NCBI RefSeq assembly: GCF_900156675.1
Contig: NZ_FTOH01000001.1
Coordinates: forward strand, 124,001 to 188,000
Reading direction: 5' to 3'
Length of the DNA: 64,000 bases
DNA from: Thalassolituus maritimus
GTDB lineage: Bacteria > Pseudomonadota > Gammaproteobacteria > Pseudomonadales > Oceanobacteraceae
Position numbers and translations under genes: made by a program. Below are positions 1-64,000 of the stretch, piece by piece. The first letter of the stretch is position 1, and every line of letters begins with the position of its first letter. The notes beneath the pieces are model-generated. The model ran no database searches, was not told the DNA's origin, and saw nothing but the letters and a program-made list of their open reading frames with translations.

Positions 1-1161
1 ATTGGAGATGGCCGAGTCAATATTTTTAAGAAGCGTCATATTGGATTTATGATCTAGCCATGTGTCGAAGGTGAGCGATGAATTTTCAGATAAGTAATTT
101 TTAATAACAGCATACTTGCTTTCTATAATTCCATTTACCTTTTCAATCTTGTTCGAAGCGGAGTTTATCTGTGACTGCAAGTCTGTGATTTTTGCTTTTA
201 CTGATGCAATTTCACTAACAGTATCATTTAAGTCTTGCTGATGGTTATATATAGCCTCAAAGGAGCTTGGTAATGTTTGAACGCAAACCGGACATGTATC
301 TATTTCAGGCCTTTGACTAGCGGTGTTTCGCTTAACTCGCTTTAGAACAATTTCTCTAGTTGAAGCCAAACTTTTTCTATTACAAAGCTGAATGTGATGA
401 TCCTCTTCTCTTATCAATATTCCTCTGAGCTCGGAATACTCTTTAAGATACTTCGTCGACTCACCTTTAAATTCTTCATCTAACAATTTAGATAGTTGTA
501 ATTGATCATTATTGCTTTTCATTGTTTCAAAAAAATCAATCTCGCTTATGATTTCGGACTTTTTCTTTAATAGCTTGTGTAGCAAAATCCGGTCAATATC
601 GGTAGTCAGACCTAAGAAATAATCGAGGTAGTCAAATTTGAAGTTCTTATAAAAATTTAACCCGCTGAAAGACTCTCTTAAATATACCCATCCTACAGAT
701 TGGGATATGTAGTAAGGCAATAACATTACTTCTAATGGAGCTTCTTTTAACTCATTCTTACTCTCCAGAGCTAGGCTGAAGTTAAATATAGAAGATATTT
801 CTTTTTTTAATTTTATATGTTCATTAGAATTGTCTGAGTTTATACCATCAAATCTAAGCGCCCTTTTTCCCTCTTCATATAAATAAAAAGATTGATCGTC
901 TCTAATAAATGTAAATGATGTTTTCTCATCATTTTTATGCACTTCTAAGTCAAGCCGAAAAATTAACTGCTCACTTAAAATTTCTTTTAGCTTTTCATTT
1001 CCGTCATTAATTCCTAGATTGTAAATAATTGACTGGATCAGGGTGCTTTTCCCAGAAGTATTCTTTCCTTTTATAATATTAATGCCTTCGCTAAAAGTGG
1101 TGTAGAAATACTTTCTGTGAACTTCCGAAAAGACTAACAGGCTTTTAAACTTAACTATCAT
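1..1161 (-). CDS. Lamassu LmuB-like SMC/Rad50-type ATPase (partial, C-terminus outside window)
   Basis: The reading frame opens at ATG 1161-1159 and runs without a stop to base 1, giving 387 residues of a longer protein. Residues 32-39 read GKNTSGKS, a Walker A motif placed as in SMC/Rad50/RecN ATPases. A long charged helical stretch follows, and near residue 290 there is CPVC (in DTCPVC), which resembles the zinc-hook CxxC of Rad50. The start overlaps the stop of the upstream nuclease gene by ATGA, so translation is probably coupled. An ATPase of this shape paired with a DUF4297-type nuclease is the layout of Lamassu / ABC-3C anti-phage systems. The Walker B and signature motifs would lie outside the window, so the assignment is by context and the N-terminal half only. 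Confidence 0.75.
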   Translation of the reverse strand, partial: MIVKFKSLLVFSEVHRKYFYTTFSEGINIIKGKNTSGKSTLIQSIIYNLGINDGNEKLKEILSEQLIFRLDLEVHKNDEKTSFTFIRDDQSFYLYEEGKRALRFDGINSDNSNEHIKLKKEISSIFNFSLALESKNELKEAPLEVMLLPYYISQSVGWVYLRESFSGLNFYKNFKFDYLDYFLGLTTDIDRILLHKLLKKKSEIISEIDFFETMKSNNDQLQLSKLLDEEFKGESTKYLKEYSELRGILIREEDHHIQLCNRKSLASTREIVLKRVKRNTASQRPEIDTCPVCVQTLPSSFEAIYNHQQDLNDTVSEIASVKAKITDLQSQINSASNKIEKVNGIIESKYAVIKNYLSENSSLTFDTWLDHKSNMTLLKNIDSAISN

Positions 1162-2249
1162 GATACTATATTCCTTGTCTCCACATATGCAGCAATAATA
1201 ACGAAAGAAACTAATATTTTATCTAATTGTGTTTGATGCATTTGATGAAATTTTTCGTTGATTTTTTTTATGCAGCTGACATCGGAGTAAGATAAATCAT
1301 CTATGTCTCTATTATCATTCACGAAGTGGTATATTTTTTGAAATTCTACTTGTTTTAAATCCTTAAAATAGTCAAAGCAGTTATTGAGAATTTCAGCATA
1401 ATTCCTTCCCTTGCTAATTGGTATTCTTAGAGCCTCAGACAATTCTTGAGCATTATCTCTCCAAAGTTTGAATGCCTTAGATTTACTGCATATGACATTG
1501 ATTGCTTTGAGTATATCTTTTCCATACACTCTCTTTGACTCGTCTAATAATTTGCTAGTGCCACCTTGATTATATACAGTTTCGACTTGTCTAAATAATT
1601 TCAGGAGAAGATCAAGGGCTGCACTAGGATCTGATACTTTATCTTTAAAGAGATCGGATATCATTCCGATCAATTGATTCTGCTGGGCTTTATCTGTGTT
1701 TCCAATATCTATATATCTAAAGCTTACTTTCTCAAGCTGACTAGTCTCATAGGTGAAGTGTTTAAGGTTGTTTAGGATATTACCCTGTATCTTGCTGTGA
1801 AGATCACTATAGAAGGCAACAAGATTATTCTCTCTGACGATTTCACTATATTTTTTTTCGCTCTTTTTCTTGCAGCCACAATTCAGCTTGACACTCTTAT
1901 TTGTTAAAAACGTTAGACCTTGAGAGTAATCTTCACTCTTATCTATAATATCCTTGTCTAGATCATGACCGACTAAAGTCATTTTGGCGATGATTTCAGC
2001 TAAAACTTTTTCTGTTGCCCATTCAGATGTGGACTTCTTGGCTTGATACGCATCGACCTTAAAAACCTCATTGGAATCATTTAAATGGGAAAAAATCACA
2101 TCATCATGATGTTCTATACATATAAAAAAATCATGGGTGACCAAGAAATCATAGTTATCTAACACAATAAAAATTGCGCTATTCCTTTGGAAGGAGAACC
2201 CCGTTAAAGCTTCTACACCTGAATTTGTATCATTTGTTATTTCTGACAT
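1158..2249 (-). CDS. Lamassu LmuA-like effector with Cap4/DUF4297-type nuclease domain
   Basis: This 363-residue protein starts with GVEALTGFSFQRNSAIF (residues 11-27), the typical opening of DUF4297/Cap4 dsDNA endonuclease domains. Candidate PD-(D/E)xK residues follow: E46, D49/D50 and the QxK pair in YQAKK (Q69, K71). The remaining about 250 residues are helical and would correspond to the ABC-3C C-terminal region that docks to the ATPase. It is the first gene of a two-gene operon and overlaps the ATPase gene by four bases. In Lamassu the nuclease is held inactive by the SMC partner and released during phage infection; that role here is inferred from family and context. No separate middle (LmuC-like) gene is present between the two. 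Confidence 0.7.
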   Translation of the reverse strand: MSEITNDTNSGVEALTGFSFQRNSAIFIVLDNYDFLVTHDFFICIEHHDDVIFSHLNDSNEVFKVDAYQAKKSTSEWATEKVLAEIIAKMTLVGHDLDKDIIDKSEDYSQGLTFLTNKSVKLNCGCKKKSEKKYSEIVRENNLVAFYSDLHSKIQGNILNNLKHFTYETSQLEKVSFRYIDIGNTDKAQQNQLIGMISDLFKDKVSDPSAALDLLLKLFRQVETVYNQGGTSKLLDESKRVYGKDILKAINVICSKSKAFKLWRDNAQELSEALRIPISKGRNYAEILNNCFDYFKDLKQVEFQKIYHFVNDNRDIDDLSYSDVSCIKKINEKFHQMHQTQLDKILVSFVIIAAYVETRNIVS

Positions 2250-2487
2250 AACTGCCCATAGTTAACCATGTATATAGTCGAGCTCGAGTCCATAGCTCTT
2301 TATTACCTTTCAGATCTCTACTCTTTTTAATGTCCGCTTAGTGTCGAAATGAGCCAAAACCTAACCAGCTATAATCAATACAAGATAACCACATAAACCA
2401 CTAGGGGCAACCACAATCATTGATGCAGCTTAAGGTTTATCTGAATAACGCAGATATTGCCCTGGTCGTCCTCCACTGGCGAAATAG

Positions 2488-2889
2488 TACTCGAGGTTAA
2501 GCATTCGAAATGCTTACGGTATCCAATCCGCGCAGGGTTGGTTCAGGTTTCCAAAGGGCTTGAATACGCTCTTTGGTCTCCATGAAGTGGTCAAGGGGTA
2601 TCGGGGAGCAGGAACGCTCCATGGTTGGTGGTTGAACGAACAATTGTTCATGCATGGTTGGGTGCAGGATGGAGAGGCATGTCTCCAAGCCCCTGCGAGT
2701 GGTGAAACGGCGATACGTTTTGTGATACCGAAAACCTCAACGCTGTATCGGTATCAGGCCGGAGGGATGCAACGGGAACACGCCAGTGGGTTCCCTTGCC
2801 AAGATTCCCTTTGTGATCAATTGCTTGCATTTGTATTACACAGGGACATCTTGCAGTGCGCAGCTCTGTTCAATCCCAGTGGTGAATGA
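2488..2889 (+). pseudogene. Possible gene remnant or small unknown protein
   Basis: A frame with coding-like composition is open from 2488 to a TGA at 2889. It contains no ATG before the tryptophan-rich segment GAGTLHGWW; the only plausible initiator is TTG at 2560, preceded by AAAGGGC, which would give 109 residues. I do not recognise the family. The lack of a clear start suggests a 5'-truncated remnant, and GC content is higher than in the neighbouring island genes. It sits in the 700-base gap between the Lamassu-like pair and the metallopeptidase gene. A 19-base inverted repeat lies at 2498-2516. No other gene is evident in this gap. Confidence 0.3.
2498..2516. repeat. Inverted repeat TAAGCATT-CGA-AATGCTTA
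   Basis: Perfect 8-base arms are separated by 3 bases. It is AT-rich with no T-tract, so it is an unlikely intrinsic terminator; it could be an operator or a recombination scar. It overlaps the upstream part of the possible remnant gene. Confidence 0.5.
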
Positions 2890-2950
2890 CGAGACCGTCC
2901 ATTCAGTTTAATATCATCATGAGGTACGGGCTAACCAAAAGGATGTCGAT

Positions 2951-4270
2951 ATGCCAATGAAAAGCTGCCAGTCACTTCTCGATAAGCTGTACAGACAGCA
3001 CGCTCGAAGGTCTGGGATTGATCTAAAAGCAGATTTGCACTCTAACATTTTGGACAATCCGAATACGGCCCACCTTCTCGATTATGTGTATGGCATAAAG
3101 AAACCTCATCGCTCAATGCCGGATGGGTATTTGGATCATCTCCCTTGCTGCATCGAAAGAAACCTTAATACACCTATTGAGAACCTAGAGTCGGTCTATA
3201 GCATCAATAAGTTCTTGTACTCTGTTTTTGATAATGACTTTGATGCATTAGGTGATTTTTTCAGGGTGGTTCCCAGTTTAGGCCTAGATGCTACTTTTCT
3301 TTCTGATCAGTCAGACCACTCATTCGGCTTCATATTTAATTCCAGCTTGGTGGATATGGCTCGATATGTGTCAGAAATAATTATTTCCAATAATGTTGTT
3401 GGTGTTCAATTTGGAACAGGCCAAACATCCCAGCCAGAAAATATCTATTATTCAGCAATGCTGTACGGTGATTTGGTTATAGATATGGCTCATAAGTTGT
3501 TGGCGGGCAGGCAGATCTCCAAGCCTGACCGTGACCAAAGGACAACATGGGTGGAGTATGCATTTTGGGGGGCAGAGGCAGCAAGTTCGTTTCTAGTAGC
3601 CCATGAATTAGGTCACTTCAAGCTTCGACATGATTGTGATGACGTGGAATGTGATATTGACTATGAATACATTCAAGGGTTTGAGCAGGCCATGATTCCT
3701 CTATTCAAAGCTCATGGGTATGAATTTGAATGGATGGGAAGCGATGAGTTCGCAAGGCGATTTATTTCGAATTTAAAGGAATTTGAAGCTGATGAAGAAG
3801 GTCTTCTTCAGACTCTGACTTACCTGATTTCTGATGACAACTCTTTTGTTGATAAAACGGATCGCTGGAGAATTGGGGTTTCTGGGTGCCTGATTACACT
3901 GTACACCTTGCAGTTTATTGAAAGACTATATCATTTTCACTCTTTTTCCTTGGATATAGAGAGTGACCCATTATATTTTTCCGATGTATACGAGTTTGTT
4001 GTCGAAAGCAAAAACACGTCACCTCAAACCAGAATAACGAGAATCCTAAAATATCTGAAAGGTAATTTTGCTAATACTTTCTTCGAGGGACAAAGTGTTT
4101 CCGCGATACAGGGAGATATTGACAATATTGACTACAATATTAACCAATTCTTTCAGGTATTGTGGAATCATTTTCTACAGGAATGGCTGTTAAAAAACGA
4201 AATTTTATCTCCTTCTTTAGAAATTCAAGAGTACTTTGGTGAGTCTAAGCTCAGCCGAATATACTCCTGA
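2951..4270 (+). CDS. HExxH zinc metallopeptidase-like protein
   Basis: A 439-residue protein with HELGH at residues 218-222 and a downstream KEFEADEEG near residues 275-283. This is the HExxH...ExxxD arrangement of gluzincin-type metallopeptidases, where the second motif supplies the third zinc ligand. No signal peptide or membrane segment is visible, so it is probably cytoplasmic. AAGGA lies seven bases before the ATG, supporting this start. Its neighbours are a Lamassu-like pair upstream and an ankyrin protein convergently downstream. Similar island-borne peptidases sometimes act as proteolytic effectors in defence, but nothing in the sequence proves that. Substrate unknown. Confidence 0.65.
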   Translation: MPMKSCQSLLDKLYRQHARRSGIDLKADLHSNILDNPNTAHLLDYVYGIKKPHRSMPDGYLDHLPCCIERNLNTPIENLESVYSINKFLYSVFDNDFDALGDFFRVVPSLGLDATFLSDQSDHSFGFIFNSSLVDMARYVSEIIISNNVVGVQFGTGQTSQPENIYYSAMLYGDLVIDMAHKLLAGRQISKPDRDQRTTWVEYAFWGAEAASSFLVAHELGHFKLRHDCDDVECDIDYEYIQGFEQAMIPLFKAHGYEFEWMGSDEFARRFISNLKEFEADEEGLLQTLTYLISDDNSFVDKTDRWRIGVSGCLITLYTLQFIERLYHFHSFSLDIESDPLYFSDVYEFVVESKNTSPQTRITRILKYLKGNFANTFFEGQSVSAIQGDIDNIDYNINQFFQVLWNHFLQEWLLKNEILSPSLEIQEYFGESKLSRIYS

Positions 4271-4287
4271 TTTCTTGTCTTCTAGAT

Positions 4288-4983
4288 TTAACCAATTTCG
4301 AACTTGTTTGGAAATGCACTCCAAGACTTACGCATATGAGGTAGGAACTCTTCGATACATTCCCTGTGGTAGGTTGCGAAGTCGATTCCTCGTTCTCTTG
4401 CCTGTGCTTCAGATGCGGTTCTGACATCCCACCCCAGTTCTTCTGTAACCCCCTTAGCTAATAACAGGTTTGATACAGGGAGCCTGCCAATCCCGTCCTT
4501 GATTAGTAAATCGCATTTTTCAGTTTCCAAGAGCATTTTTATGGCGCGCTCATTATTGAACTCGGTCGCAATATGCATTGCTGTTTCCAACGTCCTTGGG
4601 TCTTGGAAATTTACAGGAAAATCCTCATCAAGAAACTCTTCCATTTTGTCAAATTCATGCCAGCGAACCGCTGCTAAGAATTCAAGACCAAGAGAGATTA
4701 GTTTTCTTTCTTCGTCATTTTTGCCAAATATTTTTGAAAGGCTTTTCGCTCTTCTTATGTCGCGATCATACATGCTTCCTGTTTCGCTTTCTCTGTAAAG
4801 GTGTTGTATTAAGCTCTTTACAGTTTTATCAGTTAAGTTCTCTATATTATTCATTGAGCCAGAAAAACTAAGGGAGTTAACTGTAGACTTCTCTAAGTCT
4901 GCCTTTATTAGCTCCCTTACAGGTTTAAGTTGACCTGTATTTACTAAGCTCTCATATCTTTTAATAATACCGTAATTTGACAT
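4288..4983 (-). CDS. Ankyrin-repeat protein
   Basis: This 231-residue protein has ankyrin-like segments in its second half: FPVNFQDPRTLETAMHIATE, then NNERAIKMLLE and DLLIKDGIGRLPVSNLL. The pattern is two degenerate 33-residue repeats. The N-terminal half is helical and not recognised. I place the start at ATG 4983, with GGGA nine bases upstream; a TTG at 4998 is the alternative. It is the second gene of a two-gene operon, 27 bases after the unknown gene at 5011-5838. Ankyrin repeats usually bind proteins, so it may act as a partner or inhibitor of its neighbour (inference). Confidence 0.65.
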   Translation of the reverse strand: MSNYGIIKRYESLVNTGQLKPVRELIKADLEKSTVNSLSFSGSMNNIENLTDKTVKSLIQHLYRESETGSMYDRDIRRAKSLSKIFGKNDEERKLISLGLEFLAAVRWHEFDKMEEFLDEDFPVNFQDPRTLETAMHIATEFNNERAIKMLLETEKCDLLIKDGIGRLPVSNLLLAKGVTEELGWDVRTASEAQARERGIDFATYHRECIEEFLPHMRKSWSAFPNKFEIG

Positions 4984-5010
4984 AATGCATAATCCCAAAA
5001 ATATTTTACG

Positions 5011-5838
5011 TCAACTAATTTTTTCGAATATGGCAATATTTTTTATAGTTTCGTTGGTGATGCAACTAAGATAGTCATCGCAATAATCAATTTGATATGG
5101 AAGATCATGCATTATAAAGCCTATCTGTTTTGCTTTTTCACCATCGTAAATATCTGTATCAATATCAAGTGAATACAAATGAAAGTTCGCCAGTGATCCA
5201 AGCCTATTGAGAATAAAGAATAAGTTGTCTTCAGAAGTCGGTACGCAGTATCCCTTAAATTCAGCTTTTAGATTAATAAGGTCAGCGTCAAAGACTTCAA
5301 GCGAAACGGCTAATGCATGCCTGCTGTATGTATTGGAAAACGATAAAGTGCAATATCCCTGTTTGCTTTTGTATCCATACTTATCAAAGAGTTGTGATGT
5401 CGATAGGAAAGGCCTTATATTGCTCTGATTGTACTGTCTGTACAGTAATTCAGGATCAATTATAAAGTCATTGTTTGATTTGCTATTGCTTATAATGAGT
5501 GAGTCAATATCCGTAATTTTATACTCACTCTTCTCATCAGTTAAAAACGACACAAATAAATCCAATGTGGATTTATTTGGAACAGATTGGACGCGATCAC
5601 CACTTTCATTTCTTTCTCCCGTTAAGAAGCGCCAGATTATCCGTTTAGTGATCGGGCGTGCCTCAAAAGACAACGTGTCTTCGTAGTAGTGATTAATCAT
5701 GTCGGCCAATGTTTCATCACTTACGTTAGCTAAACTGCGTGATTTCTTCGTTTTAGCGTTGTCCTTTATTTCACCTAAACATAACCGAACAGCGTCAATC
5801 TCTTCGGGTAAATAATCCTCACTCTTTTCAAAAAACAT
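5011..5838 (-). CDS. Hypothetical protein
   Basis: A 275-residue protein of a family I do not recognise. The N-terminal about 90 residues are charged and helical (KTKKSRSLANVSDETLADMI), with a possible winged-helix-like PITKRIIWRFLTGER segment near residue 65. The C-terminal half is beta-rich, with several YxxD/DxD patches (LDIDTDIYDG). There is no signal peptide or membrane helix. It is transcribed with the downstream ankyrin gene and faces away from the mobilizable element. An N-terminal DNA- or RNA-binding part with a ligand-binding C-terminus is possible, but this is speculation. Confidence 0.5.
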   Translation of the reverse strand: MFFEKSEDYLPEEIDAVRLCLGEIKDNAKTKKSRSLANVSDETLADMINHYYEDTLSFEARPITKRIIWRFLTGERNESGDRVQSVPNKSTLDLFVSFLTDEKSEYKITDIDSLIISNSKSNNDFIIDPELLYRQYNQSNIRPFLSTSQLFDKYGYKSKQGYCTLSFSNTYSRHALAVSLEVFDADLINLKAEFKGYCVPTSEDNLFFILNRLGSLANFHLYSLDIDTDIYDGEKAKQIGFIMHDLPYQIDYCDDYLSCITNETIKNIAIFEKIS

Positions 5839-5958
5839 ATTTCCCTCGTGTCAAGATCCTAGCTTTTAACGCAGGGAACATGGGGAACAAGTCAATTCCT
5901 TACCTGAGATAGCCTAACCCTTATCGCACGTTGACACATTCTTGGGTTGCATATAGCT

Positions 5959-6174
5959 ATGAATATCTCGTGGAAAGACTTTGCCCTATGGCCTGCTACA
6001 CACATTGTTAATGCCATCCTAATGCTTTTTGGCTTGGATTTGCACAACCTCCCGTCTGAATGGCGAGTGATCATCGTTGGCGTGATTGCCTTCATGTTCT
6101 GGGCGCACATTGCCAAACTGATCATTGGCGTTATACAGCGCCGTATCTTCGGCCACTACGGGAATGGTGGCTGA
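5959..6174 (+). CDS. Small membrane protein at the head of the mobilization operon
   Basis: A 71-residue protein with one or two hydrophobic segments (VNAILMLFGL and VIIVGVIAFMFWAHIAKLII). It ends two bases before the ATG of the coupling-protein gene, so the two are in one operon. It may be an accessory inner-membrane subunit for the coupling ATPase. A TTG at 5947 is an alternative start; ATG 5959 is preferred although its ribosome-binding site is weak. No family recognised. Confidence 0.55.
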   Translation: MNISWKDFALWPATHIVNAILMLFGLDLHNLPSEWRVIIVGVIAFMFWAHIAKLIIGVIQRRIFGHYGNGG

Positions 6175-6175
6175 T

Positions 6176-7924
6176 ATGAATACGTCATCATCTGCTATTC
6201 CGTCCATGCCTGAGTTAGCCGAACTCGTTGCGACATTGCAGTCAATCTCACCTGAAGAGATTGTCGACTTAGCTGTCATCATGGGACTGACCTACGTTCT
6301 CACTTGCTTTGCTGTGAAAGCATTTCTGCTGCAGCTGCTTCGCGCCTTTGGCCTCTACAGTCCCCCTGTCTATGCAGCACTGCCCAGTACCTTGCCGTAC
6401 TGGCGGGTTATATTTCGGTTGCACATGACGTTCACGCACTGGCGTGAAACCGTCTTCCGGTTTGGTCAGTATGCCACCGCCGGTTTTGCAGGCACGCTGG
6501 CCACCATGACTCAGCTATATACGCCCTCGACGGTTTTGATTGGGCGCGTATGGTGGGCAGGATTTGGGCTGGTACAGCCTGTAGGCGCGCGCATTCAGCG
6601 CCATATCATGGTGTACGCCATGACCGGCGCGGGTAAAACGACATGGATCACCACCATGCTGGCGCTCTGGCGTGGCAGTGCCTGCATTGTTGATCCCAAA
6701 GGGCAGATTACGTATGCCTTGGCGCGCGCTGATAAGCGTGAGTGGATTGTGTTTCGTCCGCACGAGCCTGAGCGTTCTGCGCAGTGGAACCCACTGGATG
6801 ACATCAAGGCCGCTATGCAGCGTGAAGGCCACGACAGCGCTGTTAAGTGGGCGCAACGCCTGTCTGAAAGCCTGATTGTGACGCCTGCTCAAACTAAAAC
6901 TCCCTTCTTCGCGGATACAGCCCGCGGCTATCTGACGGGCTTAATCCTGCATGTGCTCTCTGCCCATGAAGACGATTGCCACACACTGCTGTTTGTTTAT
7001 GAGCTGGCCGTACATGGCTGCCGCGTCTTTAACGATGACGGAGCGATAGAAAGCACGCCCAAAGAGGCTAGGCAGATTCTGGATAAAAAATTGCTGGAGA
7101 ACCCCGCCTTTCAGGGGGCGGTGAGTTCCTCGGCCAGTGCTTTTATCAATGCCAGTGGTGATACCAAAGGCTCTCTGGTTGCGACCCTGCTGGAGCAACT
7201 TAAATGGATGGCGTTGCCATCGGTGAAGTTTTTGCTGTCTGCGACCACAAGGCCTCTGAGTGATGCGAAATCACGAGATGATGTGGTGTTTGCGTTTGTC
7301 GCGCCGGTACTGTCATTGCGGGAAGAGCTGAAGCCACTGTTTCGCGTCTATACCAACTTTGTTTCTTACACCTTTGAATCTGTCCCTAAAAAGAAAGGTC
7401 AGTGCCTGTTTGTCATTGATGAGGTTCAGGCGATGGGTCACAACGCCACATTGGAAGTGGCGCTGCCTGTAGCGCGCTCATACGGCCTGTCTGTAGTGGC
7501 TATTGCACAGGATCGCGAGGGTATGAAGGCATCCTACCCTCAGACCTATGGCAGCTTTGAGGGGAACGCCGATGTGGTGCTCTTCATGGCCACCAACCAC
7601 CCCGACAATTACAACTATGTCAGCCAGGCATTAGGCAAACGTACCCATATCGAAACTGATCATCGCACTGGTCGTAAGGCTTACCGCGAGACAGACGTGA
7701 TGACGCCAGATCAGGTGAAGCGTTTTCTTTCCCCCGATAAAGGCAACCTGATTGCCATACGCGCTGGCGCACGCGCGATACGCCTGAAGATTGCACCGTA
7801 CTTCAGTGAGCTGCTCGTCACGGCCTATGCCCCAGATCCTGATCACCGTGAACCCATTTTACGGCGTATCAGTCGCCTGATTTTCAACCCTAAATCCATC
7901 GTTAGAAAGAGGACTGAGCCATGA
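6176..7924 (+). CDS. VirD4/TraG-like type IV coupling ATPase
   Basis: A 582-residue protein with N-terminal hydrophobic segments (about residues 30-60 and 105-130), then a Walker A MTGAGKTTW near residue 150 and Walker B LFVIDEVQAMG near residue 412. This is the T4CP/TraD-VirD4 plan: a membrane-anchored hexameric ATPase that hands relaxosome DNA to a mating channel. ATG 6176 follows a GGTGG motif and the preceding stop. Its stop overlaps the next gene by ATGA. Relaxase and MobC-like genes lie downstream in the same orientation, but no mating-pore genes are present, so a helper conjugative system would be needed for transfer. Confidence 0.8.
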   Translation: MNTSSSAIPSMPELAELVATLQSISPEEIVDLAVIMGLTYVLTCFAVKAFLLQLLRAFGLYSPPVYAALPSTLPYWRVIFRLHMTFTHWRETVFRFGQYATAGFAGTLATMTQLYTPSTVLIGRVWWAGFGLVQPVGARIQRHIMVYAMTGAGKTTWITTMLALWRGSACIVDPKGQITYALARADKREWIVFRPHEPERSAQWNPLDDIKAAMQREGHDSAVKWAQRLSESLIVTPAQTKTPFFADTARGYLTGLILHVLSAHEDDCHTLLFVYELAVHGCRVFNDDGAIESTPKEARQILDKKLLENPAFQGAVSSSASAFINASGDTKGSLVATLLEQLKWMALPSVKFLLSATTRPLSDAKSRDDVVFAFVAPVLSLREELKPLFRVYTNFVSYTFESVPKKKGQCLFVIDEVQAMGHNATLEVALPVARSYGLSVVAIAQDREGMKASYPQTYGSFEGNADVVLFMATNHPDNYNYVSQALGKRTHIETDHRTGRKAYRETDVMTPDQVKRFLSPDKGNLIAIRAGARAIRLKIAPYFSELLVTAYAPDPDHREPILRRISRLIFNPKSIVRKRTEP

Positions 7925-8211
7925 CACCCATTAACCAGAGCACTGCCAGCCAAGCACTGACGCATATCAAACAAGCCGTAGCCGCGCATCAGATCCCAGA
8001 TCTATCGCTGCTAAAGAGCCTGTACTTGGAGCGGCAGCGAGAAAAGAAAGAGCAGATCAACGCGCTGCTTGCCCAGCAGAAGCAATGCATCGCACGCGGC
8101 GAAGCGGCGGCCTGCGCCATGTATCAGCGCCACCAATATCAAGCCAATGCCAGCGGCAAGGCATTCGATATGAACGCCTATGAGCACACGCTTCAACCAC
8201 ATGAGGAATAA
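7921..8211 (+). CDS. Hypothetical protein of the mobilization operon
   Basis: A 96-residue hydrophilic, helix-rich protein with a basic/acidic stretch YLERQREKKEQINALLAQQK that could form a coiled coil. It overlaps the coupling-ATPase gene by ATGA and ends four bases before the next start, so it is firmly within the operon. No family recognised; a small relaxosome or coupling accessory factor is a reasonable guess. Confidence 0.5.
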   Translation: MTPINQSTASQALTHIKQAVAAHQIPDLSLLKSLYLERQREKKEQINALLAQQKQCIARGEAAACAMYQRHQYQANASGKAFDMNAYEHTLQPHEE

Positions 8212-8215
8212 CGTC

Positions 8216-9136
8216 ATGAGCCAGACCATTTTTAATCAGCCTGTACAGGCAACCTTAGAAACCTTGCGCCAGCCAAGTCTGGCTGAAGCGCAACAATTGC
8301 CCTCAATCAAATGGGCGCTGGCAGCCTGCGCCCTGATTGCGATGCTTGTGGTCGCCTTTGAGGCCAAGATTGTCTACGCCACGTTCGATATGACCTTTGG
8401 CTCCAGTGACAGCGTGTGGAAGCCTTGGATTATGGCGTTTGCCAGTTTGATTCTGGTGCTGGCCGTGCATTTTATCGGCCATAAGAACGCTCAGCATCCG
8501 GTGATCCGCTTCGTAAACCGAGCTGCCGCCATACTGATTCCGGCCTACCTGCTGGGCATTGGGGTTTTGATTGTCGTTACACTGTACAACAATGGCTTGG
8601 GCGAAATGCTGATGGCCTCCAGTGCAGACATCTCACTTGAGGCCATGCTCAACCCAGAGCCCGACAGCGCCTTGGATCAGGTCATGACAACGGCTTTAAC
8701 GCCGCTGGCAGGCATTCTGTTCTCTGTAGGGATTGGCTCACTTGCCATTGTCTCGGTCTTTGTCGCGCATTTCACGCTTTCCAAAGTGGAAATACTCGCC
8801 GAAAAATACCTGCGCATTTCTCAAGCGGCGGCGCTGGACAACCGCGATGTGCAAGCCTATCAGCAAGCCTTCGCCGACTATGACGCACTACAGGCACAAA
8901 TTGACAACCTGATTATTCAGGACGAAGAGGCTCTTCGTGAAGCCTTGGCGGATGAAGTGCTGATCAGCATTCAGGATGGCTTAGCCCCCACCGTTCAGCT
9001 CATCAATCAAAGCAAATACCAGCAACGACCTGAAGGCCTGTTGCCACCCAACCAGATCAACGTCACGGCACTGGAGAAAGCCATCAAGCCCATTCAGTCC
9101 ATTAACCGCAAAGACATTCTGAAGCACTTAGCCTGA
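8216..9136 (+). CDS. Multi-pass membrane protein of the mobilization operon
   Basis: A 306-residue protein with about four transmembrane helices: residues about 35-55 (WALAACALIAMLVVAF), 75-95, 105-130 and 175-205 (ILFSVGIGSLAIVSVFVAHF). A cytoplasmic coiled-coil tail of about 100 residues follows (EILAEKYLRISQAAALD onward). ATG 8216 follows GAGGAATAACGTC, a good ribosome-binding site; an upstream start would overlap the previous gene. It lies between the coupling ATPase and the secreted VWA protein, suggesting an envelope complex for DNA transfer. Family not recognised. Confidence 0.6.
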   Translation: MSQTIFNQPVQATLETLRQPSLAEAQQLPSIKWALAACALIAMLVVAFEAKIVYATFDMTFGSSDSVWKPWIMAFASLILVLAVHFIGHKNAQHPVIRFVNRAAAILIPAYLLGIGVLIVVTLYNNGLGEMLMASSADISLEAMLNPEPDSALDQVMTTALTPLAGILFSVGIGSLAIVSVFVAHFTLSKVEILAEKYLRISQAAALDNRDVQAYQQAFADYDALQAQIDNLIIQDEEALREALADEVLISIQDGLAPTVQLINQSKYQQRPEGLLPPNQINVTALEKAIKPIQSINRKDILKHLA

Positions 9137-9150
9137 CAGGAGTATTACCC

Positions 9151-9786
9151 ATGAATAAAGCAAAGACAGCACTGGCCACATTCCTCATCGCGGGTGTCAT
9201 CAGCGCCCCCGTCATGGCGAAAGACCTGCATATCTTAATCGATGCCAGTCAATCCAATCCCATGCTGATTGATACCGCCTTTAACAAACGCGCAGCGGCC
9301 TTCGCGGTGCAGTCGATCACGCAGCTTAAGCAACACGACACGGTAAGGCTGCAAACCTTCGGCTCTCTACAAAGCGCCGATAACTTTGAGGTAAAGGCAC
9401 TGCAAGTCAGCCGACATAATCACCGCAAAATCTCCGCAGCCGTAGCCGCCTACCTTGTCTCGTTGCCGCAAAAGCTGCACCCCCAAGGCAGCACCAATGT
9501 ACTGGCGTGGTTTAACCGCAATCCCGTGGATTGCAGCAAAGATAAACACACCATTCTGATCATCACAGACGGGATTGAGGCCTCAGAGTATGTGAACCCC
9601 AATCACTTGCTGTCAGGCAAGCAGGCACTGCCTGCGCCAAGTGAGTTTGTAAACATTCGTGGCTGTGAGGTCTTTATGTTCGGCGTGGGGGCTGGCCGCT
9701 TGGATCAGGAAACGATGCGCTTGCGCAAAGCGTGGGCAGAGTATTTCAAGCAGGCCGGAGCCAGATTTTCGGCTGTACCGCTGTAA
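9151..9786 (+). CDS. Secreted von Willebrand factor A domain protein
   Basis: A 211-residue protein. The N-terminus is a signal peptide (hydrophobic TALATFLIAGVISAPVMA, likely cut after A23). The mature part opens with DLHILIDASQSN, whose DASQS matches the DxSxS metal-ion (MIDAS) motif of VWA domains, and later has ILIITDGIEASEY. Four cysteines may form periplasmic disulfides. It is the last gene of the coupling-ATPase group, 14 bases after the membrane protein. A periplasmic metal-dependent adhesion or assembly role in conjugation is inferred. VWA proteins in other islands also serve in terminase-like or secretion assemblies. Confidence 0.65.
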   Translation: MNKAKTALATFLIAGVISAPVMAKDLHILIDASQSNPMLIDTAFNKRAAAFAVQSITQLKQHDTVRLQTFGSLQSADNFEVKALQVSRHNHRKISAAVAAYLVSLPQKLHPQGSTNVLAWFNRNPVDCSKDKHTILIITDGIEASEYVNPNHLLSGKQALPAPSEFVNIRGCEVFMFGVGAGRLDQETMRLRKAWAEYFKQAGARFSAVPL

Positions 9787-9864
9787 CCAAACAGGATGCG
9801 TTTCACACGTTGCACCATGCGCACGTATGCAATCAATAGTTGTAATTAACAAACATTTAACGGT

Positions 9865-9884
9865 GCATCCTTACTAAAGGATGC
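9865..9884. repeat. Inverted repeat between VWA gene and relaxosome genes (oriT candidate region)
   Basis: GCATCCTT-acta-AAGGATGC, with perfect 8-base arms, sits in the 190-base AT-rich gap 9787-9976. It lacks a T-tract, so it is a poor terminator. A second imperfect hairpin (CCACCTTC...GAAGGGTG) follows near 9925-9950. Inverted repeats in a gap next to MobC and relaxase genes are typical of an origin of transfer, but no nic site is proven. Confidence 0.4.
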
Positions 9885-9976
9885 CCGTGTCAAGCCATTG
9901 ATTATTAACACTTAATTCACGATTTCCACCTTCAAATAGAAGGGTGAACAGCAACAACCTGAAGGAGAAAAACAGC

Positions 9977-10237
9977 ATGTTTAACGATGACTACGAATTA
10001 CTCAAACCAAGAAAAGGCGATGACGAATACGGTGTGTATGAGCCGATTGATGTCGATGGTCAAACCATCGAAATTCCGGCAGGCCGTGTTCATATCGAGG
10101 GCATATTGAAAGGCATTGCCTATCTCGAAATCGCCGAAGGCAGTTATATCGTTCGCCGCAAGAAAAAAGATGAGGGTGTGCCACTGCAAGCGTTTGCGAG
10201 CATGGCTAAGCCCGCTAACGGTAATGCGCTTCACTGA
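9977..10237 (+). CDS. Small hypothetical protein upstream of the MobC-like gene
   Basis: An 86-residue acidic/basic protein without membrane segments. It starts at ATG 9977, eight bases after AAGGAG; a GTG at 9944 is less likely. A beta-rich core (QTIEIPAGRVHIEGIL, AYLEIAEGSYIVRRKKK) is visible, but the family is not recognised. Being first in the relaxosome transcript, it may be a DNA-binding accessory protein or a regulator. Confidence 0.5.
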   Translation: MFNDDYELLKPRKGDDEYGVYEPIDVDGQTIEIPAGRVHIEGILKGIAYLEIAEGSYIVRRKKKDEGVPLQAFASMAKPANGNALH

Positions 10238-10261
10238 TAACGGAGATAGCACGTCAGGTTT

Positions 10262-10284
10262 TCGGGCTGGTTATGCCAGCCCGA
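10262..10284. repeat. Strong hairpin TCGGGCTGG-ttatg-CCAGCCCGA
   Basis: Nine perfect GC-rich base pairs with a five-base loop lie immediately upstream of the MobC-like gene. No U-tract follows on either strand, so termination is not the obvious role. It is the best single candidate for the relaxase recognition hairpin (oriT), or else an mRNA structure controlling mobC translation. Confidence 0.5.
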
Positions 10285-10319
10285 TACCACCTGAAGTGTT
10301 TAGAATGCAGGCAAGTGAT

Positions 10320-10685
10320 ATGACGACAAACTCACCATATTCCATTCGGCTCACAGTGCAACAGCGTGCGTTTATCAAAGAGCAATCGCAGGCGGCAAAG
10401 ATGAGTGAATCTGACTGGATACGAACGGTGCTATTTACCGATGCTGCGCTCGTTACGCCCAAGCAGAAGTCAGCGGTTAAACGTGCCAGTGACCGTGATA
10501 TTAGCCAAGTGATCTATCTCTTGGGTCAGTCGCGCATCCCCAACAATCTGAACCAGATTGCCAAGGGCATCAACATGGGCACGCTGATCGTCACCCCTGA
10601 TACTGAGCGCCATCTTGATGAGGCGTACCGCATGGTGCTGTGGATACGTCAGACATTGATACACCAGTTAGGGCTGAAAGCATGA
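10320..10685 (+). CDS. MobC-like mobilization accessory protein
   Basis: This 121-residue protein has an N-terminal RHH-like segment (YSIRLTVQQRAFIKEQSQAA) and a MobC-type C-terminus: IPNNLNQIAKGINMGTL, then a helix ending WIRQTLIHQLGL. MobC proteins bind oriT and help the relaxase open the strands. The start is ATG 10320 (ATG 10305 is possible). Its stop overlaps the relaxase start by ATGA. This order, mobC then relaxase, is standard for MOBP elements. Confidence 0.7.
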   Translation: MTTNSPYSIRLTVQQRAFIKEQSQAAKMSESDWIRTVLFTDAALVTPKQKSAVKRASDRDISQVIYLLGQSRIPNNLNQIAKGINMGTLIVTPDTERHLDEAYRMVLWIRQTLIHQLGLKA

Positions 10686-11902
10686 TTTTAAAGGCCTCAC
10701 AGCGCAGCGGCGCAACCCAGCTTGCCTATCACTTGCTCAATGATGAAAACGAGCATGTGACCGTGCATGAAATAAAGGGCTTTATCAGTGATGACGTGGT
10801 GGGTGCTTTCAAAGAAATGCAGGCCATTGCCAAAGGCACCCAGTGTAAAAAGTTCATGTTCTCGTTGTCGCTCAATCCGCCGCAGCATGAAAGTGCCAGC
10901 ATAGATGATTTTGAAGATGCGATTAGCCGCATTGAAGAAGAGCTGAACATCAAAGGCCAGCCGCGCTGCATCGTTCTTCATGAGAAACAAGGCAGACGCC
11001 ATTGCCATGCGGTCTGGTCACGGATTGATGGCCAAGAAATGAAGGCCATCAAACTGCCGTATTTTAAGCAGCGCTTAAACGGCATCGCCAAAGAGCTTTA
11101 TATCGAACATGGCTGGGATTTGCCCAAGGGCTTTATCTCAAAAGAGCTGAGCGATCCGCGCAACTTCACGCTGGCAGAGTGGCAGCAAGCCAAGCGCCAC
11201 AAGATTGATCCGCGTGAGATTAAAAACGCCATGCAGCAATGCTGGAAAGCGTCAGACAACAAAGCCAGCTTTGAACACGCAATGACAGAAAAAGGGTTCT
11301 TCATCGCCAAGGGTGACAGGCGCGGCTATGTTGCACTGGATTGGCGCGGCGAAATCTATTCGCTGTCACGCTCACTCAGCATCAAAACCAAAGAGCTGAA
11401 AGCGCGATTGGGTGATCCCGATGCGCTGCCAGCGGTCGAGACCGTGAAAAGCAAGATTGCCTCTCAGCATGTTGAACTGCACCGGCAGTTCTCTGAGGAA
11501 TTGCAGCTTACGCATGAATTTGCCCGCAAGCCTTTATCCGATAAGCGTCAGGCTATGCAGCAAACTCACCGTGAAGCCAGACAAGAGCTTAAACAACAGC
11601 AAGAGGTTCGATCACAACAGGAACAACAGGCAAGACAAAGCAAAATCCGTAAAGGTCTATTGGGGCTGTGGGATTTGCTGAGCGGACGATCCAAGAAACA
11701 ACATCAGCAAAATGAGCAGGAAGCACACGCCGCAGAGCTGCGAGACAGACAAGAAAAAGAAAGGCTCATCAAGGCGCAACTGGAGAGGCGGCAAGCCTTA
11801 CAAGCTGAGCTTCAGGCGCTGCGTGAGCAGCAACGGCAAGAACGGCAGTCACTGGATGACAGCTTTACCGAGACCTTGGATACACTGAATTACGAGCCGT
11901 AA
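10682..11902 (+). CDS. MOBP-like relaxase (MobA/VirD2 family)
   Basis: A 406-residue protein. The N-terminal about 200 residues are a relaxase/mobilization nuclease domain with the histidine motif HEKQGRRHCHAVWSRID at about residues 99-115, whose HxH binds the metal. The C-terminal 120 residues are a Gln/Glu/Arg-rich coiled coil. A catalytic tyrosine is not obvious near the N-terminus, except in TQLAYHLLN (about residue 16). This is common in a subgroup of MOBP relaxases of integrative elements. It would nick oriT and pilot the strand through a helper channel. Start ATG 10682 overlaps the MobC-like stop. Confidence 0.8.
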   Translation: MILKASQRSGATQLAYHLLNDENEHVTVHEIKGFISDDVVGAFKEMQAIAKGTQCKKFMFSLSLNPPQHESASIDDFEDAISRIEEELNIKGQPRCIVLHEKQGRRHCHAVWSRIDGQEMKAIKLPYFKQRLNGIAKELYIEHGWDLPKGFISKELSDPRNFTLAEWQQAKRHKIDPREIKNAMQQCWKASDNKASFEHAMTEKGFFIAKGDRRGYVALDWRGEIYSLSRSLSIKTKELKARLGDPDALPAVETVKSKIASQHVELHRQFSEELQLTHEFARKPLSDKRQAMQQTHREARQELKQQQEVRSQQEQQARQSKIRKGLLGLWDLLSGRSKKQHQQNEQEAHAAELRDRQEKERLIKAQLERRQALQAELQALREQQRQERQSLDDSFTETLDTLNYEP

Positions 11903-11913
11903 AGGAGGAAAAC

Positions 11914-12156
11914 ATGTTACCTGAGGAGCAAAAGAGACTTTTGCCTTATACCGAGCATATGGGGCTCACCATGAGTGAGCGAATTGAAGTGATCAACTTT
12001 GTATGGCAGGCGATGGAATCTATAGCAGACCAAGAATGGGGCATCAATCCTACTCGGCATGGGCGCGGACAAGTCCAATTTTACGATTTACAGGATCAAA
12101 ACTTACCCTTAGATTCAGAACTAACCCAGTTAACAAAAGAGTTTCGATTGCATTGA
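11914..12156 (+). CDS. Hypothetical protein between relaxase and recombinase
   Basis: An 80-residue protein with the strong ribosome-binding site AAAGGAGGAAAAC before ATG 11914. It is soluble and amphipathic (YTEHMGLTMSERIEVINFVW). It is co-oriented and tightly spaced between relaxase and serine recombinase. It might be a recombination directionality factor, as these are small and often encoded beside large serine recombinases, but no sequence hallmark proves it. Confidence 0.5.
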   Translation: MLPEEQKRLLPYTEHMGLTMSERIEVINFVWQAMESIADQEWGINPTRHGRGQVQFYDLQDQNLPLDSELTQLTKEFRLH

Positions 12157-12178
12157 GAACGAATGAAGGGAGATTTTC

Positions 12179-13786
12179 ATGACTCATATCCGTAATGCGG
12201 TTATTTATTGCCGTGTTTCTAGCGCCAGACAATTGAAGGAAGGTCATGGACTATCTTCACAAGAGAGTCGATGTCGGGAATATGCCAAGCACAAAAACTA
12301 TTGTGTCGAGGCTGTCTTCTACGATGAAGGCGTGTCTGGTGGAATGGTTGAGCGTCCTGCAATGCTTGAGTTACTTGATTTCATTGCAGACAGAAAACCT
12401 GAAGAAACCATCGTTCTTATTGATGACATCAGCCGCTTAGCGAGAGGGCTGGAGGCGCATTTACAACTTAGAACCACTATTCAACAAGCTGGGGGTAAGC
12501 TTGAGTCCCCTAGCATTGAATTTGGCACAGACTCCGACTCTATGCTGGTCGAGAACCTTTTGGCATCCGTGTCCCAGCACCAGCGTGAAAAAAATAAGGA
12601 ACAGGTGTTCAATCGCATGCAGGCTAGGGTAAAGAGTGGCTATTGGTGCTTCTGTCCCGTTCCGGGCTACAAGTACGACAAGCTTCCAGAACACGGGAAG
12701 ATACTGGTCAAACAGGAACCCGTGGCCTCTATCATTCGAGAGGGGCTTGAGGGTTTCGCGTCTAATCGCTTCGAGACGCAGACCGACATTAAACGCTTCT
12801 TTGAGTCTTTTGAGGCGTTCCCGACAGATAAGAAAGGTCGGGTATCGCACCAGCGAGTCGCCGATATCTTAACCAAGCCTTTGTATGCCGGATATTTGAG
12901 TGTTCCTAAGTGGAATATCTACATGCACCCAGCTAAACATGAGGCTCTGATTAACTTTGAAACCCATCAAGCCATCATAGACAAGATCGAAAAGGCCGCT
13001 CGTAAACCACAGCAGTCCTTTATCAGTGATGAGTTCACATTGAGAGGTCATATCTCTTGCTCTTGCTGTAATCAGCCCATGACGGCGGGAATGGTGAAGG
13101 GACGTAGCAAAAAGTACCCGTACTATTGGTGTTCTCAGAAAGGCTGTGAGAAATACGGCAAAGTCATCAAAAGAGAGGCTATTGATCAAGATTTCAATGA
13201 GCTGTTGCAGTCTCTGAGAATGCCCAAGGACATTTTCTTCCTCGCTCAAGAAGCACTAAAGATACTCTGGGAGAAGAAGCGCTCAAATAGCAGTATGGAT
13301 CTGGGAATAGTTAATCAGGAAAAAACAAAGATTGAGCAAAAGTTGGACAAGTTGGTGGATCGGCTACTGGATACAGACAGTCCCACGCTCATCAAAACCT
13401 ATGAAAAATCCATAAAGCAGCTTGAGAAACAGAAAGTTTTGCTCGATGAAAAACTCAAGGTTGGACGCAAAAGGCAACCTAGCTTTGAGCGTGCATTTAA
13501 AACCGCTCTCGTCTGGTTAACAAACCCAGCTGTACTGTGGGATACAGGGTGTTTAGCAGACCGCAAATCGCTGCTAAAAGTGCTGTTTACTGACAACTTA
13601 AGGTATGACAAAGAGAGTGGGTTTTTGAACCGCCCAATCGCCCAGCCCATAAGGCTTTGCGGGCTAGTGGGCGATGGTGGTACAAAAATGGTGGGATGGC
13701 GTCATGTGAACAGGTTTCGTAACTTATTGAAATTAAATAAGAAAAGTAATGTAAATTCCTATTGGTGTTACTTTGGGTGTTACTGA
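12179..13786 (+). CDS. Large serine recombinase
   Basis: This 535-residue protein has an N-terminal resolvase domain with YCRVSS (catalytic Ser14), the IDDISRLAR motif near residue 80, and a recombinase domain about 155-260 (VADILTKPLYAGYL). A zinc ribbon follows near 293-320 (CSCC...YYWCSQKGC), then a coiled coil about 370-435. It is the likely integrase/excisionase of the mobilizable element 5,959-13,786. ATG 12179 follows GGGAGATTTTC. The last about 12 codons run into a TGTTAC direct repeat that resembles the sequence upstream of the island's tyrosine integrase, so the C-terminus may have been altered by an insertion or deletion. Confidence 0.85.
   Translation: MTHIRNAVIYCRVSSARQLKEGHGLSSQESRCREYAKHKNYCVEAVFYDEGVSGGMVERPAMLELLDFIADRKPEETIVLIDDISRLARGLEAHLQLRTTIQQAGGKLESPSIEFGTDSDSMLVENLLASVSQHQREKNKEQVFNRMQARVKSGYWCFCPVPGYKYDKLPEHGKILVKQEPVASIIREGLEGFASNRFETQTDIKRFFESFEAFPTDKKGRVSHQRVADILTKPLYAGYLSVPKWNIYMHPAKHEALINFETHQAIIDKIEKAARKPQQSFISDEFTLRGHISCSCCNQPMTAGMVKGRSKKYPYYWCSQKGCEKYGKVIKREAIDQDFNELLQSLRMPKDIFFLAQEALKILWEKKRSNSSMDLGIVNQEKTKIEQKLDKLVDRLLDTDSPTLIKTYEKSIKQLEKQKVLLDEKLKVGRKRQPSFERAFKTALVWLTNPAVLWDTGCLADRKSLLKVLFTDNLRYDKESGFLNRPIAQPIRLCGLVGDGGTKMVGWRHVNRFRNLLKLNKKSNVNSYWCYFGCY
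13761..13785 (+). repeat. TGTTAC direct repeats at the recombinase 3' end
   Basis: TGTTAC occurs at 13766 and 13778, 12 bases apart, in the context GGTGTTACTTTGGGTGTTAC. The region just upstream of the tyrosine integrase (29846 and 29858) has the same hexamer at the same spacing. It is possibly a relic of integrase arm-type sites. Confidence 0.4.
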
Positions 13787-13819
13787 AGCTGTTTGCTAGA
13801 GCCGATCTGAAGATCTTAC

Positions 13820-14773
13820 TTACCGCCTTCTTCCGTACTCGCGAAGTATCAACTCCTCTAGAACTTCGTACATCGTTTTATCCTTACGCTTGGCCAATTC
13901 CTTCAGCTGAACCTTTTGCCTGGCTGATATTTGAGTGTTCAGTGGGACTCTGTCTTTACGTTTCGCCCGATGCTTTCTCTGGCTCAGAGCATTTTTGAAT
14001 GACTTCTCAAAGTAAAGTCTTTGGTATCTATCAGTAAAGCCAAGTATGTAAGCAGCTTTGAGCAGGTTTAGTCGAACTGAAGGGGCAAGGTGTCTGTGGC
14101 TTACAGCGACTTGGTAGGCTTGAGGCACTACGGACTGATGAGCCTGGGCATGCTGCGCGCCGTCATTTTTGAAGTGCTTACTCCAGTAGTTCGAAGCCCA
14201 ATCTAAGTCCTCATCGCCAGTACTTAGCTGGTCGAAAGGGGTGGCTGGCCGTGTCCTACCTTTAGCGGATTCATAGTAAATATCGGCTACGACCTCCAAA
14301 AATAAGGATGCTGCCCATGTGGGAAGAGAAATCTTATCAAAGACTCCCTCAAAAATTTGACTTGGGCTGTTCAGAATATCGTCCCAGGAAGATGGAGCTC
14401 TTGCATACGTCATGTCCGCGTATGGCACCCCATGCGTCGCATTCCCCTCTATAAAGCTTCTTAACTTGCGTTTTTCTTCGTCTCGCTTCAGATAGTCATC
14501 TGATGGCGTATTCTCAACTTGAGCTAGTGACTGGAACTGGCTTCTGGGTTGCACTTTGATGCAAAGAAAGCAAAGCGCTCGTGCTAACTCATTTGAAGAA
14601 AGCCACGAAAGCCTGTCTTCCAGTGTTACTTCATAATCAGTATCAAGGGTCATCGAGGCACTCATTGATTCGTCGCTTCCATCATCGTCGCAATCAGTGC
14701 TTGAGGATGAACTGTGGCGTTTCCGAAGTATCTCTAGGATCTCTCTTAGACATTCATCTTCTTCTTCTTTCAT
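13820..14773 (-). CDS. Hypothetical protein with C-terminal RHH-like DNA-binding segment
   Basis: A 317-residue protein. The N-terminus is acidic with a serine run (HSSSSSTDCDDDGSDES); the middle is helical and not recognised. The last about 40 residues (VPLNTQISARQKVQLKELA, then a helix TMYEVLEELI) look like a ribbon-helix-helix domain. Start ATG 14773 is followed upstream by two similar 17-base repeats 33 bases apart, which could be its own operators. It lies convergent to the serine recombinase. A regulator or replication/partition factor of a satellite element is plausible; function not established. Confidence 0.5.
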   Translation of the reverse strand: MKEEEDECLREILEILRKRHSSSSSTDCDDDGSDESMSASMTLDTDYEVTLEDRLSWLSSNELARALCFLCIKVQPRSQFQSLAQVENTPSDDYLKRDEEKRKLRSFIEGNATHGVPYADMTYARAPSSWDDILNSPSQIFEGVFDKISLPTWAASLFLEVVADIYYESAKGRTRPATPFDQLSTGDEDLDWASNYWSKHFKNDGAQHAQAHQSVVPQAYQVAVSHRHLAPSVRLNLLKAAYILGFTDRYQRLYFEKSFKNALSQRKHRAKRKDRVPLNTQISARQKVQLKELAKRKDKTMYEVLEELILREYGRRR

Positions 14774-14780
14774 TACATAG

Positions 14781-14830
14781 TAAGTTATCAGTAATTTAAA
14801 GGTAAATCATGAGTAACTTATTAGTAATTT
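14781..14830. promoter_or_regulatory. Direct repeats, candidate operator of the RHH-like gene
   Basis: Two 17-mers, TAAGTTATCAGTAATTT (14781-14797) and TAACTTATTAGTAATTT (14814-14830), differ at two positions. Their offset of 33 bases is about three helical turns, and they lie directly upstream of the start at 14773. RHH proteins bind such tandem sites. The rest of the gap to 15108 shows no gene. Confidence 0.4.
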
Positions 14831-15108
14831 TCAAGTACTTGATATTTCTATGTGCGCAGGTTTTACGCGGGATGAACCTGAATAATGCACGATAACTCCA
14901 TAGTAAAGTACACAGATGCTTAAGAAACAGTGCTAGATCTAGCGCAGTTTGAAGGCTGGTGGAGCGTAATCGAGTTGTCGGTTATAGCTAATATTAATAA
15001 GTGTCTTTAGCTCTTCACTGTTAGCTATGGAGTGGGTATCAGAGCCTGCTGACCAGAAAAATACAGACACGAGTAATACCTATGAACTCATCTACATAGG
15101 TATTGATC

Positions 15109-15771
15109 ATGACTCCTTCAAACCCTTCCACTGGCTACACCTCGCATTCACTGCCAGTTCAAGAACACTGTGGCCCACTAAGTCCCGACTATCTGCGCAA
15201 CATAGAGAACACCCTTAACAAAGCTATAGATAGCCATCCGAGAACAATGGCGGTACGGGTAGATCTGCGCTTTCCCTACTCTGGTGGCTATGGGGATGAC
15301 TATCCGGGCATGTGCCGTAGTGACGATGCCGTGATCTCGCGTTTCTTTCAGTCACTGAAGGCTCGAATTGACGCAGATCTCAAGAAGAAGCGAAGAGAGC
15401 GTAAACGTGTTCACGACTGCCAGTTACGTTACGTCTGGGTACGAGAGCAAGACTCAGCGCCCCACCAGCACTATCACGTACTCTTGCTGGCTAATGCAGA
15501 CACGTACAACTGCCTGGGTAGCTATCAGGCAGAGTCAGGAAACCTCGCGGCTCGTATCAAGGCCTCTTGGGCCAGTGCATTGGGAATACCCGAGGAGGAG
15601 TTAGGTGGGTGTGTCCACTTTCCAGAAAACCCCACATACCTGATCAATAGCGCAAGTGTGGACTTCAGTGAGTCCTACAACAGCGTTTACCACCGGGTCA
15701 GCTATATGGCCAAGCTGGAGACAAAGCACTACGGACGGCACATCAGGCACTTTGGTTGTAGCACACGTTGA
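15109..15771 (+). CDS. YagK/YfjJ (inovirus Gp2-like) family protein
   Basis: A 220-residue protein matching the YagK/YfjJ C-terminal family found in P4-like satellites and inoviruses. It has RVDLRFPYSGG, the central RYVWVREQDSAPHQHYHVLL with an HxHYH-type histidine cluster, and the end SYMAKLETKHYGRHIRHFG. The histidine cluster resembles HUH replication or mobilization enzymes, so a rolling-circle replication role is often assumed. ATG 15109 is preferred to the upstream TTG. It is followed by alpA, as in many phage satellites. Confidence 0.75.
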   Translation: MTPSNPSTGYTSHSLPVQEHCGPLSPDYLRNIENTLNKAIDSHPRTMAVRVDLRFPYSGGYGDDYPGMCRSDDAVISRFFQSLKARIDADLKKKRRERKRVHDCQLRYVWVREQDSAPHQHYHVLLLANADTYNCLGSYQAESGNLAARIKASWASALGIPEEELGGCVHFPENPTYLINSASVDFSESYNSVYHRVSYMAKLETKHYGRHIRHFGCSTR

Positions 15772-15831
15772 TATCCGGGCTTTTACAGAAATCCCGGATT
15801 GCATGTGTGAGACAAATTGAAGACTACAAAC

Positions 15832-16023
15832 ATGAAGATCTTAAAGCTGAAAGAAGTAATGGACTGCACTGCACTGGGCCGCTCTACTATCTACAAGTAC
15901 ATATCTGAAGATACTTTCCCAAAGCCAATTCCACTCGGCTCACGGTCGGTAGGATGGCTACAGAGTGAAGTCGAAGACTGGATATTGGCGAGGATTGCTG
16001 AGCGGGATGACTCATTCGCCTGA
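15832..16023 (+). CDS. AlpA-family excisionase/transcriptional regulator
   Basis: A 63-residue protein with the MerR-like winged helix of AlpA: LKEVMDCTALGRSTIYKYI, then FPKPIPLGSRSVGWLQSEVE. AlpA proteins activate integrase genes or act as excision factors in P4-like islands. ATG 15832 is chosen; a TTG 15 bases upstream is also in frame. It lies 60 bases after the YagK/YfjJ gene. With the tyrosine integrase at 28,562 this forms a split satellite signature. Confidence 0.8.
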   Translation: MKILKLKEVMDCTALGRSTIYKYISEDTFPKPIPLGSRSVGWLQSEVEDWILARIAERDDSFA

Positions 16024-16044
16024 GTCAGTATCGAACGAAAGAAG

Positions 16045-16062
16045 GCCCACGTCCTTGTGGGC
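16045..16062. terminator. Weak hairpin after alpA
   Basis: GCCCAC-gtcctt-GTGGGC, six perfect pairs, 21 bases after the alpA stop; no U-tract follows. Possibly a weak terminator or a structured 3' end. Confidence 0.3.
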
Positions 16063-16189
16063 TCAGGTGCCGTGGCAAGCTTACTTGCGTGACAGCCTGG
16101 ATAGTCGCAGACCTGTCAGGTGTTGTACATCATGAAAAAGTTGTAACTTGGTCATGCTTTAGTTTAACGGTCAGGGAGACACAAAGAGA

Positions 16190-16339
16190 ATGCTTGAGGT
16201 TAGGAGTCACTTGTTAGAAGAGGTTTTGAACGGTGCTATTCACCGGCGCTTGTTCACGAAGCCTCTTGGCCCATACTCTGAAAGTTGGTATCGGTCGGAA
16301 TGCTTACGGGAGGAGAGTGGCAAGTATTTCTGGAAGTAA
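16190..16339 (+). CDS. Possible small protein downstream of alpA
   Basis: A 49-codon frame opens with ATG 16190 and ends TAA 16339. Its composition is protein-like (LLEEVLNGAIHRRLF, ESWYRSECLREESG). AGGGAG lies 12 bases before the ATG, which is longer than ideal. Small frames after alpA are usual in satellites, but no family is recognised. The remaining sequence from 16024 to 16473 shows no other gene. Confidence 0.3.
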   Translation: MLEVRSHLLEEVLNGAIHRRLFTKPLGPYSESWYRSECLREESGKYFWK

Positions 16340-16473
16340 ATCGCCTAGTGGTGTAAGCGAGATGTATGGCTCCATACTTTGTTCTTATGAGTCATCACAA
16401 GTGCATCTCTCACTTTAAGTGAGTATTGATTTGCTACGAAAGATCAGGAAATAGTAGTTGCTAGTGCTTAGCA

Positions 16474-17949
16474 TTAGGCCGTAGGGGGGAGGGGCGGCTC
16501 AAAAAATGCCCACATACAGCTTATTACGACAAAGAGTAAGAATAATATGATGGACCAAATTGCTGTATAAGAAATCTTCTTTTCCTGCAGGTAGGTCATG
16601 TCAGATAGGTGTTGTTCATCGTTGTCTAATATTCGGGATAAATCATCTTTGTTTAGAAGTTCCTTGTATCTATTTTTAAATTTACTATAGCTCAAGTCAA
16701 ATCTCTTGATTTCGGTATTTATTTCGTATATCGAGAAAAATAAAACGAAAGTCGAAATTACAAGAAGCATTATAAAGATAATGTATACGTCATCGCTAAC
16801 TACTTTGGTTTCCTTTTGAGCAAGCAACCGAATTAGAATGACAGAAATAAAAAAAGAAACTAAAGAGAAAATGCTATTTTTAAGATAGCTAGCAAGCCCA
16901 TTTGCGATGTTCATTGCTTTTAATGAAGAGTCATGGATGTGATCTGAAAGCTTGTTCTTAATTTCTATGTACTGTTTTATATTTTCTTTAAGATAAATTT
17001 GATACCCTGATAAGATAGACTTCATTGTTCCAGAGCGAAGAAATATAAGGCTGTCATCCTGTGAATGTATGGAAATTATATTTCGAGCCAATCCTATTTT
17101 ATCTGAAGTATCGCCCTCGCTATAAATCCACTTATATATTTGGTGGTACTCTTTTACTATAGCACCTGCTATTTCTTCTTGTTGGTCGATTTCTGTCTGT
17201 AAATATTTGTAGCCATTTAATGCAACTATTAAGTTGGATGAGTTGGCATCCAATCTGGAGTAATCGCAAATGAAAGTTAAAAGACAGTAGAATTTGATTT
17301 TTCTAAAAAAGCATTTTAGTGGATCTGCTTCTATGGATTCGATAAAGTCAAAGTCTTCAGGGATTAATGAAAATTGAGACTCATTTGAAAAGTGGCACGA
17401 AGTTCGTCTCTTCGATAAAATATTGTTTCGCCGTGTGGTGTTGGAACCAATTCTTAATCTTCTTATGCTCTCATCGGAATTCGGAATGATTAACTGATCA
17501 TAATTTAATATTACTGTGTTTATTTTTTCTAGAGATTTGTAAATTCCACCGTCGTCCCAAAAGTCGACCAAAGCTTTTGGGTTTATGATGAAGAGCTCCC
17601 TTTGATCAGTTTTCTTGTCTAGTTTTATTGTTATATTGGTTACGTTTTCTTCCGATTCTTGATCTGATAATATATCTGAAAGAAGCGATATTTTTTCTTC
17701 TATGGTCTCATTGCACCCTGAATAAAATATCTTTTCGTTTATAATATCTGAGTCTATTGATATGGTCGTGGATTTTGCTATTGGAAGTAAGCTTCGCAGC
17801 TTGCTCTCTAATACGGATTTATCTGGAGATTTAAGTGTTGTGATTTGATATGAGTAGATATATTCAGCAGTTGTTTCCCTTTCGGTTATATTGCTTGGTT
17901 CGCCAAATAAAGCTGCAATAACTTCGAAAAAAGAACGACTTGATTTCAT
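16474..17949 (-). CDS. Membrane-anchored protein of a two-gene operon (candidate effector)
   Basis: A 491-residue protein. About 330 soluble N-terminal residues are followed by three C-terminal transmembrane helices: IFSLVSFFISVILIRLL, YIIFIMLLVISTFVLFF and IWSIILFLLFVVISCMW. A charged segment of about 60 residues separates the second and third. The start overlaps the stop of the upstream gene by ATGA, so the two are made together. Membrane-inserted proteins coupled to a soluble partner are a common layout for abortive-infection systems, where the membrane protein disrupts the envelope. This is inference from architecture only; no named family was recognised. Confidence 0.5.
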   Translation of the reverse strand: MKSSRSFFEVIAALFGEPSNITERETTAEYIYSYQITTLKSPDKSVLESKLRSLLPIAKSTTISIDSDIINEKIFYSGCNETIEEKISLLSDILSDQESEENVTNITIKLDKKTDQRELFIINPKALVDFWDDGGIYKSLEKINTVILNYDQLIIPNSDESIRRLRIGSNTTRRNNILSKRRTSCHFSNESQFSLIPEDFDFIESIEADPLKCFFRKIKFYCLLTFICDYSRLDANSSNLIVALNGYKYLQTEIDQQEEIAGAIVKEYHQIYKWIYSEGDTSDKIGLARNIISIHSQDDSLIFLRSGTMKSILSGYQIYLKENIKQYIEIKNKLSDHIHDSSLKAMNIANGLASYLKNSIFSLVSFFISVILIRLLAQKETKVVSDDVYIIFIMLLVISTFVLFFSIYEINTEIKRFDLSYSKFKNRYKELLNKDDLSRILDNDEQHLSDMTYLQEKKISYTAIWSIILFLLFVVISCMWAFFEPPLPPTA

Positions 17950-19004
17950 TCTTTTCTCGCTCCGTCAGACTGACTATTTTCTGTGGCGGAATCATTATTG
18001 GATGATTTAAATTCTTCGTATCCAGTGTCGGAAAATATTTTAATGAACTTTCTGCCTTCTGAATCCTCTCCTGCTTTAATAATATCCTTGAGATTTTCGA
18101 TTTCCCCATTGAATCGCAATTCCAAGTTCTCTCTCAATGGTATGTTCTTTTTAATTCTGCCTTTAATGTGGCTGATAGATATGTCAAATTGAGAATCAAA
18201 ATTCTTCTTTTCTGGGAGGTTTAGAAGATCTTCGCTTAGCGATTTAATATCAATGCTGGAGTTGTCAGGAGTGTAATGCAATAGGGTGTTTTCAATTAGT
18301 CCTGTAATTGAAAATCCTTCGTTGTTTCTAAAGTAACACAGTACAGAGTTTCGAATATTCCAATAGTCTATCTTTGATTTTTTTTTGACTTTTCTAGTTA
18401 ATAAGTTATCTATTTCCATGAAGGCGGATTTGGTATTTTTTTGTGAGCTATTTAACTCCACGAGCTCTAAAAATGAATCCCACCAATACGTTGAAATCGT
18501 AGAGTTTGTATCTCTAACTTTTACAATATGATCTTCTTCATTAAACTCTATAATGGCAACTTTTTGAGTTCTTTTTTCCCAAGGCAAACCGCTTTCTTTC
18601 TTTAGGCTCTCTCCCAGATAGTCATCGTAATCAACTTTTGTGATAACGTATAGAGTGGCATTGTCATTCTCTAAGTATATTTGAAGTAACCCTCCTCTGC
18701 GGAGATCAGTTAAGTTCTCAACTTGCTTCTGGGCTTTTTCTTCAGCTTCATAAAGTCTATTTGATATTCTAGTAGCAGAATCCTCCCATTCGTTGTCTGA
18801 TAGGGAGTTAATGATGTTATGTACTTCTGTGGTATTGGATCTAAATCTGTAATATTTATACGCGCTAGATTTTGAAACATCATCTAATAACTTGGAAACA
18901 AAATCAGTAGCGTCCGTGTCACCATTGATCATGGTTGTCTTGGAGTCAAATTTCTTAGTTATATCAATTTTATGAACCGAAGCCCACTTGATTATAGGAT
19001 TCAA
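17946..19004 (-). CDS. Soluble partner protein of the two-gene operon (candidate sensor)
   Basis: A 352-residue soluble protein, family not recognised. It contains a beta-rich middle (LLQIYLENDNATLYVITKVD, VAIIEFNEEDHIVKVRD) and a lysine-rich stretch TRKVKKKSKIDYW near residue 210. A conserved-looking C-terminal block IKGRIKKNIPLRENLELRF precedes an acidic/serine tail. The middle recalls NA37-like or DUF4868-like folds in style, but the match is too weak to call. It is first in the operon and coupled by ATGA overlap to the membrane protein. Confidence 0.5.
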   Translation of the reverse strand: MNPIIKWASVHKIDITKKFDSKTTMINGDTDATDFVSKLLDDVSKSSAYKYYRFRSNTTEVHNIINSLSDNEWEDSATRISNRLYEAEEKAQKQVENLTDLRRGGLLQIYLENDNATLYVITKVDYDDYLGESLKKESGLPWEKRTQKVAIIEFNEEDHIVKVRDTNSTISTYWWDSFLELVELNSSQKNTKSAFMEIDNLLTRKVKKKSKIDYWNIRNSVLCYFRNNEGFSITGLIENTLLHYTPDNSSIDIKSLSEDLLNLPEKKNFDSQFDISISHIKGRIKKNIPLRENLELRFNGEIENLKDIIKAGEDSEGRKFIKIFSDTGYEEFKSSNNDSATENSQSDGARKE

Positions 19005-19145
19005 AGTAATTTCCTTATTAGATGCTGCCTAACTCAGTGAAAAATAACATATTGTTGTACCTGTCTCAAACTATATTTACATGAGAATGCAAAGTTTTGA
19101 TGATTTGGTTACTGGTGTACAATCAACCCCATTTTATTGCTTGTG

Positions 19146-20168
19146 CTAATTATGGTGGTTTAATAGCTTTTCATATTTTTGGGGTAGTAAGCTATACTGT
19201 CCCCAGCTATTAACGAAGCATCTAGGTATGTTACCTTCCCACTCCAAACTTGAGTGAAATAATATGTGTCTTCCTATGGAGTTTGTATTTATATGCTTCC
19301 TTTTGTCAAATTCTGGCCATGAATATAATTTGAATTCATTAAACCCTTCAATTTTAATATAGATTATGTTGCGCTTGTTTAATTTTTTATAGCCGGATAT
19401 TTTTCCAAAGAACAATCGGTTTTTGCTATCCGTATTCTCGGTTATTCTGTTTATATTGAATAACATATCAGACAGTAGCATTGGGAACTGAGAATCTGGA
19501 AGGTGGTAACCTTTATGGAGGTTTTTATCAAACTCTTTGCATAAGGCAGTTACGCTAGATATTTTGCTGGGAAGGTTGAACTCTCTCCCCCTATGCCTAC
19601 CAATTGCTACCTCTGTTTCAGGCCCATTAGCATCCTCAATGGCAGTTTGATTAAATTCTCCAGTTTCGTCGATATCATCGTGATTCGATGGAGGATGAGC
19701 CATCCAATCTGAAACAATTACTAGAGTTTGATCTTCTATTGATTTGAATGCTTCTTCTTCATTTTTATAAGAAAGACCTTCCATTCTCTTAGTTTTCAAT
19801 CGACATGATATCTTCGAATATGTTGGTTTATGTTTGAAATGAGCTGTTCTGCTGTTTGTGGAGACTGAGCTAGTGTCGGGAGATCTTGATAGCGGAGTGG
19901 CGCAGACCGGGCAGAATATCATTCCCTTCATCGAAAGATCAAACTCCTCTGGGGTTACTTGAATGCCATTTTCATGGAGTAATTCTTCATTATCCTTTCC
20001 ATATATCCATTTTTTCTTCATGTGAAGAGCGTAGGCTATTCGATGATTACTTTCTTCCATGATCTCTCCCAATGTTCTATTGTAATTTAGTACCGCATTT
20101 GTTTGGATTGGCGATAAACTGCGATTCCACCAGCCCGGGTATTCACGGTATAAGGTTTCTAACAACAT
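19146..20168 (-). CDS. CoiA-like zinc-binding hypothetical protein
   Basis: A 340-residue protein. Near residues 85-125 it shows FCPVCATPL, then TAHFKHKP and SCRLK: the Cys-x2-Cys ... HFxH ... Cys pattern of the N-terminal zinc region in CoiA-like proteins. The following acidic linker (HDDIDETGEFNQ) and the C-terminal beta-rich part (IIYIKIEGFNEFKLY) are not recognised. It stands alone between the two-gene operon and the toxin-immunity pair. Competence CoiA is linked to DNA uptake and recombination; here a nuclease-related or defence role is only a guess. Confidence 0.45.
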   Translation of the reverse strand: MLLETLYREYPGWWNRSLSPIQTNAVLNYNRTLGEIMEESNHRIAYALHMKKKWIYGKDNEELLHENGIQVTPEEFDLSMKGMIFCPVCATPLSRSPDTSSVSTNSRTAHFKHKPTYSKISCRLKTKRMEGLSYKNEEEAFKSIEDQTLVIVSDWMAHPPSNHDDIDETGEFNQTAIEDANGPETEVAIGRHRGREFNLPSKISSVTALCKEFDKNLHKGYHLPDSQFPMLLSDMLFNINRITENTDSKNRLFFGKISGYKKLNKRNIIYIKIEGFNEFKLYSWPEFDKRKHINTNSIGRHILFHSSLEWEGNIPRCFVNSWGQYSLLPQKYEKLLNHHN

Positions 20169-20295
20169 GTTAGAAAAACCGTAGTGGCATTAGCTACGAA
20201 TTCTATGCACATGTCGGTATTTTCGCTGTGTAGCCCGTTCTTTATATCTAGCCTTGGGCGATGTTAACTATTATTGGCAGCAACCAAGTAAGTGG

Positions 20296-20868
20296 TTAAA
20301 CTAACGTGACCTCCTGGAATGTCACGCCGGTGAGCTTCCCAGATGCGACTGCGCAGAAAAAGCTACCTAGTACTCCTTCATCGGTGCTCTGATCATCAAC
20401 ACAGAAGGTACTGGTGTAGTTGTCTCCTTTAATTTTAAAGAGACCAGTAGCGGGAAGCTTCTCGGCCTTCAGTACGATATTCTTAAGACCAAACTTTATG
20501 CCGCCTTCGTTGTATTCGTACTCTGATTTCTCAGTATCCAGAGCATCGTCAGCTTTTTGCAGGATGTTCAAGCAGTACCATTGCTCGTCGTTTACTGTGA
20601 ATGGCAGAAGCTCGCCAGACTCTTCCAATATTTCCACCATGTACTCTGCGACTGCCTCTTTAAATGCGAATGTACTCATGCCAATCCATGCGATATCGGG
20701 AATGGGCTCTTCTTTCTTGTCACTGAGGTAGGCAGTGAAGTGCAGTGGTAGCTTTCCAGCAAGTTCATTGCATTTGAATTCCCAGAAATCAGAGTCATAT
20801 ACCTCATCTTCTGGATACATGAAGCGGTAAGACGTGTCGGGCTTCACTATGTAGACTTTCATATTCAA
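20296..20868 (-). CDS. Imm11/DUF1629-like immunity protein
   Basis: A 190-residue protein with the layout of Imm11/DUF1629 immunity proteins: VYDSDFWEF, PDIAWIGMSTFAFKEAV, then LLPFTVNDEQWYCLNI and a final SGKLTGVTFQEV. Its start overlaps the stop of the AHH-nuclease gene by ATGA. This is the toxin-then-immunity order, and tight coupling ensures that inhibitor is made with toxin. A start two codons downstream is possible. Assignment by motif style plus adjacency. Confidence 0.65.
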   Translation of the reverse strand: MNMKVYIVKPDTSYRFMYPEDEVYDSDFWEFKCNELAGKLPLHFTAYLSDKKEEPIPDIAWIGMSTFAFKEAVAEYMVEILEESGELLPFTVNDEQWYCLNILQKADDALDTEKSEYEYNEGGIKFGLKNIVLKAEKLPATGLFKIKGDNYTSTFCVDDQSTDEGVLGSFFCAVASGKLTGVTFQEVTLV

Positions 20869-21545
20869 TACTCCTGTTTTCCTTCCCTAAGATTTCTAGC
20901 GATCAGGCGCAGTGCTAGCCGACATTCCAGTTCGCTGGTTGCAGTTCCTAACATGCTGGTGACGTTGGCGTAGTACTGCTCAGTATGCATCTCAGCATGA
21001 TTGATTGCTTTGGGCATCTTTTCGTGGGGGATAAATCGGGAATTACGCGGTAAGTAGATCCCGTTATCGGGGTCATCAATACGTATCCTGAAGTTTGCCA
21101 AGATGCGTCTTGCTGCGCGAGCTTCAGGGTGAGTGCCGCTCACAATGGCGTGTGCCGCAACGTTTATGGGGCGAGTTTCACCCGTAGCCTTGATATGTCT
21201 CGATAGACGAGAAGACTTATGCTCTTCTGACAAAAATTGCCTACGAGTCATCCCCTTAGCTTCTGCTTGGTATTCAGCCAGGGCGGTCAGAGCCTGTACC
21301 GTACTCCGAACCATGATTTTGTTGTATAGCTTGGCGGCAAGGCGGGTTATCTCTTGAGCAGATAGGTGTTTGTTTCGCTTCTCTAGCTGCTCCTGGGCTG
21401 ATGCTGCTACGTGCTCCCCAGCCATTTTTTTCATTTCGTAGTACCCGATCCTTCGATCAGTTTCACGAATGACTTCGATCAGGCCACTCAGTAGCTCCTG
21501 GGGTTGAACCTCAAAAACTTCAATTTCTGGGATACTTCCTTGCAT
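20865..21545 (-). CDS. AHH-family nuclease toxin
   Basis: A 226-residue protein whose C-terminal half has the AHH signature: AAHAIVSGTHPEARAARRIL (about 129-148), RIDDPDNGIYLPRN and NHAEMHTEQYYANV. AHH nucleases of the HNH/Endonuclease VII superfamily use these histidines for DNA or RNA cleavage. Here the first motif reads HAIV instead of the usual HHIV, so one histidine is changed. The N-terminal about 125 residues are helical. It lacks a secretion trunk (no Rhs, PAAR or signal), so it could be a cytoplasmic toxin or an orphan tip. The immunity-like gene follows with overlap. Confidence 0.65.
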   Translation of the reverse strand: MQGSIPEIEVFEVQPQELLSGLIEVIRETDRRIGYYEMKKMAGEHVAASAQEQLEKRNKHLSAQEITRLAAKLYNKIMVRSTVQALTALAEYQAEAKGMTRRQFLSEEHKSSRLSRHIKATGETRPINVAAHAIVSGTHPEARAARRILANFRIRIDDPDNGIYLPRNSRFIPHEKMPKAINHAEMHTEQYYANVTSMLGTATSELECRLALRLIARNLREGKQEY

Positions 21546-21633
21546 TGCTTTGCTCCATAACCGTTCTTACGGGCAGTTCCGTTCGTGAGATTATGAGGGG
21601 CTTACAATGAAAAGTTAAGAAAAACACAGATCA

Positions 21634-21663
21634 CCCCACTCACTACCTTTGTAGTGAGTGGGG
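21634..21663 (-). terminator. Hairpin downstream of the DUF932 gene
   Basis: Thirteen perfect pairs (CCCCACTCACTAC ... GTAGTGAGTGGGG) with a four-base loop, ten bases past the stop at 21673 on the minus strand. The U-tract is delayed (TGATCTGTGTTTTT), so efficiency is uncertain, but position and strength favour a terminator. Confidence 0.55.
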
Positions 21664-21672
21664 AGAGCTTGT

Positions 21673-22629
21673 TCAAGCCACCAGCGCCAAAGCAGCGTCC
21701 AGGGCCTTTTGCTTTGTTACCGCACCGTGTCCGAACCAAGCCGAATCTATGCGGTGTTCGCTGCTGATGGCGCGTTTCTCGTGATCTACGAATTCAGTAA
21801 TTGAGTTCAGTAGGCCGTAGGCGGTATTTCGAGCAGAGTCCAGGCGCGAGCCGCGTCCATTACCTTCAAAGAGGCTGATGGCCTTGGCGATAGACTTTCC
21901 TCCTGCCCCATCTACGCCGATATGTTGCGGCGGAATAAGAACCTGGTGATAGAATTCTCGGGCTTCCTTCAAGGATACTTTCCGCTCACTCAGTGTCTTC
22001 ATTTGGTACATGAAGTTATCCCAGGAAGATACAGAGATTCCCAGTTTTCGTTTTACCTCCTCAGCATTGAAAACTGTGCTGTGTGGGATCTTAACTGCGC
22101 TCTCTTTATCTTGAGACAGTGATATAGCCAGTGTGTTGTTGCATACGACGCGTACGCTTGTGAATTGGGCTGTGGTGGCCATAGAGCCATCGCACGCGGT
22201 AGCGAGCAGCACATAGCCATTGGTGACGTCGCCACCTTTGAGGCTGGTGGACTGCCCAGTACGGGCCAGAGCCCAGATCTTTTTGCCGCCTTTCAATACC
22301 CCCGCTGTTTCGAGCTCGAACCCTGAGATTTCTGTCAGGTCGCGGTAGAACTCCAGAATCTCTCGGGGTTGCACAACGTTGTATCGTTGGCCTACTACGG
22401 ATAGCGGTGCGCCGGTATCAGAGCGGTAGAGTACTGATTTCTCATCAAACGGCAGTAGACTAGGATCTTCTGCTCCGGTATCGAACATTACGGGGCTGCG
22501 ATTTATTTCCCAGTTAAGGCCTGCTTTGTTAGCCCATACCTCTAGGGGCATACCTCGTTCAAGCCGAGATCCGAGTTCATGCCACGGAACTTCACCAACG
22601 TATGCCATGTTTTCAACTAAGTGTGCCAT
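21673..22629 (-). CDS. DUF932 (phage/plasmid TIGR03299-like) protein
   Basis: A 318-residue protein starting MAHLVENMAYVGEVPWHELG, the diagnostic opening of DUF932. It continues with GLNWEINRSPVMF, VVQPREILEFYRDL and VVCNNTLAISL. DUF932 proteins are common on plasmids and phages, but their biochemical role is not known. GAGGTAACAAAC precedes ATG 22629; a longer frame to 22731 lacks such a site and overlaps the next gene. It marks plasmid-derived material in the island. Confidence 0.8.
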   Translation of the reverse strand: MAHLVENMAYVGEVPWHELGSRLERGMPLEVWANKAGLNWEINRSPVMFDTGAEDPSLLPFDEKSVLYRSDTGAPLSVVGQRYNVVQPREILEFYRDLTEISGFELETAGVLKGGKKIWALARTGQSTSLKGGDVTNGYVLLATACDGSMATTAQFTSVRVVCNNTLAISLSQDKESAVKIPHSTVFNAEEVKRKLGISVSSWDNFMYQMKTLSERKVSLKEAREFYHQVLIPPQHIGVDGAGGKSIAKAISLFEGNGRGSRLDSARNTAYGLLNSITEFVDHEKRAISSEHRIDSAWFGHGAVTKQKALDAALALVA

Positions 22630-22663
22630 GTTTGTTACCTCTAAATTGGTCTGAAAGAACGGC

Positions 22664-22981
22664 TCAGAAATGCGGGTTGAATTCCTGTTCGCACTCGGTG
22701 CACACGCAGTTGTTGAGTACTTTTTCGTCAATTACCTTGCCGACGGTCGCACCTGTTGCGGCACCTGTGGCACAACCCACCAGTGCACCGATAAGTGCGC
22801 CTCCCAGGCTTCCTGCTGGGCCCGCGTAAGCACCAACGCGCATTCCTACCTGAGAGCCTTTTAAGGCTCCAGTAAGAGCGCTGGTGGCTCCTACCGTGGC
22901 CCCAATGGCTCCGCCGATCTTGCGGCCTGTATCTCTGGTGGTAAAAGAATCTGAGTTACATTTCGGACAGCGAATAGTCAT
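22664..22981 (-). CDS. Zinc-ribbon protein with glycine-zipper membrane segments
   Basis: A 105-residue protein. The N-terminus MTIRCPKCNSDSF carries a CxxC knuckle and the C-terminus has CVCTEC; together they could bind one zinc. Between them lies a Gly/Ala-rich region (GGAIGATVGATSALTGAL, AGSLGGALIGALVGC) of glycine-zipper type, likely one or two membrane helices. It lies 34 bases upstream of the DUF932 start and is probably cotranscribed. Function unknown. Confidence 0.6.
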   Translation of the reverse strand: MTIRCPKCNSDSFTTRDTGRKIGGAIGATVGATSALTGALKGSQVGMRVGAYAGPAGSLGGALIGALVGCATGAATGATVGKVIDEKVLNNCVCTECEQEFNPHF

Positions 22982-23081
22982 CTGATTTCCTCATCTTTGC
23001 GGTGTTGAACGGATTCATTTCCTGATTCAAATAGGCAATGTGGGAATGAGATTCTCTAGAACACGGAAAGTCAGATACGCA

Positions 23082-23113
23082 AAGCCCCGCCCTGATTTCT
23101 CAGAGCGGGGCTT
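23082..23113 (-). terminator. Hairpin downstream of the lipoprotein gene
   Basis: AAGCCCCGC ... GCGGGGCTT with an inner CTGA/TCAG pair, 18 bases past the lipoprotein stop on the minus strand. Only a short U-run (TTTGC) follows, so it is a probable but not ideal terminator. Confidence 0.5.
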
Positions 23114-23130
23114 ATACGGGGGCGGGAAGG

Positions 23131-23394
23131 TTAGAGTGTATCCAGGCAGTATTCGGTGGCTGGTACTATTCGCTCGTCCAGTTCCTGGCGACCCTTTGAA
23201 GAATAGAAGAGCTGTATCAACTCATCTGTCGCTTTGTCTCTGGATATCTGTTCAAACGTGCATAAGCAGAGACGGTGTGGGGCTCCAGATGCCATGCAGC
23301 CGGACAGGAATTTACCTTTAACCTTCGAGTACTCATTTGAGCACGAGATCAGAAAGAGTACTGATAGTAATAAAATCGCACGGTAGCCGAACAT
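23131..23394 (-). CDS. Small lipoprotein
   Basis: An 87-residue protein with a type II signal peptide: FGYRAILLLSVLFLISC, lipobox LISC with Cys18 as the lipidated residue. The mature part has four further cysteines (SGC, RLCLC, EYC) that may pair as disulfides in the periplasm. It sits four bases after the stop of the upstream membrane protein gene, in the same operon. Family not recognised. Confidence 0.6.
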   Translation of the reverse strand: MFGYRAILLLSVLFLISCSNEYSKVKGKFLSGCMASGAPHRLCLCTFEQISRDKATDELIQLFYSSKGRQELDERIVPATEYCLDTL

Positions 23395-23398
23395 TCTT

Positions 23399-23752
23399 TT
23401 AGCCCAGTACCAACGCAGCCCCTAAGCCGACACCGACCATACAGCCGATAGTCTGTGGCCCAATCAGCCAGAAAATCTTTTGCCAGACCATTGCTCCCAT
23501 TCCGCTCGTGAAAACAAAGTCTGGAGCTGCAAACTTTCTGAACGCGTCCCCGATCATTGCACCAACCAAGCCGAGAGGCGCAGCAACCAAAAAGGCGACA
23601 CACTTCGCCAGAAAACTAGCGCCCAGTACGATTGGGGAGTTGTTAAATATCAGAGCCAAGGCAGCGAGTATTGCAGACGCTACGCCCCAGATTATGGCCG
23701 CTTTTTTGAGTTCAACGTTTCCTGTTGATCCAGCACCTTCAAAGTCGTTCAT
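23399..23752 (-). CDS. Small membrane protein
   Basis: A 117-residue protein with about three hydrophobic helices (AAIIWGVASAILAALALIF; ASFLAKCVAFLVAAPLGLVG; IGCMVGVGLGAALVL). It is followed after four bases by the lipoprotein gene, which suggests an envelope pair. No family recognised. The upstream gap to the XRE gene holds a palindrome that could regulate both genes divergently. Confidence 0.5.
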   Translation of the reverse strand: MNDFEGAGSTGNVELKKAAIIWGVASAILAALALIFNNSPIVLGASFLAKCVAFLVAAPLGLVGAMIGDAFRKFAAPDFVFTSGMGAMVWQKIFWLIGPQTIGCMVGVGLGAALVLG

Positions 23753-23813
23753 CCATACATTCCTTTAGTTTTGTTTACTCTAAGGTCAAAGCGGCCTTTT
23801 TGAATATCATAAT

Positions 23814-23829
23814 GACCACTATAGAGGTC
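23814..23829. promoter_or_regulatory. Palindrome GACCACTATAGAGGTC, candidate operator
   Basis: A 16-base palindrome with two mismatched positions (14 of 16 symmetric), in the divergent gap between the membrane protein (minus) and the XRE gene (plus). Its shape recalls C-boxes bound by small XRE controller proteins. It is a candidate autoregulatory site. Confidence 0.4.
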
Positions 23830-23891
23830 TAAATGTAGTTTATATCGCGTGGAATGTACATAGGAGCGTACGCACCATTTCAACCTGTATT

Positions 23892-24161
23892 ATGGGTGGG
23901 AGAGAGTGTGTGGGAATTGTCGAGGTAGAAGACCCAAGTCTGGCTTTTGGTAAGGCCATAAAACTGCGTCGCGTTGAGCTGGATCTCAGCCAAGAGGAGT
24001 TGGCGTATCGGGCTGATCTGGCTCGCTCTTTTGTCTCTGGTGTCGAGCGTGGTGCTGCCAAGGCAACCACTACGTCTGTGTGGAAGCTGGCAGTAGCTCT
24101 TGAGTGTAAGCCGTCAGATCTTTGGATTTCGGCAGAGAGGATGTTAGGCGGGGTTCGGTAA
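23892..24161 (+). CDS. XRE-family helix-turn-helix regulator
   Basis: An 89-residue protein with a complete HTH_3 domain: LRRVELDLSQEELAYRADLA, RSFVSGVERGA and LWKLAVALECKPSDLW-like spacing (here VWKLAVALECKPSDLW). Size and sequence style resemble restriction-modification controller (C) proteins, but no methylase or endonuclease gene is adjacent. ATG 23892 is annotated; a GTG at 23910 is also possible because GGGAGA lies just before it. The palindrome at 23814-23829 is a likely binding site. Confidence 0.75.
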   Translation: MGGRECVGIVEVEDPSLAFGKAIKLRRVELDLSQEELAYRADLARSFVSGVERGAAKATTTSVWKLAVALECKPSDLWISAERMLGGVR

Positions 24162-24383
24162 GCTTTACTCCTTGGATACTCTCAGTTTTGATCAAGTATG
24201 GTAGAACTAATGCTCTGTAGCGTGAGCATTAACCGAAGATCGCCACAGTATTATATTGGGTAGTAAAGAGCTAAGAGTGCCTTCGTTTTGAACTAGTGAG
24301 CTTAGCGAGTACATTGCTTAGCGGTTAGGCCTCTGCTTCTGCAACTACCAGGCCCCGGCAGGTACTAGCTTAAACTAGTTCTA

Positions 24384-25196
24384 TCAGGAGGGGGCTAAAC
24401 TATTACAAAGGCTTGCCGGTACTCCCACTGCGGTGCTATTAGCTGGGATATCATCAAGAACAACAGCCCCAGCTCCAATTACACTATTATCTCCAATAGA
24501 AATGTTACCAAGAATAGTAGAGCCAGCCCCTAGAACCACTCCAGAACCAATTTTAGGGTGTCTGTCACCGGAACCATTTCCTTTACCACCTAAAGTAACG
24601 GAATGAAGTATTGATACGTTATTGCCAATAGTACTGGTCTCCCCAATGACAATTGAGTGGGCGTGGTCAAGGAAAATTCCAGAACCGAACTTCGCAGCTG
24701 GGTGTATATCTACTGAGTAAACCTCCGAGCATTTTGACTGAAGGTAGTACGCAATGTCTGTAAATTTTGTGCTGTAGAGGTTGTGTGATAGTCGATGAAT
24801 CTGAATAGCTATAAAGCCTTTATAGAAAAGATAAGCCTGAGCAATCGACTTGCATGCAGGGTCTTTATTGAATGTGGCAAGGAGGTCACTACAAGCAAGC
24901 TCTCCCAAGGATTGATTATCCCTATATATATCAACTAAGAAATGATAAATATTATAGAACTCCTCTGGGGTGCTTGAGATTGCTTTAGAAATTTTCCAGG
25001 CTAGTGAAGTATCTAGGTTTTCATGGCTCAATATGTGATCTTGATATAGAAAACTAACGTAGCTAGACGAATTAAGTTTGTGGACACCTTCAGCGTACAA
25101 TGAACTCCAAACAGATTTTTTACAGAGTTCACCTTCCGGTTTTTTGTTACCAATATTAGATGCTGGTAACTTCGAATCTTTAGTGGAAATATCCAT
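24384..25196 (-). CDS. CysE-like serine O-acetyltransferase (hexapeptide-repeat family)
   Basis: A 270-residue protein. The C-terminal half is the left-handed beta-helix of CysE: VDIHPAAKFGSGIFLDHAHS, then VIGETSTIGNNVSILHSVTL, GGKGNGSGDRHPKIGSG and VVLGAGSTILGNI. The catalytic DH (in FLDHAH) and the GDRHP motif are present. CysE transfers acetyl from acetyl-CoA to L-serine; paralogues acylate other hydroxyls. The N-terminal about 40 residues are variable. ATG 25196 lies eight bases after the SDR stop. It is the last gene of the five-gene operon. The true acceptor may be a product of the upstream enzymes rather than serine. Confidence 0.75.
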   Translation of the reverse strand: MDISTKDSKLPASNIGNKKPEGELCKKSVWSSLYAEGVHKLNSSSYVSFLYQDHILSHENLDTSLAWKISKAISSTPEEFYNIYHFLVDIYRDNQSLGELACSDLLATFNKDPACKSIAQAYLFYKGFIAIQIHRLSHNLYSTKFTDIAYYLQSKCSEVYSVDIHPAAKFGSGIFLDHAHSIVIGETSTIGNNVSILHSVTLGGKGNGSGDRHPKIGSGVVLGAGSTILGNISIGDNSVIGAGAVVLDDIPANSTAVGVPASLCNSLAPS

Positions 25197-25204
25197 ATAA
25201 AATC

Positions 25205-25963
25205 TCACGAGGATGAAACTGACAGGCCTGCAAATGCCTGGCACACAGGCATTACTTCAATATTGTTAATGTTTACGTGGCTGGGAAGGGAGCAAACCCA
25301 GCATATTATACTTGCTACATCTTCAGCCAATAATGGTTTCTTATTTTCGTATAGGCTATCCGCTCGTACAGCATCACCTTTAAATCTGGTCAAGGAAAAA
25401 TTGGTCTTGGAGAGTCCTGGATCAATATTGGTTATCCTCACATTTGTACCAAGAAGATCAGATTTTAATCCTCTAGCAAAGCTTTGTATGAATGACTTTG
25501 TCGCTCCATACACATTCCCACCCGGGTAAGGCCAGTTTCCTGCCGTAGATCCCAAGCTAACAATATGTCCTTTATTCCTTTCGACCATTCTGGGAAGTAT
25601 AGCGTGAGTAAGGCGTAACATACCCATTACATTAGTTTGAATCATGACATTCCAATCCTCAAAATTTGAATTCTGAGTTGGGTCGAGACCAAGCGCTAAA
25701 CCAGCACTATTAATGAAGATATCTATATCTCTATATTTCTCCGGTAGGTCTGTCAGAAATTTATCGACTGAAGTAGTAGATGACACATCGAGCTCTGATA
25801 TATGAACATCGCACATGGGCCTGAGCTCACTAGCAAGTTTGTCCAGTAGATCAAGTCGTCTCGATGCCAGAATTAATCTGTAGCTTCCTTGCTTTGCAAA
25901 TACTCTTGCACATTCCTCTCCGAAGCCAGAGGAAGCACCCGTTATTAATACGATATTATCCAT
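25205..25963 (-). CDS. YdfG-like short-chain dehydrogenase
   Basis: A 252-residue SDR with TGASSGFG (residues 8-15, cofactor loop), NSAG, Ser in LGSTAG and the catalytic YGATK. An arginine pair follows the second strand (ASRR), which favours NADP. The C-terminus INNIEVMPVCQAFAGLSV matches the YdfG family, which oxidises serine, allo-threonine and 3-hydroxy acids at the beta position. The gene is fourth in the operon, 21 bases after the permease. A 3-hydroxy amino or organic acid intermediate is the likely substrate class. Confidence 0.8.
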   Translation of the reverse strand: MDNIVLITGASSGFGEECARVFAKQGSYRLILASRRLDLLDKLASELRPMCDVHISELDVSSTTSVDKFLTDLPEKYRDIDIFINSAGLALGLDPTQNSNFEDWNVMIQTNVMGMLRLTHAILPRMVERNKGHIVSLGSTAGNWPYPGGNVYGATKSFIQSFARGLKSDLLGTNVRITNIDPGLSKTNFSLTRFKGDAVRADSLYENKKPLLAEDVASIICWVCSLPSHVNINNIEVMPVCQAFAGLSVSSS

Positions 25964-25984
25964 TTAAATCATCCCTAAAATATA

Positions 25985-26749
25985 CTAAGTTATACTGTTG
26001 TCAAAAATAAGCTTTGCCGCCATTATAAAGCAAACTACCACTAGTACTGGTCGTACTATGCTGGCACCATTTTTAACCACCATTCTTGCTGCTACTGTCG
26101 CGCCTATTAGTTGACCCAATATCATTGCTATTCCAATGGTCCAATAAACTTCTCCAAACATAAGAAAGTAGCATAGGGAAGATATGTTGCTAGATAAATT
26201 AAGTACTTTAGCATTTGCGGTAGCTTTAGAAATTCCAAAGCCTGAGAAAAGTACTAATGCTAAAATCATGAAGCTACCAGTACCTGGCCCAAAAAAACCG
26301 TCATAGAACCCGAGGACAGGGCAAATTAGTACTGAAAAAGATATCATTCCTAGCCTTACTTTACCTTTAGTGTCGTCTACCTTTTTTGAAAACAGAAAGT
26401 ACAATCCTATAGATATTAATAGGAATGGTAATACCTTAATTAATTTATCATTTCCTATGTCAAGAACCAGCCAGGTTCCAAAAACAGCTCCAATAAAGGT
26501 AAATATCACTGGAATAACTACGTACTTTAAATCAATTTCACCAGCTCGAACAAAATGATACGTCGCAACTAATGAGCCAAACGTGGCTTGAAATTTGTTC
26601 GTTGCCAAAGCCGAGCTGGCAGGAACCCCAGCGAATATTAACGAAGGTATTGTTACTAGCCCACCTCCGCCAGCAATTGTGTCCACCCAGCCAGCAATAA
26701 TGGCAATGGCGAATAGAACTGCTAAAACATCCAATCCCGAAAAATCCAT
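25985..26749 (-). CDS. TSUP (TauE/SafE) family permease
   Basis: A 254-residue protein with about eight transmembrane helices and the TSUP hallmark GWVDTIAGGGGLVTIPSL near residue 18, plus ALATNKFQATFGS and the second-half repeat GFYDGFFGPGTGSFM. TSUP members move sulfite, sulfonates or other small organic anions, often outward. GAGGTATATAAT precedes ATG 26749; a longer frame upstream would overlap the oxygenase gene. Being inside a sulfur/amino-acid oxidation operon, it probably exports the end product or a by-product such as sulfite. Confidence 0.8.
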   Translation of the reverse strand: MDFSGLDVLAVLFAIAIIAGWVDTIAGGGGLVTIPSLIFAGVPASSALATNKFQATFGSLVATYHFVRAGEIDLKYVVIPVIFTFIGAVFGTWLVLDIGNDKLIKVLPFLLISIGLYFLFSKKVDDTKGKVRLGMISFSVLICPVLGFYDGFFGPGTGSFMILALVLFSGFGISKATANAKVLNLSSNISSLCYFLMFGEVYWTIGIAMILGQLIGATVAARMVVKNGASIVRPVLVVVCFIMAAKLIFDNSIT

Positions 26750-26762
26750 ATTATATACCTCG

Positions 26763-27602
26763 TTAAAAACCTGAGATGGCCATATTTTTATCGTTATATT
26801 TATCGCCGTACGCCTGCACGTCTCTCGAAATGTATATTCTTCGAAGTTCTCTACTTGAGTATCGAGCATCGCTAGTGATGGCTCTTCGTCCATGAAGGGA
26901 ACGGCGATTATTGATGACTAATATTTGGCCCGGCTTTGTGATAATTTCTTTTATATTTTCATCGGCCACTTTTTTTAATTTCTCTACCGCCACTCTATGC
27001 TCATTGGTGTCGCAAAGTATTCCATCAAATCGAACGTGGAGGTCGTACATCCCGTTGGCATTCCTAGAAATCATTGGTCTGCACTCTGAGTGGGAGTCAG
27101 TATGACCAAAATGTGGAGGAATTAGTACTTTGTAGGCTTTATCGCTAAGCAAGTCTATAGTACTCCCATCTAGTTTTTCGAGAATAGTGTCGATATTAGA
27201 TATGTTGGTGCCAATATTTTGCTCGTTAGATATACAAAGTAGGGCTATATAGTCGGGTGGAAGATGTACATATGGAAGTTCGGAATGTAAGTCGAATTTT
27301 ACACCGTTGTTATAAGCGGGGGTTGATGCCTTAGACTCCAAAGGGTTAGGCTTTATCTTCATGATGATATCGCCTTCTTTTTCATGCTTTATTGGTGAGC
27401 CTAGTAGGCTACATATTGACAAAAATGTTTCATCAATTTCAGAGTTCTTATCAATCGGAAATTCGTCTATTAGAAAGAAACTTTGGTTTAATATTTCTTC
27501 TATAATTATTCTTTTATTAGATGAGTAAATCGAATTTTTTAATTCGGTATAATTTATCAGGTTTTCTTTATTAAGGTTTCCTGATGTTATAAAAGTATTC
27601 AC
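26763..27602 (-). CDS. Fe(II)/2-oxoglutarate oxygenase, clavaminate synthase/AsnO-like
   Basis: A 279-residue protein with the HxE iron motif in KFDLHSELPY (about residues 102-111) and the distal histidine in GQILVINNRRSLHGRRA. A downstream arginine for 2-oxoglutarate lies in RELRRIYISRD. HxE instead of HxD is the mark of the clavaminate synthase / AsnO / VioC branch of the TauD superfamily, which hydroxylates free amino acids. It is second in the operon, 16 bases after the thiol dioxygenase gene. A beta-hydroxylated or desaturated amino acid product is the best prediction; substrate unknown. Confidence 0.75.
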   Translation of the reverse strand: MNTFITSGNLNKENLINYTELKNSIYSSNKRIIIEEILNQSFFLIDEFPIDKNSEIDETFLSICSLLGSPIKHEKEGDIIMKIKPNPLESKASTPAYNNGVKFDLHSELPYVHLPPDYIALLCISNEQNIGTNISNIDTILEKLDGSTIDLLSDKAYKVLIPPHFGHTDSHSECRPMISRNANGMYDLHVRFDGILCDTNEHRVAVEKLKKVADENIKEIITKPGQILVINNRRSLHGRRAITSDARYSSRELRRIYISRDVQAYGDKYNDKNMAISGF

Positions 27603-27618
27603 TATCCATAGCTCCTGA

Positions 27619-28107
27619 TTAAGGTTTGATGAGAGTTACTTCGTTGCTTTTAATTTCTGGTATATATAGGTGCAGAGAAATTGAGTCGGTGTTAGGGCTG
27701 GACAATCTATGGAGAAAATTCCCTCCTCCAATGTGACAGCTATCTTTGTGTGTGGATATGGTTTCAACTGATAGTCGTCTTGCTTCCCACTTTGAATAGC
27801 GTTCTTCAACTAACTCTCCAGCAACGCAAGTCATAAAGCAGTCGGATTTTGCATGGTCGTGAATTAACGATTTCTGTCCCTTTTTCCAGCAGATAAGAAC
27901 CAGCTCGAAAGAATCATTCCGATAGATCGAGTTTCTAGAATAGGATTCTTCGTCAATGAAGTAATGTAGATACTCTTCTTCATTACCAGTGATTATTTTT
28001 TTTGAGTTAATTAATATATCAAAGTAGCAGAGCTTTGAGTTGACACTGTCGGCTAACTTCCTTATTAGTCTGGATTTTTCCAAATCTAAACTTACATCTA
28101 TATCCAT
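27619..28107 (-). CDS. Cysteine dioxygenase-like thiol dioxygenase
   Basis: A 162-residue cupin with the type I cysteine dioxygenase motifs: YSRNSIY (Tyr and Arg that position the substrate carboxylate), LICWKKGQKSLIHDHAKSDC with the HDH iron ligands, FLHRL (third His) and SLHLYIPE with the conserved Tyr. It is shorter than most bacterial CDOs (about 200). The enzyme would oxidise cysteine, or a related thiol, to a sulfinate. AGGGA lies six bases before ATG 28107. First gene of the five-gene operon. Confidence 0.8.
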   Translation of the reverse strand: MDIDVSLDLEKSRLIRKLADSVNSKLCYFDILINSKKIITGNEEEYLHYFIDEESYSRNSIYRNDSFELVLICWKKGQKSLIHDHAKSDCFMTCVAGELVEERYSKWEARRLSVETISTHKDSCHIGGGNFLHRLSSPNTDSISLHLYIPEIKSNEVTLIKP

Positions 28108-28561
28108 ATATTTTCCCTATTAATTTATATTTATCCATTTATAAACTCGGGACGATAGTACTCTGCACTATGTTTGGTTGCGAGTTTATTTCTCTGAACG
28201 ATTAGTTCCGTTGGTAGAAACAGACCTATCGCGCCGCTAATTAGGAGTGCCTTTTTTTTATACTGCGTTAGTGCTAGTTTTATACGGGAAAAAGAAATTC
28301 AGGCGCCATTTACGTTTTATATGCTAGTTTCATGTGAGGCTGCATTTGGACTGCGCCGGTGATCAGGTTTAAAAATTATGACAGGCAGTATCGAATAGCA
28401 GAAACCGTTTAACTGTATATTATGCGCCAGGACACCCAAGGCTCCTTGCTGAATGAGCAATTGTTTCTGGGATGCAACGAAGTTAACTAAAATTTAATCT
28501 GACGGGCTCCAGCCTAAAACGCGTGGCTGTTAGTTCAGGTATAAATTTACTGAATTTATTC
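28108..28561. other. Intergenic region between sulfur operon and integrase
   Basis: 454 AT-rich bases without a convincing gene on either strand. The part next to 28107 must carry the promoter of the minus-strand five-gene operon (TTTATAAAT near 28140 is a possible -10 on that strand), but no clear -35 was found. The part next to 28561 is the 3' flank of the integrase gene. Confidence 0.5.
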
Positions 28562-29815
28562 CTACTTTATTATGCTATCAAAAACCTTTCTGCGTGAACC
28601 TCCACCAATCGCGGTGACATTAGTCGCGCATTTCTCAATATGTTCAGACCACCATTCCATCATGGTTGTGCGACGTTTGATGTAGTCACTGCGGTTATAT
28701 GCGGCTCTTACCTCGTTTTTGTCTACGTGAGCCAATGCGGCTTCGATTAAGTCATGATCGAAGCCTTGTTCGTTAAGTGTTGTACTTCCCAGAGCTCTTA
28801 AACCGTGAGCCACCAGCTTGTTTTCGTAGCCCATACGCTTAAGTGCCATATTGGCAGTTTGAGCGTTCATATGGCTTCTCGGGTTACGATCTGCGGGGAA
28901 TATATGCTCCCTGTGGCCACTGATAGGTTTTAGCTCTTCCAGGATGGCTAAGGCCTGAGGCGTAAGAGGAACGCTGTGTGTACGTCGCTTTTTCATTCGT
29001 TCAGCGGGAATAATCCAGAGCTTCTGATCGAAGTCGATTTCATCCCATTTGGCTCCAGCTGCCTCGCTTGGGCGAGCAAGCGTGTGCAGTTGCCATTCTA
29101 TTAAACAGCGAGTAACAAATTTAATGCTCGCACGACTAATGGAACGCATTAGAGCAGGGAGTTCTTCGGGTTTGATCGTTGGCGCATTTTGCTTTTTTGG
29201 TGCTGAAAATGCCTTTCCTATACCTGCTAGTGGGTTGTGTTGGATAACACCGGTATTCACTGCATAAATCATGATTTCATTTAGGCGCTGGCATAGCCTC
29301 TTAACTGTCTCCAGGTTGCCTTTTGCTGCGATGGGGCGGAGCACGGCAATTACCTTCTGCGCAGTTAGCTTACTAACTGGGTAGCCTCCCAGAGAAGGGA
29401 ACACATGAAGTGCCAGAGAGTTCCAGGTGCTGTTGGCATGGCCCTCTGTAATTGACGGGCGTTTAATATCAAGCCATTGCTCAGCAAGTTTCTCTAGTGT
29501 GTTGTTGAGTTCAGCAGTGCGCTCAGCGACTTGAGATTCGCGGTGATCCTTGGGATCAATATCCTGGGTAAGTAACTGGCGAGCTTCGTCCCGTTTGAGT
29601 CGGGCCTGAGCGAGCGAGACCTCAGGGTAATTACCAAATCCCAGGTTAGTGCGCTTTTTTGTGTATGGCTGTTGGTAGTTGAATATCCAGACTTTTGAGC
29701 CAGTGTTTTTGATTCGAAGGGCTAATCCGCGACCATCAGACAGGTTGTACTCCTTGTCCTTAGGCTTTGCGTTTCGGATTTCGACATCCGTCAGTGGGGT
29801 GGTTGTCTTGGCCAT
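28562..29815 (-). CDS. P4-type tyrosine integrase of the genomic island
   Basis: A 417-residue protein. It has the N-terminal DUF4102 arm-binding domain (LTDVEIRNAKPKDKEYNLSD, GRGLALRI), a SAM-like core-binding domain and a C-terminal catalytic domain. Active-site residues are Arg in LARPSEAAGAKW, HxxR in HGLRALGST, His in LAHVD and the nucleophile Tyr in AAYNRSDY. The start is 163 bases from the 3' end of ssrA, the usual target of such integrases. The upstream gap carries TGTTAC repeats that may be arm-type sites. It defines the right end of the island. Confidence 0.92.
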   Translation of the reverse strand: MAKTTTPLTDVEIRNAKPKDKEYNLSDGRGLALRIKNTGSKVWIFNYQQPYTKKRTNLGFGNYPEVSLAQARLKRDEARQLLTQDIDPKDHRESQVAERTAELNNTLEKLAEQWLDIKRPSITEGHANSTWNSLALHVFPSLGGYPVSKLTAQKVIAVLRPIAAKGNLETVKRLCQRLNEIMIYAVNTGVIQHNPLAGIGKAFSAPKKQNAPTIKPEELPALMRSISRASIKFVTRCLIEWQLHTLARPSEAAGAKWDEIDFDQKLWIIPAERMKKRRTHSVPLTPQALAILEELKPISGHREHIFPADRNPRSHMNAQTANMALKRMGYENKLVAHGLRALGSTTLNEQGFDHDLIEAALAHVDKNEVRAAYNRSDYIKRRTTMMEWWSEHIEKCATNVTAIGGGSRRKVFDSIIK

Positions 29816-29816
29816 T

Positions 29817-29883
29817 GTAACACTGGAATCCTGTTCTTCAGTCGGTGTTACATTGAATGTTACATCGGATCTCGGATGTTACC
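29817..29883. repeat. TGTTAC repeats upstream of the integrase
   Basis: TGTTAC occurs in direct orientation at 29846, 29858 and 29877, and inverted (GTAACA) at 29817. Short repeats next to the int start and the att end are typical of integrase arm-type binding sites and may also autoregulate int. Confidence 0.45.
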
Positions 29884-29909
29884 AAACCTCTGTGGACGTT
29901 AGTGGATAC

Positions 29910-29945
29910 AAAAAAGGCCTTAAACCGCGTGGTTTAAGGCCTTTT
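29910..29945 (-). terminator. ssrA: ssrA intrinsic terminator
   Basis: GGCCTTAAACC-gcgt-GGTTTAAGGCC, eleven perfect pairs, flanked by an A-run that reads as a U-tract on the minus strand, 33 bases beyond the tmRNA 3' end. Because the island inserted at the ssrA 3' end, this terminator may now be island-supplied. Confidence 0.8.
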
Positions 29946-29977
29946 CGGAAGTCTTTGGACTTGCCTGGACTTCAATT

Positions 29978-30336
29978 TGGTGGAGATGGCGGGATTTGAA
30001 CCCGCGTCCGCCAATCCTCCACTAGAGGATCTACATGCTTAGTCTTCTCTATTGATTTAGTTCGTCACGGGCCGAGAGACAGGCCGTTCGGAACGAGCTG
30101 GATTACGTTTAGTCCTTTGGCTCCCAGCAAAGCCTCCGGACGATCCTGTAGGGCTGCGCCCTCGTCCCCCGGTTACAGGAACCCGGGTTCGGAGGTAAGC
30201 GGGGCTATTAGGCCGCTAGTGCGTAAGATTCGTCGTTTGCGAATATTTAAATGTACAACGTTTATTTACGAGATCGTCGTACGCTCTCGGCATGCACCCA
30301 TAGCTTTGTAATCAACGTCGAATCCAGATCATCCCC
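29978..30336 (-). ncRNA. ssrA: tmRNA (ssrA)
   Basis: About 359 nt on the minus strand. The 5' end reads GGGGATGATCTGGATTCGAC and the 3' end GGGTTCAAATCCCGCC followed by ATCTCCACCA. These form the alanyl-tRNA-like acceptor and T arms, with CCA encoded. The tag frame lies at 30240-30208: resume codon GCA, peptide ANDESYALAA, stop TAA. tmRNA and SmpB rescue stalled ribosomes and mark the nascent chain for proteolysis. smpB lies directly upstream. The 3' end is the presumed attachment site of the island. Confidence 0.93.
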
Positions 30337-30388
30337 GAATTCTGGTCGCTCTCAGCCAGGAGCTGGATCATTTCTGATCCTTGTTCTT

Positions 30389-30416
30389 TAGATAGGGTTA
30401 ATTAGTGGAAGTTCAA
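30389..30416 (-). promoter_or_regulatory. Possible ssrA promoter
   Basis: On the minus strand TTGAAC (30416-30411), 16 bases and TATCTA (30394-30389) form a moderate sigma-70 promoter about 50 bases before the mature 5' end, which would leave a short leader for processing. Confidence 0.4.
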
Positions 30417-30458
30417 CCCCAGAACAGTCGCTAATGTAGCACAGGTTGCAGTGAGCTG

Positions 30459-30941
30459 TCAGCGCACCGAGTGCTTCATAATGCGTTCTTTCTGCTTCGC
30501 CCAGTCACGGTCTTTGGCCGTGTTGCGCTTGTCATGGCTCTGCTTACCTTTGGCGAGGGCAATCTCGGCTTTGACGTGATGCCCTTTCCAGTAGAGTGCA
30601 GTGCAGACACAGGTATAACCTTTCGCCTGTACCTTCTGTGAGTAACGCTCAATCTCACGACGATGCAGCAGCAACTTGCGCTGGCGGCGAGGTTCAGCAA
30701 CAACGTGCGTTGATGCCTGAGTCATCGGTGTAATCTGGGCGTTATGCAGCCAGGCTTCACCACGATGAAACTCGATAAAGGAATCCAGCAGCTGAACTTT
30801 GCCTTCACGAATCGATTTCACTTCCCAGCCGACCAGCTCAAGACCTGCTTCGAGCTTATCTTCCAGAAAGAAATCGTGTTTGGCCTTTTTGTTCAGCGCG
30901 ATTGTTGAGGAGCCGCTATTGGCTTTTTTCTTTTTACTCAT
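30459..30941 (-). CDS. smpB: SsrA-binding protein SmpB
   Basis: A 160-residue protein with the complete SmpB signature: [35 protein letters not shown], the [19 protein letters not shown] strand pair and a basic C-terminal tail [20 protein letters not shown]. It binds the tRNA-like part of tmRNA and places the tail in the decoding centre. Length is normal. It lies immediately upstream of ssrA in the same direction, the ancestral arrangement. Confidence 0.95.
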
Positions 30942-31045
30942 CGCGCCAGTATAACTGACAGTGAGTCTGAAGGGCAGAGGGGTGCGCTTGAGGCAAGCGT
31001 TTAAATTTCGGACAATAGCCCCTTCGCAGAATAAGGATAATGGTA

Positions 31046-32521
31046 ATGACGTCAGATAAGCGCGGTATGCATGGTATCTGGGCTAGTCGCTGGACATTCA
31101 TTCTTGCGGCCGTGGGTTCGGCTGTAGGATTAGGTAATATCTGGAAGTTCCCTTACATCACCGGTGAATACGGGGGTGGGGCATTCGTGATGGTGTATCT
31201 GCTGTGCATTCTGTCGGTAGGTATCCCGGTCATGATGGCCGAGGTGTTGTTGGGGCGTAAGGCCCGGATGAGCCCGATTAATACGATGCATCGCCTGACT
31301 ACCAAGTACAAAGCGCCAGAGTTTTTCTCGGGCATCGGCTGGATGGGCGCGGTCGCAGGTTTCTTTATTCTGTCGTTTTATAGTGTCATCGCTGGCTGGA
31401 CGCTTTATTACTCTCAGGCGATGGTGACTGGCACCTTTGTAGATATCAGCGCCGAAGATGCAGGCGCCTTGTTTGGTGGTTTGCTGGCAGATCCGGCGAC
31501 TCTGATTGGTTATCACACACTGTTTCTTTTTCTCGTAGGATTTGTCATTTCACGAGGCGTTCACCGTGGGCTGGAAACGTCTCTACGTTTGTTGATGCCG
31601 CTTCTGTTTGTGATGTTGCTGGTGCTGCTGGGATACAGCCTGACTACCCCAGGGTTCAGTCAGGGGTGGGATTTCCTGTTTCGTTTTGAGCCTGAAAAGC
31701 TGACTCAGGAAGCGATTATCACTGCCCTTGGACACTCATTCTTTACGCTGTCGCTGGGCATGGGCGCCATCATGGCTTACGGCGCCTACATGCCGGCGAA
31801 CTCCAGACTGGGTAAAACCATTCTTACCGTAGGCGCACTCGATACACTGGTAGCTCTGGTCGCGGGTCTGGTGATCTTCCCGATCGTTTTTTCAAATGGT
31901 CTTGAACCCGGTGCGGGTCCGGGACTGATGTTCCAGACATTACCTATTGCGTTTGGTCAGTTGCCTGGCGGTGTTGTTATTGGTACGACCTTTTTTGTGC
32001 TGGTGGCAATTGCAGCCTGGAGTTCGGCTATTTCTTTAGCAGAGCCTGCGGTGGCCTGGGCAGTAGAGAAAGGGTTCAGCCGTGGTCGTGCCACGATCGC
32101 CGTTTGCGCGTTGGCTTGGATGATGGGGTTGGGTACTGTGATGTCATTCAATCACTGGGAGAACCATCAGTATTTCGTTACTGTGTCAGGAGTCGATGCT
32201 GAAGGTGACGTGCAGCAGGATGACTTTTTACTGTACGCGGATGTCGCCGTTTTAAAGGAAACATTGGGCTCAACAGGTGGGCTTGAGTACGAAGTGAAAG
32301 GTAAAACCTTCTTCGATGTACTCGACTTCCTGACGACGAACATCCTCCTGCCAGTGGGCGGTGTGCTGATATCTCTGTTTGTCGGGTGGTTTATGACCCG
32401 CAGAGCCATTGCAGATGAAGCACGTATGAAAAGTGAGCGGCTGCTTACTCTCTGGCGCTTTATGATTCGAGTTGTATCGCCGCTCGCGGTATTATTCGTG
32501 TTTTATCATGGCCTTCTGTGA
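31046..32521 (+). CDS. Sodium-dependent transporter, NSS (SNF) family
   Basis: A 491-residue protein with the NSS signature in helix 1 ([20 protein letters not shown]), where unwound residues bind Na+ and substrate. About twelve hydrophobic helices follow. Bacterial homologues import amino acids or related amines with sodium, which fits a marine lifestyle. ATG 31046 lies eight bases after AAGGA; an ATG two codons upstream is too close to it. A soluble loop of about 60 residues near 380-430 lies before the last helices. The substrate cannot be read from sequence. Confidence 0.88.
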
Positions 32522-32566
32522 GGCCTTAATGATGTGCCCTATTGAATTAACAGTTGGTTGAGTCAG

Positions 32567-32998
32567 ATGACCCGAATATCGCGAAGCGCGCTTGTTTTAC
32601 ATACCGCAGAGCAAATGTTTGACCTGGTGAATGACGTGCGTCGGTACCCTGAATTCCTTCAGGGCTGCGAATCGACGCATGTGATCGATGAGTCTGAGGA
32701 TTTTATCGAGGCCAGGCTAACGCTCGCCAAAGCCGGTTTTGAGCAGAGCTTTACGACGCGTAATGAACTCAATCGCCCGGAAACGATGAAAATCAGTCTG
32801 GTTGAAGGGCCATTCAGCAAATTTACCGGTACCTGGCACTTTCAGAAGCTGTCTGATGAGGCCTGCAAAGTAACGCTTGAGCTTGAGTTTGAAATGGCCA
32901 GCCGCATTGCCGGAGCCGCCATGGGAGCCCTATTTAAGCAGGTAGCCGGAATGATGGTCGATGCGTTTGTTAAGCGCGCGAAGGAAATATATGAGTGA
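32567..32998 (+). CDS. ratA: RatA-like START/SRPBCC protein
   Basis: A 143-residue single-domain SRPBCC/polyketide-cyclase protein with the RatA motifs TAEQMFDLVNDVRRYPEFLQG, GPFSKFTGTWHF and the C-terminal amphipathic helix GALFKQVAGMMVDAFVKRA. The E. coli homologue was reported to associate with the 50S subunit; mitochondrial relatives bind coenzyme Q. The annotated start is ATG 32567. rnfH overlaps by eight bases, the conserved ratA-rnfH pairing beside smpB. Confidence 0.85.
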   Translation: MTRISRSALVLHTAEQMFDLVNDVRRYPEFLQGCESTHVIDESEDFIEARLTLAKAGFEQSFTTRNELNRPETMKISLVEGPFSKFTGTWHFQKLSDEACKVTLELEFEMASRIAGAAMGALFKQVAGMMVDAFVKRAKEIYE

Positions 32999-33296
32999 CG
33001 AAAAAATTCAGGTTGAGGTGGCGTACGCCTTGCCTGATAAGCAAAAAATTATCGCGATTGATGTCGTGCCGGGCACAACCATGATTCAGGCTGTTGAGGC
33101 ATCCTGCATCGTGGATGAATTTCCAGAGCTGGATCTGAGTGCTGCCAAGTTTGGAATTTTCGGTAAGGCAGTGCGTTCGCCTGACAGTGAAATACTGAAA
33201 GCAGGGGATCGGGTAGAGATATACCGTCCCCTGATTATTGATCCTAAGCAGGCGCGAGCAAACCGCGCTGCTAAGGCCAAAAAAGCCGAAGAGTAA
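32991..33296 (+). CDS. rnfH: RnfH family (UPF0125) protein
   Basis: A 101-residue beta-grasp (ubiquitin-like) protein: VEVAYALPDKQKIIAIDVVP, GIFGKAVRSPDSEILKAGDR and VEIYRPLIIDPKQAR. AAGGA lies six bases before ATG 32991, and the gene overlaps ratA. Its biochemical role is not settled; it is the partner gene of ratA in gammaproteobacteria. The stop codon lies within a perfect palindrome shared with bamE. Confidence 0.85.
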   Translation: MSDEKIQVEVAYALPDKQKIIAIDVVPGTTMIQAVEASCIVDEFPELDLSAAKFGIFGKAVRSPDSEILKAGDRVEIYRPLIIDPKQARANRAAKAKKAEE

Positions 33297-33306
33297 TTAC
33301 TCTTCG
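33287..33306. repeat. Perfect 20-base palindrome across the rnfH and bamE stop codons
   Basis: CGAAGAGTAATTACTCTTCG spans the two abutting stop codons (TAA plus and TAA minus). As a result both proteins end Glu-Glu. It may help 3' end formation for both convergent transcripts. Confidence 0.7.
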
Positions 33307-33695
33307 ACGCTAGGGATAGTCGGGTTGCGCTCTTCAGGCGGCACTTCGCTGGTCTGGTTTTCTTCGCTGAACTCTTCGGGCGGCAGCTCACCACTGTAGT
33401 GGCTGTAAAGTGCGGCGTCGTCGAAGTGCAGTGTGACCTGATAGCGTTTGGTGATTTTATCTCTCACTTCCAGGGTGTAGATGTAGTTCCAACGCTGATC
33501 TGAAAATGGGTTTCTCGCGACAGGGTTGCCCATCAGATAGATGACCTGGCGTTCAGTCATACCGGACTCCAGCTGATCCAACATGTCCTGGGTAACGATA
33601 TTGCCCTGTTGAACGTTGAGTTTGTAGACGCCTGGGAAGGTACAGCCGGAAAGGGTTGCAAAACCCAGTAATCCAGTCAGAATTAAAGCTCGCAT
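33297..33695 (-). CDS. bamE: Outer membrane assembly lipoprotein BamE
   Basis: A 132-residue lipoprotein with signal peptide and lipobox (LGFATLSGC, lipidated Cys18), then the SmpA/OmlA fold: VYKLNVQQGNIVTQDMLDQL, GMTERQVIYLMGNPV and WNYIYTLEVRD. BamE is a subunit of the BAM complex that inserts beta-barrel proteins. The acidic C-terminal extension (about 25 residues) is longer than in E. coli. It is divergent from fur, the usual arrangement. Confidence 0.92.
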   Translation of the reverse strand: MRALILTGLLGFATLSGCTFPGVYKLNVQQGNIVTQDMLDQLESGMTERQVIYLMGNPVARNPFSDQRWNYIYTLEVRDKITKRYQVTLHFDDAALYSHYSGELPPEEFSEENQTSEVPPEERNPTIPSVEE

Positions 33696-33784
33696 AGTCA
33701 GGGTTAAATCCGGGCATTAGTTATTAAGAATGGACGGGATGATACCTGATCACCCCATCCACTGTGAAATGATAGAGGAATACC

Positions 33785-34189
33785 GTGTCAGAACAGAACA
33801 TGGAACTTCGTAAAGCGGGCCTGAAGGTCACGCTGCCCCGAGTCAAAATTCTCAGCATTCTTGAGAGCAACCCAGAAGCGCACATGAGTGCTGAAGATGT
33901 GTATCGTTCATTGATCGACGCGGGCGAAGACGTGGGTCTTGCCACTGTTTATCGTGTACTGACTCAGTTTGAAAGTGCGGGGCTGGTTGAGCGTCACAAC
34001 TTCGATGGCGGCCATTCTGTATTCGAGCTTGCTCGTGGAGAGCATCACGATCACATGGTGAACGTCGAAGATGGCACTGTGATTGAGTTCTCTAACGAAC
34101 AGATCGAACGCTTGCAGCACGAAATCGCGGAACAGCATGGTTTCGATCTCGTTGATCACAGCCTGGTACTGTACGTTCGCAAGAAGTGA
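33785..34189 (+). CDS. fur: Ferric uptake regulator Fur
   Basis: A 134-residue Fur with winged helix (LKVTLPRVKILSILE, GLATVYRVLTQFESAGLVER) and the metal-binding region HHDHMVNVEDGTVIEF. The start is GTG 33785, six bases after GAGGA. It represses iron uptake genes when bound to Fe(II). The protein contains no cysteine at all: the usual CxxC pairs of the structural zinc site are replaced, for example by VEDG. Residual regulatory sites could use histidine and carboxylate ligands. Confidence 0.95.
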   Translation: MSEQNMELRKAGLKVTLPRVKILSILESNPEAHMSAEDVYRSLIDAGEDVGLATVYRVLTQFESAGLVERHNFDGGHSVFELARGEHHDHMVNVEDGTVIEFSNEQIERLQHEIAEQHGFDLVDHSLVLYVRKK

Positions 34190-34221
34190 CGTCAGGCTGT
34201 TATTAGCAAGCACGATCAAAA

Positions 34222-34247
34222 AGAGCCGCAATTGCGGCTCTTTTTTA
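34222..34247. terminator. Bidirectional terminator between fur and recN
   Basis: AGAGCCGCAATTGCGGCTCT, a ten-pair palindrome flanked by A-run and T-run, lies between the convergent fur and recN stops. It can terminate both transcripts. Confidence 0.85.
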
Positions 34248-34286
34248 TATCTGCTTATACCTATTGATCCGTTATGAACCGGACAC

Positions 34287-35963
34287 TCAAGAACCTGCCA
34301 TGGCCAGCATTTCACCCGCATGAGCCAGCGTCTGTTGGGTGATTTCAACGCCGCCCAGCATGCGCGCCAGCTCTTCTTTACGCTGAGAGGTACTGAGCGT
34401 GCGGATACTGGTATGGGTAGCAGTGTCGCCACTTACTTTACTCACCTGAAAGTGATTGTGCGCCTGTGCCGCCACCTGAGGCTGGTGGGTCACACACATA
34501 ATCTGGGCCTGGCCGCCAAGCTCGCGCATCAGACGCCCGACACGTTCAGCAGTGCCACCGCCCACACCCACATCGACTTCATCGAAGATCAGGCATGGGG
34601 TATGAGACGTTGCTGCGGTGACGAACTGAAGCGCCAGGCTGATTCGTGAGAGTTCGCCACCGGAAGCAACTTTAGCCAGAGGGCCTGCGGGCATGCCAGG
34701 GTTAGTCTGCACTTCAAAGCCAACAAAGTTCAGCCCGTGTGGATTCAGGTCATCCTCAGACAACTCATCGCAGCGGGTTGTAAAGATGGCCTTGCCAAGG
34801 CCCAGAGAATCGAAGTGACTGCTTACTGCGCTGCTCAGTGTGCTGGCCGCTTTCTGACGCTTATCCGACAGCTGCTGAGCGTCTTTCAGACAGGTCGCTC
34901 TGAGGTTGGCCACTTCTTCTTCCAATGCTTCAAGGTCATCACCTGACAGGCTCGTTGCTTCCAATGCCGCTTCCTGTTCCTGCCAGTGTGCATAAAGCGA
35001 CTCGGGGTGGATCTGATGTTTACGCGCCATGCTGTACAGTTCACTCAGGCGAGCATCGATCTGCTGCAAGCGATGTGGATTCATGTCAATGTTATCGAGA
35101 TACCGCTGCAGGGAGCTGGCCGCTTCGTCCAGCTGAATCTGGGCCTGATTCAACATGTCCCGGACTTCGTCGAGCAGGGGATGTGTATCATTGATGTTAT
35201 CGACTTCCTGCAGGGCCCGGTGAATCATCTGGCTGGCAGCATCGTCGCCGGAGTCTCCGCCGTTGCATACAATCATGGCCGACTGGCCACAGATCAAAGT
35301 GTTCTCTGCACCGGACAAACGCTTCTGTTCGAGCTCTAGGTCACTAAGTTCGTCCTCTTTCAGGTCCAGTTCACGTAATTCACTCACCTGATACTCAAGC
35401 AGTTGTCTTTGCGCCAGAAGTTCGCTACTGGATTCGCGCAGTGTCTGTAAGCGCTTCTCTTCTTTTTTCCAGGCTGAAAATCCACGGCGAACCGTCCCTG
35501 CGAGCGGGTTTAGCCCTGCATAGGCATCGAGAATGTCGCGTGCGGCGTCTTTTTCCAGCAACCGTTGATGCGCGTGTTGTGAATGAATGCCGATGAGGTG
35601 CTGCCCAAGATCACGAAGGTCGGCTGCAGACACCGGACGGCCGTTCACATAACCACGCGAACGACCTTCTGCAGAAATGACCCGACGAAGTATGACGTTA
35701 TCGTCGTCGGTAGGGAGTTCATGCTGCCTGAGCCACTCCAGTGCGGCGGTATTAGTAGAGAAAGTAGCCGCGACATCGGCTTTATCCTGCCCCTGTCGTA
35801 CCGCTCCGGCTTCTGCACGTTGCCCCAGTGTCAGGCCCAGTGCACCCAGCAGAATAGACTTGCCGGCGCCGGTCTCACCGGTGATAACCGTCATGCCTTG
35901 AGAGAAATCGAGCTCCATATGCTCAATCAGGGCGAACTGATGAATCGACAGTGAGGTCAGCAT
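34287..35963 (-). CDS. recN: DNA repair protein RecN
   Basis: A 558-residue SMC-like ATPase: Walker A GETGAGKS near residue 30, coiled coils in the middle, signature ASGGELSRISLAL and Walker B CLIFDEVDVGVGG near residue 460. RecN supports double-strand break repair by bridging DNA. Normal length. Tandem LexA-type sites lie 16 bases upstream of the start, so it should be strongly SOS-induced, as in E. coli. Confidence 0.95.
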   Translation of the reverse strand: MLTSLSIHQFALIEHMELDFSQGMTVITGETGAGKSILLGALGLTLGQRAEAGAVRQGQDKADVAATFSTNTAALEWLRQHELPTDDDNVILRRVISAEGRSRGYVNGRPVSAADLRDLGQHLIGIHSQHAHQRLLEKDAARDILDAYAGLNPLAGTVRRGFSAWKKEEKRLQTLRESSSELLAQRQLLEYQVSELRELDLKEDELSDLELEQKRLSGAENTLICGQSAMIVCNGGDSGDDAASQMIHRALQEVDNINDTHPLLDEVRDMLNQAQIQLDEAASSLQRYLDNIDMNPHRLQQIDARLSELYSMARKHQIHPESLYAHWQEQEAALEATSLSGDDLEALEEEVANLRATCLKDAQQLSDKRQKAASTLSSAVSSHFDSLGLGKAIFTTRCDELSEDDLNPHGLNFVGFEVQTNPGMPAGPLAKVASGGELSRISLALQFVTAATSHTPCLIFDEVDVGVGGGTAERVGRLMRELGGQAQIMCVTHQPQVAAQAHNHFQVSKVSGDTATHTSIRTLSTSQRKEELARMLGGVEITQQTLAHAGEMLAMAGS

Positions 35964-35978
35964 ACGACATCCTCTGAT

Positions 35979-36009
35979 CTGAATGTATATACAGTGTTTT
36001 TATATACAG
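35979..36009 (-). promoter_or_regulatory. Tandem LexA boxes upstream of recN
   Basis: CTGAATGTATATACAG (35979-35994) fits CTG-N10-CAG. GTGTTTTTATATACAG (35994-36009) is a near match abutting it. E. coli recN also has multiple LexA sites. Confidence 0.75.
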
Positions 36010-36057
36010 TGTCGATTCCTGTCAAGGTGTTTTCCATGATCAGGGATTGAAAACAGG

Positions 36058-36088
36058 GGTTGAACTGACAACGGCTGGCCCCATATAG
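36058..36088 (+). promoter_or_regulatory. Sigma-32 heat-shock promoter of grpE
   Basis: GGTTGAAC, 13 bases, then CCCCATATA: a good match to the RpoH promoter (CTTGAAA and CCCCATNT), about 42 bases before the grpE ATG. Confidence 0.7.
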
Positions 36089-36129
36089 CCGACAGCGATA
36101 TGAATTAAGACCGATGACAGAGGTGACTG

Positions 36130-36702
36130 ATGTCTGAAGAACAGAAACCCCAGGAAGAAATTCTGGAAGAAACTGCCGAACAGGAAACGCTCGAAGACGC
36201 TGATGTAGAGGCAGAAGCTCCGGCTGATGCTGAGCTGGAAGCTGCCCGTGCGGAAGTGGCAGAAGCCAAAGATCAGGTACTGCGTGTGCAGGCTGAAATG
36301 CAGAATGTTCGCCGTCGTGCAGAGCAGGACGTTGAGAAAGCGCACAAGTTTGCTGTCGAGAAGTTCGCCAACGAAATGTTGACCGTTGTCGATAATCTGG
36401 AGCGCGGTCTGGCTGCTGCGCCGGAAGAAGAGGCGACCAAAGCGATCCGTGAAGGTATGGAAATGACCCTTTCCGGCTTAATCAGTTCGCTTGAACGCTT
36501 CAAAGTTGAACAGGTAAACCCGGAAGGCGAGCCTTTCAACCCAGAGCTACATCAGGCAATGAGCATGGTCGAAAATGCAGAGCTGGCGCCAAACACAGTC
36601 ATGGCCGTGATGCAGAAGGGCTACACCCTGAATGGCCGTCTGTTACGCCCAGCGATGGTGATGGTCAGCAAAGGCGCCGCTCAGATCGACGAGAATGCCT
36701 GA
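36130..36702 (+). CDS. grpE: Nucleotide exchange factor GrpE
   Basis: A 190-residue protein. An acidic Glu-rich N-terminus and a long coiled coil ([20 protein letters not shown]) are followed by the C-terminal beta wing ([19 protein letters not shown]). GrpE dimers release ADP from DnaK. It is preceded by a sigma-32 promoter and followed by dnaK, which has its own heat-shock promoter. Confidence 0.95.
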
Positions 36703-36722
36703 TAAAAAGTATGGATTAAGGT

Positions 36723-36751
36723 CTTGAAAGCAAAAAACGTGACCTTATATA
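36723..36751 (+). promoter_or_regulatory. Sigma-32 heat-shock promoter of dnaK
   Basis: CTTGAAA (36723-36729), 13 bases, CCTTATATA (36743-36751). The -35 is a perfect RpoH consensus; the -10 has two changes. It lies 75 bases before the dnaK start. Confidence 0.7.
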
Positions 36752-36826
36752 GCTAACAACGACAGATAACGCTGTTTTTACAAAGTTTCAGATAGCCGCA
36801 GCAGGCGGCAAATTGGAGATTCAATT

Positions 36827-38743
36827 ATGGGTAAAATTATTGGTATCGACCTCGGCACCACTAACTCATGTGTTGCGATTATGGACGGTGACAAGGCGCG
36901 TGTTATTGAGAACGCCGAAGGTGATCGTACAACCCCTTCTATCATCGCTTATACCGACGACGAGACTCTGGTTGGTCAGTCTGCAAAACGTCAGGCTGTT
37001 ACTAATCCACAGAACACGCTGTTCGCAGTTAAGCGTCTGATCGGTCGTCGCTTCAAAGACGACGTCGTTCAGAAAGACATCAAAATGGTGCCTTACAAAA
37101 TCATCGAAGCGGGCAACGGTGATGCGTGGGTTGAAGTGAAAGGCGAAAAGTTTGCGCCACCACAGGTATCTGCAGAAGTTCTGAAGAAAATGAAGAAAAC
37201 TGCAGAAGATTACCTGGGTGAGCCAGTAACTGAAGCGGTGATCACTGTACCAGCATACTTCAACGATTCTCAGCGTCAGGCAACCAAAGACGCCGGTAAG
37301 ATCGCGGGCCTTGAAGTTAAGCGTATTATTAACGAGCCAACTGCAGCGGCACTGGCGTACGGTATCGACAAGCAGGCGGGTGACCGTACTATCGCGGTAT
37401 ACGACCTGGGTGGTGGTACATTCGATATCTCTATCATCGAAGTTGCGGACGTAGACGGCGAGAAGCAGTTTGAAGTTCTGGCGACCAATGGTGACACCTT
37501 CCTCGGTGGTGAAGACTTTGACCTGCGTTTGATCGAATACCTGGCAGATGAATTCAAGAAAGAAAGCGGCATCGACCTGCACAACGATCCGCTGGCCCTG
37601 CAGCGTCTGAAAGAAGCCGCAGAAAAAGCGAAAGTTGAGCTGTCTTCAAGCCAGCAGACTGACGTAAACCTGCCGTACATCACAGCAGATGCGTCTGGTC
37701 CTAAGCACCTTAACGTCAAAGTGACCCGCGCTAAGCTGGAGTCTCTGGTAGAAGAGCTGGTTAAGCGTTCACTCGAGCCTTGCCGCACTGCACTGGCGGA
37801 TGCTGATCTGAGTGCGTCAGAAATCGACGAAGTGATCCTGGTCGGTGGTCAGACTCGTATGCCAATGGTTCAGAAGGCGGTTTCTGAGTTCTTCGGCAAA
37901 GAACCACGTAAGGATGTTAACCCGGATGAAGCAGTTGCTGTCGGTGCATCGATTCAGGGTGCGGTACTGTCTGGCGACGTGAAAGACGTACTGCTGCTCG
38001 ACGTAACACCACTGACACTGGGTATTGAAACCATGGGTGGCGTAGCCACGCCGGTGATTGAGAAAAACACCACGATTCCTACTAAGAAGTCGCAGGTATT
38101 CTCAACCGCAGAAGACAACCAGACCGCGGTAACCATTCACGTGGTACAGGGTGAGCGTAAGCAGGCTGCTCAGAACAAGTCACTGGGTCGTTTCGACCTG
38201 GCAGACATTCCGCCAGCAGCACGTGGTATGCCACAGATTGAAGTGACCTTCGACATCGACGCCAACGGTATTCTGAACGTTAGCGCGAAAGACAAGGCGA
38301 CTGGCAAAGAGCAGTCCATCGTGATTAAAGCGAACTCGGGTCTGAGCGACGAAGAGATCGAGAAGATGGTGTCTGACGCGGAAGCAAACGCTGAAGCGGA
38401 TAAGAAGTTCGAAGAAATGGTTCAGGTTCGCAACACAGCGGATGGTCTGATCCACGCGACTCGTAAGACACTGGAAGAAGCCGGCGATAAAGCGACCGAT
38501 GATGAGAAATCAGCCATCGAAGCAGCCATCGCTGACCTGGAAGAAGCACTGAAAGGCGACGACAAAGACAACATCGAAGCCAAAACCAATGCTCTGACAG
38601 AAGCGTCTTCATCTCTGGCGCAGAAGCTTTACGCAGAGCAGGCAGCACAGGCGGAAGCAGCCGGTGGTGCAGAGCAGGCGGACAGCAGCGCTCAAGATGA
38701 CGATGTAGTTGATGCTGAGTTCGAAGAAGTTAAAGACAAGTAA
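36827..38743 (+). CDS. dnaK: Chaperone DnaK (Hsp70)
   Basis: A 638-residue Hsp70: [16 protein letters not shown] at the N-terminus, [27 protein letters not shown] in the ATPase domain, a substrate-binding domain and the C-terminal EEVKDK that binds co-chaperones. Codon use is strongly biased, as in highly expressed genes. GGAG lies eight bases before ATG 36827. It works with DnaJ and GrpE encoded on each side. Confidence 0.98.
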
Positions 38744-38762
38744 GGTCTGAGCTACCTGCGTT

Positions 38763-38848
38763 GCAGGGCCTGTGTTGGATTTTATTTCGGGATGCTCATG
38801 TACTGCTTGTACACTGCGCTCCCTCAATAAAATCCGCCTTGGCCCTGC
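38763..38848. repeat. Dispersed palindromic repeat, copy 1
   Basis: Nested inverted repeat: outer arms GCAGGGCC/GGCCCTGC, inner GGATTTTATT/AATAAAATCC, and a core TGCTCATGTACT...GTACACTGCGCT. It lies between dnaK and dnaJ. Four more copies of the core occur at 40,110-41,557. Confidence 0.75.
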
Positions 38849-38985
38849 GGCCTCGGTGACGCTCAGCTGAACCGGAAGACCTTAGCTTTCGGTTCAACTT
38901 GGCAGAATAAGTGGACGCGGCAACCAGTTTGCCGCGTTTTACTTCGTAGCGGAGCTGCGAAGCGGTTTTAATTAACAGGTGAATC

Positions 38986-40110
38986 ATGTCCAAGCGGGAT
39001 TATTACGAAGTTCTCGGTGTCAGCCGGGATGTCGACGCGAAGGAGCTGAAGAAGGCTTACCGTAAACTGGCGATGAAGTACCATCCGGACCGTAACCCGG
39101 ATGATAAAGATGCAGACGCTAAGTTTAAGGAAGCGACTGAAGCCTACGAAATTCTGGGTGACCAACAGAAGCGTGCCGCGTACGACCAGTATGGTCACGC
39201 AGGTGTCGACCCGAACGCCGGTGGCGGTGGTTTCGGTGGCGGCGGTGCTAACTTCAGCGACATCTTTGGCGATGTGTTCGGTGATATCTTTGGTGGCGGC
39301 GGTGGCCGGGGCGGTCGCGGTGGACCACAGCGTGGTTCTGATCTGCGTTACACCATGGAGCTTTCTCTCGAAGAAGCCGTACGCGGTATCGAGAAGAAAA
39401 TCCGTGTACCCACCCTGACAAGCTGTGAAACCTGTGATGGCTCAGGAGCCAAGCCAGGTACGTCACCTAAGACCTGTGGTACCTGCGGTGGTGCGGGTCA
39501 GGTGCGTATGCAGCAGGGTTTCTTCTCCGTTCAGCAGACTTGTCCGACCTGCCGTGGTCAGGGCACCATGATCGAAGATCCGTGCAACAGCTGTCACGGT
39601 CGCGGTGTGAAAGAAGAAACCAAAACGCTTTCAGTGAAAATTCCACCGGGCGTCGATACAGGTGATCGTATTCGTCTGTCAGGCGAAGGTGAAGCCGGTG
39701 CCATGGGTGGGCCAGCCGGTGACCTGTACGTTCAGGTGTCGGTGAAAGAGCATGAGTTGTTCCATCGTGATGGCCGTAACCTGTACTGTGATGTGCCAAT
39801 CAGCATCGTTGACGCAGCACTGGGTGGCGAGCTTGAAGTACCGACTCTTGATGGTCGCGTGAAGCTGAAGATCCCAGCCGAGACTCAGTCAGGCAAACTC
39901 TTTCGCTTGCGTGGGAAAGGCGTAACGCCAGTGCGTGGTGGTACCGCCGGTGATCTCCTCTGCCGTGTGCAGGTAGAAACGCCAGTGAACCTGACGAATG
40001 AGCAGAAAGATCTGCTGATGAAGTTTCAGGAGTCGCTGACAGGAGAAAAGCATTCGCCGCAGAAAAAATCGTGGTTTGAGGGTGTGAAACGCTTCTTCGA
40101 AGACATTTGA
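38986..40110 (+). CDS. dnaJ: Chaperone DnaJ (Hsp40)
   Basis: A 374-residue type I DnaJ: J domain with YHPDRNPDD, Gly/Phe-rich linker (GGGGFGGGG), four CxxCxGxG zinc repeats ([32 protein letters not shown]) and two C-terminal substrate domains. It delivers clients to DnaK and stimulates its ATPase. AGGTG precedes ATG 38986 by five bases. Confidence 0.97.
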
Positions 40111-40228
40111 TAGCTAACTGCGTTGCCGGAGCTTTGTTAAATCCGATCTGCGAGTGCTCACGTACTAAAGTACGCTCCGCGCTCTCGATCGAATTTGCCT
40201 TGCTCCACCTGCCTCGTTAACGCTATCA
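40110..40228. repeat. Dispersed palindromic repeat, copy 2
   Basis: Core TGCTCACGTAC-taaa-GTACGCTCCGC inside wider arms (GATAGCTAAC at the left, CGTTAACGCTATC at the right), starting at the dnaJ stop and ending with the TTTGCCTTG motif typical of the family. Confidence 0.65.
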
Positions 40229-40256
40229 ATTCATAAGCGGATACCTTTGTTAACTG

Positions 40257-40313
40257 AGAGGCCCGGAAATGCTCATGTATGACTTATACACTGCGCGTTT
40301 CCGGGCCTCTTTT
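40257..40313 (+). repeat. Dispersed palindromic repeat, copy 3, terminator-like
   Basis: AGAGGCCCGGAAA ... TTTCCGGGCCTCT, thirteen pairs enclosing the core TGCTCATGTAT...ATACACTGCGC, followed by TTTT. It probably ends the dnaJ transcript. Apart from copies 2 and 3, the 449-base gap from dnaJ to dapB shows no gene. Confidence 0.7.
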
Positions 40314-40445
40314 GCCTTGTACTGACTTCTTCGCCGACGGTCTGGAGCTTCGATGAGGTTGCCTCTATACAGTTTGTAGTAGCGCATCATATGCGCGAAC
40401 CAGTCTCGCCCTAGGGCTGATGTTTGCTAACCCAATGGCGTTTAG

Positions 40446-41363
<918 letters not shown>

Positions 41364-41380
41364 TTTCTGCGTGCTGAGCT

Positions 41381-41468
41381 CGCTGATACTGCGTTAAAAA
41401 CTTCCTCGGAATGCTCATGTACTACTAGTACACTCCGCTTCCTCATCAGTTTTTGCCTTGTTTCAGCG
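41381..41468. repeat. Dispersed palindromic repeat, copy 4
   Basis: Outer arms CGCTGA/TCAGCG, inner AAAAACT/AGTTTTT, core GGAATGCTCATGTACT...GTACACTCCGC, ending TTTTTGCCTTG. Directly after dapB. Confidence 0.75.
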
Positions 41469-41506
41469 TCGCTCAGGAACCCAGAGGGAAGTATCAGTTT
41501 CCCCAA

Positions 41507-41557
41507 GTCAGCGCGGAATGCTCATGTATTACCTATACATTCCGCTTCCTTGCTGAC
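41507..41557. repeat. Dispersed palindromic repeat, copy 5
   Basis: Arms GTCAGC/GCTGAC with core CGGAATGCTCATGTAT...ATACATTCCGC. Forty bases after copy 4. Confidence 0.75.
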
Positions 41558-41573
41558 GTTTGCCAAACACAAA

Positions 41574-41598
41574 AAAGGCCGCGATTGCGGCCTTTCTT
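41574..41598. terminator. Bidirectional terminator between dapB and the START-domain gene
   Basis: AAAGGCCGC-gatt-GCGGCCTTT, nine pairs with A-run before and TTTCTT after. It can serve the convergent dapB and START-domain transcripts. Confidence 0.8.
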
Positions 41599-41615
41599 AT
41601 ATCTGGTGATCAGGA

Positions 41616-42380
41616 TCAGTCATCGTTTGGATCGAGCGGATCACTGTCGTCCAGTTCGTCGATCTTGGCGAGTAGCGCTTTCAGACCTTCTTTATCTTTG
41701 GCAACACTCGACAGGTCGTCTGGAGTTGCGTCACTGAAATCGCGGTCGCCTTCTTCCAACAGGTCACGCATGCCGCTCAGTGTAACGTAGGGAGCGCGGC
41801 TGGATACGGCGTTTGCCAGCCATGAAGGCAGTCGCCCAGCGAGGTCAACGAACGTTGTGAAGCGTACTTTGGTCATGTCTTCACTGAGTGGTGTGATTTC
41901 GAACAGGTTCGAGAATTCGCGAATTTTGACCATGTTGTCATGCTCAGGGCCGATATCGTCGATGTTGCGGCTGCTGATGTAAATCACGTCGTTCTCGATC
42001 CATGATTTGCTTTTGATCGTTACGTAGCGGGCAGCGACGGGCCATACGCCCTTGTATTCCATGTAGCTGTATTCCGGCGGGACAGCCGCGCTGTCGCGAC
42101 AGAAGTAGACCCACTTGTGCAGGTCTTCCGGTGTATCGATGGTCAGCAGAATATTCAGCGCGGGCTCGTTAAGAATCACTTCACCGCGAAACTGTTTTAC
42201 GTCTGCTCCGGGGATTGCCCGGCGCCAGGTCGAAACTTCGCCCACCTCATCGCCTGAGGACGTGACTTCCCATGGGATGGAATCATCGATTTCTGTGACT
42301 TGTGGTTCAGCGTGTGCACTGAAAGGTATGGCTAGTAGCAATGCAGCGGCCGCCGCACAGGAAAACATTGCGCGTTTCAC
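41616..42380 (-). CDS. Secreted START-domain lipid-binding protein
   Basis: A 254-residue protein with a signal peptide (AAAAALLLAIPFSAHA), then a START fold: IPWEVTSSGDEVGEVSTWRR, a middle GVWPVAARYVTIKSKSW and RFTTFVDLAGRLPSWLANAV. Bacterial periplasmic START proteins are thought to bind lipids or aromatic ligands. The last 40 residues are acidic. It stands alone between dapB (convergent) and the HapR-like regulator upstream in the same direction, 124 bases apart. Confidence 0.75.
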   Translation of the reverse strand: MKRAMFSCAAAAALLLAIPFSAHAEPQVTEIDDSIPWEVTSSGDEVGEVSTWRRAIPGADVKQFRGEVILNEPALNILLTIDTPEDLHKWVYFCRDSAAVPPEYSYMEYKGVWPVAARYVTIKSKSWIENDVIYISSRNIDDIGPEHDNMVKIREFSNLFEITPLSEDMTKVRFTTFVDLAGRLPSWLANAVSSRAPYVTLSGMRDLLEEGDRDFSDATPDDLSSVAKDKEGLKALLAKIDELDDSDPLDPNDD

Positions 42381-42504
42381 GGTATGAGTCTCTTGTTGTG
42401 ATAATTTTTTAGTAGGTTAACCCCGAGAGGTCATGCTATGTAAGGTTGTTCTGGGCCGCAAGCGGAGAACACGCCACCTGTGTGGCGCGTTATAACCCTA
42501 GGGG

Positions 42505-43119
42505 TCAGGCAGGGCTTATGCCAAGTGTGTGGCTGAAGCCTCTTGATATGAGTTCGCGGATGGAAGATTCATCTTCTGCGTCAGGGCTGAAAACCATCAT
42601 TACAAGCATATGGGCATTGCCCAAGGCCCATCGGGCCCGATCATGAGCGGGCAGCCCAGGGGCCAGGCGCCCGTCATTAACGGCATTTTCTATTTGTGTC
42701 TCTATGAGGGACATCATCTGGCTCTGAAATTTCAGATAACGGGGCCAGGTGTCTTCGCGGACGGAAGAACTCCACTCCAGCCAGATTTTGAAATAGTCCG
42801 GATAGGTCTTACAGGCATGAATGATGGTTGTGATGCAATGATCCAGAACCTCTGCAGCACTGCCTGGTTTATCAACGGCGCTGACAGAGAGATTGATCAG
42901 ATAGTTTTCGACTTCGTCCAGTACTTCATCTACCAGTGCTTCCCGGGTGTTAAAGTAGTTGAAAACTGTAGCAACTGAGACTCCGGCCCGTTGAGCAATT
43001 TCAGTGTGCCCGGCCCGGCCGATACCGCGAAGAGCAAATACTGAAATAGCGTCTTTCATCAGTAGTTGTTTGCGCTTGGAAGGATTCAGTCTGCGGCGGA
43101 CGTGCGCTTCTCCATGCAT
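42505..43119 (-). CDS. HapR/LuxR-family TetR regulator
   Basis: A 204-residue TetR-type regulator. The DNA-binding part RRRLNPSKRKQLLMKDAISV, GIGRAGHTEIAQRAGVSVAT and VFNYFNTREALVDEVLDEV is nearly the HapR/LuxR/SmcR quorum-sensing master regulator consensus; the ligand domain keeps FKIWLEWSSSVREDTWP. ATG 43119 gives the usual family length; upstream in-frame ATG 43158 lacks a ribosome-binding site. Homologues control density-dependent programmes in Vibrio; targets here are unknown. Confidence 0.82.
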   Translation of the reverse strand: MHGEAHVRRRLNPSKRKQLLMKDAISVFALRGIGRAGHTEIAQRAGVSVATVFNYFNTREALVDEVLDEVENYLINLSVSAVDKPGSAAEVLDHCITTIIHACKTYPDYFKIWLEWSSSVREDTWPRYLKFQSQMMSLIETQIENAVNDGRLAPGLPAHDRARWALGNAHMLVMMVFSPDAEDESSIRELISRGFSHTLGISPA

Positions 43120-43276
43120 GGTCTGGCCCTGTATGTAGTTATTTTCCTGATGGGACATAATTATGGGGCAATGCTGATAAAAAAGGGAATACGTAAATAA
43201 CAAAACTTATACAATAGTATTAGTTTGTATCAGGTCTGTAAGTCCTGGCGTCAACGTCTGGTGGGATCAGCTCACG

Positions 43277-43305
43277 TGGACAATCGGTCAATATTTCTGT
43301 ATCAT
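43277..43305 (+). promoter_or_regulatory. Probable carAB promoter
   Basis: TGGACA, 17 bases, TATCAT: a sound sigma-70 promoter. It would start transcription near 43312, about 170 bases before the carA start, leaving room for the attenuator. Confidence 0.6.
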
Positions 43306-43366
43306 CCCGCGCAATTTACGTATGTACAGCGGACGCCAGTCACGCACTGTCAGAATTGATCCGGAA

Positions 43367-43404
43367 GCGGGATGGAGTCAGAAAAGTCACCATCCCGCTT
43401 TTTT
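43367..43404 (+). terminator. Attenuator-like terminator in the carA leader
   Basis: GCGGGATGG ... CCATCCCGC, nine perfect pairs and TTTTTT, oriented with carA. No plus-strand gene lies directly upstream (the neighbour is divergent), so it must act on the carA leader transcript. A 47-codon frame (ATG 43322) crosses it, as a leader peptide might. Confidence 0.75.
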
Positions 43405-43483
43405 ACGGCTCACGCTAGGACAGGCAGGCGTCAGCACGACGCATACTCTACCAGTTTTATCGTAAAATTTCGGGGAACGAGTC

Positions 43484-44632
43484 TTGTCTACGCCAGCAAT
43501 TCTAGCTCTTGAAGACGGCAGCATCTTTAAAGGTACCAGCATTGGTGCAGAAGGTCTGTCTGTCGGAGAAGTGGTATTCAACACCTCCATGACCGGTTAT
43601 CAGGAGATCCTTACCGATCCTTCTTATGCCCGCCAGATGGTTACTCTGACATACCCTCACATTGGTAACTACGGCACCAATGATGAAGATGAAGAGTCAA
43701 ACGACGTCCACGCTACCGGCCTGATCATCCGTGATCTGCCATTGATTGCATCAAGCTTCCGCAATCAGAAAGCATTGGACGTATACCTTAAAGAGCATAA
43801 CGTTCTCGGTATCGCTGATATTGATACCCGTCGCCTGACTCGTATCCTGCGTGAAAAGGGCTCCCTTAACGGTTGTATGATTGCACGTGAAGATGCGCAT
43901 TCTGAGGCTGCGGTCGCCGAAGCGCTGGAAGCGGCCAAGGGCTTCCCGGGGCTGAAGGGTATGGACCTCGCGAAAGAAGTGACGGTTTCCGAGTCTTATA
44001 AGTGGACAGAGACAGACTGGACGCTGGGACAGGGCTACGGCCAGGTCAGTGACCCTAAGTTCAAAGTCGTGGCATACGACTACGGTGTGAAACGCAACAT
44101 CCTGCGTTTATTAGCGGAGCGTGGTTGTGATCTGACCGTCGTACCGGCGCAAACACCAGCCTCTGAAGTGTTGGCGATGAATCCCGACGGTATTTTCCTG
44201 TCGAATGGCCCGGGTGACCCGGAGCCATGTGATTACGCCATCAGCGCAATTAAAGAAATCCTTGAAACCAAAATCCCTGTATTTGGTATCTGCCTCGGGC
44301 ATCAGTTGCTGGCTCTGGCGTCCGGCGCCCAGACTGAAAAAATGCCTCATGGTCACCACGGTGGTAACCACCCGGTTCAGGACATCGAGACGGGTCGCGT
44401 GATGATCACTGCTCAGAACCACGGTTTTGCTGTGACTGAAGCGTCACTTCCTGCGAACGTGAAGGCGACGCACAAGTCGCTGTTCGACGGCACTCTGCAG
44501 GGTATCGCGTTGACGGATCGTCCGGCCTTCAGCTTCCAGGGTCACCCTGAAGCGAGCCCAGGTCCAAAAGACGTTGCGCCACTGTTCGACCACTTTATTG
44601 AATTGATTGAAGCTGCCCAGGCTGCGAAGTAA
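43484..44632 (+). CDS. carA: Carbamoyl-phosphate synthase small subunit
   Basis: A 382-residue glutamine amidotransferase subunit: N-terminal [15 protein letters not shown] and [17 protein letters not shown], then the class I amidotransferase with nucleophile Cys in [12 protein letters not shown] (about residue 269) and HPEASPGP. It supplies ammonia to CarB for arginine and pyrimidine synthesis. The start is TTG 43484 with GGGGA upstream; no ATG fits. carB follows after 22 bases. Confidence 0.96.
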
Positions 44633-44654
44633 CAGAAACAGGAAATACCGAGAC

Positions 44655-47600
44655 ATGCCAAAACGTACAGACATACAAAGTATTCTGATTATCGGTGCTG
44701 GTCCGATCGTTATCGGTCAGGCCTGTGAGTTCGACTACTCAGGTGCACAGGCTTGTAAAGCACTGCGTGAAGAGGGTTACCGGGTTATTCTGGTGAACTC
44801 TAACCCGGCCACCATTATGACCGATCCGTCGATGGCCGACGCGACCTACATTGAGCCTATTACTGTCGAAGCCGTCGCTAAAATCATTGAAAAAGAACGT
44901 CCTGACGTACTGCTGCCAACCATGGGTGGTCAGACTGCACTGAACTGCGCTCTGGGTCTGGAATCTGCAGGCGTACTAGAGAAGTTCGGCGTAGAAATGA
45001 TCGGTGCGAACGCAGACACCATCGACAAAGCGGAAGACCGTGATCGCTTCGACAAGGCTATGAAGGCAATTGGCCTTGAGTGTCCACGTGCCGGTATCGC
45101 GCACAGCATCGAAGAAGCGCGTGAAGTTCAGAAAACACTGGGCTTCCCATGCATCATCCGTCCATCGTTCACCATGGGTGGTACCGGTGGTGGTATCGCG
45201 TACAACAAAGAAGAGTTCGAAGAAATCTGTACTCGTGGTCTGGACCTGTCTCCGACTAACGAACTGCTGATTGATGAATCTCTGATCGGTTGGAAAGAAT
45301 ATGAGATGGAAGTGGTTCGTGACAAAAACGACAACTGCATCATCATCTGTTCTATCGAAAACTTTGACGCGATGGGTGTTCACACAGGTGATTCTATCAC
45401 TGTCGCGCCAGCACAGACGCTGAGCGATAAAGAATATCAGATCATGCGTGACGCCTCTCTGGCGGTACTGCGTGAGATCGGTGTAGAAACCGGCGGTTCT
45501 AACGTTCAGTTCGGTATCAACCCGAAAGATGGCCGTATGGTCGTGATCGAGATGAACCCACGTGTATCTCGTTCTTCGGCGTTGGCATCTAAAGCGACTG
45601 GTTTCCCGATTGCTAAAGTGGCTGCCAAGCTGGCTGTCGGTTATACGCTAGACGAGTTGCAGAACGACATCACGGGGGGTGCAACGCCGGCGTCGTTTGA
45701 GCCATCGATTGACTATGTCGTGACTAAGATTCCTCGCTTCACCTTCGAGAAATTCCCACAGGCGGATGGTCGTCTGACGACTCAGATGAAGTCTGTGGGT
45801 GAGGTGATGGCGATTGGTCGTACTCAGCAGGAGTCTCTGCAGAAAGCCCTGCGTGGTCTGGAAGTGGGTTCTGTTGGTTTCGACCCAATGGTCGACCTGA
45901 AAGACCCAATGTCCCGCGACAAAGTTATTTCTGAACTGCGTACGCCAGCGTCTGAGCGTATCTGGTACGTGGGTGATGCTTTCCGACTGGGTATGTCGGT
46001 TGAAGAAGTGTACGAGCACTCTGCGATTGACCCTTGGTTCCTGGTGCAGATTGAAGATCTGATCAAAGAAGAAGAAGCTGTGGCTCAGAGCAGCCTGCAG
46101 GCGCTGAATGGCGACCGCATGTTCCGCCTGAAGCGTAAAGGTTTCTCCGATGCGCGTCTGGCACAACTGCTGGGTGTCACTGAAAAGACAGTCCGTAAGC
46201 ACCGTCACAAGCTGAATATCCATCCGGTGTACAAGCGTGTGGATACCTGTGCGGCAGAATTTGCAACGGACACTGCGTACATGTACTCCACGTACGAAGA
46301 AGAGTGTGAAGCGAATCCGTCAGATCGTGAAAAAATCATCGTTCTGGGTGGTGGTCCTAACCGTATTGGTCAGGGTATTGAGTTTGACTACTGCTGTGTA
46401 CACGCGGCACTGGCGTCGAAAGAAGAAGGTTTCGAAGCCATCATGGTCAACTGTAACCCAGAGACAGTATCTACTGACTACGACACGTCAGATCGCCTCT
46501 ACTTCGAGCCGGTGACTCTGGAAGATGTTCTGGAAATCGTTGCTAAAGAGAAGCCGAAAGGCGTTATCGTTCAGTACGGTGGCCAGACACCGCTGAAACT
46601 GGCTGACGAGCTGGAAGCATCCGGTGTACCGATTATCGGTACGTCACCAGAAGCGATTGACCGCGCTGAAGACCGTGAGCGTTTCCAGCAGATGATCCAG
46701 CGTCTGGGTCTGAAGCAGCCAGTCAACGCGACCGTGACTTCTACGGAAGAAGCGATCGCCAAGGCGACTGAGATCGGCTATCCGCTGGTCGTTCGTCCAT
46801 CCTACGTACTGGGTGGCCGTGCGATGGAAATCGTGAACAACGAGAAAGCGCTGCGTCGCTACATGACCGAAGCCGTTAAAGTGTCTAACGACTCGCCGGT
46901 ATTGCTGGATCACTTCCTCGACCGTGCGATCGAAGTCGATATTGATGCCGTATGTGATGGTGAGCAGGTTGTTATTGGCGGCATCATGCAGCACATTGAG
47001 CAGGCTGGTATTCACTCTGGTGACTCAGCATGTTCATTGCCTCCATACAGCCTGGCGAAAGACGTGCAGGACAAAATGCGCGAACAGGTTGCGGCAATGG
47101 CGATGGAGCTTGGTGTTGTCGGTCTGATGAACACTCAGCTCGCGTATCAGGATGGCGAAATCTACGTGATTGAGGTGAACCCTCGTGCCTCCCGTACGGT
47201 TCCGTTCGTGTCTAAGTGTATCGGTATTTCACTGGCAGCGATTGCAGCCAAAGTGATGGCAGGAAAAACACTGGCCGAGCTTGGTTTCACCAGCGAAATT
47301 GTACCGTCTTACTTCTCAGTAAAAGAAGCGGTCTTCCCGTTCAATAAATTCCAGGGTGTCGATCCGATTCTTGGCCCTGAAATGAAATCGACCGGTGAAG
47401 TGATGGGTGCAGGCAGCACCTTTGGCGAAGCTTTCTTCAAGGCTCAGTTGGGTGCTGGCGCATTCTTGCCGAATGAAGGTCTGGCGTTTCTGTCAGTTCG
47501 TGACGCGGACAAAGAAGGCGTTGTCGAAGTGGCAAAAGGCCTGATCGCTTGTGGCTTCAAGGTAATTTCTACCGATGGTACCTGTCGCGTTCTTCGTGAA

Positions 47601-47870
47601 GCGGGTGTCGAAAGCGCACGCGTTAACAAGGTGAACGAAGGTCGTCCGCACATTGTCGATATGATTAAGAACGATGAAATCGCTCTGATCGTTAACACGA
47701 CGGATGGCCCACAGGCGATTGTTGATTCTGCTGACATCCGTCGCAGCGCGTTGCAGCACAAAGTTTACTACACCACCACACTGGCAGGTGCAGAAGCCGT
47801 TGTTGAAGCTCTGCGCTCAGAAGGTCTGAAAGAAGTTCGCCGTCTGCAGGAGTTACACGCTTCGATTTAA
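44655..47870 (+). CDS. carB: Carbamoyl-phosphate synthase large subunit
   Basis: A 1071-residue protein with two homologous ATP-grasp halves (first near [16 protein letters not shown], second near [16 protein letters not shown]) and a C-terminal MGS-like allosteric domain that binds UMP or ornithine. It makes carbamoyl phosphate from bicarbonate, ammonia and two ATP. ATG 44655 ([18 protein letters not shown]) is the family start. Normal length. Confidence 0.98.
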
Positions 47871-47987
47871 TTCAGTCGAAGCGTGCTATTCCGATATCGC
47901 GAATGACATAACGACATTAAAAATAATATCCAGATGCCCGAAGTAAATGACTTCGGGCGTCTTCTATAACAAGGGAGTCAAAATACG

Positions 47988-48464
47988 ATGCAAAAGTATC
48001 CTATGACTGTCGAAGGTGAAAAAGCACTGCGTGAAGAACTGCAGCAGCTAAAAACGGTTGAGCGTCCTCGGGTAATTCAGGACATTGCAGATGCGCGTGA
48101 GCACGGCGACCTGAAAGAAAATGCAGAATATCATGCAGCGCGAGAGCAGCAGGGTTTTATCGAAGGCCGTATTCAGGACATTGAGGGTAAGCTGTCGAAT
48201 GCTCAAGTGATTGATATCAAATCAATCCCGCACAGTGGCAAAGTGCTGTTTGGTACGACGGTAACTATCATCAATGTCGAGACCGACGAGGAAGTGGAAT
48301 ACCGGATCGTAGGTGATGACGAAGCGGACATCAAAAATAACCGTATTTCTGTATCCTCGCCGATTGCTCGTGCACTGATTGGTAAGGAAGAAGGGGACAC
48401 TGTCGTGGTGAATATCCCTAGTGGTACGGTTGAATATGAAATTGACGAAGTGAAGCACGTATGA
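47988..48464 (+). CDS. greA: Transcription elongation factor GreA
   Basis: A 158-residue protein. The N-terminal coiled coil ([38 protein letters not shown], with the conserved acidic DLKENAEY tip) reactivates backtracked RNA polymerase. A C-terminal FKBP-like domain follows. AAGGGAG precedes ATG 47988. carA-carB-greA is a conserved order. Confidence 0.97.
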
Positions 48465-48495
48465 CGTCGACTTCCTGTGTTGTCATTTAAAAAAA

Positions 48496-48567
48496 GAGCC
48501 CGCGAAAGCGGGCTCTTTTTTTGGGGCTCTTTTTTGGGGCTCTTTTTTGGGGCTCTTTTTTGGGGCT
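48496..48567 (+). terminator. greA terminator with tandem-repeated tail
   Basis: GAGCCCGC-gaaa-GCGGGCTC followed by seven T. Then three exact tandem copies of the 13-mer GGGGCTCTTTTTT (48523, 48536, 48549) and a partial fourth. Each copy repeats the 3' arm and U-tract, as if the terminator end was duplicated by slippage. Confidence 0.85.
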
Positions 48568-48588
48568 ACGAATGTGTCGGGGGCAGGA

Positions 48589-49608
48589 TCAGCCCGCCGA
48601 TGAGGCCATTTTGAGTACCTGCCAGTAGTTGGGAGGAGGCGGAGTAATGTTATGGTTTTGCATTAGCCTGTGCAGTTCGGGTAGCTGCCAGAAAGGTACA
48701 GAGACCAGTGCGTGATGCTCAATATGAAAATTTACATGGCATGGTGCGAATAGGGCTCGTGCCATGATACCAGCACGTGTAGTGCGGGTATTTTTCAACA
48801 TGTCGCCAGTGCGCTCTGTTACCGCGTGCTCAGCAATCGCTCGTACCCGGATACAGAATGGGTAAGTAAAAAGATACGCAGCCCACCAGAGTGCAAAAAG
48901 TTCTGTCAGGCTCAGGCTGAATGCAATGGCGAAGAATGCCGTATGGAATATCAGCGTACGTCGGCTGTTTACGAAAAAAGCGCGAAAGTGCTTTAGTGTT
49001 CCCCAATCGTCCCGATTCAGCTTCTCTACCACGCCGGCAACATTCCAGCGAATTAATTCGGCATTCATCATCGCTAGCCCGATAACGGACTTCAGCCCTG
49101 TCTGACCAGTCAGGTCACGGATAAATTTGCGCAGCAGAGACCTTCGTGTTGTGGGAAATCCTTCAATCAATGGTAGATCAACATCCTTGTCGGTCCCGGT
49201 ATGTATGTGATGTTGGGCATGATGATGCCGGTACTTGAGCAGGTCGAGATAGACAGGGGCAGCACACAGCCAATGAGTTACTGTGTCATTCAGCTTGCTG
49301 TTGGCGAATAGAGTCCGGTGGGCACCCTCGTGAGTGAGGATGGCCAGGGCCAGTATACGTCCACCCAAAAATAAGAGGCACAGCGCAACCAGGGGGATGG
49401 ACCAGTAATTCAATATATCCATGGCTAACCATGAGAGGCCCAGCAATAGGAAGATAGCGAACCAGCATTTAGCGACTCCGATGGCGCCCTGGAAATCGGA
49501 GCGCTGCTGGAGTCGCCGGATGGTGTCTTCGCCGAGAATATCATTTAGTCGCTGTCGGGCAGATTCTCTAAGCAGGCCAGTTTCAAATAGATCTCTGTCA
49601 TCTTTCAT
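48589..49608 (-). CDS. Membrane fatty acid desaturase
   Basis: A 339-residue integral membrane di-iron protein with the three histidine boxes: THEGAHR (near residue 93), RHHHAQHH (near 127) and NFHIEHHAL (near 295), separated by four or so hydrophobic helices. It would introduce a double bond or hydroxyl into membrane or carotenoid-like acyl chains. The gene is divergent from a PaaX-like regulator, with a palindrome in the gap that may control it. Exact regiospecificity cannot be read. Confidence 0.8.
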   Translation of the reverse strand: MKDDRDLFETGLLRESARQRLNDILGEDTIRRLQQRSDFQGAIGVAKCWFAIFLLLGLSWLAMDILNYWSIPLVALCLLFLGGRILALAILTHEGAHRTLFANSKLNDTVTHWLCAAPVYLDLLKYRHHHAQHHIHTGTDKDVDLPLIEGFPTTRRSLLRKFIRDLTGQTGLKSVIGLAMMNAELIRWNVAGVVEKLNRDDWGTLKHFRAFFVNSRRTLIFHTAFFAIAFSLSLTELFALWWAAYLFTYPFCIRVRAIAEHAVTERTGDMLKNTRTTRAGIMARALFAPCHVNFHIEHHALVSVPFWQLPELHRLMQNHNITPPPPNYWQVLKMASSAG

Positions 49609-49652
49609 TATTGGTACCGGAGGTCTTATATTATTCTTAAAATTACAATATA

Positions 49653-49672
49653 TGAATCAATGTGTCGATTCA
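49653..49672. promoter_or_regulatory. Inverted repeat TGAATC-N8-GATTCA, candidate PaaX-like operator
   Basis: Six-base arms in the 125-base divergent gap between desaturase and regulator. On the minus strand it contains TGATTC, the half-site known for E. coli PaaX. It could control both genes. Confidence 0.4.
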
Positions 49673-49733
49673 AGTAATTATTCCTTTCAGGCTGATATGT
49701 TAGTATGTGATTACAACAAGATAAGAACCCCTT

Positions 49734-50543
49734 ATGCCTGACTCCGATTGTCCGTACCCCGCAAAGAAACTAATTCTGAATCTCGTTAAAGAGGCTCAAC
49801 AGCCCATCTCTGCGCAGGTGATGGTACGTATGGCCGAGTTATTTTCTGTTGAGGCGAATAATGTCCGGGTGACCCTGAATCGTCTCACGCGTCAGGATCT
49901 GTTGGATCTGACTGAACGTGGTGTATATGTGCTCGGCTCTGCAGCACGGCATCTCGCTGAGCGCCAGAGTGCCTGGCGTCTTACAGAAGACAAAGTCCGT
50001 CCGTGGGAAGGACAATGGATCGCTATTTATACGGCGCACCTGGGACGGCGCGACCGAAAAATGCTGCGCCAGCGTCAGAGGGCAACGGCAATGTTGGGTT
50101 TCAGTGAGTTCTATCAGGGGTTGTTGATCCGTCCTGATAACTTGCAGGCTTCTTTAGCGGATTTGACTGAGCAGCTGTTCCATCTCGGGCTTGAATCTGA
50201 GGCATGTGTATTTCGTGCTGAGGGTTTTAGTCAGGAGTCTGGGCCTTCACCGGAAGCACTCTGGCCGATTGCAGAGATTAATGCCCGCTATCGCGACAAT
50301 ACGGAAGAGATGCTTAACTGGCGGTCTTCATTTGAGGACAAGCCGCTGGATGTTGCTGCACGGGAGTGCTTCTTGATTGGTGACAGGGTCCTTCGCGATA
50401 TTGCTTATGATCCACTTCTTCCAGAGGAGATTGTAGATCAGCAGGCGCGTAGTGAAATGGTCGCTACCATGGCGGACTTTGATGATCTGGGTAAGTCTAT
50501 CTGGCGCGAGCTGATCAGCCGTTTTATGGCAGATCAGACCTGA
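49734..50543 (+). CDS. PaaX-family transcriptional regulator
   Basis: A 269-residue protein with an N-terminal winged helix (PISAQVMVRMAELFSVEANN, VRVTLNRLTRQDLL), the central PaaX domain (RPWEGQWIAIYTAHLGRRDR, TAMLGFSEFYQGLLIRPDN) and the C-terminal helical domain. PaaX proteins repress phenylacetyl-CoA genes and relatives; here adjacency suggests control of the divergent desaturase, with an acyl-CoA as possible inducer (inference). Confidence 0.8.
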   Translation: MPDSDCPYPAKKLILNLVKEAQQPISAQVMVRMAELFSVEANNVRVTLNRLTRQDLLDLTERGVYVLGSAARHLAERQSAWRLTEDKVRPWEGQWIAIYTAHLGRRDRKMLRQRQRATAMLGFSEFYQGLLIRPDNLQASLADLTEQLFHLGLESEACVFRAEGFSQESGPSPEALWPIAEINARYRDNTEEMLNWRSSFEDKPLDVAARECFLIGDRVLRDIAYDPLLPEEIVDQQARSEMVATMADFDDLGKSIWRELISRFMADQT

Positions 50544-50579
50544 GGGGCCTGACCTGTTTTCTTTGACGCGACGCTGGGT

Positions 50580-51098
50580 TTAAGGACAGCTAACCAGATC
50601 TACGCCCAGCTCATCGGAACCATCATCCGCTTCAATGGCTTTCATCATTTTCTGTAAGCGTTTGCCGGCTTCACGTCGCTTCATTGCTTTGTTGTAGCGT
50701 CTGACCTGAACGTCATCTTTCAGCTCAAGCGGTGGCAGGGGCGTTGGCTTGTTGTTTTCGTCCATCGCTACCATGTTGAAATAACAGGTGTGCGTATGAC
50801 GTACCGTCTTGAGTTTAATGTCCTCGGCGATCACTTTGATGCCGATCTCCATGGAAGTGCGGCCAACGTAGTTGACTGTTGCCAGGCAGGTGACCAGCTC
50901 GCCAATATGAATGGGTTGCTTAAACAGAACATTATCTACAGAAAGGGTGACGGCATAGTGGCCGCTGTATCTCATTGCGCAGGTGTATGCGACTTTATCG
51001 AGAAGTTTAAGTAATTCTCCGCCGTGCATGTTGCCGGAGAAGTTGGCCATGCCGGGGGTAACCAGCTCGGTCATTTCGGTCTGGATAATCTGACCCAT
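50580..51098 (-). CDS. YciA-like acyl-CoA thioesterase
   Basis: A 172-residue hot-dog protein: VTPGMANFSGNMHGGELLKL with the NMHGG active region, VTLSVDNVLFKQPIHIGELV, and RHTHTCYFNMVAMDENNKP. It should hydrolyse acyl-CoA thioesters in the cytoplasm as a hexamer. The C-terminal about 45 residues are charged and longer than in YciA of E. coli. Confidence 0.8.
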   Translation of the reverse strand: MGQIIQTEMTELVTPGMANFSGNMHGGELLKLLDKVAYTCAMRYSGHYAVTLSVDNVLFKQPIHIGELVTCLATVNYVGRTSMEIGIKVIAEDIKLKTVRHTHTCYFNMVAMDENNKPTPLPPLELKDDVQVRRYNKAMKRREAGKRLQKMMKAIEADDGSDELGVDLVSCP

Positions 51099-51204
51099 GA
51101 ATCTTACCTTGGTTTAGACAAGCGTTCATTTTGTCAGATTATCCGATATTTATCAGCGGCTTAGTGCTAACGTCGCCTTTGTCGTATGGGAAAAGGTCAG
51201 CCAA

Positions 51205-51239
51205 ACAAAAAGCCGCACTGTGAAACACATGTGCGGCTT
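51205..51239 (-). terminator. Terminator of the KAS III-like gene
   Basis: On the minus strand AAGCCGCAC ... GTGCGGCTT and TTTTTG, nine pairs, 24 bases after the stop at 51263. Confidence 0.8.
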
Positions 51240-51262
51240 AAGAGAGCGGAACTGTCAGACGG

Positions 51263-52387
51263 TTATATTTTCTCGACTAACAGGCTGCCGACCGAGTAAC
51301 CCGCACCAAATGAGCAGATCAGGCCTTTCTCGCCGCTTTCGAAACCATCTTTGTGGCGGTGGAAAGCGATCAGAGAGCCGGCAGACGCTGTGTTTGCAAA
51401 TTCATCAAGAACAATGGGAGTTTCGTTCGCTTCAGGTTCACGCCCAAGTAGCTTCTTAGCGGCAAACATATTCATCGTCAGGTTAGCCTGGTGTAGCCAC
51501 ATGCGCTTGAGGTCGCTGGCCTCAAGGTGGTTCTCACCGAGCTGCTCTGTGATGAAGCCGGTGACCAGGGGCAGTAACTCTTTGAAGACTTTACGGCCAT
51601 TCTGGCGGAAGTAAGGACGGTCTTCTGGGAGCTGGTCGCCACTGAAGTTGTGATCGGTGTAGTTGCCATCACAGCGGATGTTGTCAGAGAAAGTGGTCAT
51701 CTGTTTTGTGTCGAGTACGCGGAAAGCATAATCGGCAGTACAGGTATCTTCGAGTTCCATCACGACCGCCGTTGCAACATCTCCGAAGATAAAGTGGCTG
51801 TCGCGGGACTTCAGGTTGAGCTGAGGTGAGGCAAACTCAGGATTCACAACCAGTGCGCATTTAGCTGTGCCTGCTTTCAAGGCCGCGTAGGCATTGATCA
51901 TGGCAAACGTCATGGTCGAACAAGCGATGCCCATGTCGTAGGCGAAGCCTTTAATTCCCAGTTTCTGTTGCACTTCAACCGCAGCGGATGGGTAAGGGCG
52001 CTGGTGATTGGTCGTACCCATGATCACCAGATCAATGTCTTCAGGCTTTTTGTTGGCCTGTTCCATCGCTTCACGGCCTGCAGCAATCGCCATGGTCACT
52101 GTTTCAGGCTCATCACCAGCCAGTGCTGGTTTGAACACCGGAGCCATACGCTCAGGGTCGAGCATGCCTTCTTTGTACATCACGTAGCGGGATTTTATGC
52201 CTGAAGCTTTCTCGACGAACTCACTGCTGGATGATGGCAGGGCATCAACATCGCCAGCTTCGATAGCAGCGGCGTTGTCGGCGTTAAACTTTTCGACGTA
52301 GGCGTTATACGCTTCGATCAGTTCATCGTTGGAGATAGTGTGTGGCGGAATAAAGAGGCCTGAGCCTGAAATAACAATGTTCGACAT
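51263..52387 (-). CDS. 3-oxoacyl-ACP synthase III-like (KAS III, PA3286-type)
   Basis: A 374-residue thiolase-fold enzyme with the catalytic Cys in YDMGIACSTMTFAM, His in MWLHQANLTMNMF and Asn in LDEFANTASAGSL. It is about 55 residues longer than housekeeping FabH; the length and motif contexts resemble Pseudomonas PA3286, which condenses octanoyl-CoA with malonyl-ACP. It may feed medium-chain acyl groups from beta-oxidation into synthesis. Single gene with its own terminator. Confidence 0.8.
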   Translation of the reverse strand: MSNIVISGSGLFIPPHTISNDELIEAYNAYVEKFNADNAAAIEAGDVDALPSSSSEFVEKASGIKSRYVMYKEGMLDPERMAPVFKPALAGDEPETVTMAIAAGREAMEQANKKPEDIDLVIMGTTNHQRPYPSAAVEVQQKLGIKGFAYDMGIACSTMTFAMINAYAALKAGTAKCALVVNPEFASPQLNLKSRDSHFIFGDVATAVVMELEDTCTADYAFRVLDTKQMTTFSDNIRCDGNYTDHNFSGDQLPEDRPYFRQNGRKVFKELLPLVTGFITEQLGENHLEASDLKRMWLHQANLTMNMFAAKKLLGREPEANETPIVLDEFANTASAGSLIAFHRHKDGFESGEKGLICSFGAGYSVGSLLVEKI

Positions 52388-52485
52388 CGCTGCTTAACCT
52401 TTTTTATTTTGCATTATCCCCGCTGCGGGCTCGGTATCCAACCTCTGCGCGGGCACGGTGGTTAACTTGTCCTGATTTGCGGCGC

Positions 52486-52788
52486 TCAGCGCTGCAGGTT
52501 CGACAGAGCTGGCTTAGCTTTCGGGTTTCTGCGCAGAAGCAGGGCGGTATTACCGATCTGCTGTACCAGTTCTGCTCCGGTCTTTTTCACCAGTTCAGTG
52601 ATAACCGCTTTTTTAACTTCGCGATCACCCACTGATACTTTGATTTTTATCAGCTCGTGATCATCCAGAGCACGGTTCAGCTCTTCCATGACGCCTTCGG
52701 TGAGGCCATTGCCAGCTACAGTGACAATAGGATTCAGGGTATGGCCAATAGATCTGTAGGCCTTCTTCTGTTCGTTGCTTAACGCCAT
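52486..52788 (-). CDS. yhbY: CRM-domain RNA-binding protein YhbY
   Basis: A 100-residue CRM-domain protein: LSNEQKKAYRSIGHTLNPIV, VAGNGLTEGVMEELNRALDD, HELIKIKV and the loop TGAELVQQIGNTALLLRRN. YhbY associates with pre-50S ribosomes. Divergent from rlmE, the standard gammaproteobacterial arrangement. Confidence 0.93.
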   Translation of the reverse strand: MALSNEQKKAYRSIGHTLNPIVTVAGNGLTEGVMEELNRALDDHELIKIKVSVGDREVKKAVITELVKKTGAELVQQIGNTALLLRRNPKAKPALSNLQR

Positions 52789-52904
52789 AGGGTTCGGTCG
52801 CTCGACTTTAGGGTGTAAAATATGGCCAAAGTATACCTCAGGTGCTTGAGAATAACTGCACTCTGAGTGCCTCGCAGACGTAAAATTACGGAGTACATGG
52901 CCTT

Positions 52905-53525
52905 ATGGCGCGCTCGAAATCCAGTGCTGACTGGTTGAAAGAACACGTTGATGATATCTGGGTCCAGAAAGCACAGCAGGACGGCTATCGTACGCGGGCC
53001 AGTTACAAGCTGATTGAACTGGATGACAAAGACAAGTTGATACGTCCGGGATCTGTGGTGGTCGACCTCGGCTCTGCACCAGGGGGCTGGTCTCAGGTGG
53101 TCGCCAAACGGGTTGGTGAGAAGGGGCTGGTGATCGCCTCAGACATACTTGAAATGGATGCCATCGCAGACGTGACCTTTATTCAGGGCGACTTTACGAC
53201 CGAAGAAGTCTACGACCAATTAGTCGATGTGATCGATGGGCGACCGGTAGACCTTGTAATCTCGGATATGGCCCCCAATATGAGTGGTATGTCGTCTATT
53301 GACCAGCCTGGCGCTATGTACCTTGTAGAGCTGGCACTGGATATGGCGCGTCAAGTGTTGAAACCAAACGGCAGTTTCGTAGCCAAAGTGTTTCAGGGCG
53401 AAGGCTTCGATGCTTACCTGGCTGATATGAAACAGTCGTTTGCGAAGGTAATGATTCGTAAACCTAAAGCATCACGAGCGCGGTCACGTGAAGTGTATAT
53501 CGTCGCTAAAGGTTTCCGTCCCTGA
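52905..53525 (+). CDS. rlmE: 23S rRNA (uridine-2'-O)-methyltransferase RlmE
   Basis: A 206-residue FtsJ/RrmJ: K in [14 protein letters not shown] motif [16 protein letters not shown] in [12 protein letters not shown] in [11 protein letters not shown] and a terminal [12 protein letters not shown], giving the K-D-K-E set. It methylates U2552 of 23S rRNA during late assembly. Followed by ftsH after 71 bases. Confidence 0.96.
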
Positions 53526-53596
53526 CCATTGGCTGCTAAGCTAAGCAGAGTGATTCCGGCCGCACGGCGGTCTGTACGAGTAAGGTGGTGCCTCAC

Positions 53597-55534
53597 ATGG
53601 CAAAGAATTTCGTTTTATGGGCTGTTATCGCCGCAGTGCTGATGATGGTGTTTCAGGGACTCAATCCGGTAGACCGTAGCAACAGCTGGTCCTACTCGGA
53701 GTTCATGAAGGCTGTCGAAAGCGGTCAGGTCGAATCAGTGACTATCTCCGGACAATCCATCAAGGGGACTTCTCGTGGCGGGCAGGCATTTGAGTCTGTG
53801 TTACCCGCATTCGACGATAAGCTGATGGATACTCTGCTGGTAAATGACGTCGAAGTAATCGGCGAAAAACCAGAGAAACAGAGCTTCCTGTCTCAATTGC
53901 TATTGGCCTCCTTGCCGATACTTATCATCATCGCCGTCTTTATGCTGTTCATGCGACAGATGCAGGGTGGCGGCTCTGGTCGTGGTGGCCCGATGGCCTT
54001 CGGCAAGAGTAAAGCCAAACTGTTGAGCGAAGATCAGATCAAAACCACTTTTGGCGATGTTGCAGGTTGCGACGAAGCGAAAGAAGACGTGAAAGAACTC
54101 GTTGAGTTCCTGCGTGAGCCAGGCAAGTACCAGAAGCTGGGCGGTAAGATCCCTCGCGGTGTGCTGATGGTTGGTCAGCCTGGTACTGGTAAAACACTGC
54201 TGGCGAAAGCGATTGCGGGTGAGGCTCGTGTACCTTTCTTTTCAATTTCGGGTTCTGACTTCGTCGAGATGTTCGTCGGGGTGGGTGCTTCCCGTGTCCG
54301 TGATATGTTCGAGCAGGCGAAGAAGCAGGCTCCTTGCATTATCTTTATTGATGAGATCGATGCTGTAGGTCGCTCCCGTGGCGTAGGTATCGGTGGTGGC
54401 AACGACGAACGCGAACAGACCCTTAACCAGCTGCTGGTTGAAATGGATGGTTTTGAAGTCAATGACGGCATCATCGTGATTGCTGCGACTAACCGTCCAG
54501 ACGTACTTGACCCAGCGCTGCTTCGACCGGGCCGTTTTGACCGTCAGGTAGTTGTTGGTTTGCCGGATATTCGCGGTCGTGAGCAGATTCTTCAGGTGCA
54601 TATGAAGAAAGCACCTGTGTCTGACGATGTGAACGCATCTCTTATTGCACGCGGTACTCCAGGTTTCTCGGGTGCAGACCTTGCTAACCTGGTGAACGAG
54701 GCCGCTCTCTTTGCTGCTCGCGCTAATCGCTCTGAAGTGACGATGGAAGAGTTCGAGAAGGCAAAAGACAAGATCCTTATGGGTGCCGAGCGCAAGACCA
54801 TGGTGATGTCTGAGAAAGAGAAAGAAAATACGGCGTACCACGAGGCTGGTCATGCGATTGTTGGTCGACTCGTGCCCGAGCACGATCCGGTCTATAAGGT
54901 ATCTATCATTCCACGTGGCCGTGCCCTGGGTGTGACTATGTTCCTTCCTGAGGAAGACCGTCACTCAATCAGCAAGCGTGGTATCGAGAGCAATATCTGT
55001 TCGCTCTACGGTGGTCGTATCGCCGAAGAACTCACACTGGGCAAAGACGGTGTGACGACAGGGGCCTCGAACGATATTGAGCGTGCTACAAAGTATGCGC
55101 GTAACTATGTCACCAAGTGGGGTCTTTCTGACAAGCTGGGTGCTCAGCTGTACTCAGAGGATGAACAGAACGGGTATCTGGGTAGCTCAGGTGGTGGTCA
55201 GATGGCTCATCTTTCTGACGATACTGCGCGTTCAATTGACTCTGAAGTGAAAGAGCTGCTGGATCGCTGTTATCAGCGTGCCACTCAGATTCTGGTTGAT
55301 AACCGGGATAAACTGGAAATGATGAAAGATGCTCTGATGGAATACGAGACAATCGATTCTGATCAGATCGACGACATCATGTCGGGCACCAAGCCGCGTC
55401 CGCCGAAAGGCTGGGGCGATGGTTCAGGTGGCTCTCCGGCAGTGTCTGCGGATGACTCGGTAGAAAAAGAGTCTCGTGACATGGCCAGTGATGACGATGA
55501 TGTCGCAGGTGAGCCTGCTGGCGAACGTCAGTAG
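53597..55534 (+). CDS. ftsH: ATP-dependent zinc metalloprotease FtsH
   Basis: A 645-residue membrane AAA+ protease: two N-terminal transmembrane helices (residues about 5-20 and 100-118), Walker A GQPGTGKT, Walker [11 protein letters not shown], second region of homology [14 protein letters not shown], and zinc site HEAGH. The tail is acidic. It degrades membrane proteins and sigma-32/LpxC-type substrates. ATG 53597 ([10 protein letters not shown]) fits the family; an upstream GTG is not needed. Confidence 0.97.
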
Positions 55535-55559
55535 TCACTTAAGGCTCTGATGTCTCATA

Positions 55560-55586
55560 CAGGCACCGGTTTCCGGTGCCTGTTTT
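55560..55586 (+). terminator. ftsH terminator
   Basis: CAGGCACCGG-ttt-CCGGTGCCTG followed by TTTTG, ten pairs, 26 bases past the ftsH stop. folP starts 38 bases further on. Confidence 0.85.
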
Positions 55587-55623
55587 GTTTAAATCCCCCC
55601 GTATGATCTGATCGGACCTTCCT

Positions 55624-56466
55624 GTGAAACTATCTTGTGGTAATCGCACTCTCGATCTGGGTACTGCCCACGTCATGGGTATCCTCAATGTCACGCCTGA
55701 CTCCTTTTCCGATGGTGGACAGTTTAACCAGCTGGATAAAGCTATTGCTCATGCCGGGAGTATGGTCGCTGAAGGAGCCACCATTCTCGATGTGGGCGGT
55801 GAATCCACCCGGCCGGGAGCTGCTCCTGTATCTGTCGCCGAAGAGCTTGAGCGAGTAGTGCCGGTTATTGAACATATCGCCGCCAGACTGGATGTTGCGA
55901 TATCGGTCGATACAAGTACCGCAGAAGTCATCAGAGAGTCTGCAAAAGCCGGCGCACACCTTATTAACGATGTACGCGCATTGCGAAGAGAAGGTGCGCT
56001 AAAGGCCGCTGCAGAGTCAGGCCTGCCTGTATGCCTGATGCATATGCAGGGGGAACCGGACACTATGCAGAAGAATCCCAGATACGATGACGTAGTGCAG
56101 GACGTCAGGAACTTCTTAAAGGAGCGCATTGCTGCCGCTCAGGCCGCAGGTATCGCCTCTGAGCAGATACTGCTTGATCCGGGGTTCGGTTTTGGTAAAA
56201 CGCGAGTCCACAATTACACACTGCTGAATCGGCTTGAACAGATCGCAGCACTGGGATATCCATTGCTGACGGGTTTATCCCGTAAACGTATGATTGCAGA
56301 TGTGCTCAATATTAGTGGTGACGCCGTCGAGCGTGATGATGCCAGTGCAGCAGCGGCAACAGTTTGTGCGATGAAGGGCGCACGTATCATCCGCGCACAC
56401 AATGTTAAAAAGACCTGGGAAGCGATGCAGGTCGTGAATGCAACCCTGAGGGAAGGGCATGAGTAG
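55624..56466 (+). CDS. folP: Dihydropteroate synthase
   Basis: A 280-residue TIM barrel with [54 protein letters not shown] and GLSRKRM: all folate-pathway motifs that bind pterin and p-aminobenzoate. Start is GTG 55624, with no strong ribosome-binding site. It overlaps glmM by eight bases, so the two are translationally linked. The target of sulfonamides. Confidence 0.96.
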
Positions 56467-57793
56467 AAAGTATTTTGGCACCGATGGTATCCGTGGACGG
56501 GTCGGTGAGGGGGCTATTACCCCTGAGTTTGTAATGCGTCTCGGTTGGGCTGCCGGTAAGGTGTTTGCCAAGCGTGGAGTGAGCCGTATTCTGATTGGTA
56601 AAGACACGCGTATTTCAGGCTATATGTTCGAATCAGCCCTGGAAGCCGGGCTGTCGGCTGCCGGTGTTGATATTGGTTTGTTGGGGCCCATTCCGACGCC
56701 TGGCATTGCTTATCTTACGCGTACTTTCCGGGCCGATGCAGGCATAGTCATCAGTGCCTCGCATAACCCTTACTATGATAATGGCATCAAGTTCTTCTCG
56801 GCCGACGGTACCAAATTGCCTGATGAAGTTGAGCTTGAGATTGAGAGCTATCTGGATCAGCCGATTGAGTGTGTTGAGTCAGATAAACTGGGTAAAGCTG
56901 TGCGCATCAACGATGCGGCGGGGCGGTATATTGAGTTCTGCAAAGGTACGGCAAATTCTCTGAATCTGCGCGGCCTCAAGTTGGTGCTGGATTGCAGTAA
57001 CGGAGCAACCTATCAGATTGCTCCAGCAGTATTCTCTGAGCTTGGCGCAAGCGTTACCACCATCGGTAATACGCCAGACGGTCTTAACATCAATAAAGAC
57101 TGCGGTTCTACCTCGCCTGAGAAACTTCGTGCTGCGGTTCTTGAACAGAAAGCTGATCTCGGAATCGCATTCGACGGTGACGGCGATCGCGTCATGATGG
57201 TCGATCACACTGGCGAGCTGGTCGATGGCGATCAGTTGCTCTTCATCGTTGCGAGCCATGCAGCTGAACAAGGACGACTGAACGGTGGGGTTGTGGGGAC
57301 TCAGATGAGCAATCTCGGTCTTGAGCTGGCATTAAAAGAGCAGGGCATCGATTTTGTGCGCGCAAAAGTGGGCGATCGCTATGTGATGCAAAAACTGGTT
57401 GAGCATAACTGGCGCTTCGGTGGCGAATCGTCCGGGCACCTTTTGTGTCTGGATGCCAACACTACCGGCGACGGTATCGTATCTGCGCTGCAGGTACTGG
57501 TTGCTTTGCGAGACACCGGTGTAGGTCTGCGTGAATGGACTGAACGTATGAGTAAGATGCCACAGACCATGATTAATGTGCGTCGCCAGCGTGATCTGGA
57601 TGTGATGGCTGATGAACGTGTCCAGCAAGCGCTTTCTGCTACAGAGAAAAAACTGGGGGATCGCGGCAGGGTGTTGTTACGTCCGTCTGGTACAGAGCCG
57701 CTGGTTCGCGTGATGGTCGAGGCTGATGACCCAGCGGTAACTCAGTTGCTGGCGCAGGAACTTGCTGAAGAAGTGAGCAAGGTGCTGGCTTAG
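56459..57793 (+). CDS. glmM: Phosphoglucosamine mutase
   Basis: A 444-residue phosphohexomutase: [11 protein letters not shown], the phosphoserine loop [16 protein letters not shown] (Ser near residue 101), metal loop [13 protein letters not shown], sugar loop GGESSGHLL and phosphate loop [14 protein letters not shown]. It makes glucosamine-1-phosphate for peptidoglycan and LPS. It overlaps the end of folP. Confidence 0.97.
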
Positions 57794-57875
57794 GCTAAAG
57801 TAGCCAGCGCTGCCCGTCTTGTTTCAGACGAGCTTCTCAGATAGTATCTGCGCTCTTTGAATTTTGGGGTGACAC

Positions 57876-58616
57876 ATGCGTCGCATATTAGTAGCCGGAA
57901 ACTGGAAGATGAACGCGTCACGCGCTCAGACTGACACTTTAATTACGGGGCTCCGTAATGCCGGTGAACTCACATGTGACCTGGCTGTGTTTCCTCCGTT
58001 TCCGTACCTGAGTCAGGCGATCTCTGTCGCTGAAGGCAGCCAGATCAGTGTGGGTGCACAGAACTGTGCAGAGGCGGACAGCGGTGCGTTCACTGGTGAA
58101 GTGTCGGCAGAAATGCTGAGCGATCTCGGTGCCAGTATGGTCATTATTGGTCACTCAGAGCGCCGGATTCTATACGGCGAGACTGACGGAGTTGTTCTGC
58201 GCAAAACACGCAAGGCACTGGATAATGGGTTGATTGCTGTTGTCTGTGTTGGAGAGACGCTGGAAGAACGTCAAGGCGGAAAAGCCGAAGAGGTTGTCGG
58301 GGCTCAGATGTCTTTGCTGATCTCTGAGCTTACAGATGCCGACTGGAAAAACGTAGTGATCGCCTACGAACCAGTATGGGCGATCGGTACTGGCGAAACA
58401 GCAACACCAGAGCAGGCGCAGGCAATTCACGCGTTTATTCGTGGATTATTGACTGAACGGAGCGCAGATCTTGCTGCTGCAACTCGCCTGCTTTATGGCG
58501 GAAGCGTAAAAGCTGCAAATGCGGCTGAATTATTTTCACAACAGGATATCGACGGTGGTCTGGTCGGCGGGGCATCCCTCGATGTAGATGAATTTCTCGG
58601 TATTTGTCGGGCATAA
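57876..58616 (+). CDS. tpiA: Triosephosphate isomerase
   Basis: A 246-residue TIM barrel: GNWKMNAS (Lys11-type), IIGHSERR (His near 93), catalytic Glu in AYEPVWAIGTG and phosphate loop YGGSVKAANA. It interconverts dihydroxyacetone phosphate and glyceraldehyde-3-phosphate. The glmM-tpiA-secG order is that of Pseudomonas and Oceanospirillales, unlike E. coli. Confidence 0.97.
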   Translation: MRRILVAGNWKMNASRAQTDTLITGLRNAGELTCDLAVFPPFPYLSQAISVAEGSQISVGAQNCAEADSGAFTGEVSAEMLSDLGASMVIIGHSERRILYGETDGVVLRKTRKALDNGLIAVVCVGETLEERQGGKAEEVVGAQMSLLISELTDADWKNVVIAYEPVWAIGTGETATPEQAQAIHAFIRGLLTERSADLAAATRLLYGGSVKAANAAELFSQQDIDGGLVGGASLDVDEFLGICRA

Positions 58617-58631
58617 GGGCTCAGGATTTTT

Positions 58632-59036
58632 ATGGAACAGATTATTCTCATCGGTCACATCGTCATTGCTATCGCGATTATCGCTTTCGTTCTGATGCAG
58701 CAAGGTAAGGGTGCTGACGCTGGCGCTTCGTTTGGTTCAGGTGCATCTCAGACCGTATTCGGTTCTGCGGGTTCTGCCAATTTTCTGAGTCGTACTACAG
58801 CAATTCTCGCTACCGCATTTTTCATTACCAGTCTGGGTTTGGCCATTTATGCCAAGCAAAAGGCCTCTGGTGCAGATGAAGCAGGAATTCCTACACTGGA
58901 AGTGCAAGAAGTACTTGAGCAAGACACCCCAGTTGTGGAAGAATACGCGCCGTCTGAAGATGACGCTCCAGAACTGGACGCTTCTGCTGAAGCAGATAGC
59001 CCGGTTGTGGAAACAACGGAAGAAACGACTAAGTAA
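58632..59036 (+). CDS. secG: Preprotein translocase subunit SecG
   Basis: A 134-residue protein with two transmembrane helices ([40 protein letters not shown]) and between them [20 protein letters not shown], the SecG cytosolic loop. The C-terminal 60 residues are unusually acidic. It enhances SecYEG translocation. It lies 15 bases after tpiA. Confidence 0.95.
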
Positions 59037-59051
59037 TTTCTTCCCCTGTGT

Positions 59052-59137
59052 GCGGATGTGGTGGAATTGGTAGACACGCCATCTTGAGGGGGTGGTGAGC
59101 AACGCTCGTGCGAGTTCGAGTCTCGCCATCCGCACCA
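59052..59137 (+). tRNA. tRNA-Leu (anticodon GAG)
   Basis: An 86-nt type II tRNA. Acceptor GCGGATG pairs with CATCCGC, CCA is encoded, the T arm is GAGTTCGAGTCTC-like, the long variable arm is GGTGAGCAACGCTC, and the anticodon loop TTGAGGG gives GAG. E. coli has leuU (GAG) in the same place between secG and rimP. Confidence 0.93.
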
Positions 59138-59174
59138 ACTTATTCCGATGATCGTGACTGAACGGTCATCTGAG

Positions 59175-59200
59175 AAAGCGGACCAGGGTTCGCTTTTTTT
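59175..59200 (+). terminator. Terminator after tRNA-Leu
   Basis: AAAGCGGACC-a-GGGTTCGCTTT with one mismatch and a T-run of seven. Ends the secG-tRNA transcript. Confidence 0.65.
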
Positions 59201-59218
59201 ATTGGCAGCGCGTATAAT
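59191..59218 (+). promoter_or_regulatory. Possible promoter of the rimP-nusA-infB operon
   Basis: Perfect -10 TATAAT at 59213-59218; a weak -35 (TTCGCT, 59190-59195) at 17-base spacing. Transcription would begin near 59225, just before the first leader hairpin. Confidence 0.45.
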
Positions 59219-59233
59219 GCGGCTGCTTATTTG

Positions 59234-59260
59234 AAAAGCCCCTCACGTCAGGGGCTTTTT
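59234..59260 (+). terminator. Leader terminator 1 of rimP operon
   Basis: AAAAGCCCCT-cacgtc-AGGGGCTTTT with trailing T. Ten pairs, about ten bases after the predicted start of transcription. Confidence 0.75.
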
Positions 59261-59351
59261 AGTAGCTGGCATTCTGAAATTGTTTGTTTATGGATGCTCA
59301 GTATCACAGGAATCTGCTTAGCGGATTCCGGTCTGCAAAAGGCAGTAGCGG

Positions 59352-59377
59352 ACTGGGCACATGTTGCCCAGTTTTTG
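59352..59377 (+). terminator. Leader terminator 2 of rimP operon
   Basis: ACTGGGCA-catgt-TGCCCAGT followed by TTTTG, eight pairs, 37 bases before the rimP GTG. A second barrier inside the leader; likely target of NusA feedback. Confidence 0.75.
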
Positions 59378-59413
59378 TTTGTGGCGAGAGCCAAATCCCC
59401 GGGAGAATTAATC

Positions 59414-59872
59414 GTGGCAAAAGAGAGTCTGTTGAACGAACTGCTCGGTCCGGTCGTTGAGTCCATGGGATATACCTTCTGGGGGCTGGAGTACTTGTCT
59501 CAGGGCAAGGACACTGTATTGCGTGTGTTTATTGATCACGAAAACGGTATCACCGTTGATGACTGCGCTGCAGTCAGTCGTCAGATCAGTAGTGTGATGG
59601 ATGTAGAAGATCCGATCTCTCAGGTTTACAACCTGGAAGTGTCATCCCCAGGTATGGACCGTCCTGTTTTTACACTAGAGCAGTACGCGTCATTAGCAGG
59701 AAATATTATCGACGTACGTTTACGCATGGCGTTTGACGGGCGGCGGAAATTCAAGGGCCAATTAATTGGTGTGGAGCAGGAAGACATCGTTCTTCGCGTT
59801 GACGATAACGAATACCTGTTGCCTATCGAGCTGATTGAAAAGGCTAACGTTGTTCCACAATTCAAGGATTAA
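59414..59872 (+). CDS. rimP: Ribosome maturation factor RimP
   Basis: A 152-residue protein: LGPVVESMGYTFWGLEYLSQ, LRVFIDHENGITVDDCAAVS, VYNLEVSSPGMDRPVFTLEQ and a C-terminal SH3-like domain. It aids 30S maturation. Start is GTG 59414 with GGGAGAATTAATC before it; the longer upstream frame crosses the leader terminators and is not coding. Confidence 0.95.
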   Translation: MAKESLLNELLGPVVESMGYTFWGLEYLSQGKDTVLRVFIDHENGITVDDCAAVSRQISSVMDVEDPISQVYNLEVSSPGMDRPVFTLEQYASLAGNIIDVRLRMAFDGRRKFKGQLIGVEQEDIVLRVDDNEYLLPIELIEKANVVPQFKD

Positions 59873-59894
59873 GGTTGCAAAGCGAGGCTAGAAG

Positions 59895-61391
59895 ATGAGC
59901 AAAGAAATTCTCCTGGTCGCGGAAGCGGTTTCCAACGAGAAAGGCGTTTCCAGGGAAATTATTTTTCAGGCGATCGAATCGGCGTTGGCCGCAGCAGCGA
60001 AAAAACGTTACGAAGATGAAGAGGCCGTTATCCGTGTGGATATCGACCGTAAGACGGGCGACTACGAAACTTTCCGTAGCTGGCTGGTTGTAAGCAATGA
60101 CGTGGTACCGGGTCTTGGTGATGAGCTGACCCTGGAAGAAGCACACGAAATTGATACCAACCTGCAGCCGGGTGATACCTACGAAATTCAGGTAGAGAAT
60201 CCTGATTTCGGTCGTATTGCCGCACAGGCCGCAAAACAGATCATCGTACAGAAAGTTCGTGAAGCTGAGCGTGCTCAGGTCGTTGAACAGTACGAACACC
60301 GTGTCGGCGAGCTGATCGGCGGCACAGTGAAAAAAGTAACGCGTGACAACGTTATCGTCGACCTTGGTAATAATGCTGAAGCATTGATGCCTAAAGATCA
60401 GTTGATTGGTCGTGAAATCATGCGTATGGGCGATCGTATTCGCGCCATTCTGTTTGATATCCGTCCGGAAAATCGTGGTCCTCAGCTGATGCTGAGCCGC
60501 ACAGTACCAGCCATGCTGATTGAGCTGTTCCGTATCGAAGTGCCGGAAATTTCAGAAGAAGTGATTGAAATTAAAGGTGCTGCACGTGATCCGGGTTCGC
60601 GCGCTAAAATCGCTGTGAAATCTAACGATAAACGAATCGACCCTGTTGGTGCTTGTGTGGGCATGCGTGGTGCACGTGTTCAGGCAGTAACCAACGAACT
60701 GGGTGGTAACGAGCGTATCGACATTGTTCTGTGGGACGACAACCCAGCGCAGTTGGTAATCAATGCAATGGCTCCGGCTGAAGTTGCGTCGATTGTTGTT
60801 GATGAAGAAACCAACTCAATGGATGTTGCCGTTGCAGAAGACAATCTCGCTCAGGCTATTGGCCGGGGTGGTCAGAATGTTCGACTGGCTTCTGAACTGA
60901 CGGGTTGGGAAATCAACGTCATGACGGAAGAAGACGCCATCGAGAAACAGAACGAAGAAGCGTCCGGCTTTATTGAAGGCTTTATGAACAGCCTTGATAT
61001 CGACGAAGACTTCGCGACACTTCTGGTGGAAGAGGGCTTTACTACCCTCGAAGAAATCGCCTACGTACCTATGGAAGAAATGCTCCAGATTGATGGCCTT
61101 GATGAGGATATCGTGACTGAGCTGCGTAATCGCGCCAAAGATGTGTTGCTGACTCAGGCGATTGCGTCTGAAGAAGTACTCGAATCAGCACAGCCGGCGG
61201 AAGACCTTCTGAATATGGAAGGCATGGACAAGCATCTGGCATTGGTTCTCGCAAGCAAAGGTATCTGCACGATGGAAGACCTTGCTGAGCAATCAATTGA
61301 TGACCTGCTGGATGTAGAAGGGATGACCGAAGAAAAAGCGGGCGAGCTGATCATGACTGCCCGTAAGCCTTGGTTTGAAGGCACTGAATAA
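59895..61391 (+). CDS. nusA: Transcription termination/antitermination factor NusA
   Basis: A 498-residue protein: N-terminal RNA polymerase-binding domain, S1 domain ([20 protein letters not shown]), KH1/KH2 ([38 protein letters not shown]) and two acidic repeats with [20 protein letters not shown]. It modulates pausing, termination and antitermination and probably feeds back on its own leader. Confidence 0.97.
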
Positions 61392-61417
61392 TCACTCGCC
61401 CGGTATAGGAGAAACGT

Positions 61418-63946
61418 ATGGCAGATGTAACAGTTAAAGAACTCGCCGACGTGGTAGGGACGAGCACAGACCGCCTGCTCTCCCAAATGAAAGAAGCGGG
61501 CCTGCCTCAGAGCGCTGAGACTGACACCGTAAATGACGAGCAGAAGCAAAGCCTGCTCGCATTTCTGAAAAAAAGTCACGGCGAAGCTGACGCTGAGCCA
61601 AAAAAAATCACTCTGAAGCGTAAAGTTACTACGACTTTAAAAACAGGTCAGGGTGGTAAGAAAGCGGTCAATATCGAAGTACGTAAGAAGCGTACTTATG
61701 TGAAACGCGAAGAAGTTGATGTCGCGGCTGAGAAAGCCCGTCAGGAAGAAGAAGCGCGTATCGCTGCAGAAAAAGAAGCGGCCCTGAAGGCTCAGGCTGA
61801 AGCTGAGAAAGCGGCAGCTGAGGAAGCTGAGAAAGCTAAGGCGGCTGCAAGCAAAGCTGAATCAGCGCCAGCGGCAAGCGAGCCTGCACCTAAAGTTGAA
61901 GCGAAAGAAGCGCCTAAGAAGAAGGCGGAAGCAAAACCAGCTCCAACGCCTGAAGAAGACGCTGCGCAGAAACGTGCGGCAGCAGAAGCAGCTCAGCAGC
62001 GTGACGATCATCGTAAGAAGGCTAAAACGCCAGAGCGTAAGCGCACTGACAAAGACAGCCGCTTCGATAACGAAGACAACAATGGCGGGCGCAATCAGCG
62101 TCGACCAAAAGCTAAACTTAAGACTAAAGGTCGCAGCAGTAATCGTAATGCGAATAACGAGCATGCGTTTACTAAACCGACTGCGCCAGTGGTTCGCGAA
62201 GTTGAGCTGCCTGAAACCATTACGGTTGGTGACCTGGCATCCAAGATGTCTGTGAAAGCCGGTGAAGTGATCAAAGAGCTGATGAAAATGGGTGTTATGG
62301 CAACCATTAACCAGCCTCTGGATCAGGATACTGCGACTCTGGTCGTCGAAGAAATGGGTCATAAAGTATCTAAGCTGATCGCAGACAACCAGCTTGAGCA
62401 GGATGTCACTGAAGCCGTTAACTATGACGGTGACCAGACGACTCGTGCGCCGGTTGTTACCGTGATGGGTCACGTTGACCACGGTAAAACGTCACTGCTG
62501 GATTACATCCGTAGCTCACGCGTAGCGTCAGGCGAAGCGGGTGGTATTACTCAGCACATTGGTGCGTATCACGTTGAAACTGATCATGGCATGGTCTCTT
62601 TCCTCGATACACCGGGACACGCAGCGTTTACCTCAATGCGTGCGCGTGGTGCACAGGCGACGGACGTGGTTATTCTCGTTGTTGCTGCCGATGATGGTGT
62701 GATGCCTCAGACGGAAGAAGCGGTTCAGCATGCGAAGTCAGCAGGTGTACCTCTGGTTGTTGCTGTTAACAAGATGGATAAAGAAGGTGTTGACCCGGAT
62801 CGTGTTAAAAACGAACTGTCAGCGCGTGATGTTATCCCAGAAGATTGGGGTGGTGACGTTCCGTTTATCCCGGTTTCTGCGAAAACGGGTATGGGCATCG
62901 AAACCCTCCTCGAAGCCGTACTGCTGCAAGCTGAATTGCTTGAGCTGAAAGCGCACTTCGATGGCCCGGGTCAGGGTGTCGTGGTTGAATCACGTCTGGA
63001 TAAAGGTCGTGGTCCGGTTGCCACTCTGCTGGTTCAGAACGGTACTTTGAAGAAGGGCGACGTTGTTCTCGCCGGTACCTGTTACGGCCGAGCTCGTGCA
63101 TTGCTGGATGAAAACGGTAAACAGACTGATTCAGCGGGCCCGTCTATTCCGGTCGAGATTCTCGGCTTAAATGGCACGCCGGATGCTGGTGACAACTTTA
63201 TGGTTGTCGAGAACGAGAAGAAGGCTCGTGAAGTGGCCGAGTTCCGTGAGACCAAGCTGAAAGAACAGCTTCAGCAGCGTCAGCAGGCCGCGAAACTGGA
63301 TGCACTGTTTGCCGGCATGGCGGAAGGTGAAGTTGCTGCACTGAACGTGGTTGTTAAGACCGACGTACGTGGTTCACTCGAAGCGATCGTGTCTTCACTG
63401 CAGAAGCTCGCGACCGATGAAGTGAAAGTAAACGTTGTTGCCTCAGGTGTTGGTGGTATCACCGAAACTGACGCCACCCTGGCCGTTGCGGCGGGTGCGG
63501 TACTGTTCGGCTTCAACGTCCGTGCCGATAACGCAGCGAAGAAAGTTGTCGAGAACAACGATGTGGATATGCGCTACTACAGCGTTATTTACGATCTGAT
63601 TGATGACGTGAAACAGGCAATGGCTGGTCTGCTGGCGCCTGAGCTGCGTGAAGAGATCGTCGGTATTGCTGAAGTACGTGACGTATTCAAGTCGCCTAAG
63701 TTTGGTCAGATTGCTGGCTGTATGGTGACCGAAGGTACGATTTACCGTAACAAGAAGATCCGCGTACTGCGTGAAAACGTGGTGATCTATGAAGGTGAAC
63801 TTGAATCCCTGCGTCGCTTCAAAGACGACGTTCAGGAAGTTCGCCAGAGCACAGAGTGCGGTATCGGTGTGAAGAACTATCAGGACGTTCGCCCAGGCGA
63901 TCAGATTGAAGTCTTCGATGTGAAAGAGGTCGCACGTACTCTGTAA
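61418..63946 (+). CDS. infB: Translation initiation factor IF-2
   Basis: An 842-residue protein: N-terminal IF2_N domain ([20 protein letters not shown]), a long Ala/Lys/Glu-rich linker (about 70-250), second IF2_N ([20 protein letters not shown]), and a G domain with [19 protein letters not shown] and NKMDKEG. Domains II-IV bind fMet-tRNA. GGAG precedes ATG 61418. Normal length. Confidence 0.97.
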
Positions 63947-63972
63947 TCACGAGTGTGTGAGCCATAGACCAG

Positions 63973-63993
63973 AGCCCGGCCATGCCGGGCTTT
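63973..63993 (+). terminator. Hairpin after infB
   Basis: AGCCCGGC-cat-GCCGGGCT followed by TT. Eight strong pairs but only a short T-run, so possibly an attenuator before the next gene of the operon (outside the window). Confidence 0.55.
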
Positions 63994-64000
63994 GGTGTCT

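Follow-up and report, generated by a model that had tools for sequence, protein, structure and literature searches.

Related systems and the locus described here

In dermatophytes Cdo1 is coupled to sulfite secretion by Ssu1, and a counterpart made of cdo1/cdo2 and tauE has been proposed for the feather-degrading Streptomyces sp. SCUT-3 (PMC10655438, PMC7181669). The locus described here is a five-gene operon in a 64,000-nucleotide stretch of Thalassolituus maritimus DNA (the window), with genes for a cysteine dioxygenase (CDO), an Fe(II)/2-oxoglutarate (2OG) oxygenase (OXY), a TauE-type permease (TSUP), a short-chain dehydrogenase (SDR) and a CysE-type acetyltransferase (SAT). We read it as a system in which a cysteine dioxygenase would likewise feed an exporter of an oxidised sulfur anion; its TSUP is of the same TauE type as the proposed exporter of Streptomyces. 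At the second step the systems differ: the dermatophyte model has an aspartate aminotransferase after CDO, while the window has a 2OG oxygenase beside CDO and no aminotransferase family among the five operon genes. Compared with both systems as far as they are described in these texts, the window adds SDR and SAT, all in one mobile operon.

Other described routes share parts of this arrangement. TauE has been described as exporting sulfite in C2-sulfonate metabolism. Variovorax and Advenella have a mercaptosuccinate dioxygenase route with a homologue of CDO, sulfite release from a sulfinate, and possible TauE export (PMC5373536), all of which we also propose for the window; however, the sulfinate there decays by itself, and the available text describes no oxygenase, SDR or SAT. 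The IsfD-IsfE pair forms isethionate from taurine with a reductase and a putative exporter (PMC6616044), i.e. with the same SDR group and the same kind of partner as in the window, but it starts from taurine with an aminotransferase, and the available part of the report describes neither a CDO nor a 2OG oxygenase. Finally, in the sulfonamide route of SbzM/SbzJ (PMC6331615) a cupin dioxygenase acts on cysteine to give a small sulfur product, as we read the window CDO. The cupin there is described as decarboxylating and is partnered by an aldehyde dehydrogenase, whereas the window CDO is a canonical CDO_I and has an oxygenase beside it. An SbzM-like sulfonamide route was rejected on these grounds, as the CDO is canonical and there is no aldehyde dehydrogenase among the five genes.

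An oxygenase at that place beside CDO, and the five-gene set as such, were not met in the literature, which here means open-licence PMC articles and makes the absence a weak one. The locus is a rarely seen combination of ordinary enzyme families; a link between CDO and sulfite export as such is already known in fungi and proposed for bacteria.

Organisation of the operon and of its carrying element

The five minus-strand reading frames are all open and intact (Table 1). The start codons are GTG for OXY (27602) and ATG for TSUP (26749), SDR (25963) and SAT (25196), which leaves intergenic gaps of 16, 13, 21 and 8 bases from CDO to SAT; re-reading the frames and starts confirmed these gaps and the span of 24384-28107 given in the original prediction. 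In the list of open reading frames TSUP reaches 26893 and SAT 25244, since both have in-frame starts further upstream. A purine-rich stretch is clear upstream of most starts and weak for SAT. Promoter and terminator scans stayed at chance level (11 against 12.8 expected and 2 against 2.9 expected, respectively). The predicted family of each gene was borne out by profile searches, and no ligase, NRPS or PLP enzyme family occurs among the five genes, as had been claimed.

Table 1. Features of the operon and of the element that carries it (positions in the window)
Feature	Position	Strand	Length	Basis
CDO, type I cysteine dioxygenase, first gene	27619..28107	-	162 aa	PF05995; alignment with solved CDOs
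OXY, Fe(II)/2-oxoglutarate oxygenase, VioC/AsnO/clavaminate synthase branch	26763..27602	-	279 aa	PF02668; solved structures
TSUP, TauE/SafE-family permease	25985..26749	-	254 aa	PF01925; Bermanella copy
SDR, YdfG/sulfoacetaldehyde-reductase-like short-chain dehydrogenase	25205..25963	-	252 aa	PF00106; 3asu, 6ixj
SAT, CysE-type serine O-acetyltransferase without C-terminal tail	24384..25196	-	270 aa	TIGR01172; motif and tail comparison
Part of the 38-kb mobilizable element inside the window	1..29975	.		empty site in two relatives; relaxase, coupling protein, recombinase
Tyrosine integrase of the carrying element	28562..29815	-		PF00589, PF13356, PF22022
tmRNA gene, insertion site	29978..30336	-		ARAGORN
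Right copy of the 11-bp boundary repeat CTCCACCAAAT	29975..29985	-		

The operon is carried by a mobilizable element of 38 kb that is inserted at the tmRNA gene. The left copy of the 11-bp repeat CTCCACCAAAT lies at contig position 115741, 8.26 kb to the left of the window start, and the element encodes a relaxase, a coupling protein and a recombinase. Integrase at one end, direct-repeat boundaries, relaxase and empty site were all found; the empty site occurs in two close relatives, where the sequence 3' of the tmRNA gene continues almost directly into that beyond the other end of the island, and this substantiates the predicted carriage on an island. A defence gene is also present on the element.

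The cysteine dioxygenase and the recurrence of the core

CDO matches the CDO_I family (PF05995, E 3.9e-18). Alignment with solved CDOs places the iron ligands at H83, H85 and H133, aligns C90, R58 and Y148 with C93, R60 and Y157 of mammalian CDO, and finds the Ser153-His155-Tyr157 triad as S144, H146 and Y148 (mammalian numbering for R60, C93, S153, H155 and Y157). The full ligand set that had been noted is therefore present, and by all its active-site residues CDO is of type I and predicted to convert cysteine to cysteine sulfinate. A plasmid search with CDO gave five records; in each the identity was below 60% and the match spanned less than 80% of the query. In two of five other CDO loci examined (L054 and L059) a PLP decarboxylase gene, presumably of the hypotaurine/taurine type, lies directly before CDO. 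These loci likewise suggest a CDO-led two-step oxidation of cysteine, but they have the decarboxylase where the window operon has OXY, and no match to the window TSUP was found beside CDO in either.

CDO, OXY and TSUP occur in the same order in a metagenome-assembled genome (MAG) of another genus, Bermanella, at 25%, 35% and 44% identity, respectively. The Bermanella CDO keeps the His, Arg, Cys and Tyr residues and has Thr and Asn at the Ser153 and His155 positions, which speaks against the pathway proposed below. Neither SDR nor SAT stands beside the Bermanella genes, so CDO-OXY-TSUP appears to be the core, and since the complete set was seen in the window genome only, as against two genomes for the core, SDR and SAT look accessory. 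Elsewhere in the MAG there is a single SDR match, at 34% and so not a close one. With neither accessory gene next to the core and no near copy of SDR, the recycling proposed below is not required, a point against it. The five-gene unit of the original prediction is thus upheld for its first three genes, which recur together, and not for the set of five, which was seen here alone.

A core that stands without SDR and SAT is what one would expect if CDO, OXY and TSUP disposed of excess thiol as an oxidised anion, with SDR and SAT as unrelated passengers, and a thiol dioxygenase with sulfite disposal is already described in the available literature. We nevertheless consider such a relief of cysteine or sulfur overload quite unlikely, as the spacing and orientation of SDR and SAT in the window are those of members of the same operon and an extra SAT would worsen the overload. 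A CysE-like enzyme would raise the cysteine supply, which argues for making something and against cysteine detoxification.

The oxygenase

OXY belongs to the TauD family (PF02668, E 3.8e-15), and its nearest solved structures include VioC, clavaminate synthase 1, AsnO and lysine 3-hydroxylase; lysine 4-hydroxylase is also among the matches. The HxE iron motif claimed for this branch was verified as H106-S-E108, with H237 as the third ligand. By alignment to VioC, R251 and R255 are kept, at the positions of the 2OG arginine and of the arginine holding the substrate carboxylate, respectively. The metal triad together with this pair makes an alpha-amino-acid substrate likely. OXY therefore resembles VioC, AsnO, clavaminate synthase and lysine 3-hydroxylase in sequence family, HxE...H triad and arginine pair, and these act on free amino acids, as predicted for OXY. 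It differs from them in its length (at least 324 aa for the solved chains of the branch) and in the side-chain pocket residues. Assignment to a characterised substrate group failed for GntD (74.7 against a cut-off of 345 bits), VioC (50.1 against 418.6) and clavaminate synthase (45.3 against 450), the scores being far below the equivalog cut-offs.

The pocket residues give some hints about the side chain. VioC D222 and D270, two of the three acidic residues that hold the guanidinium group, are replaced by H164 and I195 in our alignment, and an arginine or guanidino substrate was rejected on this basis. In our reading of the alignment Asp193 sits at the position of AsnO D241 and VioC D268. The D241N form of AsnO is listed as accepting aspartate, and Asp193 at this place argues against a substrate with an acidic side chain unless H164 and H167 offset it. 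These two histidines belong to a motif, IPPHFxHxD, that is present in both CDO-linked OXYs and in none of the 12 other relatives aligned, i.e. relatives not seen with CDO, with three weaker ones (L020-L022) left out. In a tree of 14 proteins 11 others group at 92/96 with the two CDO-linked OXYs outside, though these two do not form a well-supported pair. An AlphaFold model from a two-row alignment was set aside (mean pLDDT 36.5). Among viral contigs 73 stretches matched a search pattern, none of them a relative, and phage records gave one weak TauD match only.

The shared OXY residues also bear on whether the five genes came together on the mobile element by accident, as cargo with no common pathway. 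The full set in a single genome, with the core in two, would fit such an accident, but the recurrence of the gene order in another genus, at 25-44% identity, and the OXY residues in common make it very improbable.

The permease and the dehydrogenase

TSUP matches TauE (PF01925, E 1.4e-46; 159.6 bits against a cut-off of 32.6) over the whole profile (positions 1-237 of 237). By its domain it is a TauE-type permease, for which export of sulfite or a sulfonate is predicted.

SDR matches adh_short (PF00106, E 3.3e-45). Classical SDRs carry TGxxxGxG for the nucleotide and YxxxK, and the translation contains TGASSGFG and YGATK. The closest model is that of YdfG (NF007829, 308.3 bits, below the equivalog cut-off of 411), and by sequence SDR is a near relative of the YdfG 3-hydroxy acid dehydrogenase, not an equivalog. 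Among solved chains it matches the YdfG-like 3asu at E 4.2e-78 and the sulfoacetaldehyde reductase 6ixj at E 8.3e-72. The latter match suggests a possible sulfonate product: cysteine sulfinate would be converted to sulfoacetaldehyde or a three-carbon sulfo-aldehyde, SDR would reduce it as IsfD does, and TSUP would export isethionate or a sulfolactate-like compound, as proposed for IsfE, with which IsfD forms a known pair (PMC6616044). Such an outcome seems distinctly improbable to us: SDR scores better against 3asu and the YdfG model is the closest, the operon has neither a taurine aminotransferase nor the PLP decarboxylase that directly precedes CDO in the two loci mentioned above, and the Bermanella core has no adjacent SDR.

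The acetyltransferase

SAT matches SATase_N (E 1.5e-18) and scores just over the cut-off of the cysE model (TIGR01172, 213.5 against 210.65 bits). Its identity to the host's own SAT is 38%, and the next SDR in this genome (E <= 1e-20) is 32% identical to the operon SDR; duplication of host genes was rejected for both on these values, and the housekeeping-copy condition under which the original prediction would have failed does not apply to them. The C-terminal tail, which in CysE binds cysteine synthase, is missing: nine residues follow GVPA, against 32 in Klebsiella cysE. At the catalytic His SAT has DHAHS, where Klebsiella CysE has DHATG, so that the Gly three places after this His is Ser in the window. 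The DHAH form also occurs in four of the 12 other SATs compared. The other SATs have x-Gly in place of the His-Ser pair, apart from a Paracoccus plasmid SAT, which adjoins phage-tail-like and ATP synthase genes and has the same pair. From this motif, SAT may have a substrate other than serine.

The relatives of SAT bring in a further reading, which we hold to be unlikely. OXY would make a stable C3-hydroxylated cysteine sulfinate (a hydroxyaspartate analogue) or a similar small amino acid, SAT would O-acetylate the new hydroxyl or SDR would trim the product, and TSUP would export an antimetabolite that inhibits the aspartate or cysteine enzymes of competitors. The families of OXY, SDR and SAT all act at amino-acid C3 or its hydroxyl, and a location on a mobilizable element that also bears a defence gene fits such a trait. 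In the plasmid collection the SATs of Klebsiella pC696_1 and Vibrio coralliilyticus pOCN014, which lie inside NRPS clusters with a TauD-family oxygenase, are among the top-scoring relatives, and in a tree of 13 SATs the window SAT groups with these two and that of Xenorhabdus pXT29 at 95/95, which again speaks for it. However, the branch of the window SAT is long (2.32), the Paracoccus SAT shares the His-Ser pair, and Neisseria SATs, which are outside this tree, have a slightly higher identity (47.7% over 79%). No TauD protein from the two NRPS clusters matched OXY at E <= 1e-5. These clusters have an NRPS, a carrier-protein transferase and a PaaK-like ligase, none of which is found among the five operon genes, and no resistance or immunity gene was recognised. 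A 1-hydroxy-sulfinate is, moreover, chemically labile.

A proposed serine-cysteine cycle

We propose, with a probability of roughly 40%, that the operon is a mobile pathway for an oxidised sulfur anion derived from cysteine sulfinate and exported by TSUP. The original prediction of a small oxidised sulfur or amino-acid product that leaves the cell is supported; we infer the individual steps from family membership, gene linkage and residues. The tail-less SAT of the island would make O-acetylserine under reduced feedback control, which would raise cysteine through the host's own cysteine synthase. CDO would convert cysteine to cysteine sulfinate, and OXY would oxidise its C3. C3 of a free amino acid is the site that the best-known members of the OXY branch hydroxylate; in cysteine sulfinate this carbon bears the sulfur, so that a 1-hydroxy-sulfinate would be the expected product. 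The products of TauD fall apart, and here a similar split could release the sulfur as an oxidised ion, in the end as sulfite, and leave aminomalonate semialdehyde. The sulfur anion would leave the cell through TSUP. YdfG oxidises serine to aminomalonate semialdehyde, and the YdfG-like SDR might reduce the semialdehyde to serine, to be reused by SAT. CDO-OXY-TSUP would be the core, which SDR and SAT would turn into a serine-cysteine cycle.

Sulfite is our leading guess for the exported anion, although no sulfite-specific marker was found. That the anion is sulfite and that the carbon is also recycled to serine by SDR and SAT is a rather doubtful extension of the proposal. The use of acetyl-CoA, 2OG and NADPH is a costly way to release sulfite, which counts against a cycle. 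Not every relative of OXY is a C3 oxygenase, which counts against the C3 oxidation step. In its boldest form, which we think unlikely, OXY would be the first representative of an Fe/2OG oxygenase group that cuts the C-S bond of cysteine sulfinate via C3 hydroxylation, and would form with CDO, SAT, SDR and TSUP a transferable serine-cysteine cycle in which assimilated sulfide leaves the cell as sulfite (or first-formed sulfoxylate) and serine is regenerated.

Whatever the product, the unit of CDO, OXY and TSUP recurs and its oxygenase carries a distinctive signature. If C-S cleavage by OXY is true, it would do for a cysteine-derived sulfinate the same as TauD does for taurine. If the proposed pathway holds, bacteria would have a second step for cysteine sulfinate that needs no PLP, the clavaminate/AsnO oxygenase branch would gain a new class of substrate, and a bacterium could secrete a reactive sulfur compound by way of a small set of mobile genes.

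The operon and the element that carries it

The operon consists of genes for a type I cysteine dioxygenase (CDO), an Fe(II)/2-oxoglutarate oxygenase of the VioC/AsnO/clavaminate branch (OXY), a TauE-family permease (TSUP), a YdfG/IsfD-like short-chain dehydrogenase (SDR) and a CysE-like serine acetyltransferase (SAT), separated by gaps of 16, 13, 21 and 8 bases. Its genes have 37-42% GC (GC3 32-39%), whereas GC is 52% to the right of window position 30500. Consensus promoters and terminators were no more frequent than in shuffled sequences, so the operon promoter was not located.

Features of the operon and its surroundings in the window
Feature	Position	Strand	Remark
Lamassu-type LmuA protein	1158-2249	minus	E 6.3e-131; on the operon-bearing mobile element
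AHH-type nuclease domain protein	20865-21545	minus	E 1e-12
DUF932 protein	21673-22731	minus	E 4.5e-67
Operon: CDO, OXY, TSUP, SDR, SAT (in order)	28107-24384	minus	five intact genes, Pfam families
Tyrosine integrase	28562-29815		between operon and tmRNA gene; Pfam
tmRNA gene	29978-30336

In two genomes of the same genus (G008 and G001) the tmRNA flank, from window position 29976 up, joins the left-side sequence after 124 and 30 bases, respectively; in T. maritimus this left-side sequence extends to contig position 115625 (G008) and 115717 (G001). The same pattern is seen, more weakly, in G003; the left flank had no match in G006 and G007, so their insertion sites were not judged. The 11-base repeat CTCCACCAAAT is found at both ends of the element (contig positions 115741 and 153975), which therefore is about 38.2 kb long, its left end lying 8.26 kb beyond the window. 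Its genes include those of a relaxase, a NikA/MobC-like protein, a coupling protein, a serine recombinase and the Lamassu LmuA protein, which makes it a mobilizable element that carries both defence and metabolic genes. DUF932 proteins are frequent cargo of mobile elements. By eye, an ORF across the left edge of the window (L052, 9411-11000, minus strand) resembles an LmuA partner and has a CPVC hook motif. Downstream of the AHH-domain gene there are four ORFs on the same strand (16474-20868), with no Pfam match at E <= 0.001; this low-GC stretch, nuclease gene included, may hold toxin/immunity genes or other cargo.

Occurrence in other genomes

Among 8 genomes given, CDO was found in G000 and G039 only, and not in the four other same-genus genomes of this set. 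OXY was searched in overlapping sets of 93, 369, 44, 390 and 398 genomes (E limits 1e-3, 1e-12, 1e-12, 1e-15 and 1e-15), and 5, 6, 2, 5 and 5 genomes matched, T. maritimus being counted each time. In the single-sequence search of 93 genomes the sole strong match beyond its own genome was in G039 (E 3.5e-41), the remaining ones being at 2.9e-6 or weaker. A two-row profile also found a good match (3.5e-39) among the 369 genomes in G107, whose 4.6 kb OXY-bearing contig had no CDO or TSUP match.

A non-exhaustive scan of 84,980 species genomes with two peptide patterns returned one locus, in Bermanella sp. isolate MOW.maxbin2.006, which we take to be G039. Here CDO, OXY and TSUP are consecutive and in the same order as in the window (25%, 35% and 44% identity, families confirmed by Pfam), with no SDR or SAT beside them. 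Of 26 loci (16 chosen for OXY-like genes, 10 for CDO) in which matches to the five window proteins were sought at E <= 0.01, this was the only one with all three genes, noting that several stretches stop at contig ends and that a very divergent TSUP could go undetected. At L077, one further OXY-like locus, a match to SDR (E 1.8e-48) lies some 2.5 kb away.

CDO was found in 11 of 369 genomes of a class sample, T. maritimus included. None of the 11 CDO places outside this genome, ten compared as wide stretches and the eleventh as a short locus only, had a TSUP, OXY, SDR or SAT match (E <= 0.01 for the wide stretches); at the same limit the window CDO itself did not match three of the ten wide stretches, though the Pfam CDO model detected them. 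A PLP decarboxylase gene immediately precedes CDO in two of the five loci, out of 11, whose ORFs were inspected (PF00282, E 4.4e-85 and 7.5e-70).

Residues of CDO and OXY

The window CDO has a complete canonical active site. The best matches of OXY are VioC, clavaminate synthase, AsnO and lysine 3-hydroxylase. From the alignment, the iron triad is kept, as are the two arginines that contact 2OG and the substrate carboxylate, respectively; two of the three residues by which VioC binds the guanidinium group are lost. H164 and H167 (IPPHFxHxD) are found in both CDO-linked oxygenases and in none of 12 other relatives, in an alignment that omits the three weakest (L020-L022). Judging from the alignment, these histidines would be the trace expected from a shared, different substrate. 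The OXY tree does not join the two proteins with good support. D193 is aligned with D241 of AsnO, the D241N form of which is listed as accepting aspartate in a table of PMC9968057, and this residue argues against an acidic substrate. On a Pantoea stewartii plasmid (L006, 4771-6759) the gene of a tRNA-ligase-related protein adjoins an OXY-like TauD gene (25.8% identity) in a two-gene unit.

SDR and SAT

The model closest to SDR is that of YdfG, with a score of 308.3 bits, under the cut-off of 411; sulfoacetaldehyde reductase is a further match. Within the T. maritimus genome the next SDR detected shares 32% identity over part of the length, and in all seven related genomes, Bermanella included, the best identity among the ten matches listed was at most 34%.

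SAT is over the cysE model cut-off and 38% identical to the host's own SAT. We compared 13 selected SATs; among the plasmid records below E 1e-55, 11 in number, the Neisseria SATs (47.7% identity) were left out. DHAH at the catalytic histidine is found in the window SAT and in those of Xenorhabdus pXT29, Vibrio coralliilyticus pOCN014, Klebsiella pC696_1 and a Paracoccus plasmid. The first three plasmid proteins also have the short C-terminus of the window SAT and group with it in the tree (95/95), the window SAT being on a long branch. The Paracoccus gene is located next to phage-tail-like and ATP synthase genes, therefore the DHAH motif alone is no proof of specialised metabolism.

According to annotation, the Vibrio and Klebsiella genes lie inside related NRPS clusters (L090, 2028-12291; L091, 15039-24091), both with a TauD oxygenase, a PaaK-like member of the phenylacetate-CoA ligase family, a class V PLP enzyme and a phosphopantetheinyl transferase. 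The Vibrio cluster is next to a gene for cysteinyl-tRNA synthetase; this would be consistent with self-resistance against a compound that inhibits this synthetase. On pXT29 a methionine--tRNA ligase gene heads a small cluster that includes a gene with an adenylation domain (L080, 16428-28790), possibly another resistant-target case. Azospirillum SAT genes (L085, L088) are directly behind genes of a family 2A encapsulin shell and its cysteine desulfurase cargo.

Proposed pathway and relation to known systems

C3 of free amino acids is the position hydroxylated by the most familiar enzymes of the OXY branch, those for arginine, asparagine and lysine; a lysine 4-hydroxylase is also among the distant matches. 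We propose that OXY hydroxylates cysteine sulfinate at C3, and since this carbon bears the sulfur, the C-S bond should thereby be labilised, as it is when TauD acts on taurine. Cleavage would supply TSUP with an oxidised sulfur ion and leave aminomalonate semialdehyde, a compound that a serine dehydrogenase of the YdfG type could reduce by running in reverse. The resulting serine would be the substrate of SAT and close the cycle, so all five genes would fit one scheme, which we infer from its logic and from the residues.

According to PMC10655438 and PMC7181669, cysteine oxidation is followed by sulfite export via Cdo1/Ssu1 in dermatophytes, and cdo and tauE are induced in a feather-degrading Streptomyces; the release of sulfite from the sulfinate formed by a CDO homologue is also described (PMC5373536). 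The window operon differs from the Cdo1/Ssu1-type route in that an oxygenase replaces the aminotransferase, SDR and SAT are added, and the operon is mobile, a combination that did not appear in the literature searched.
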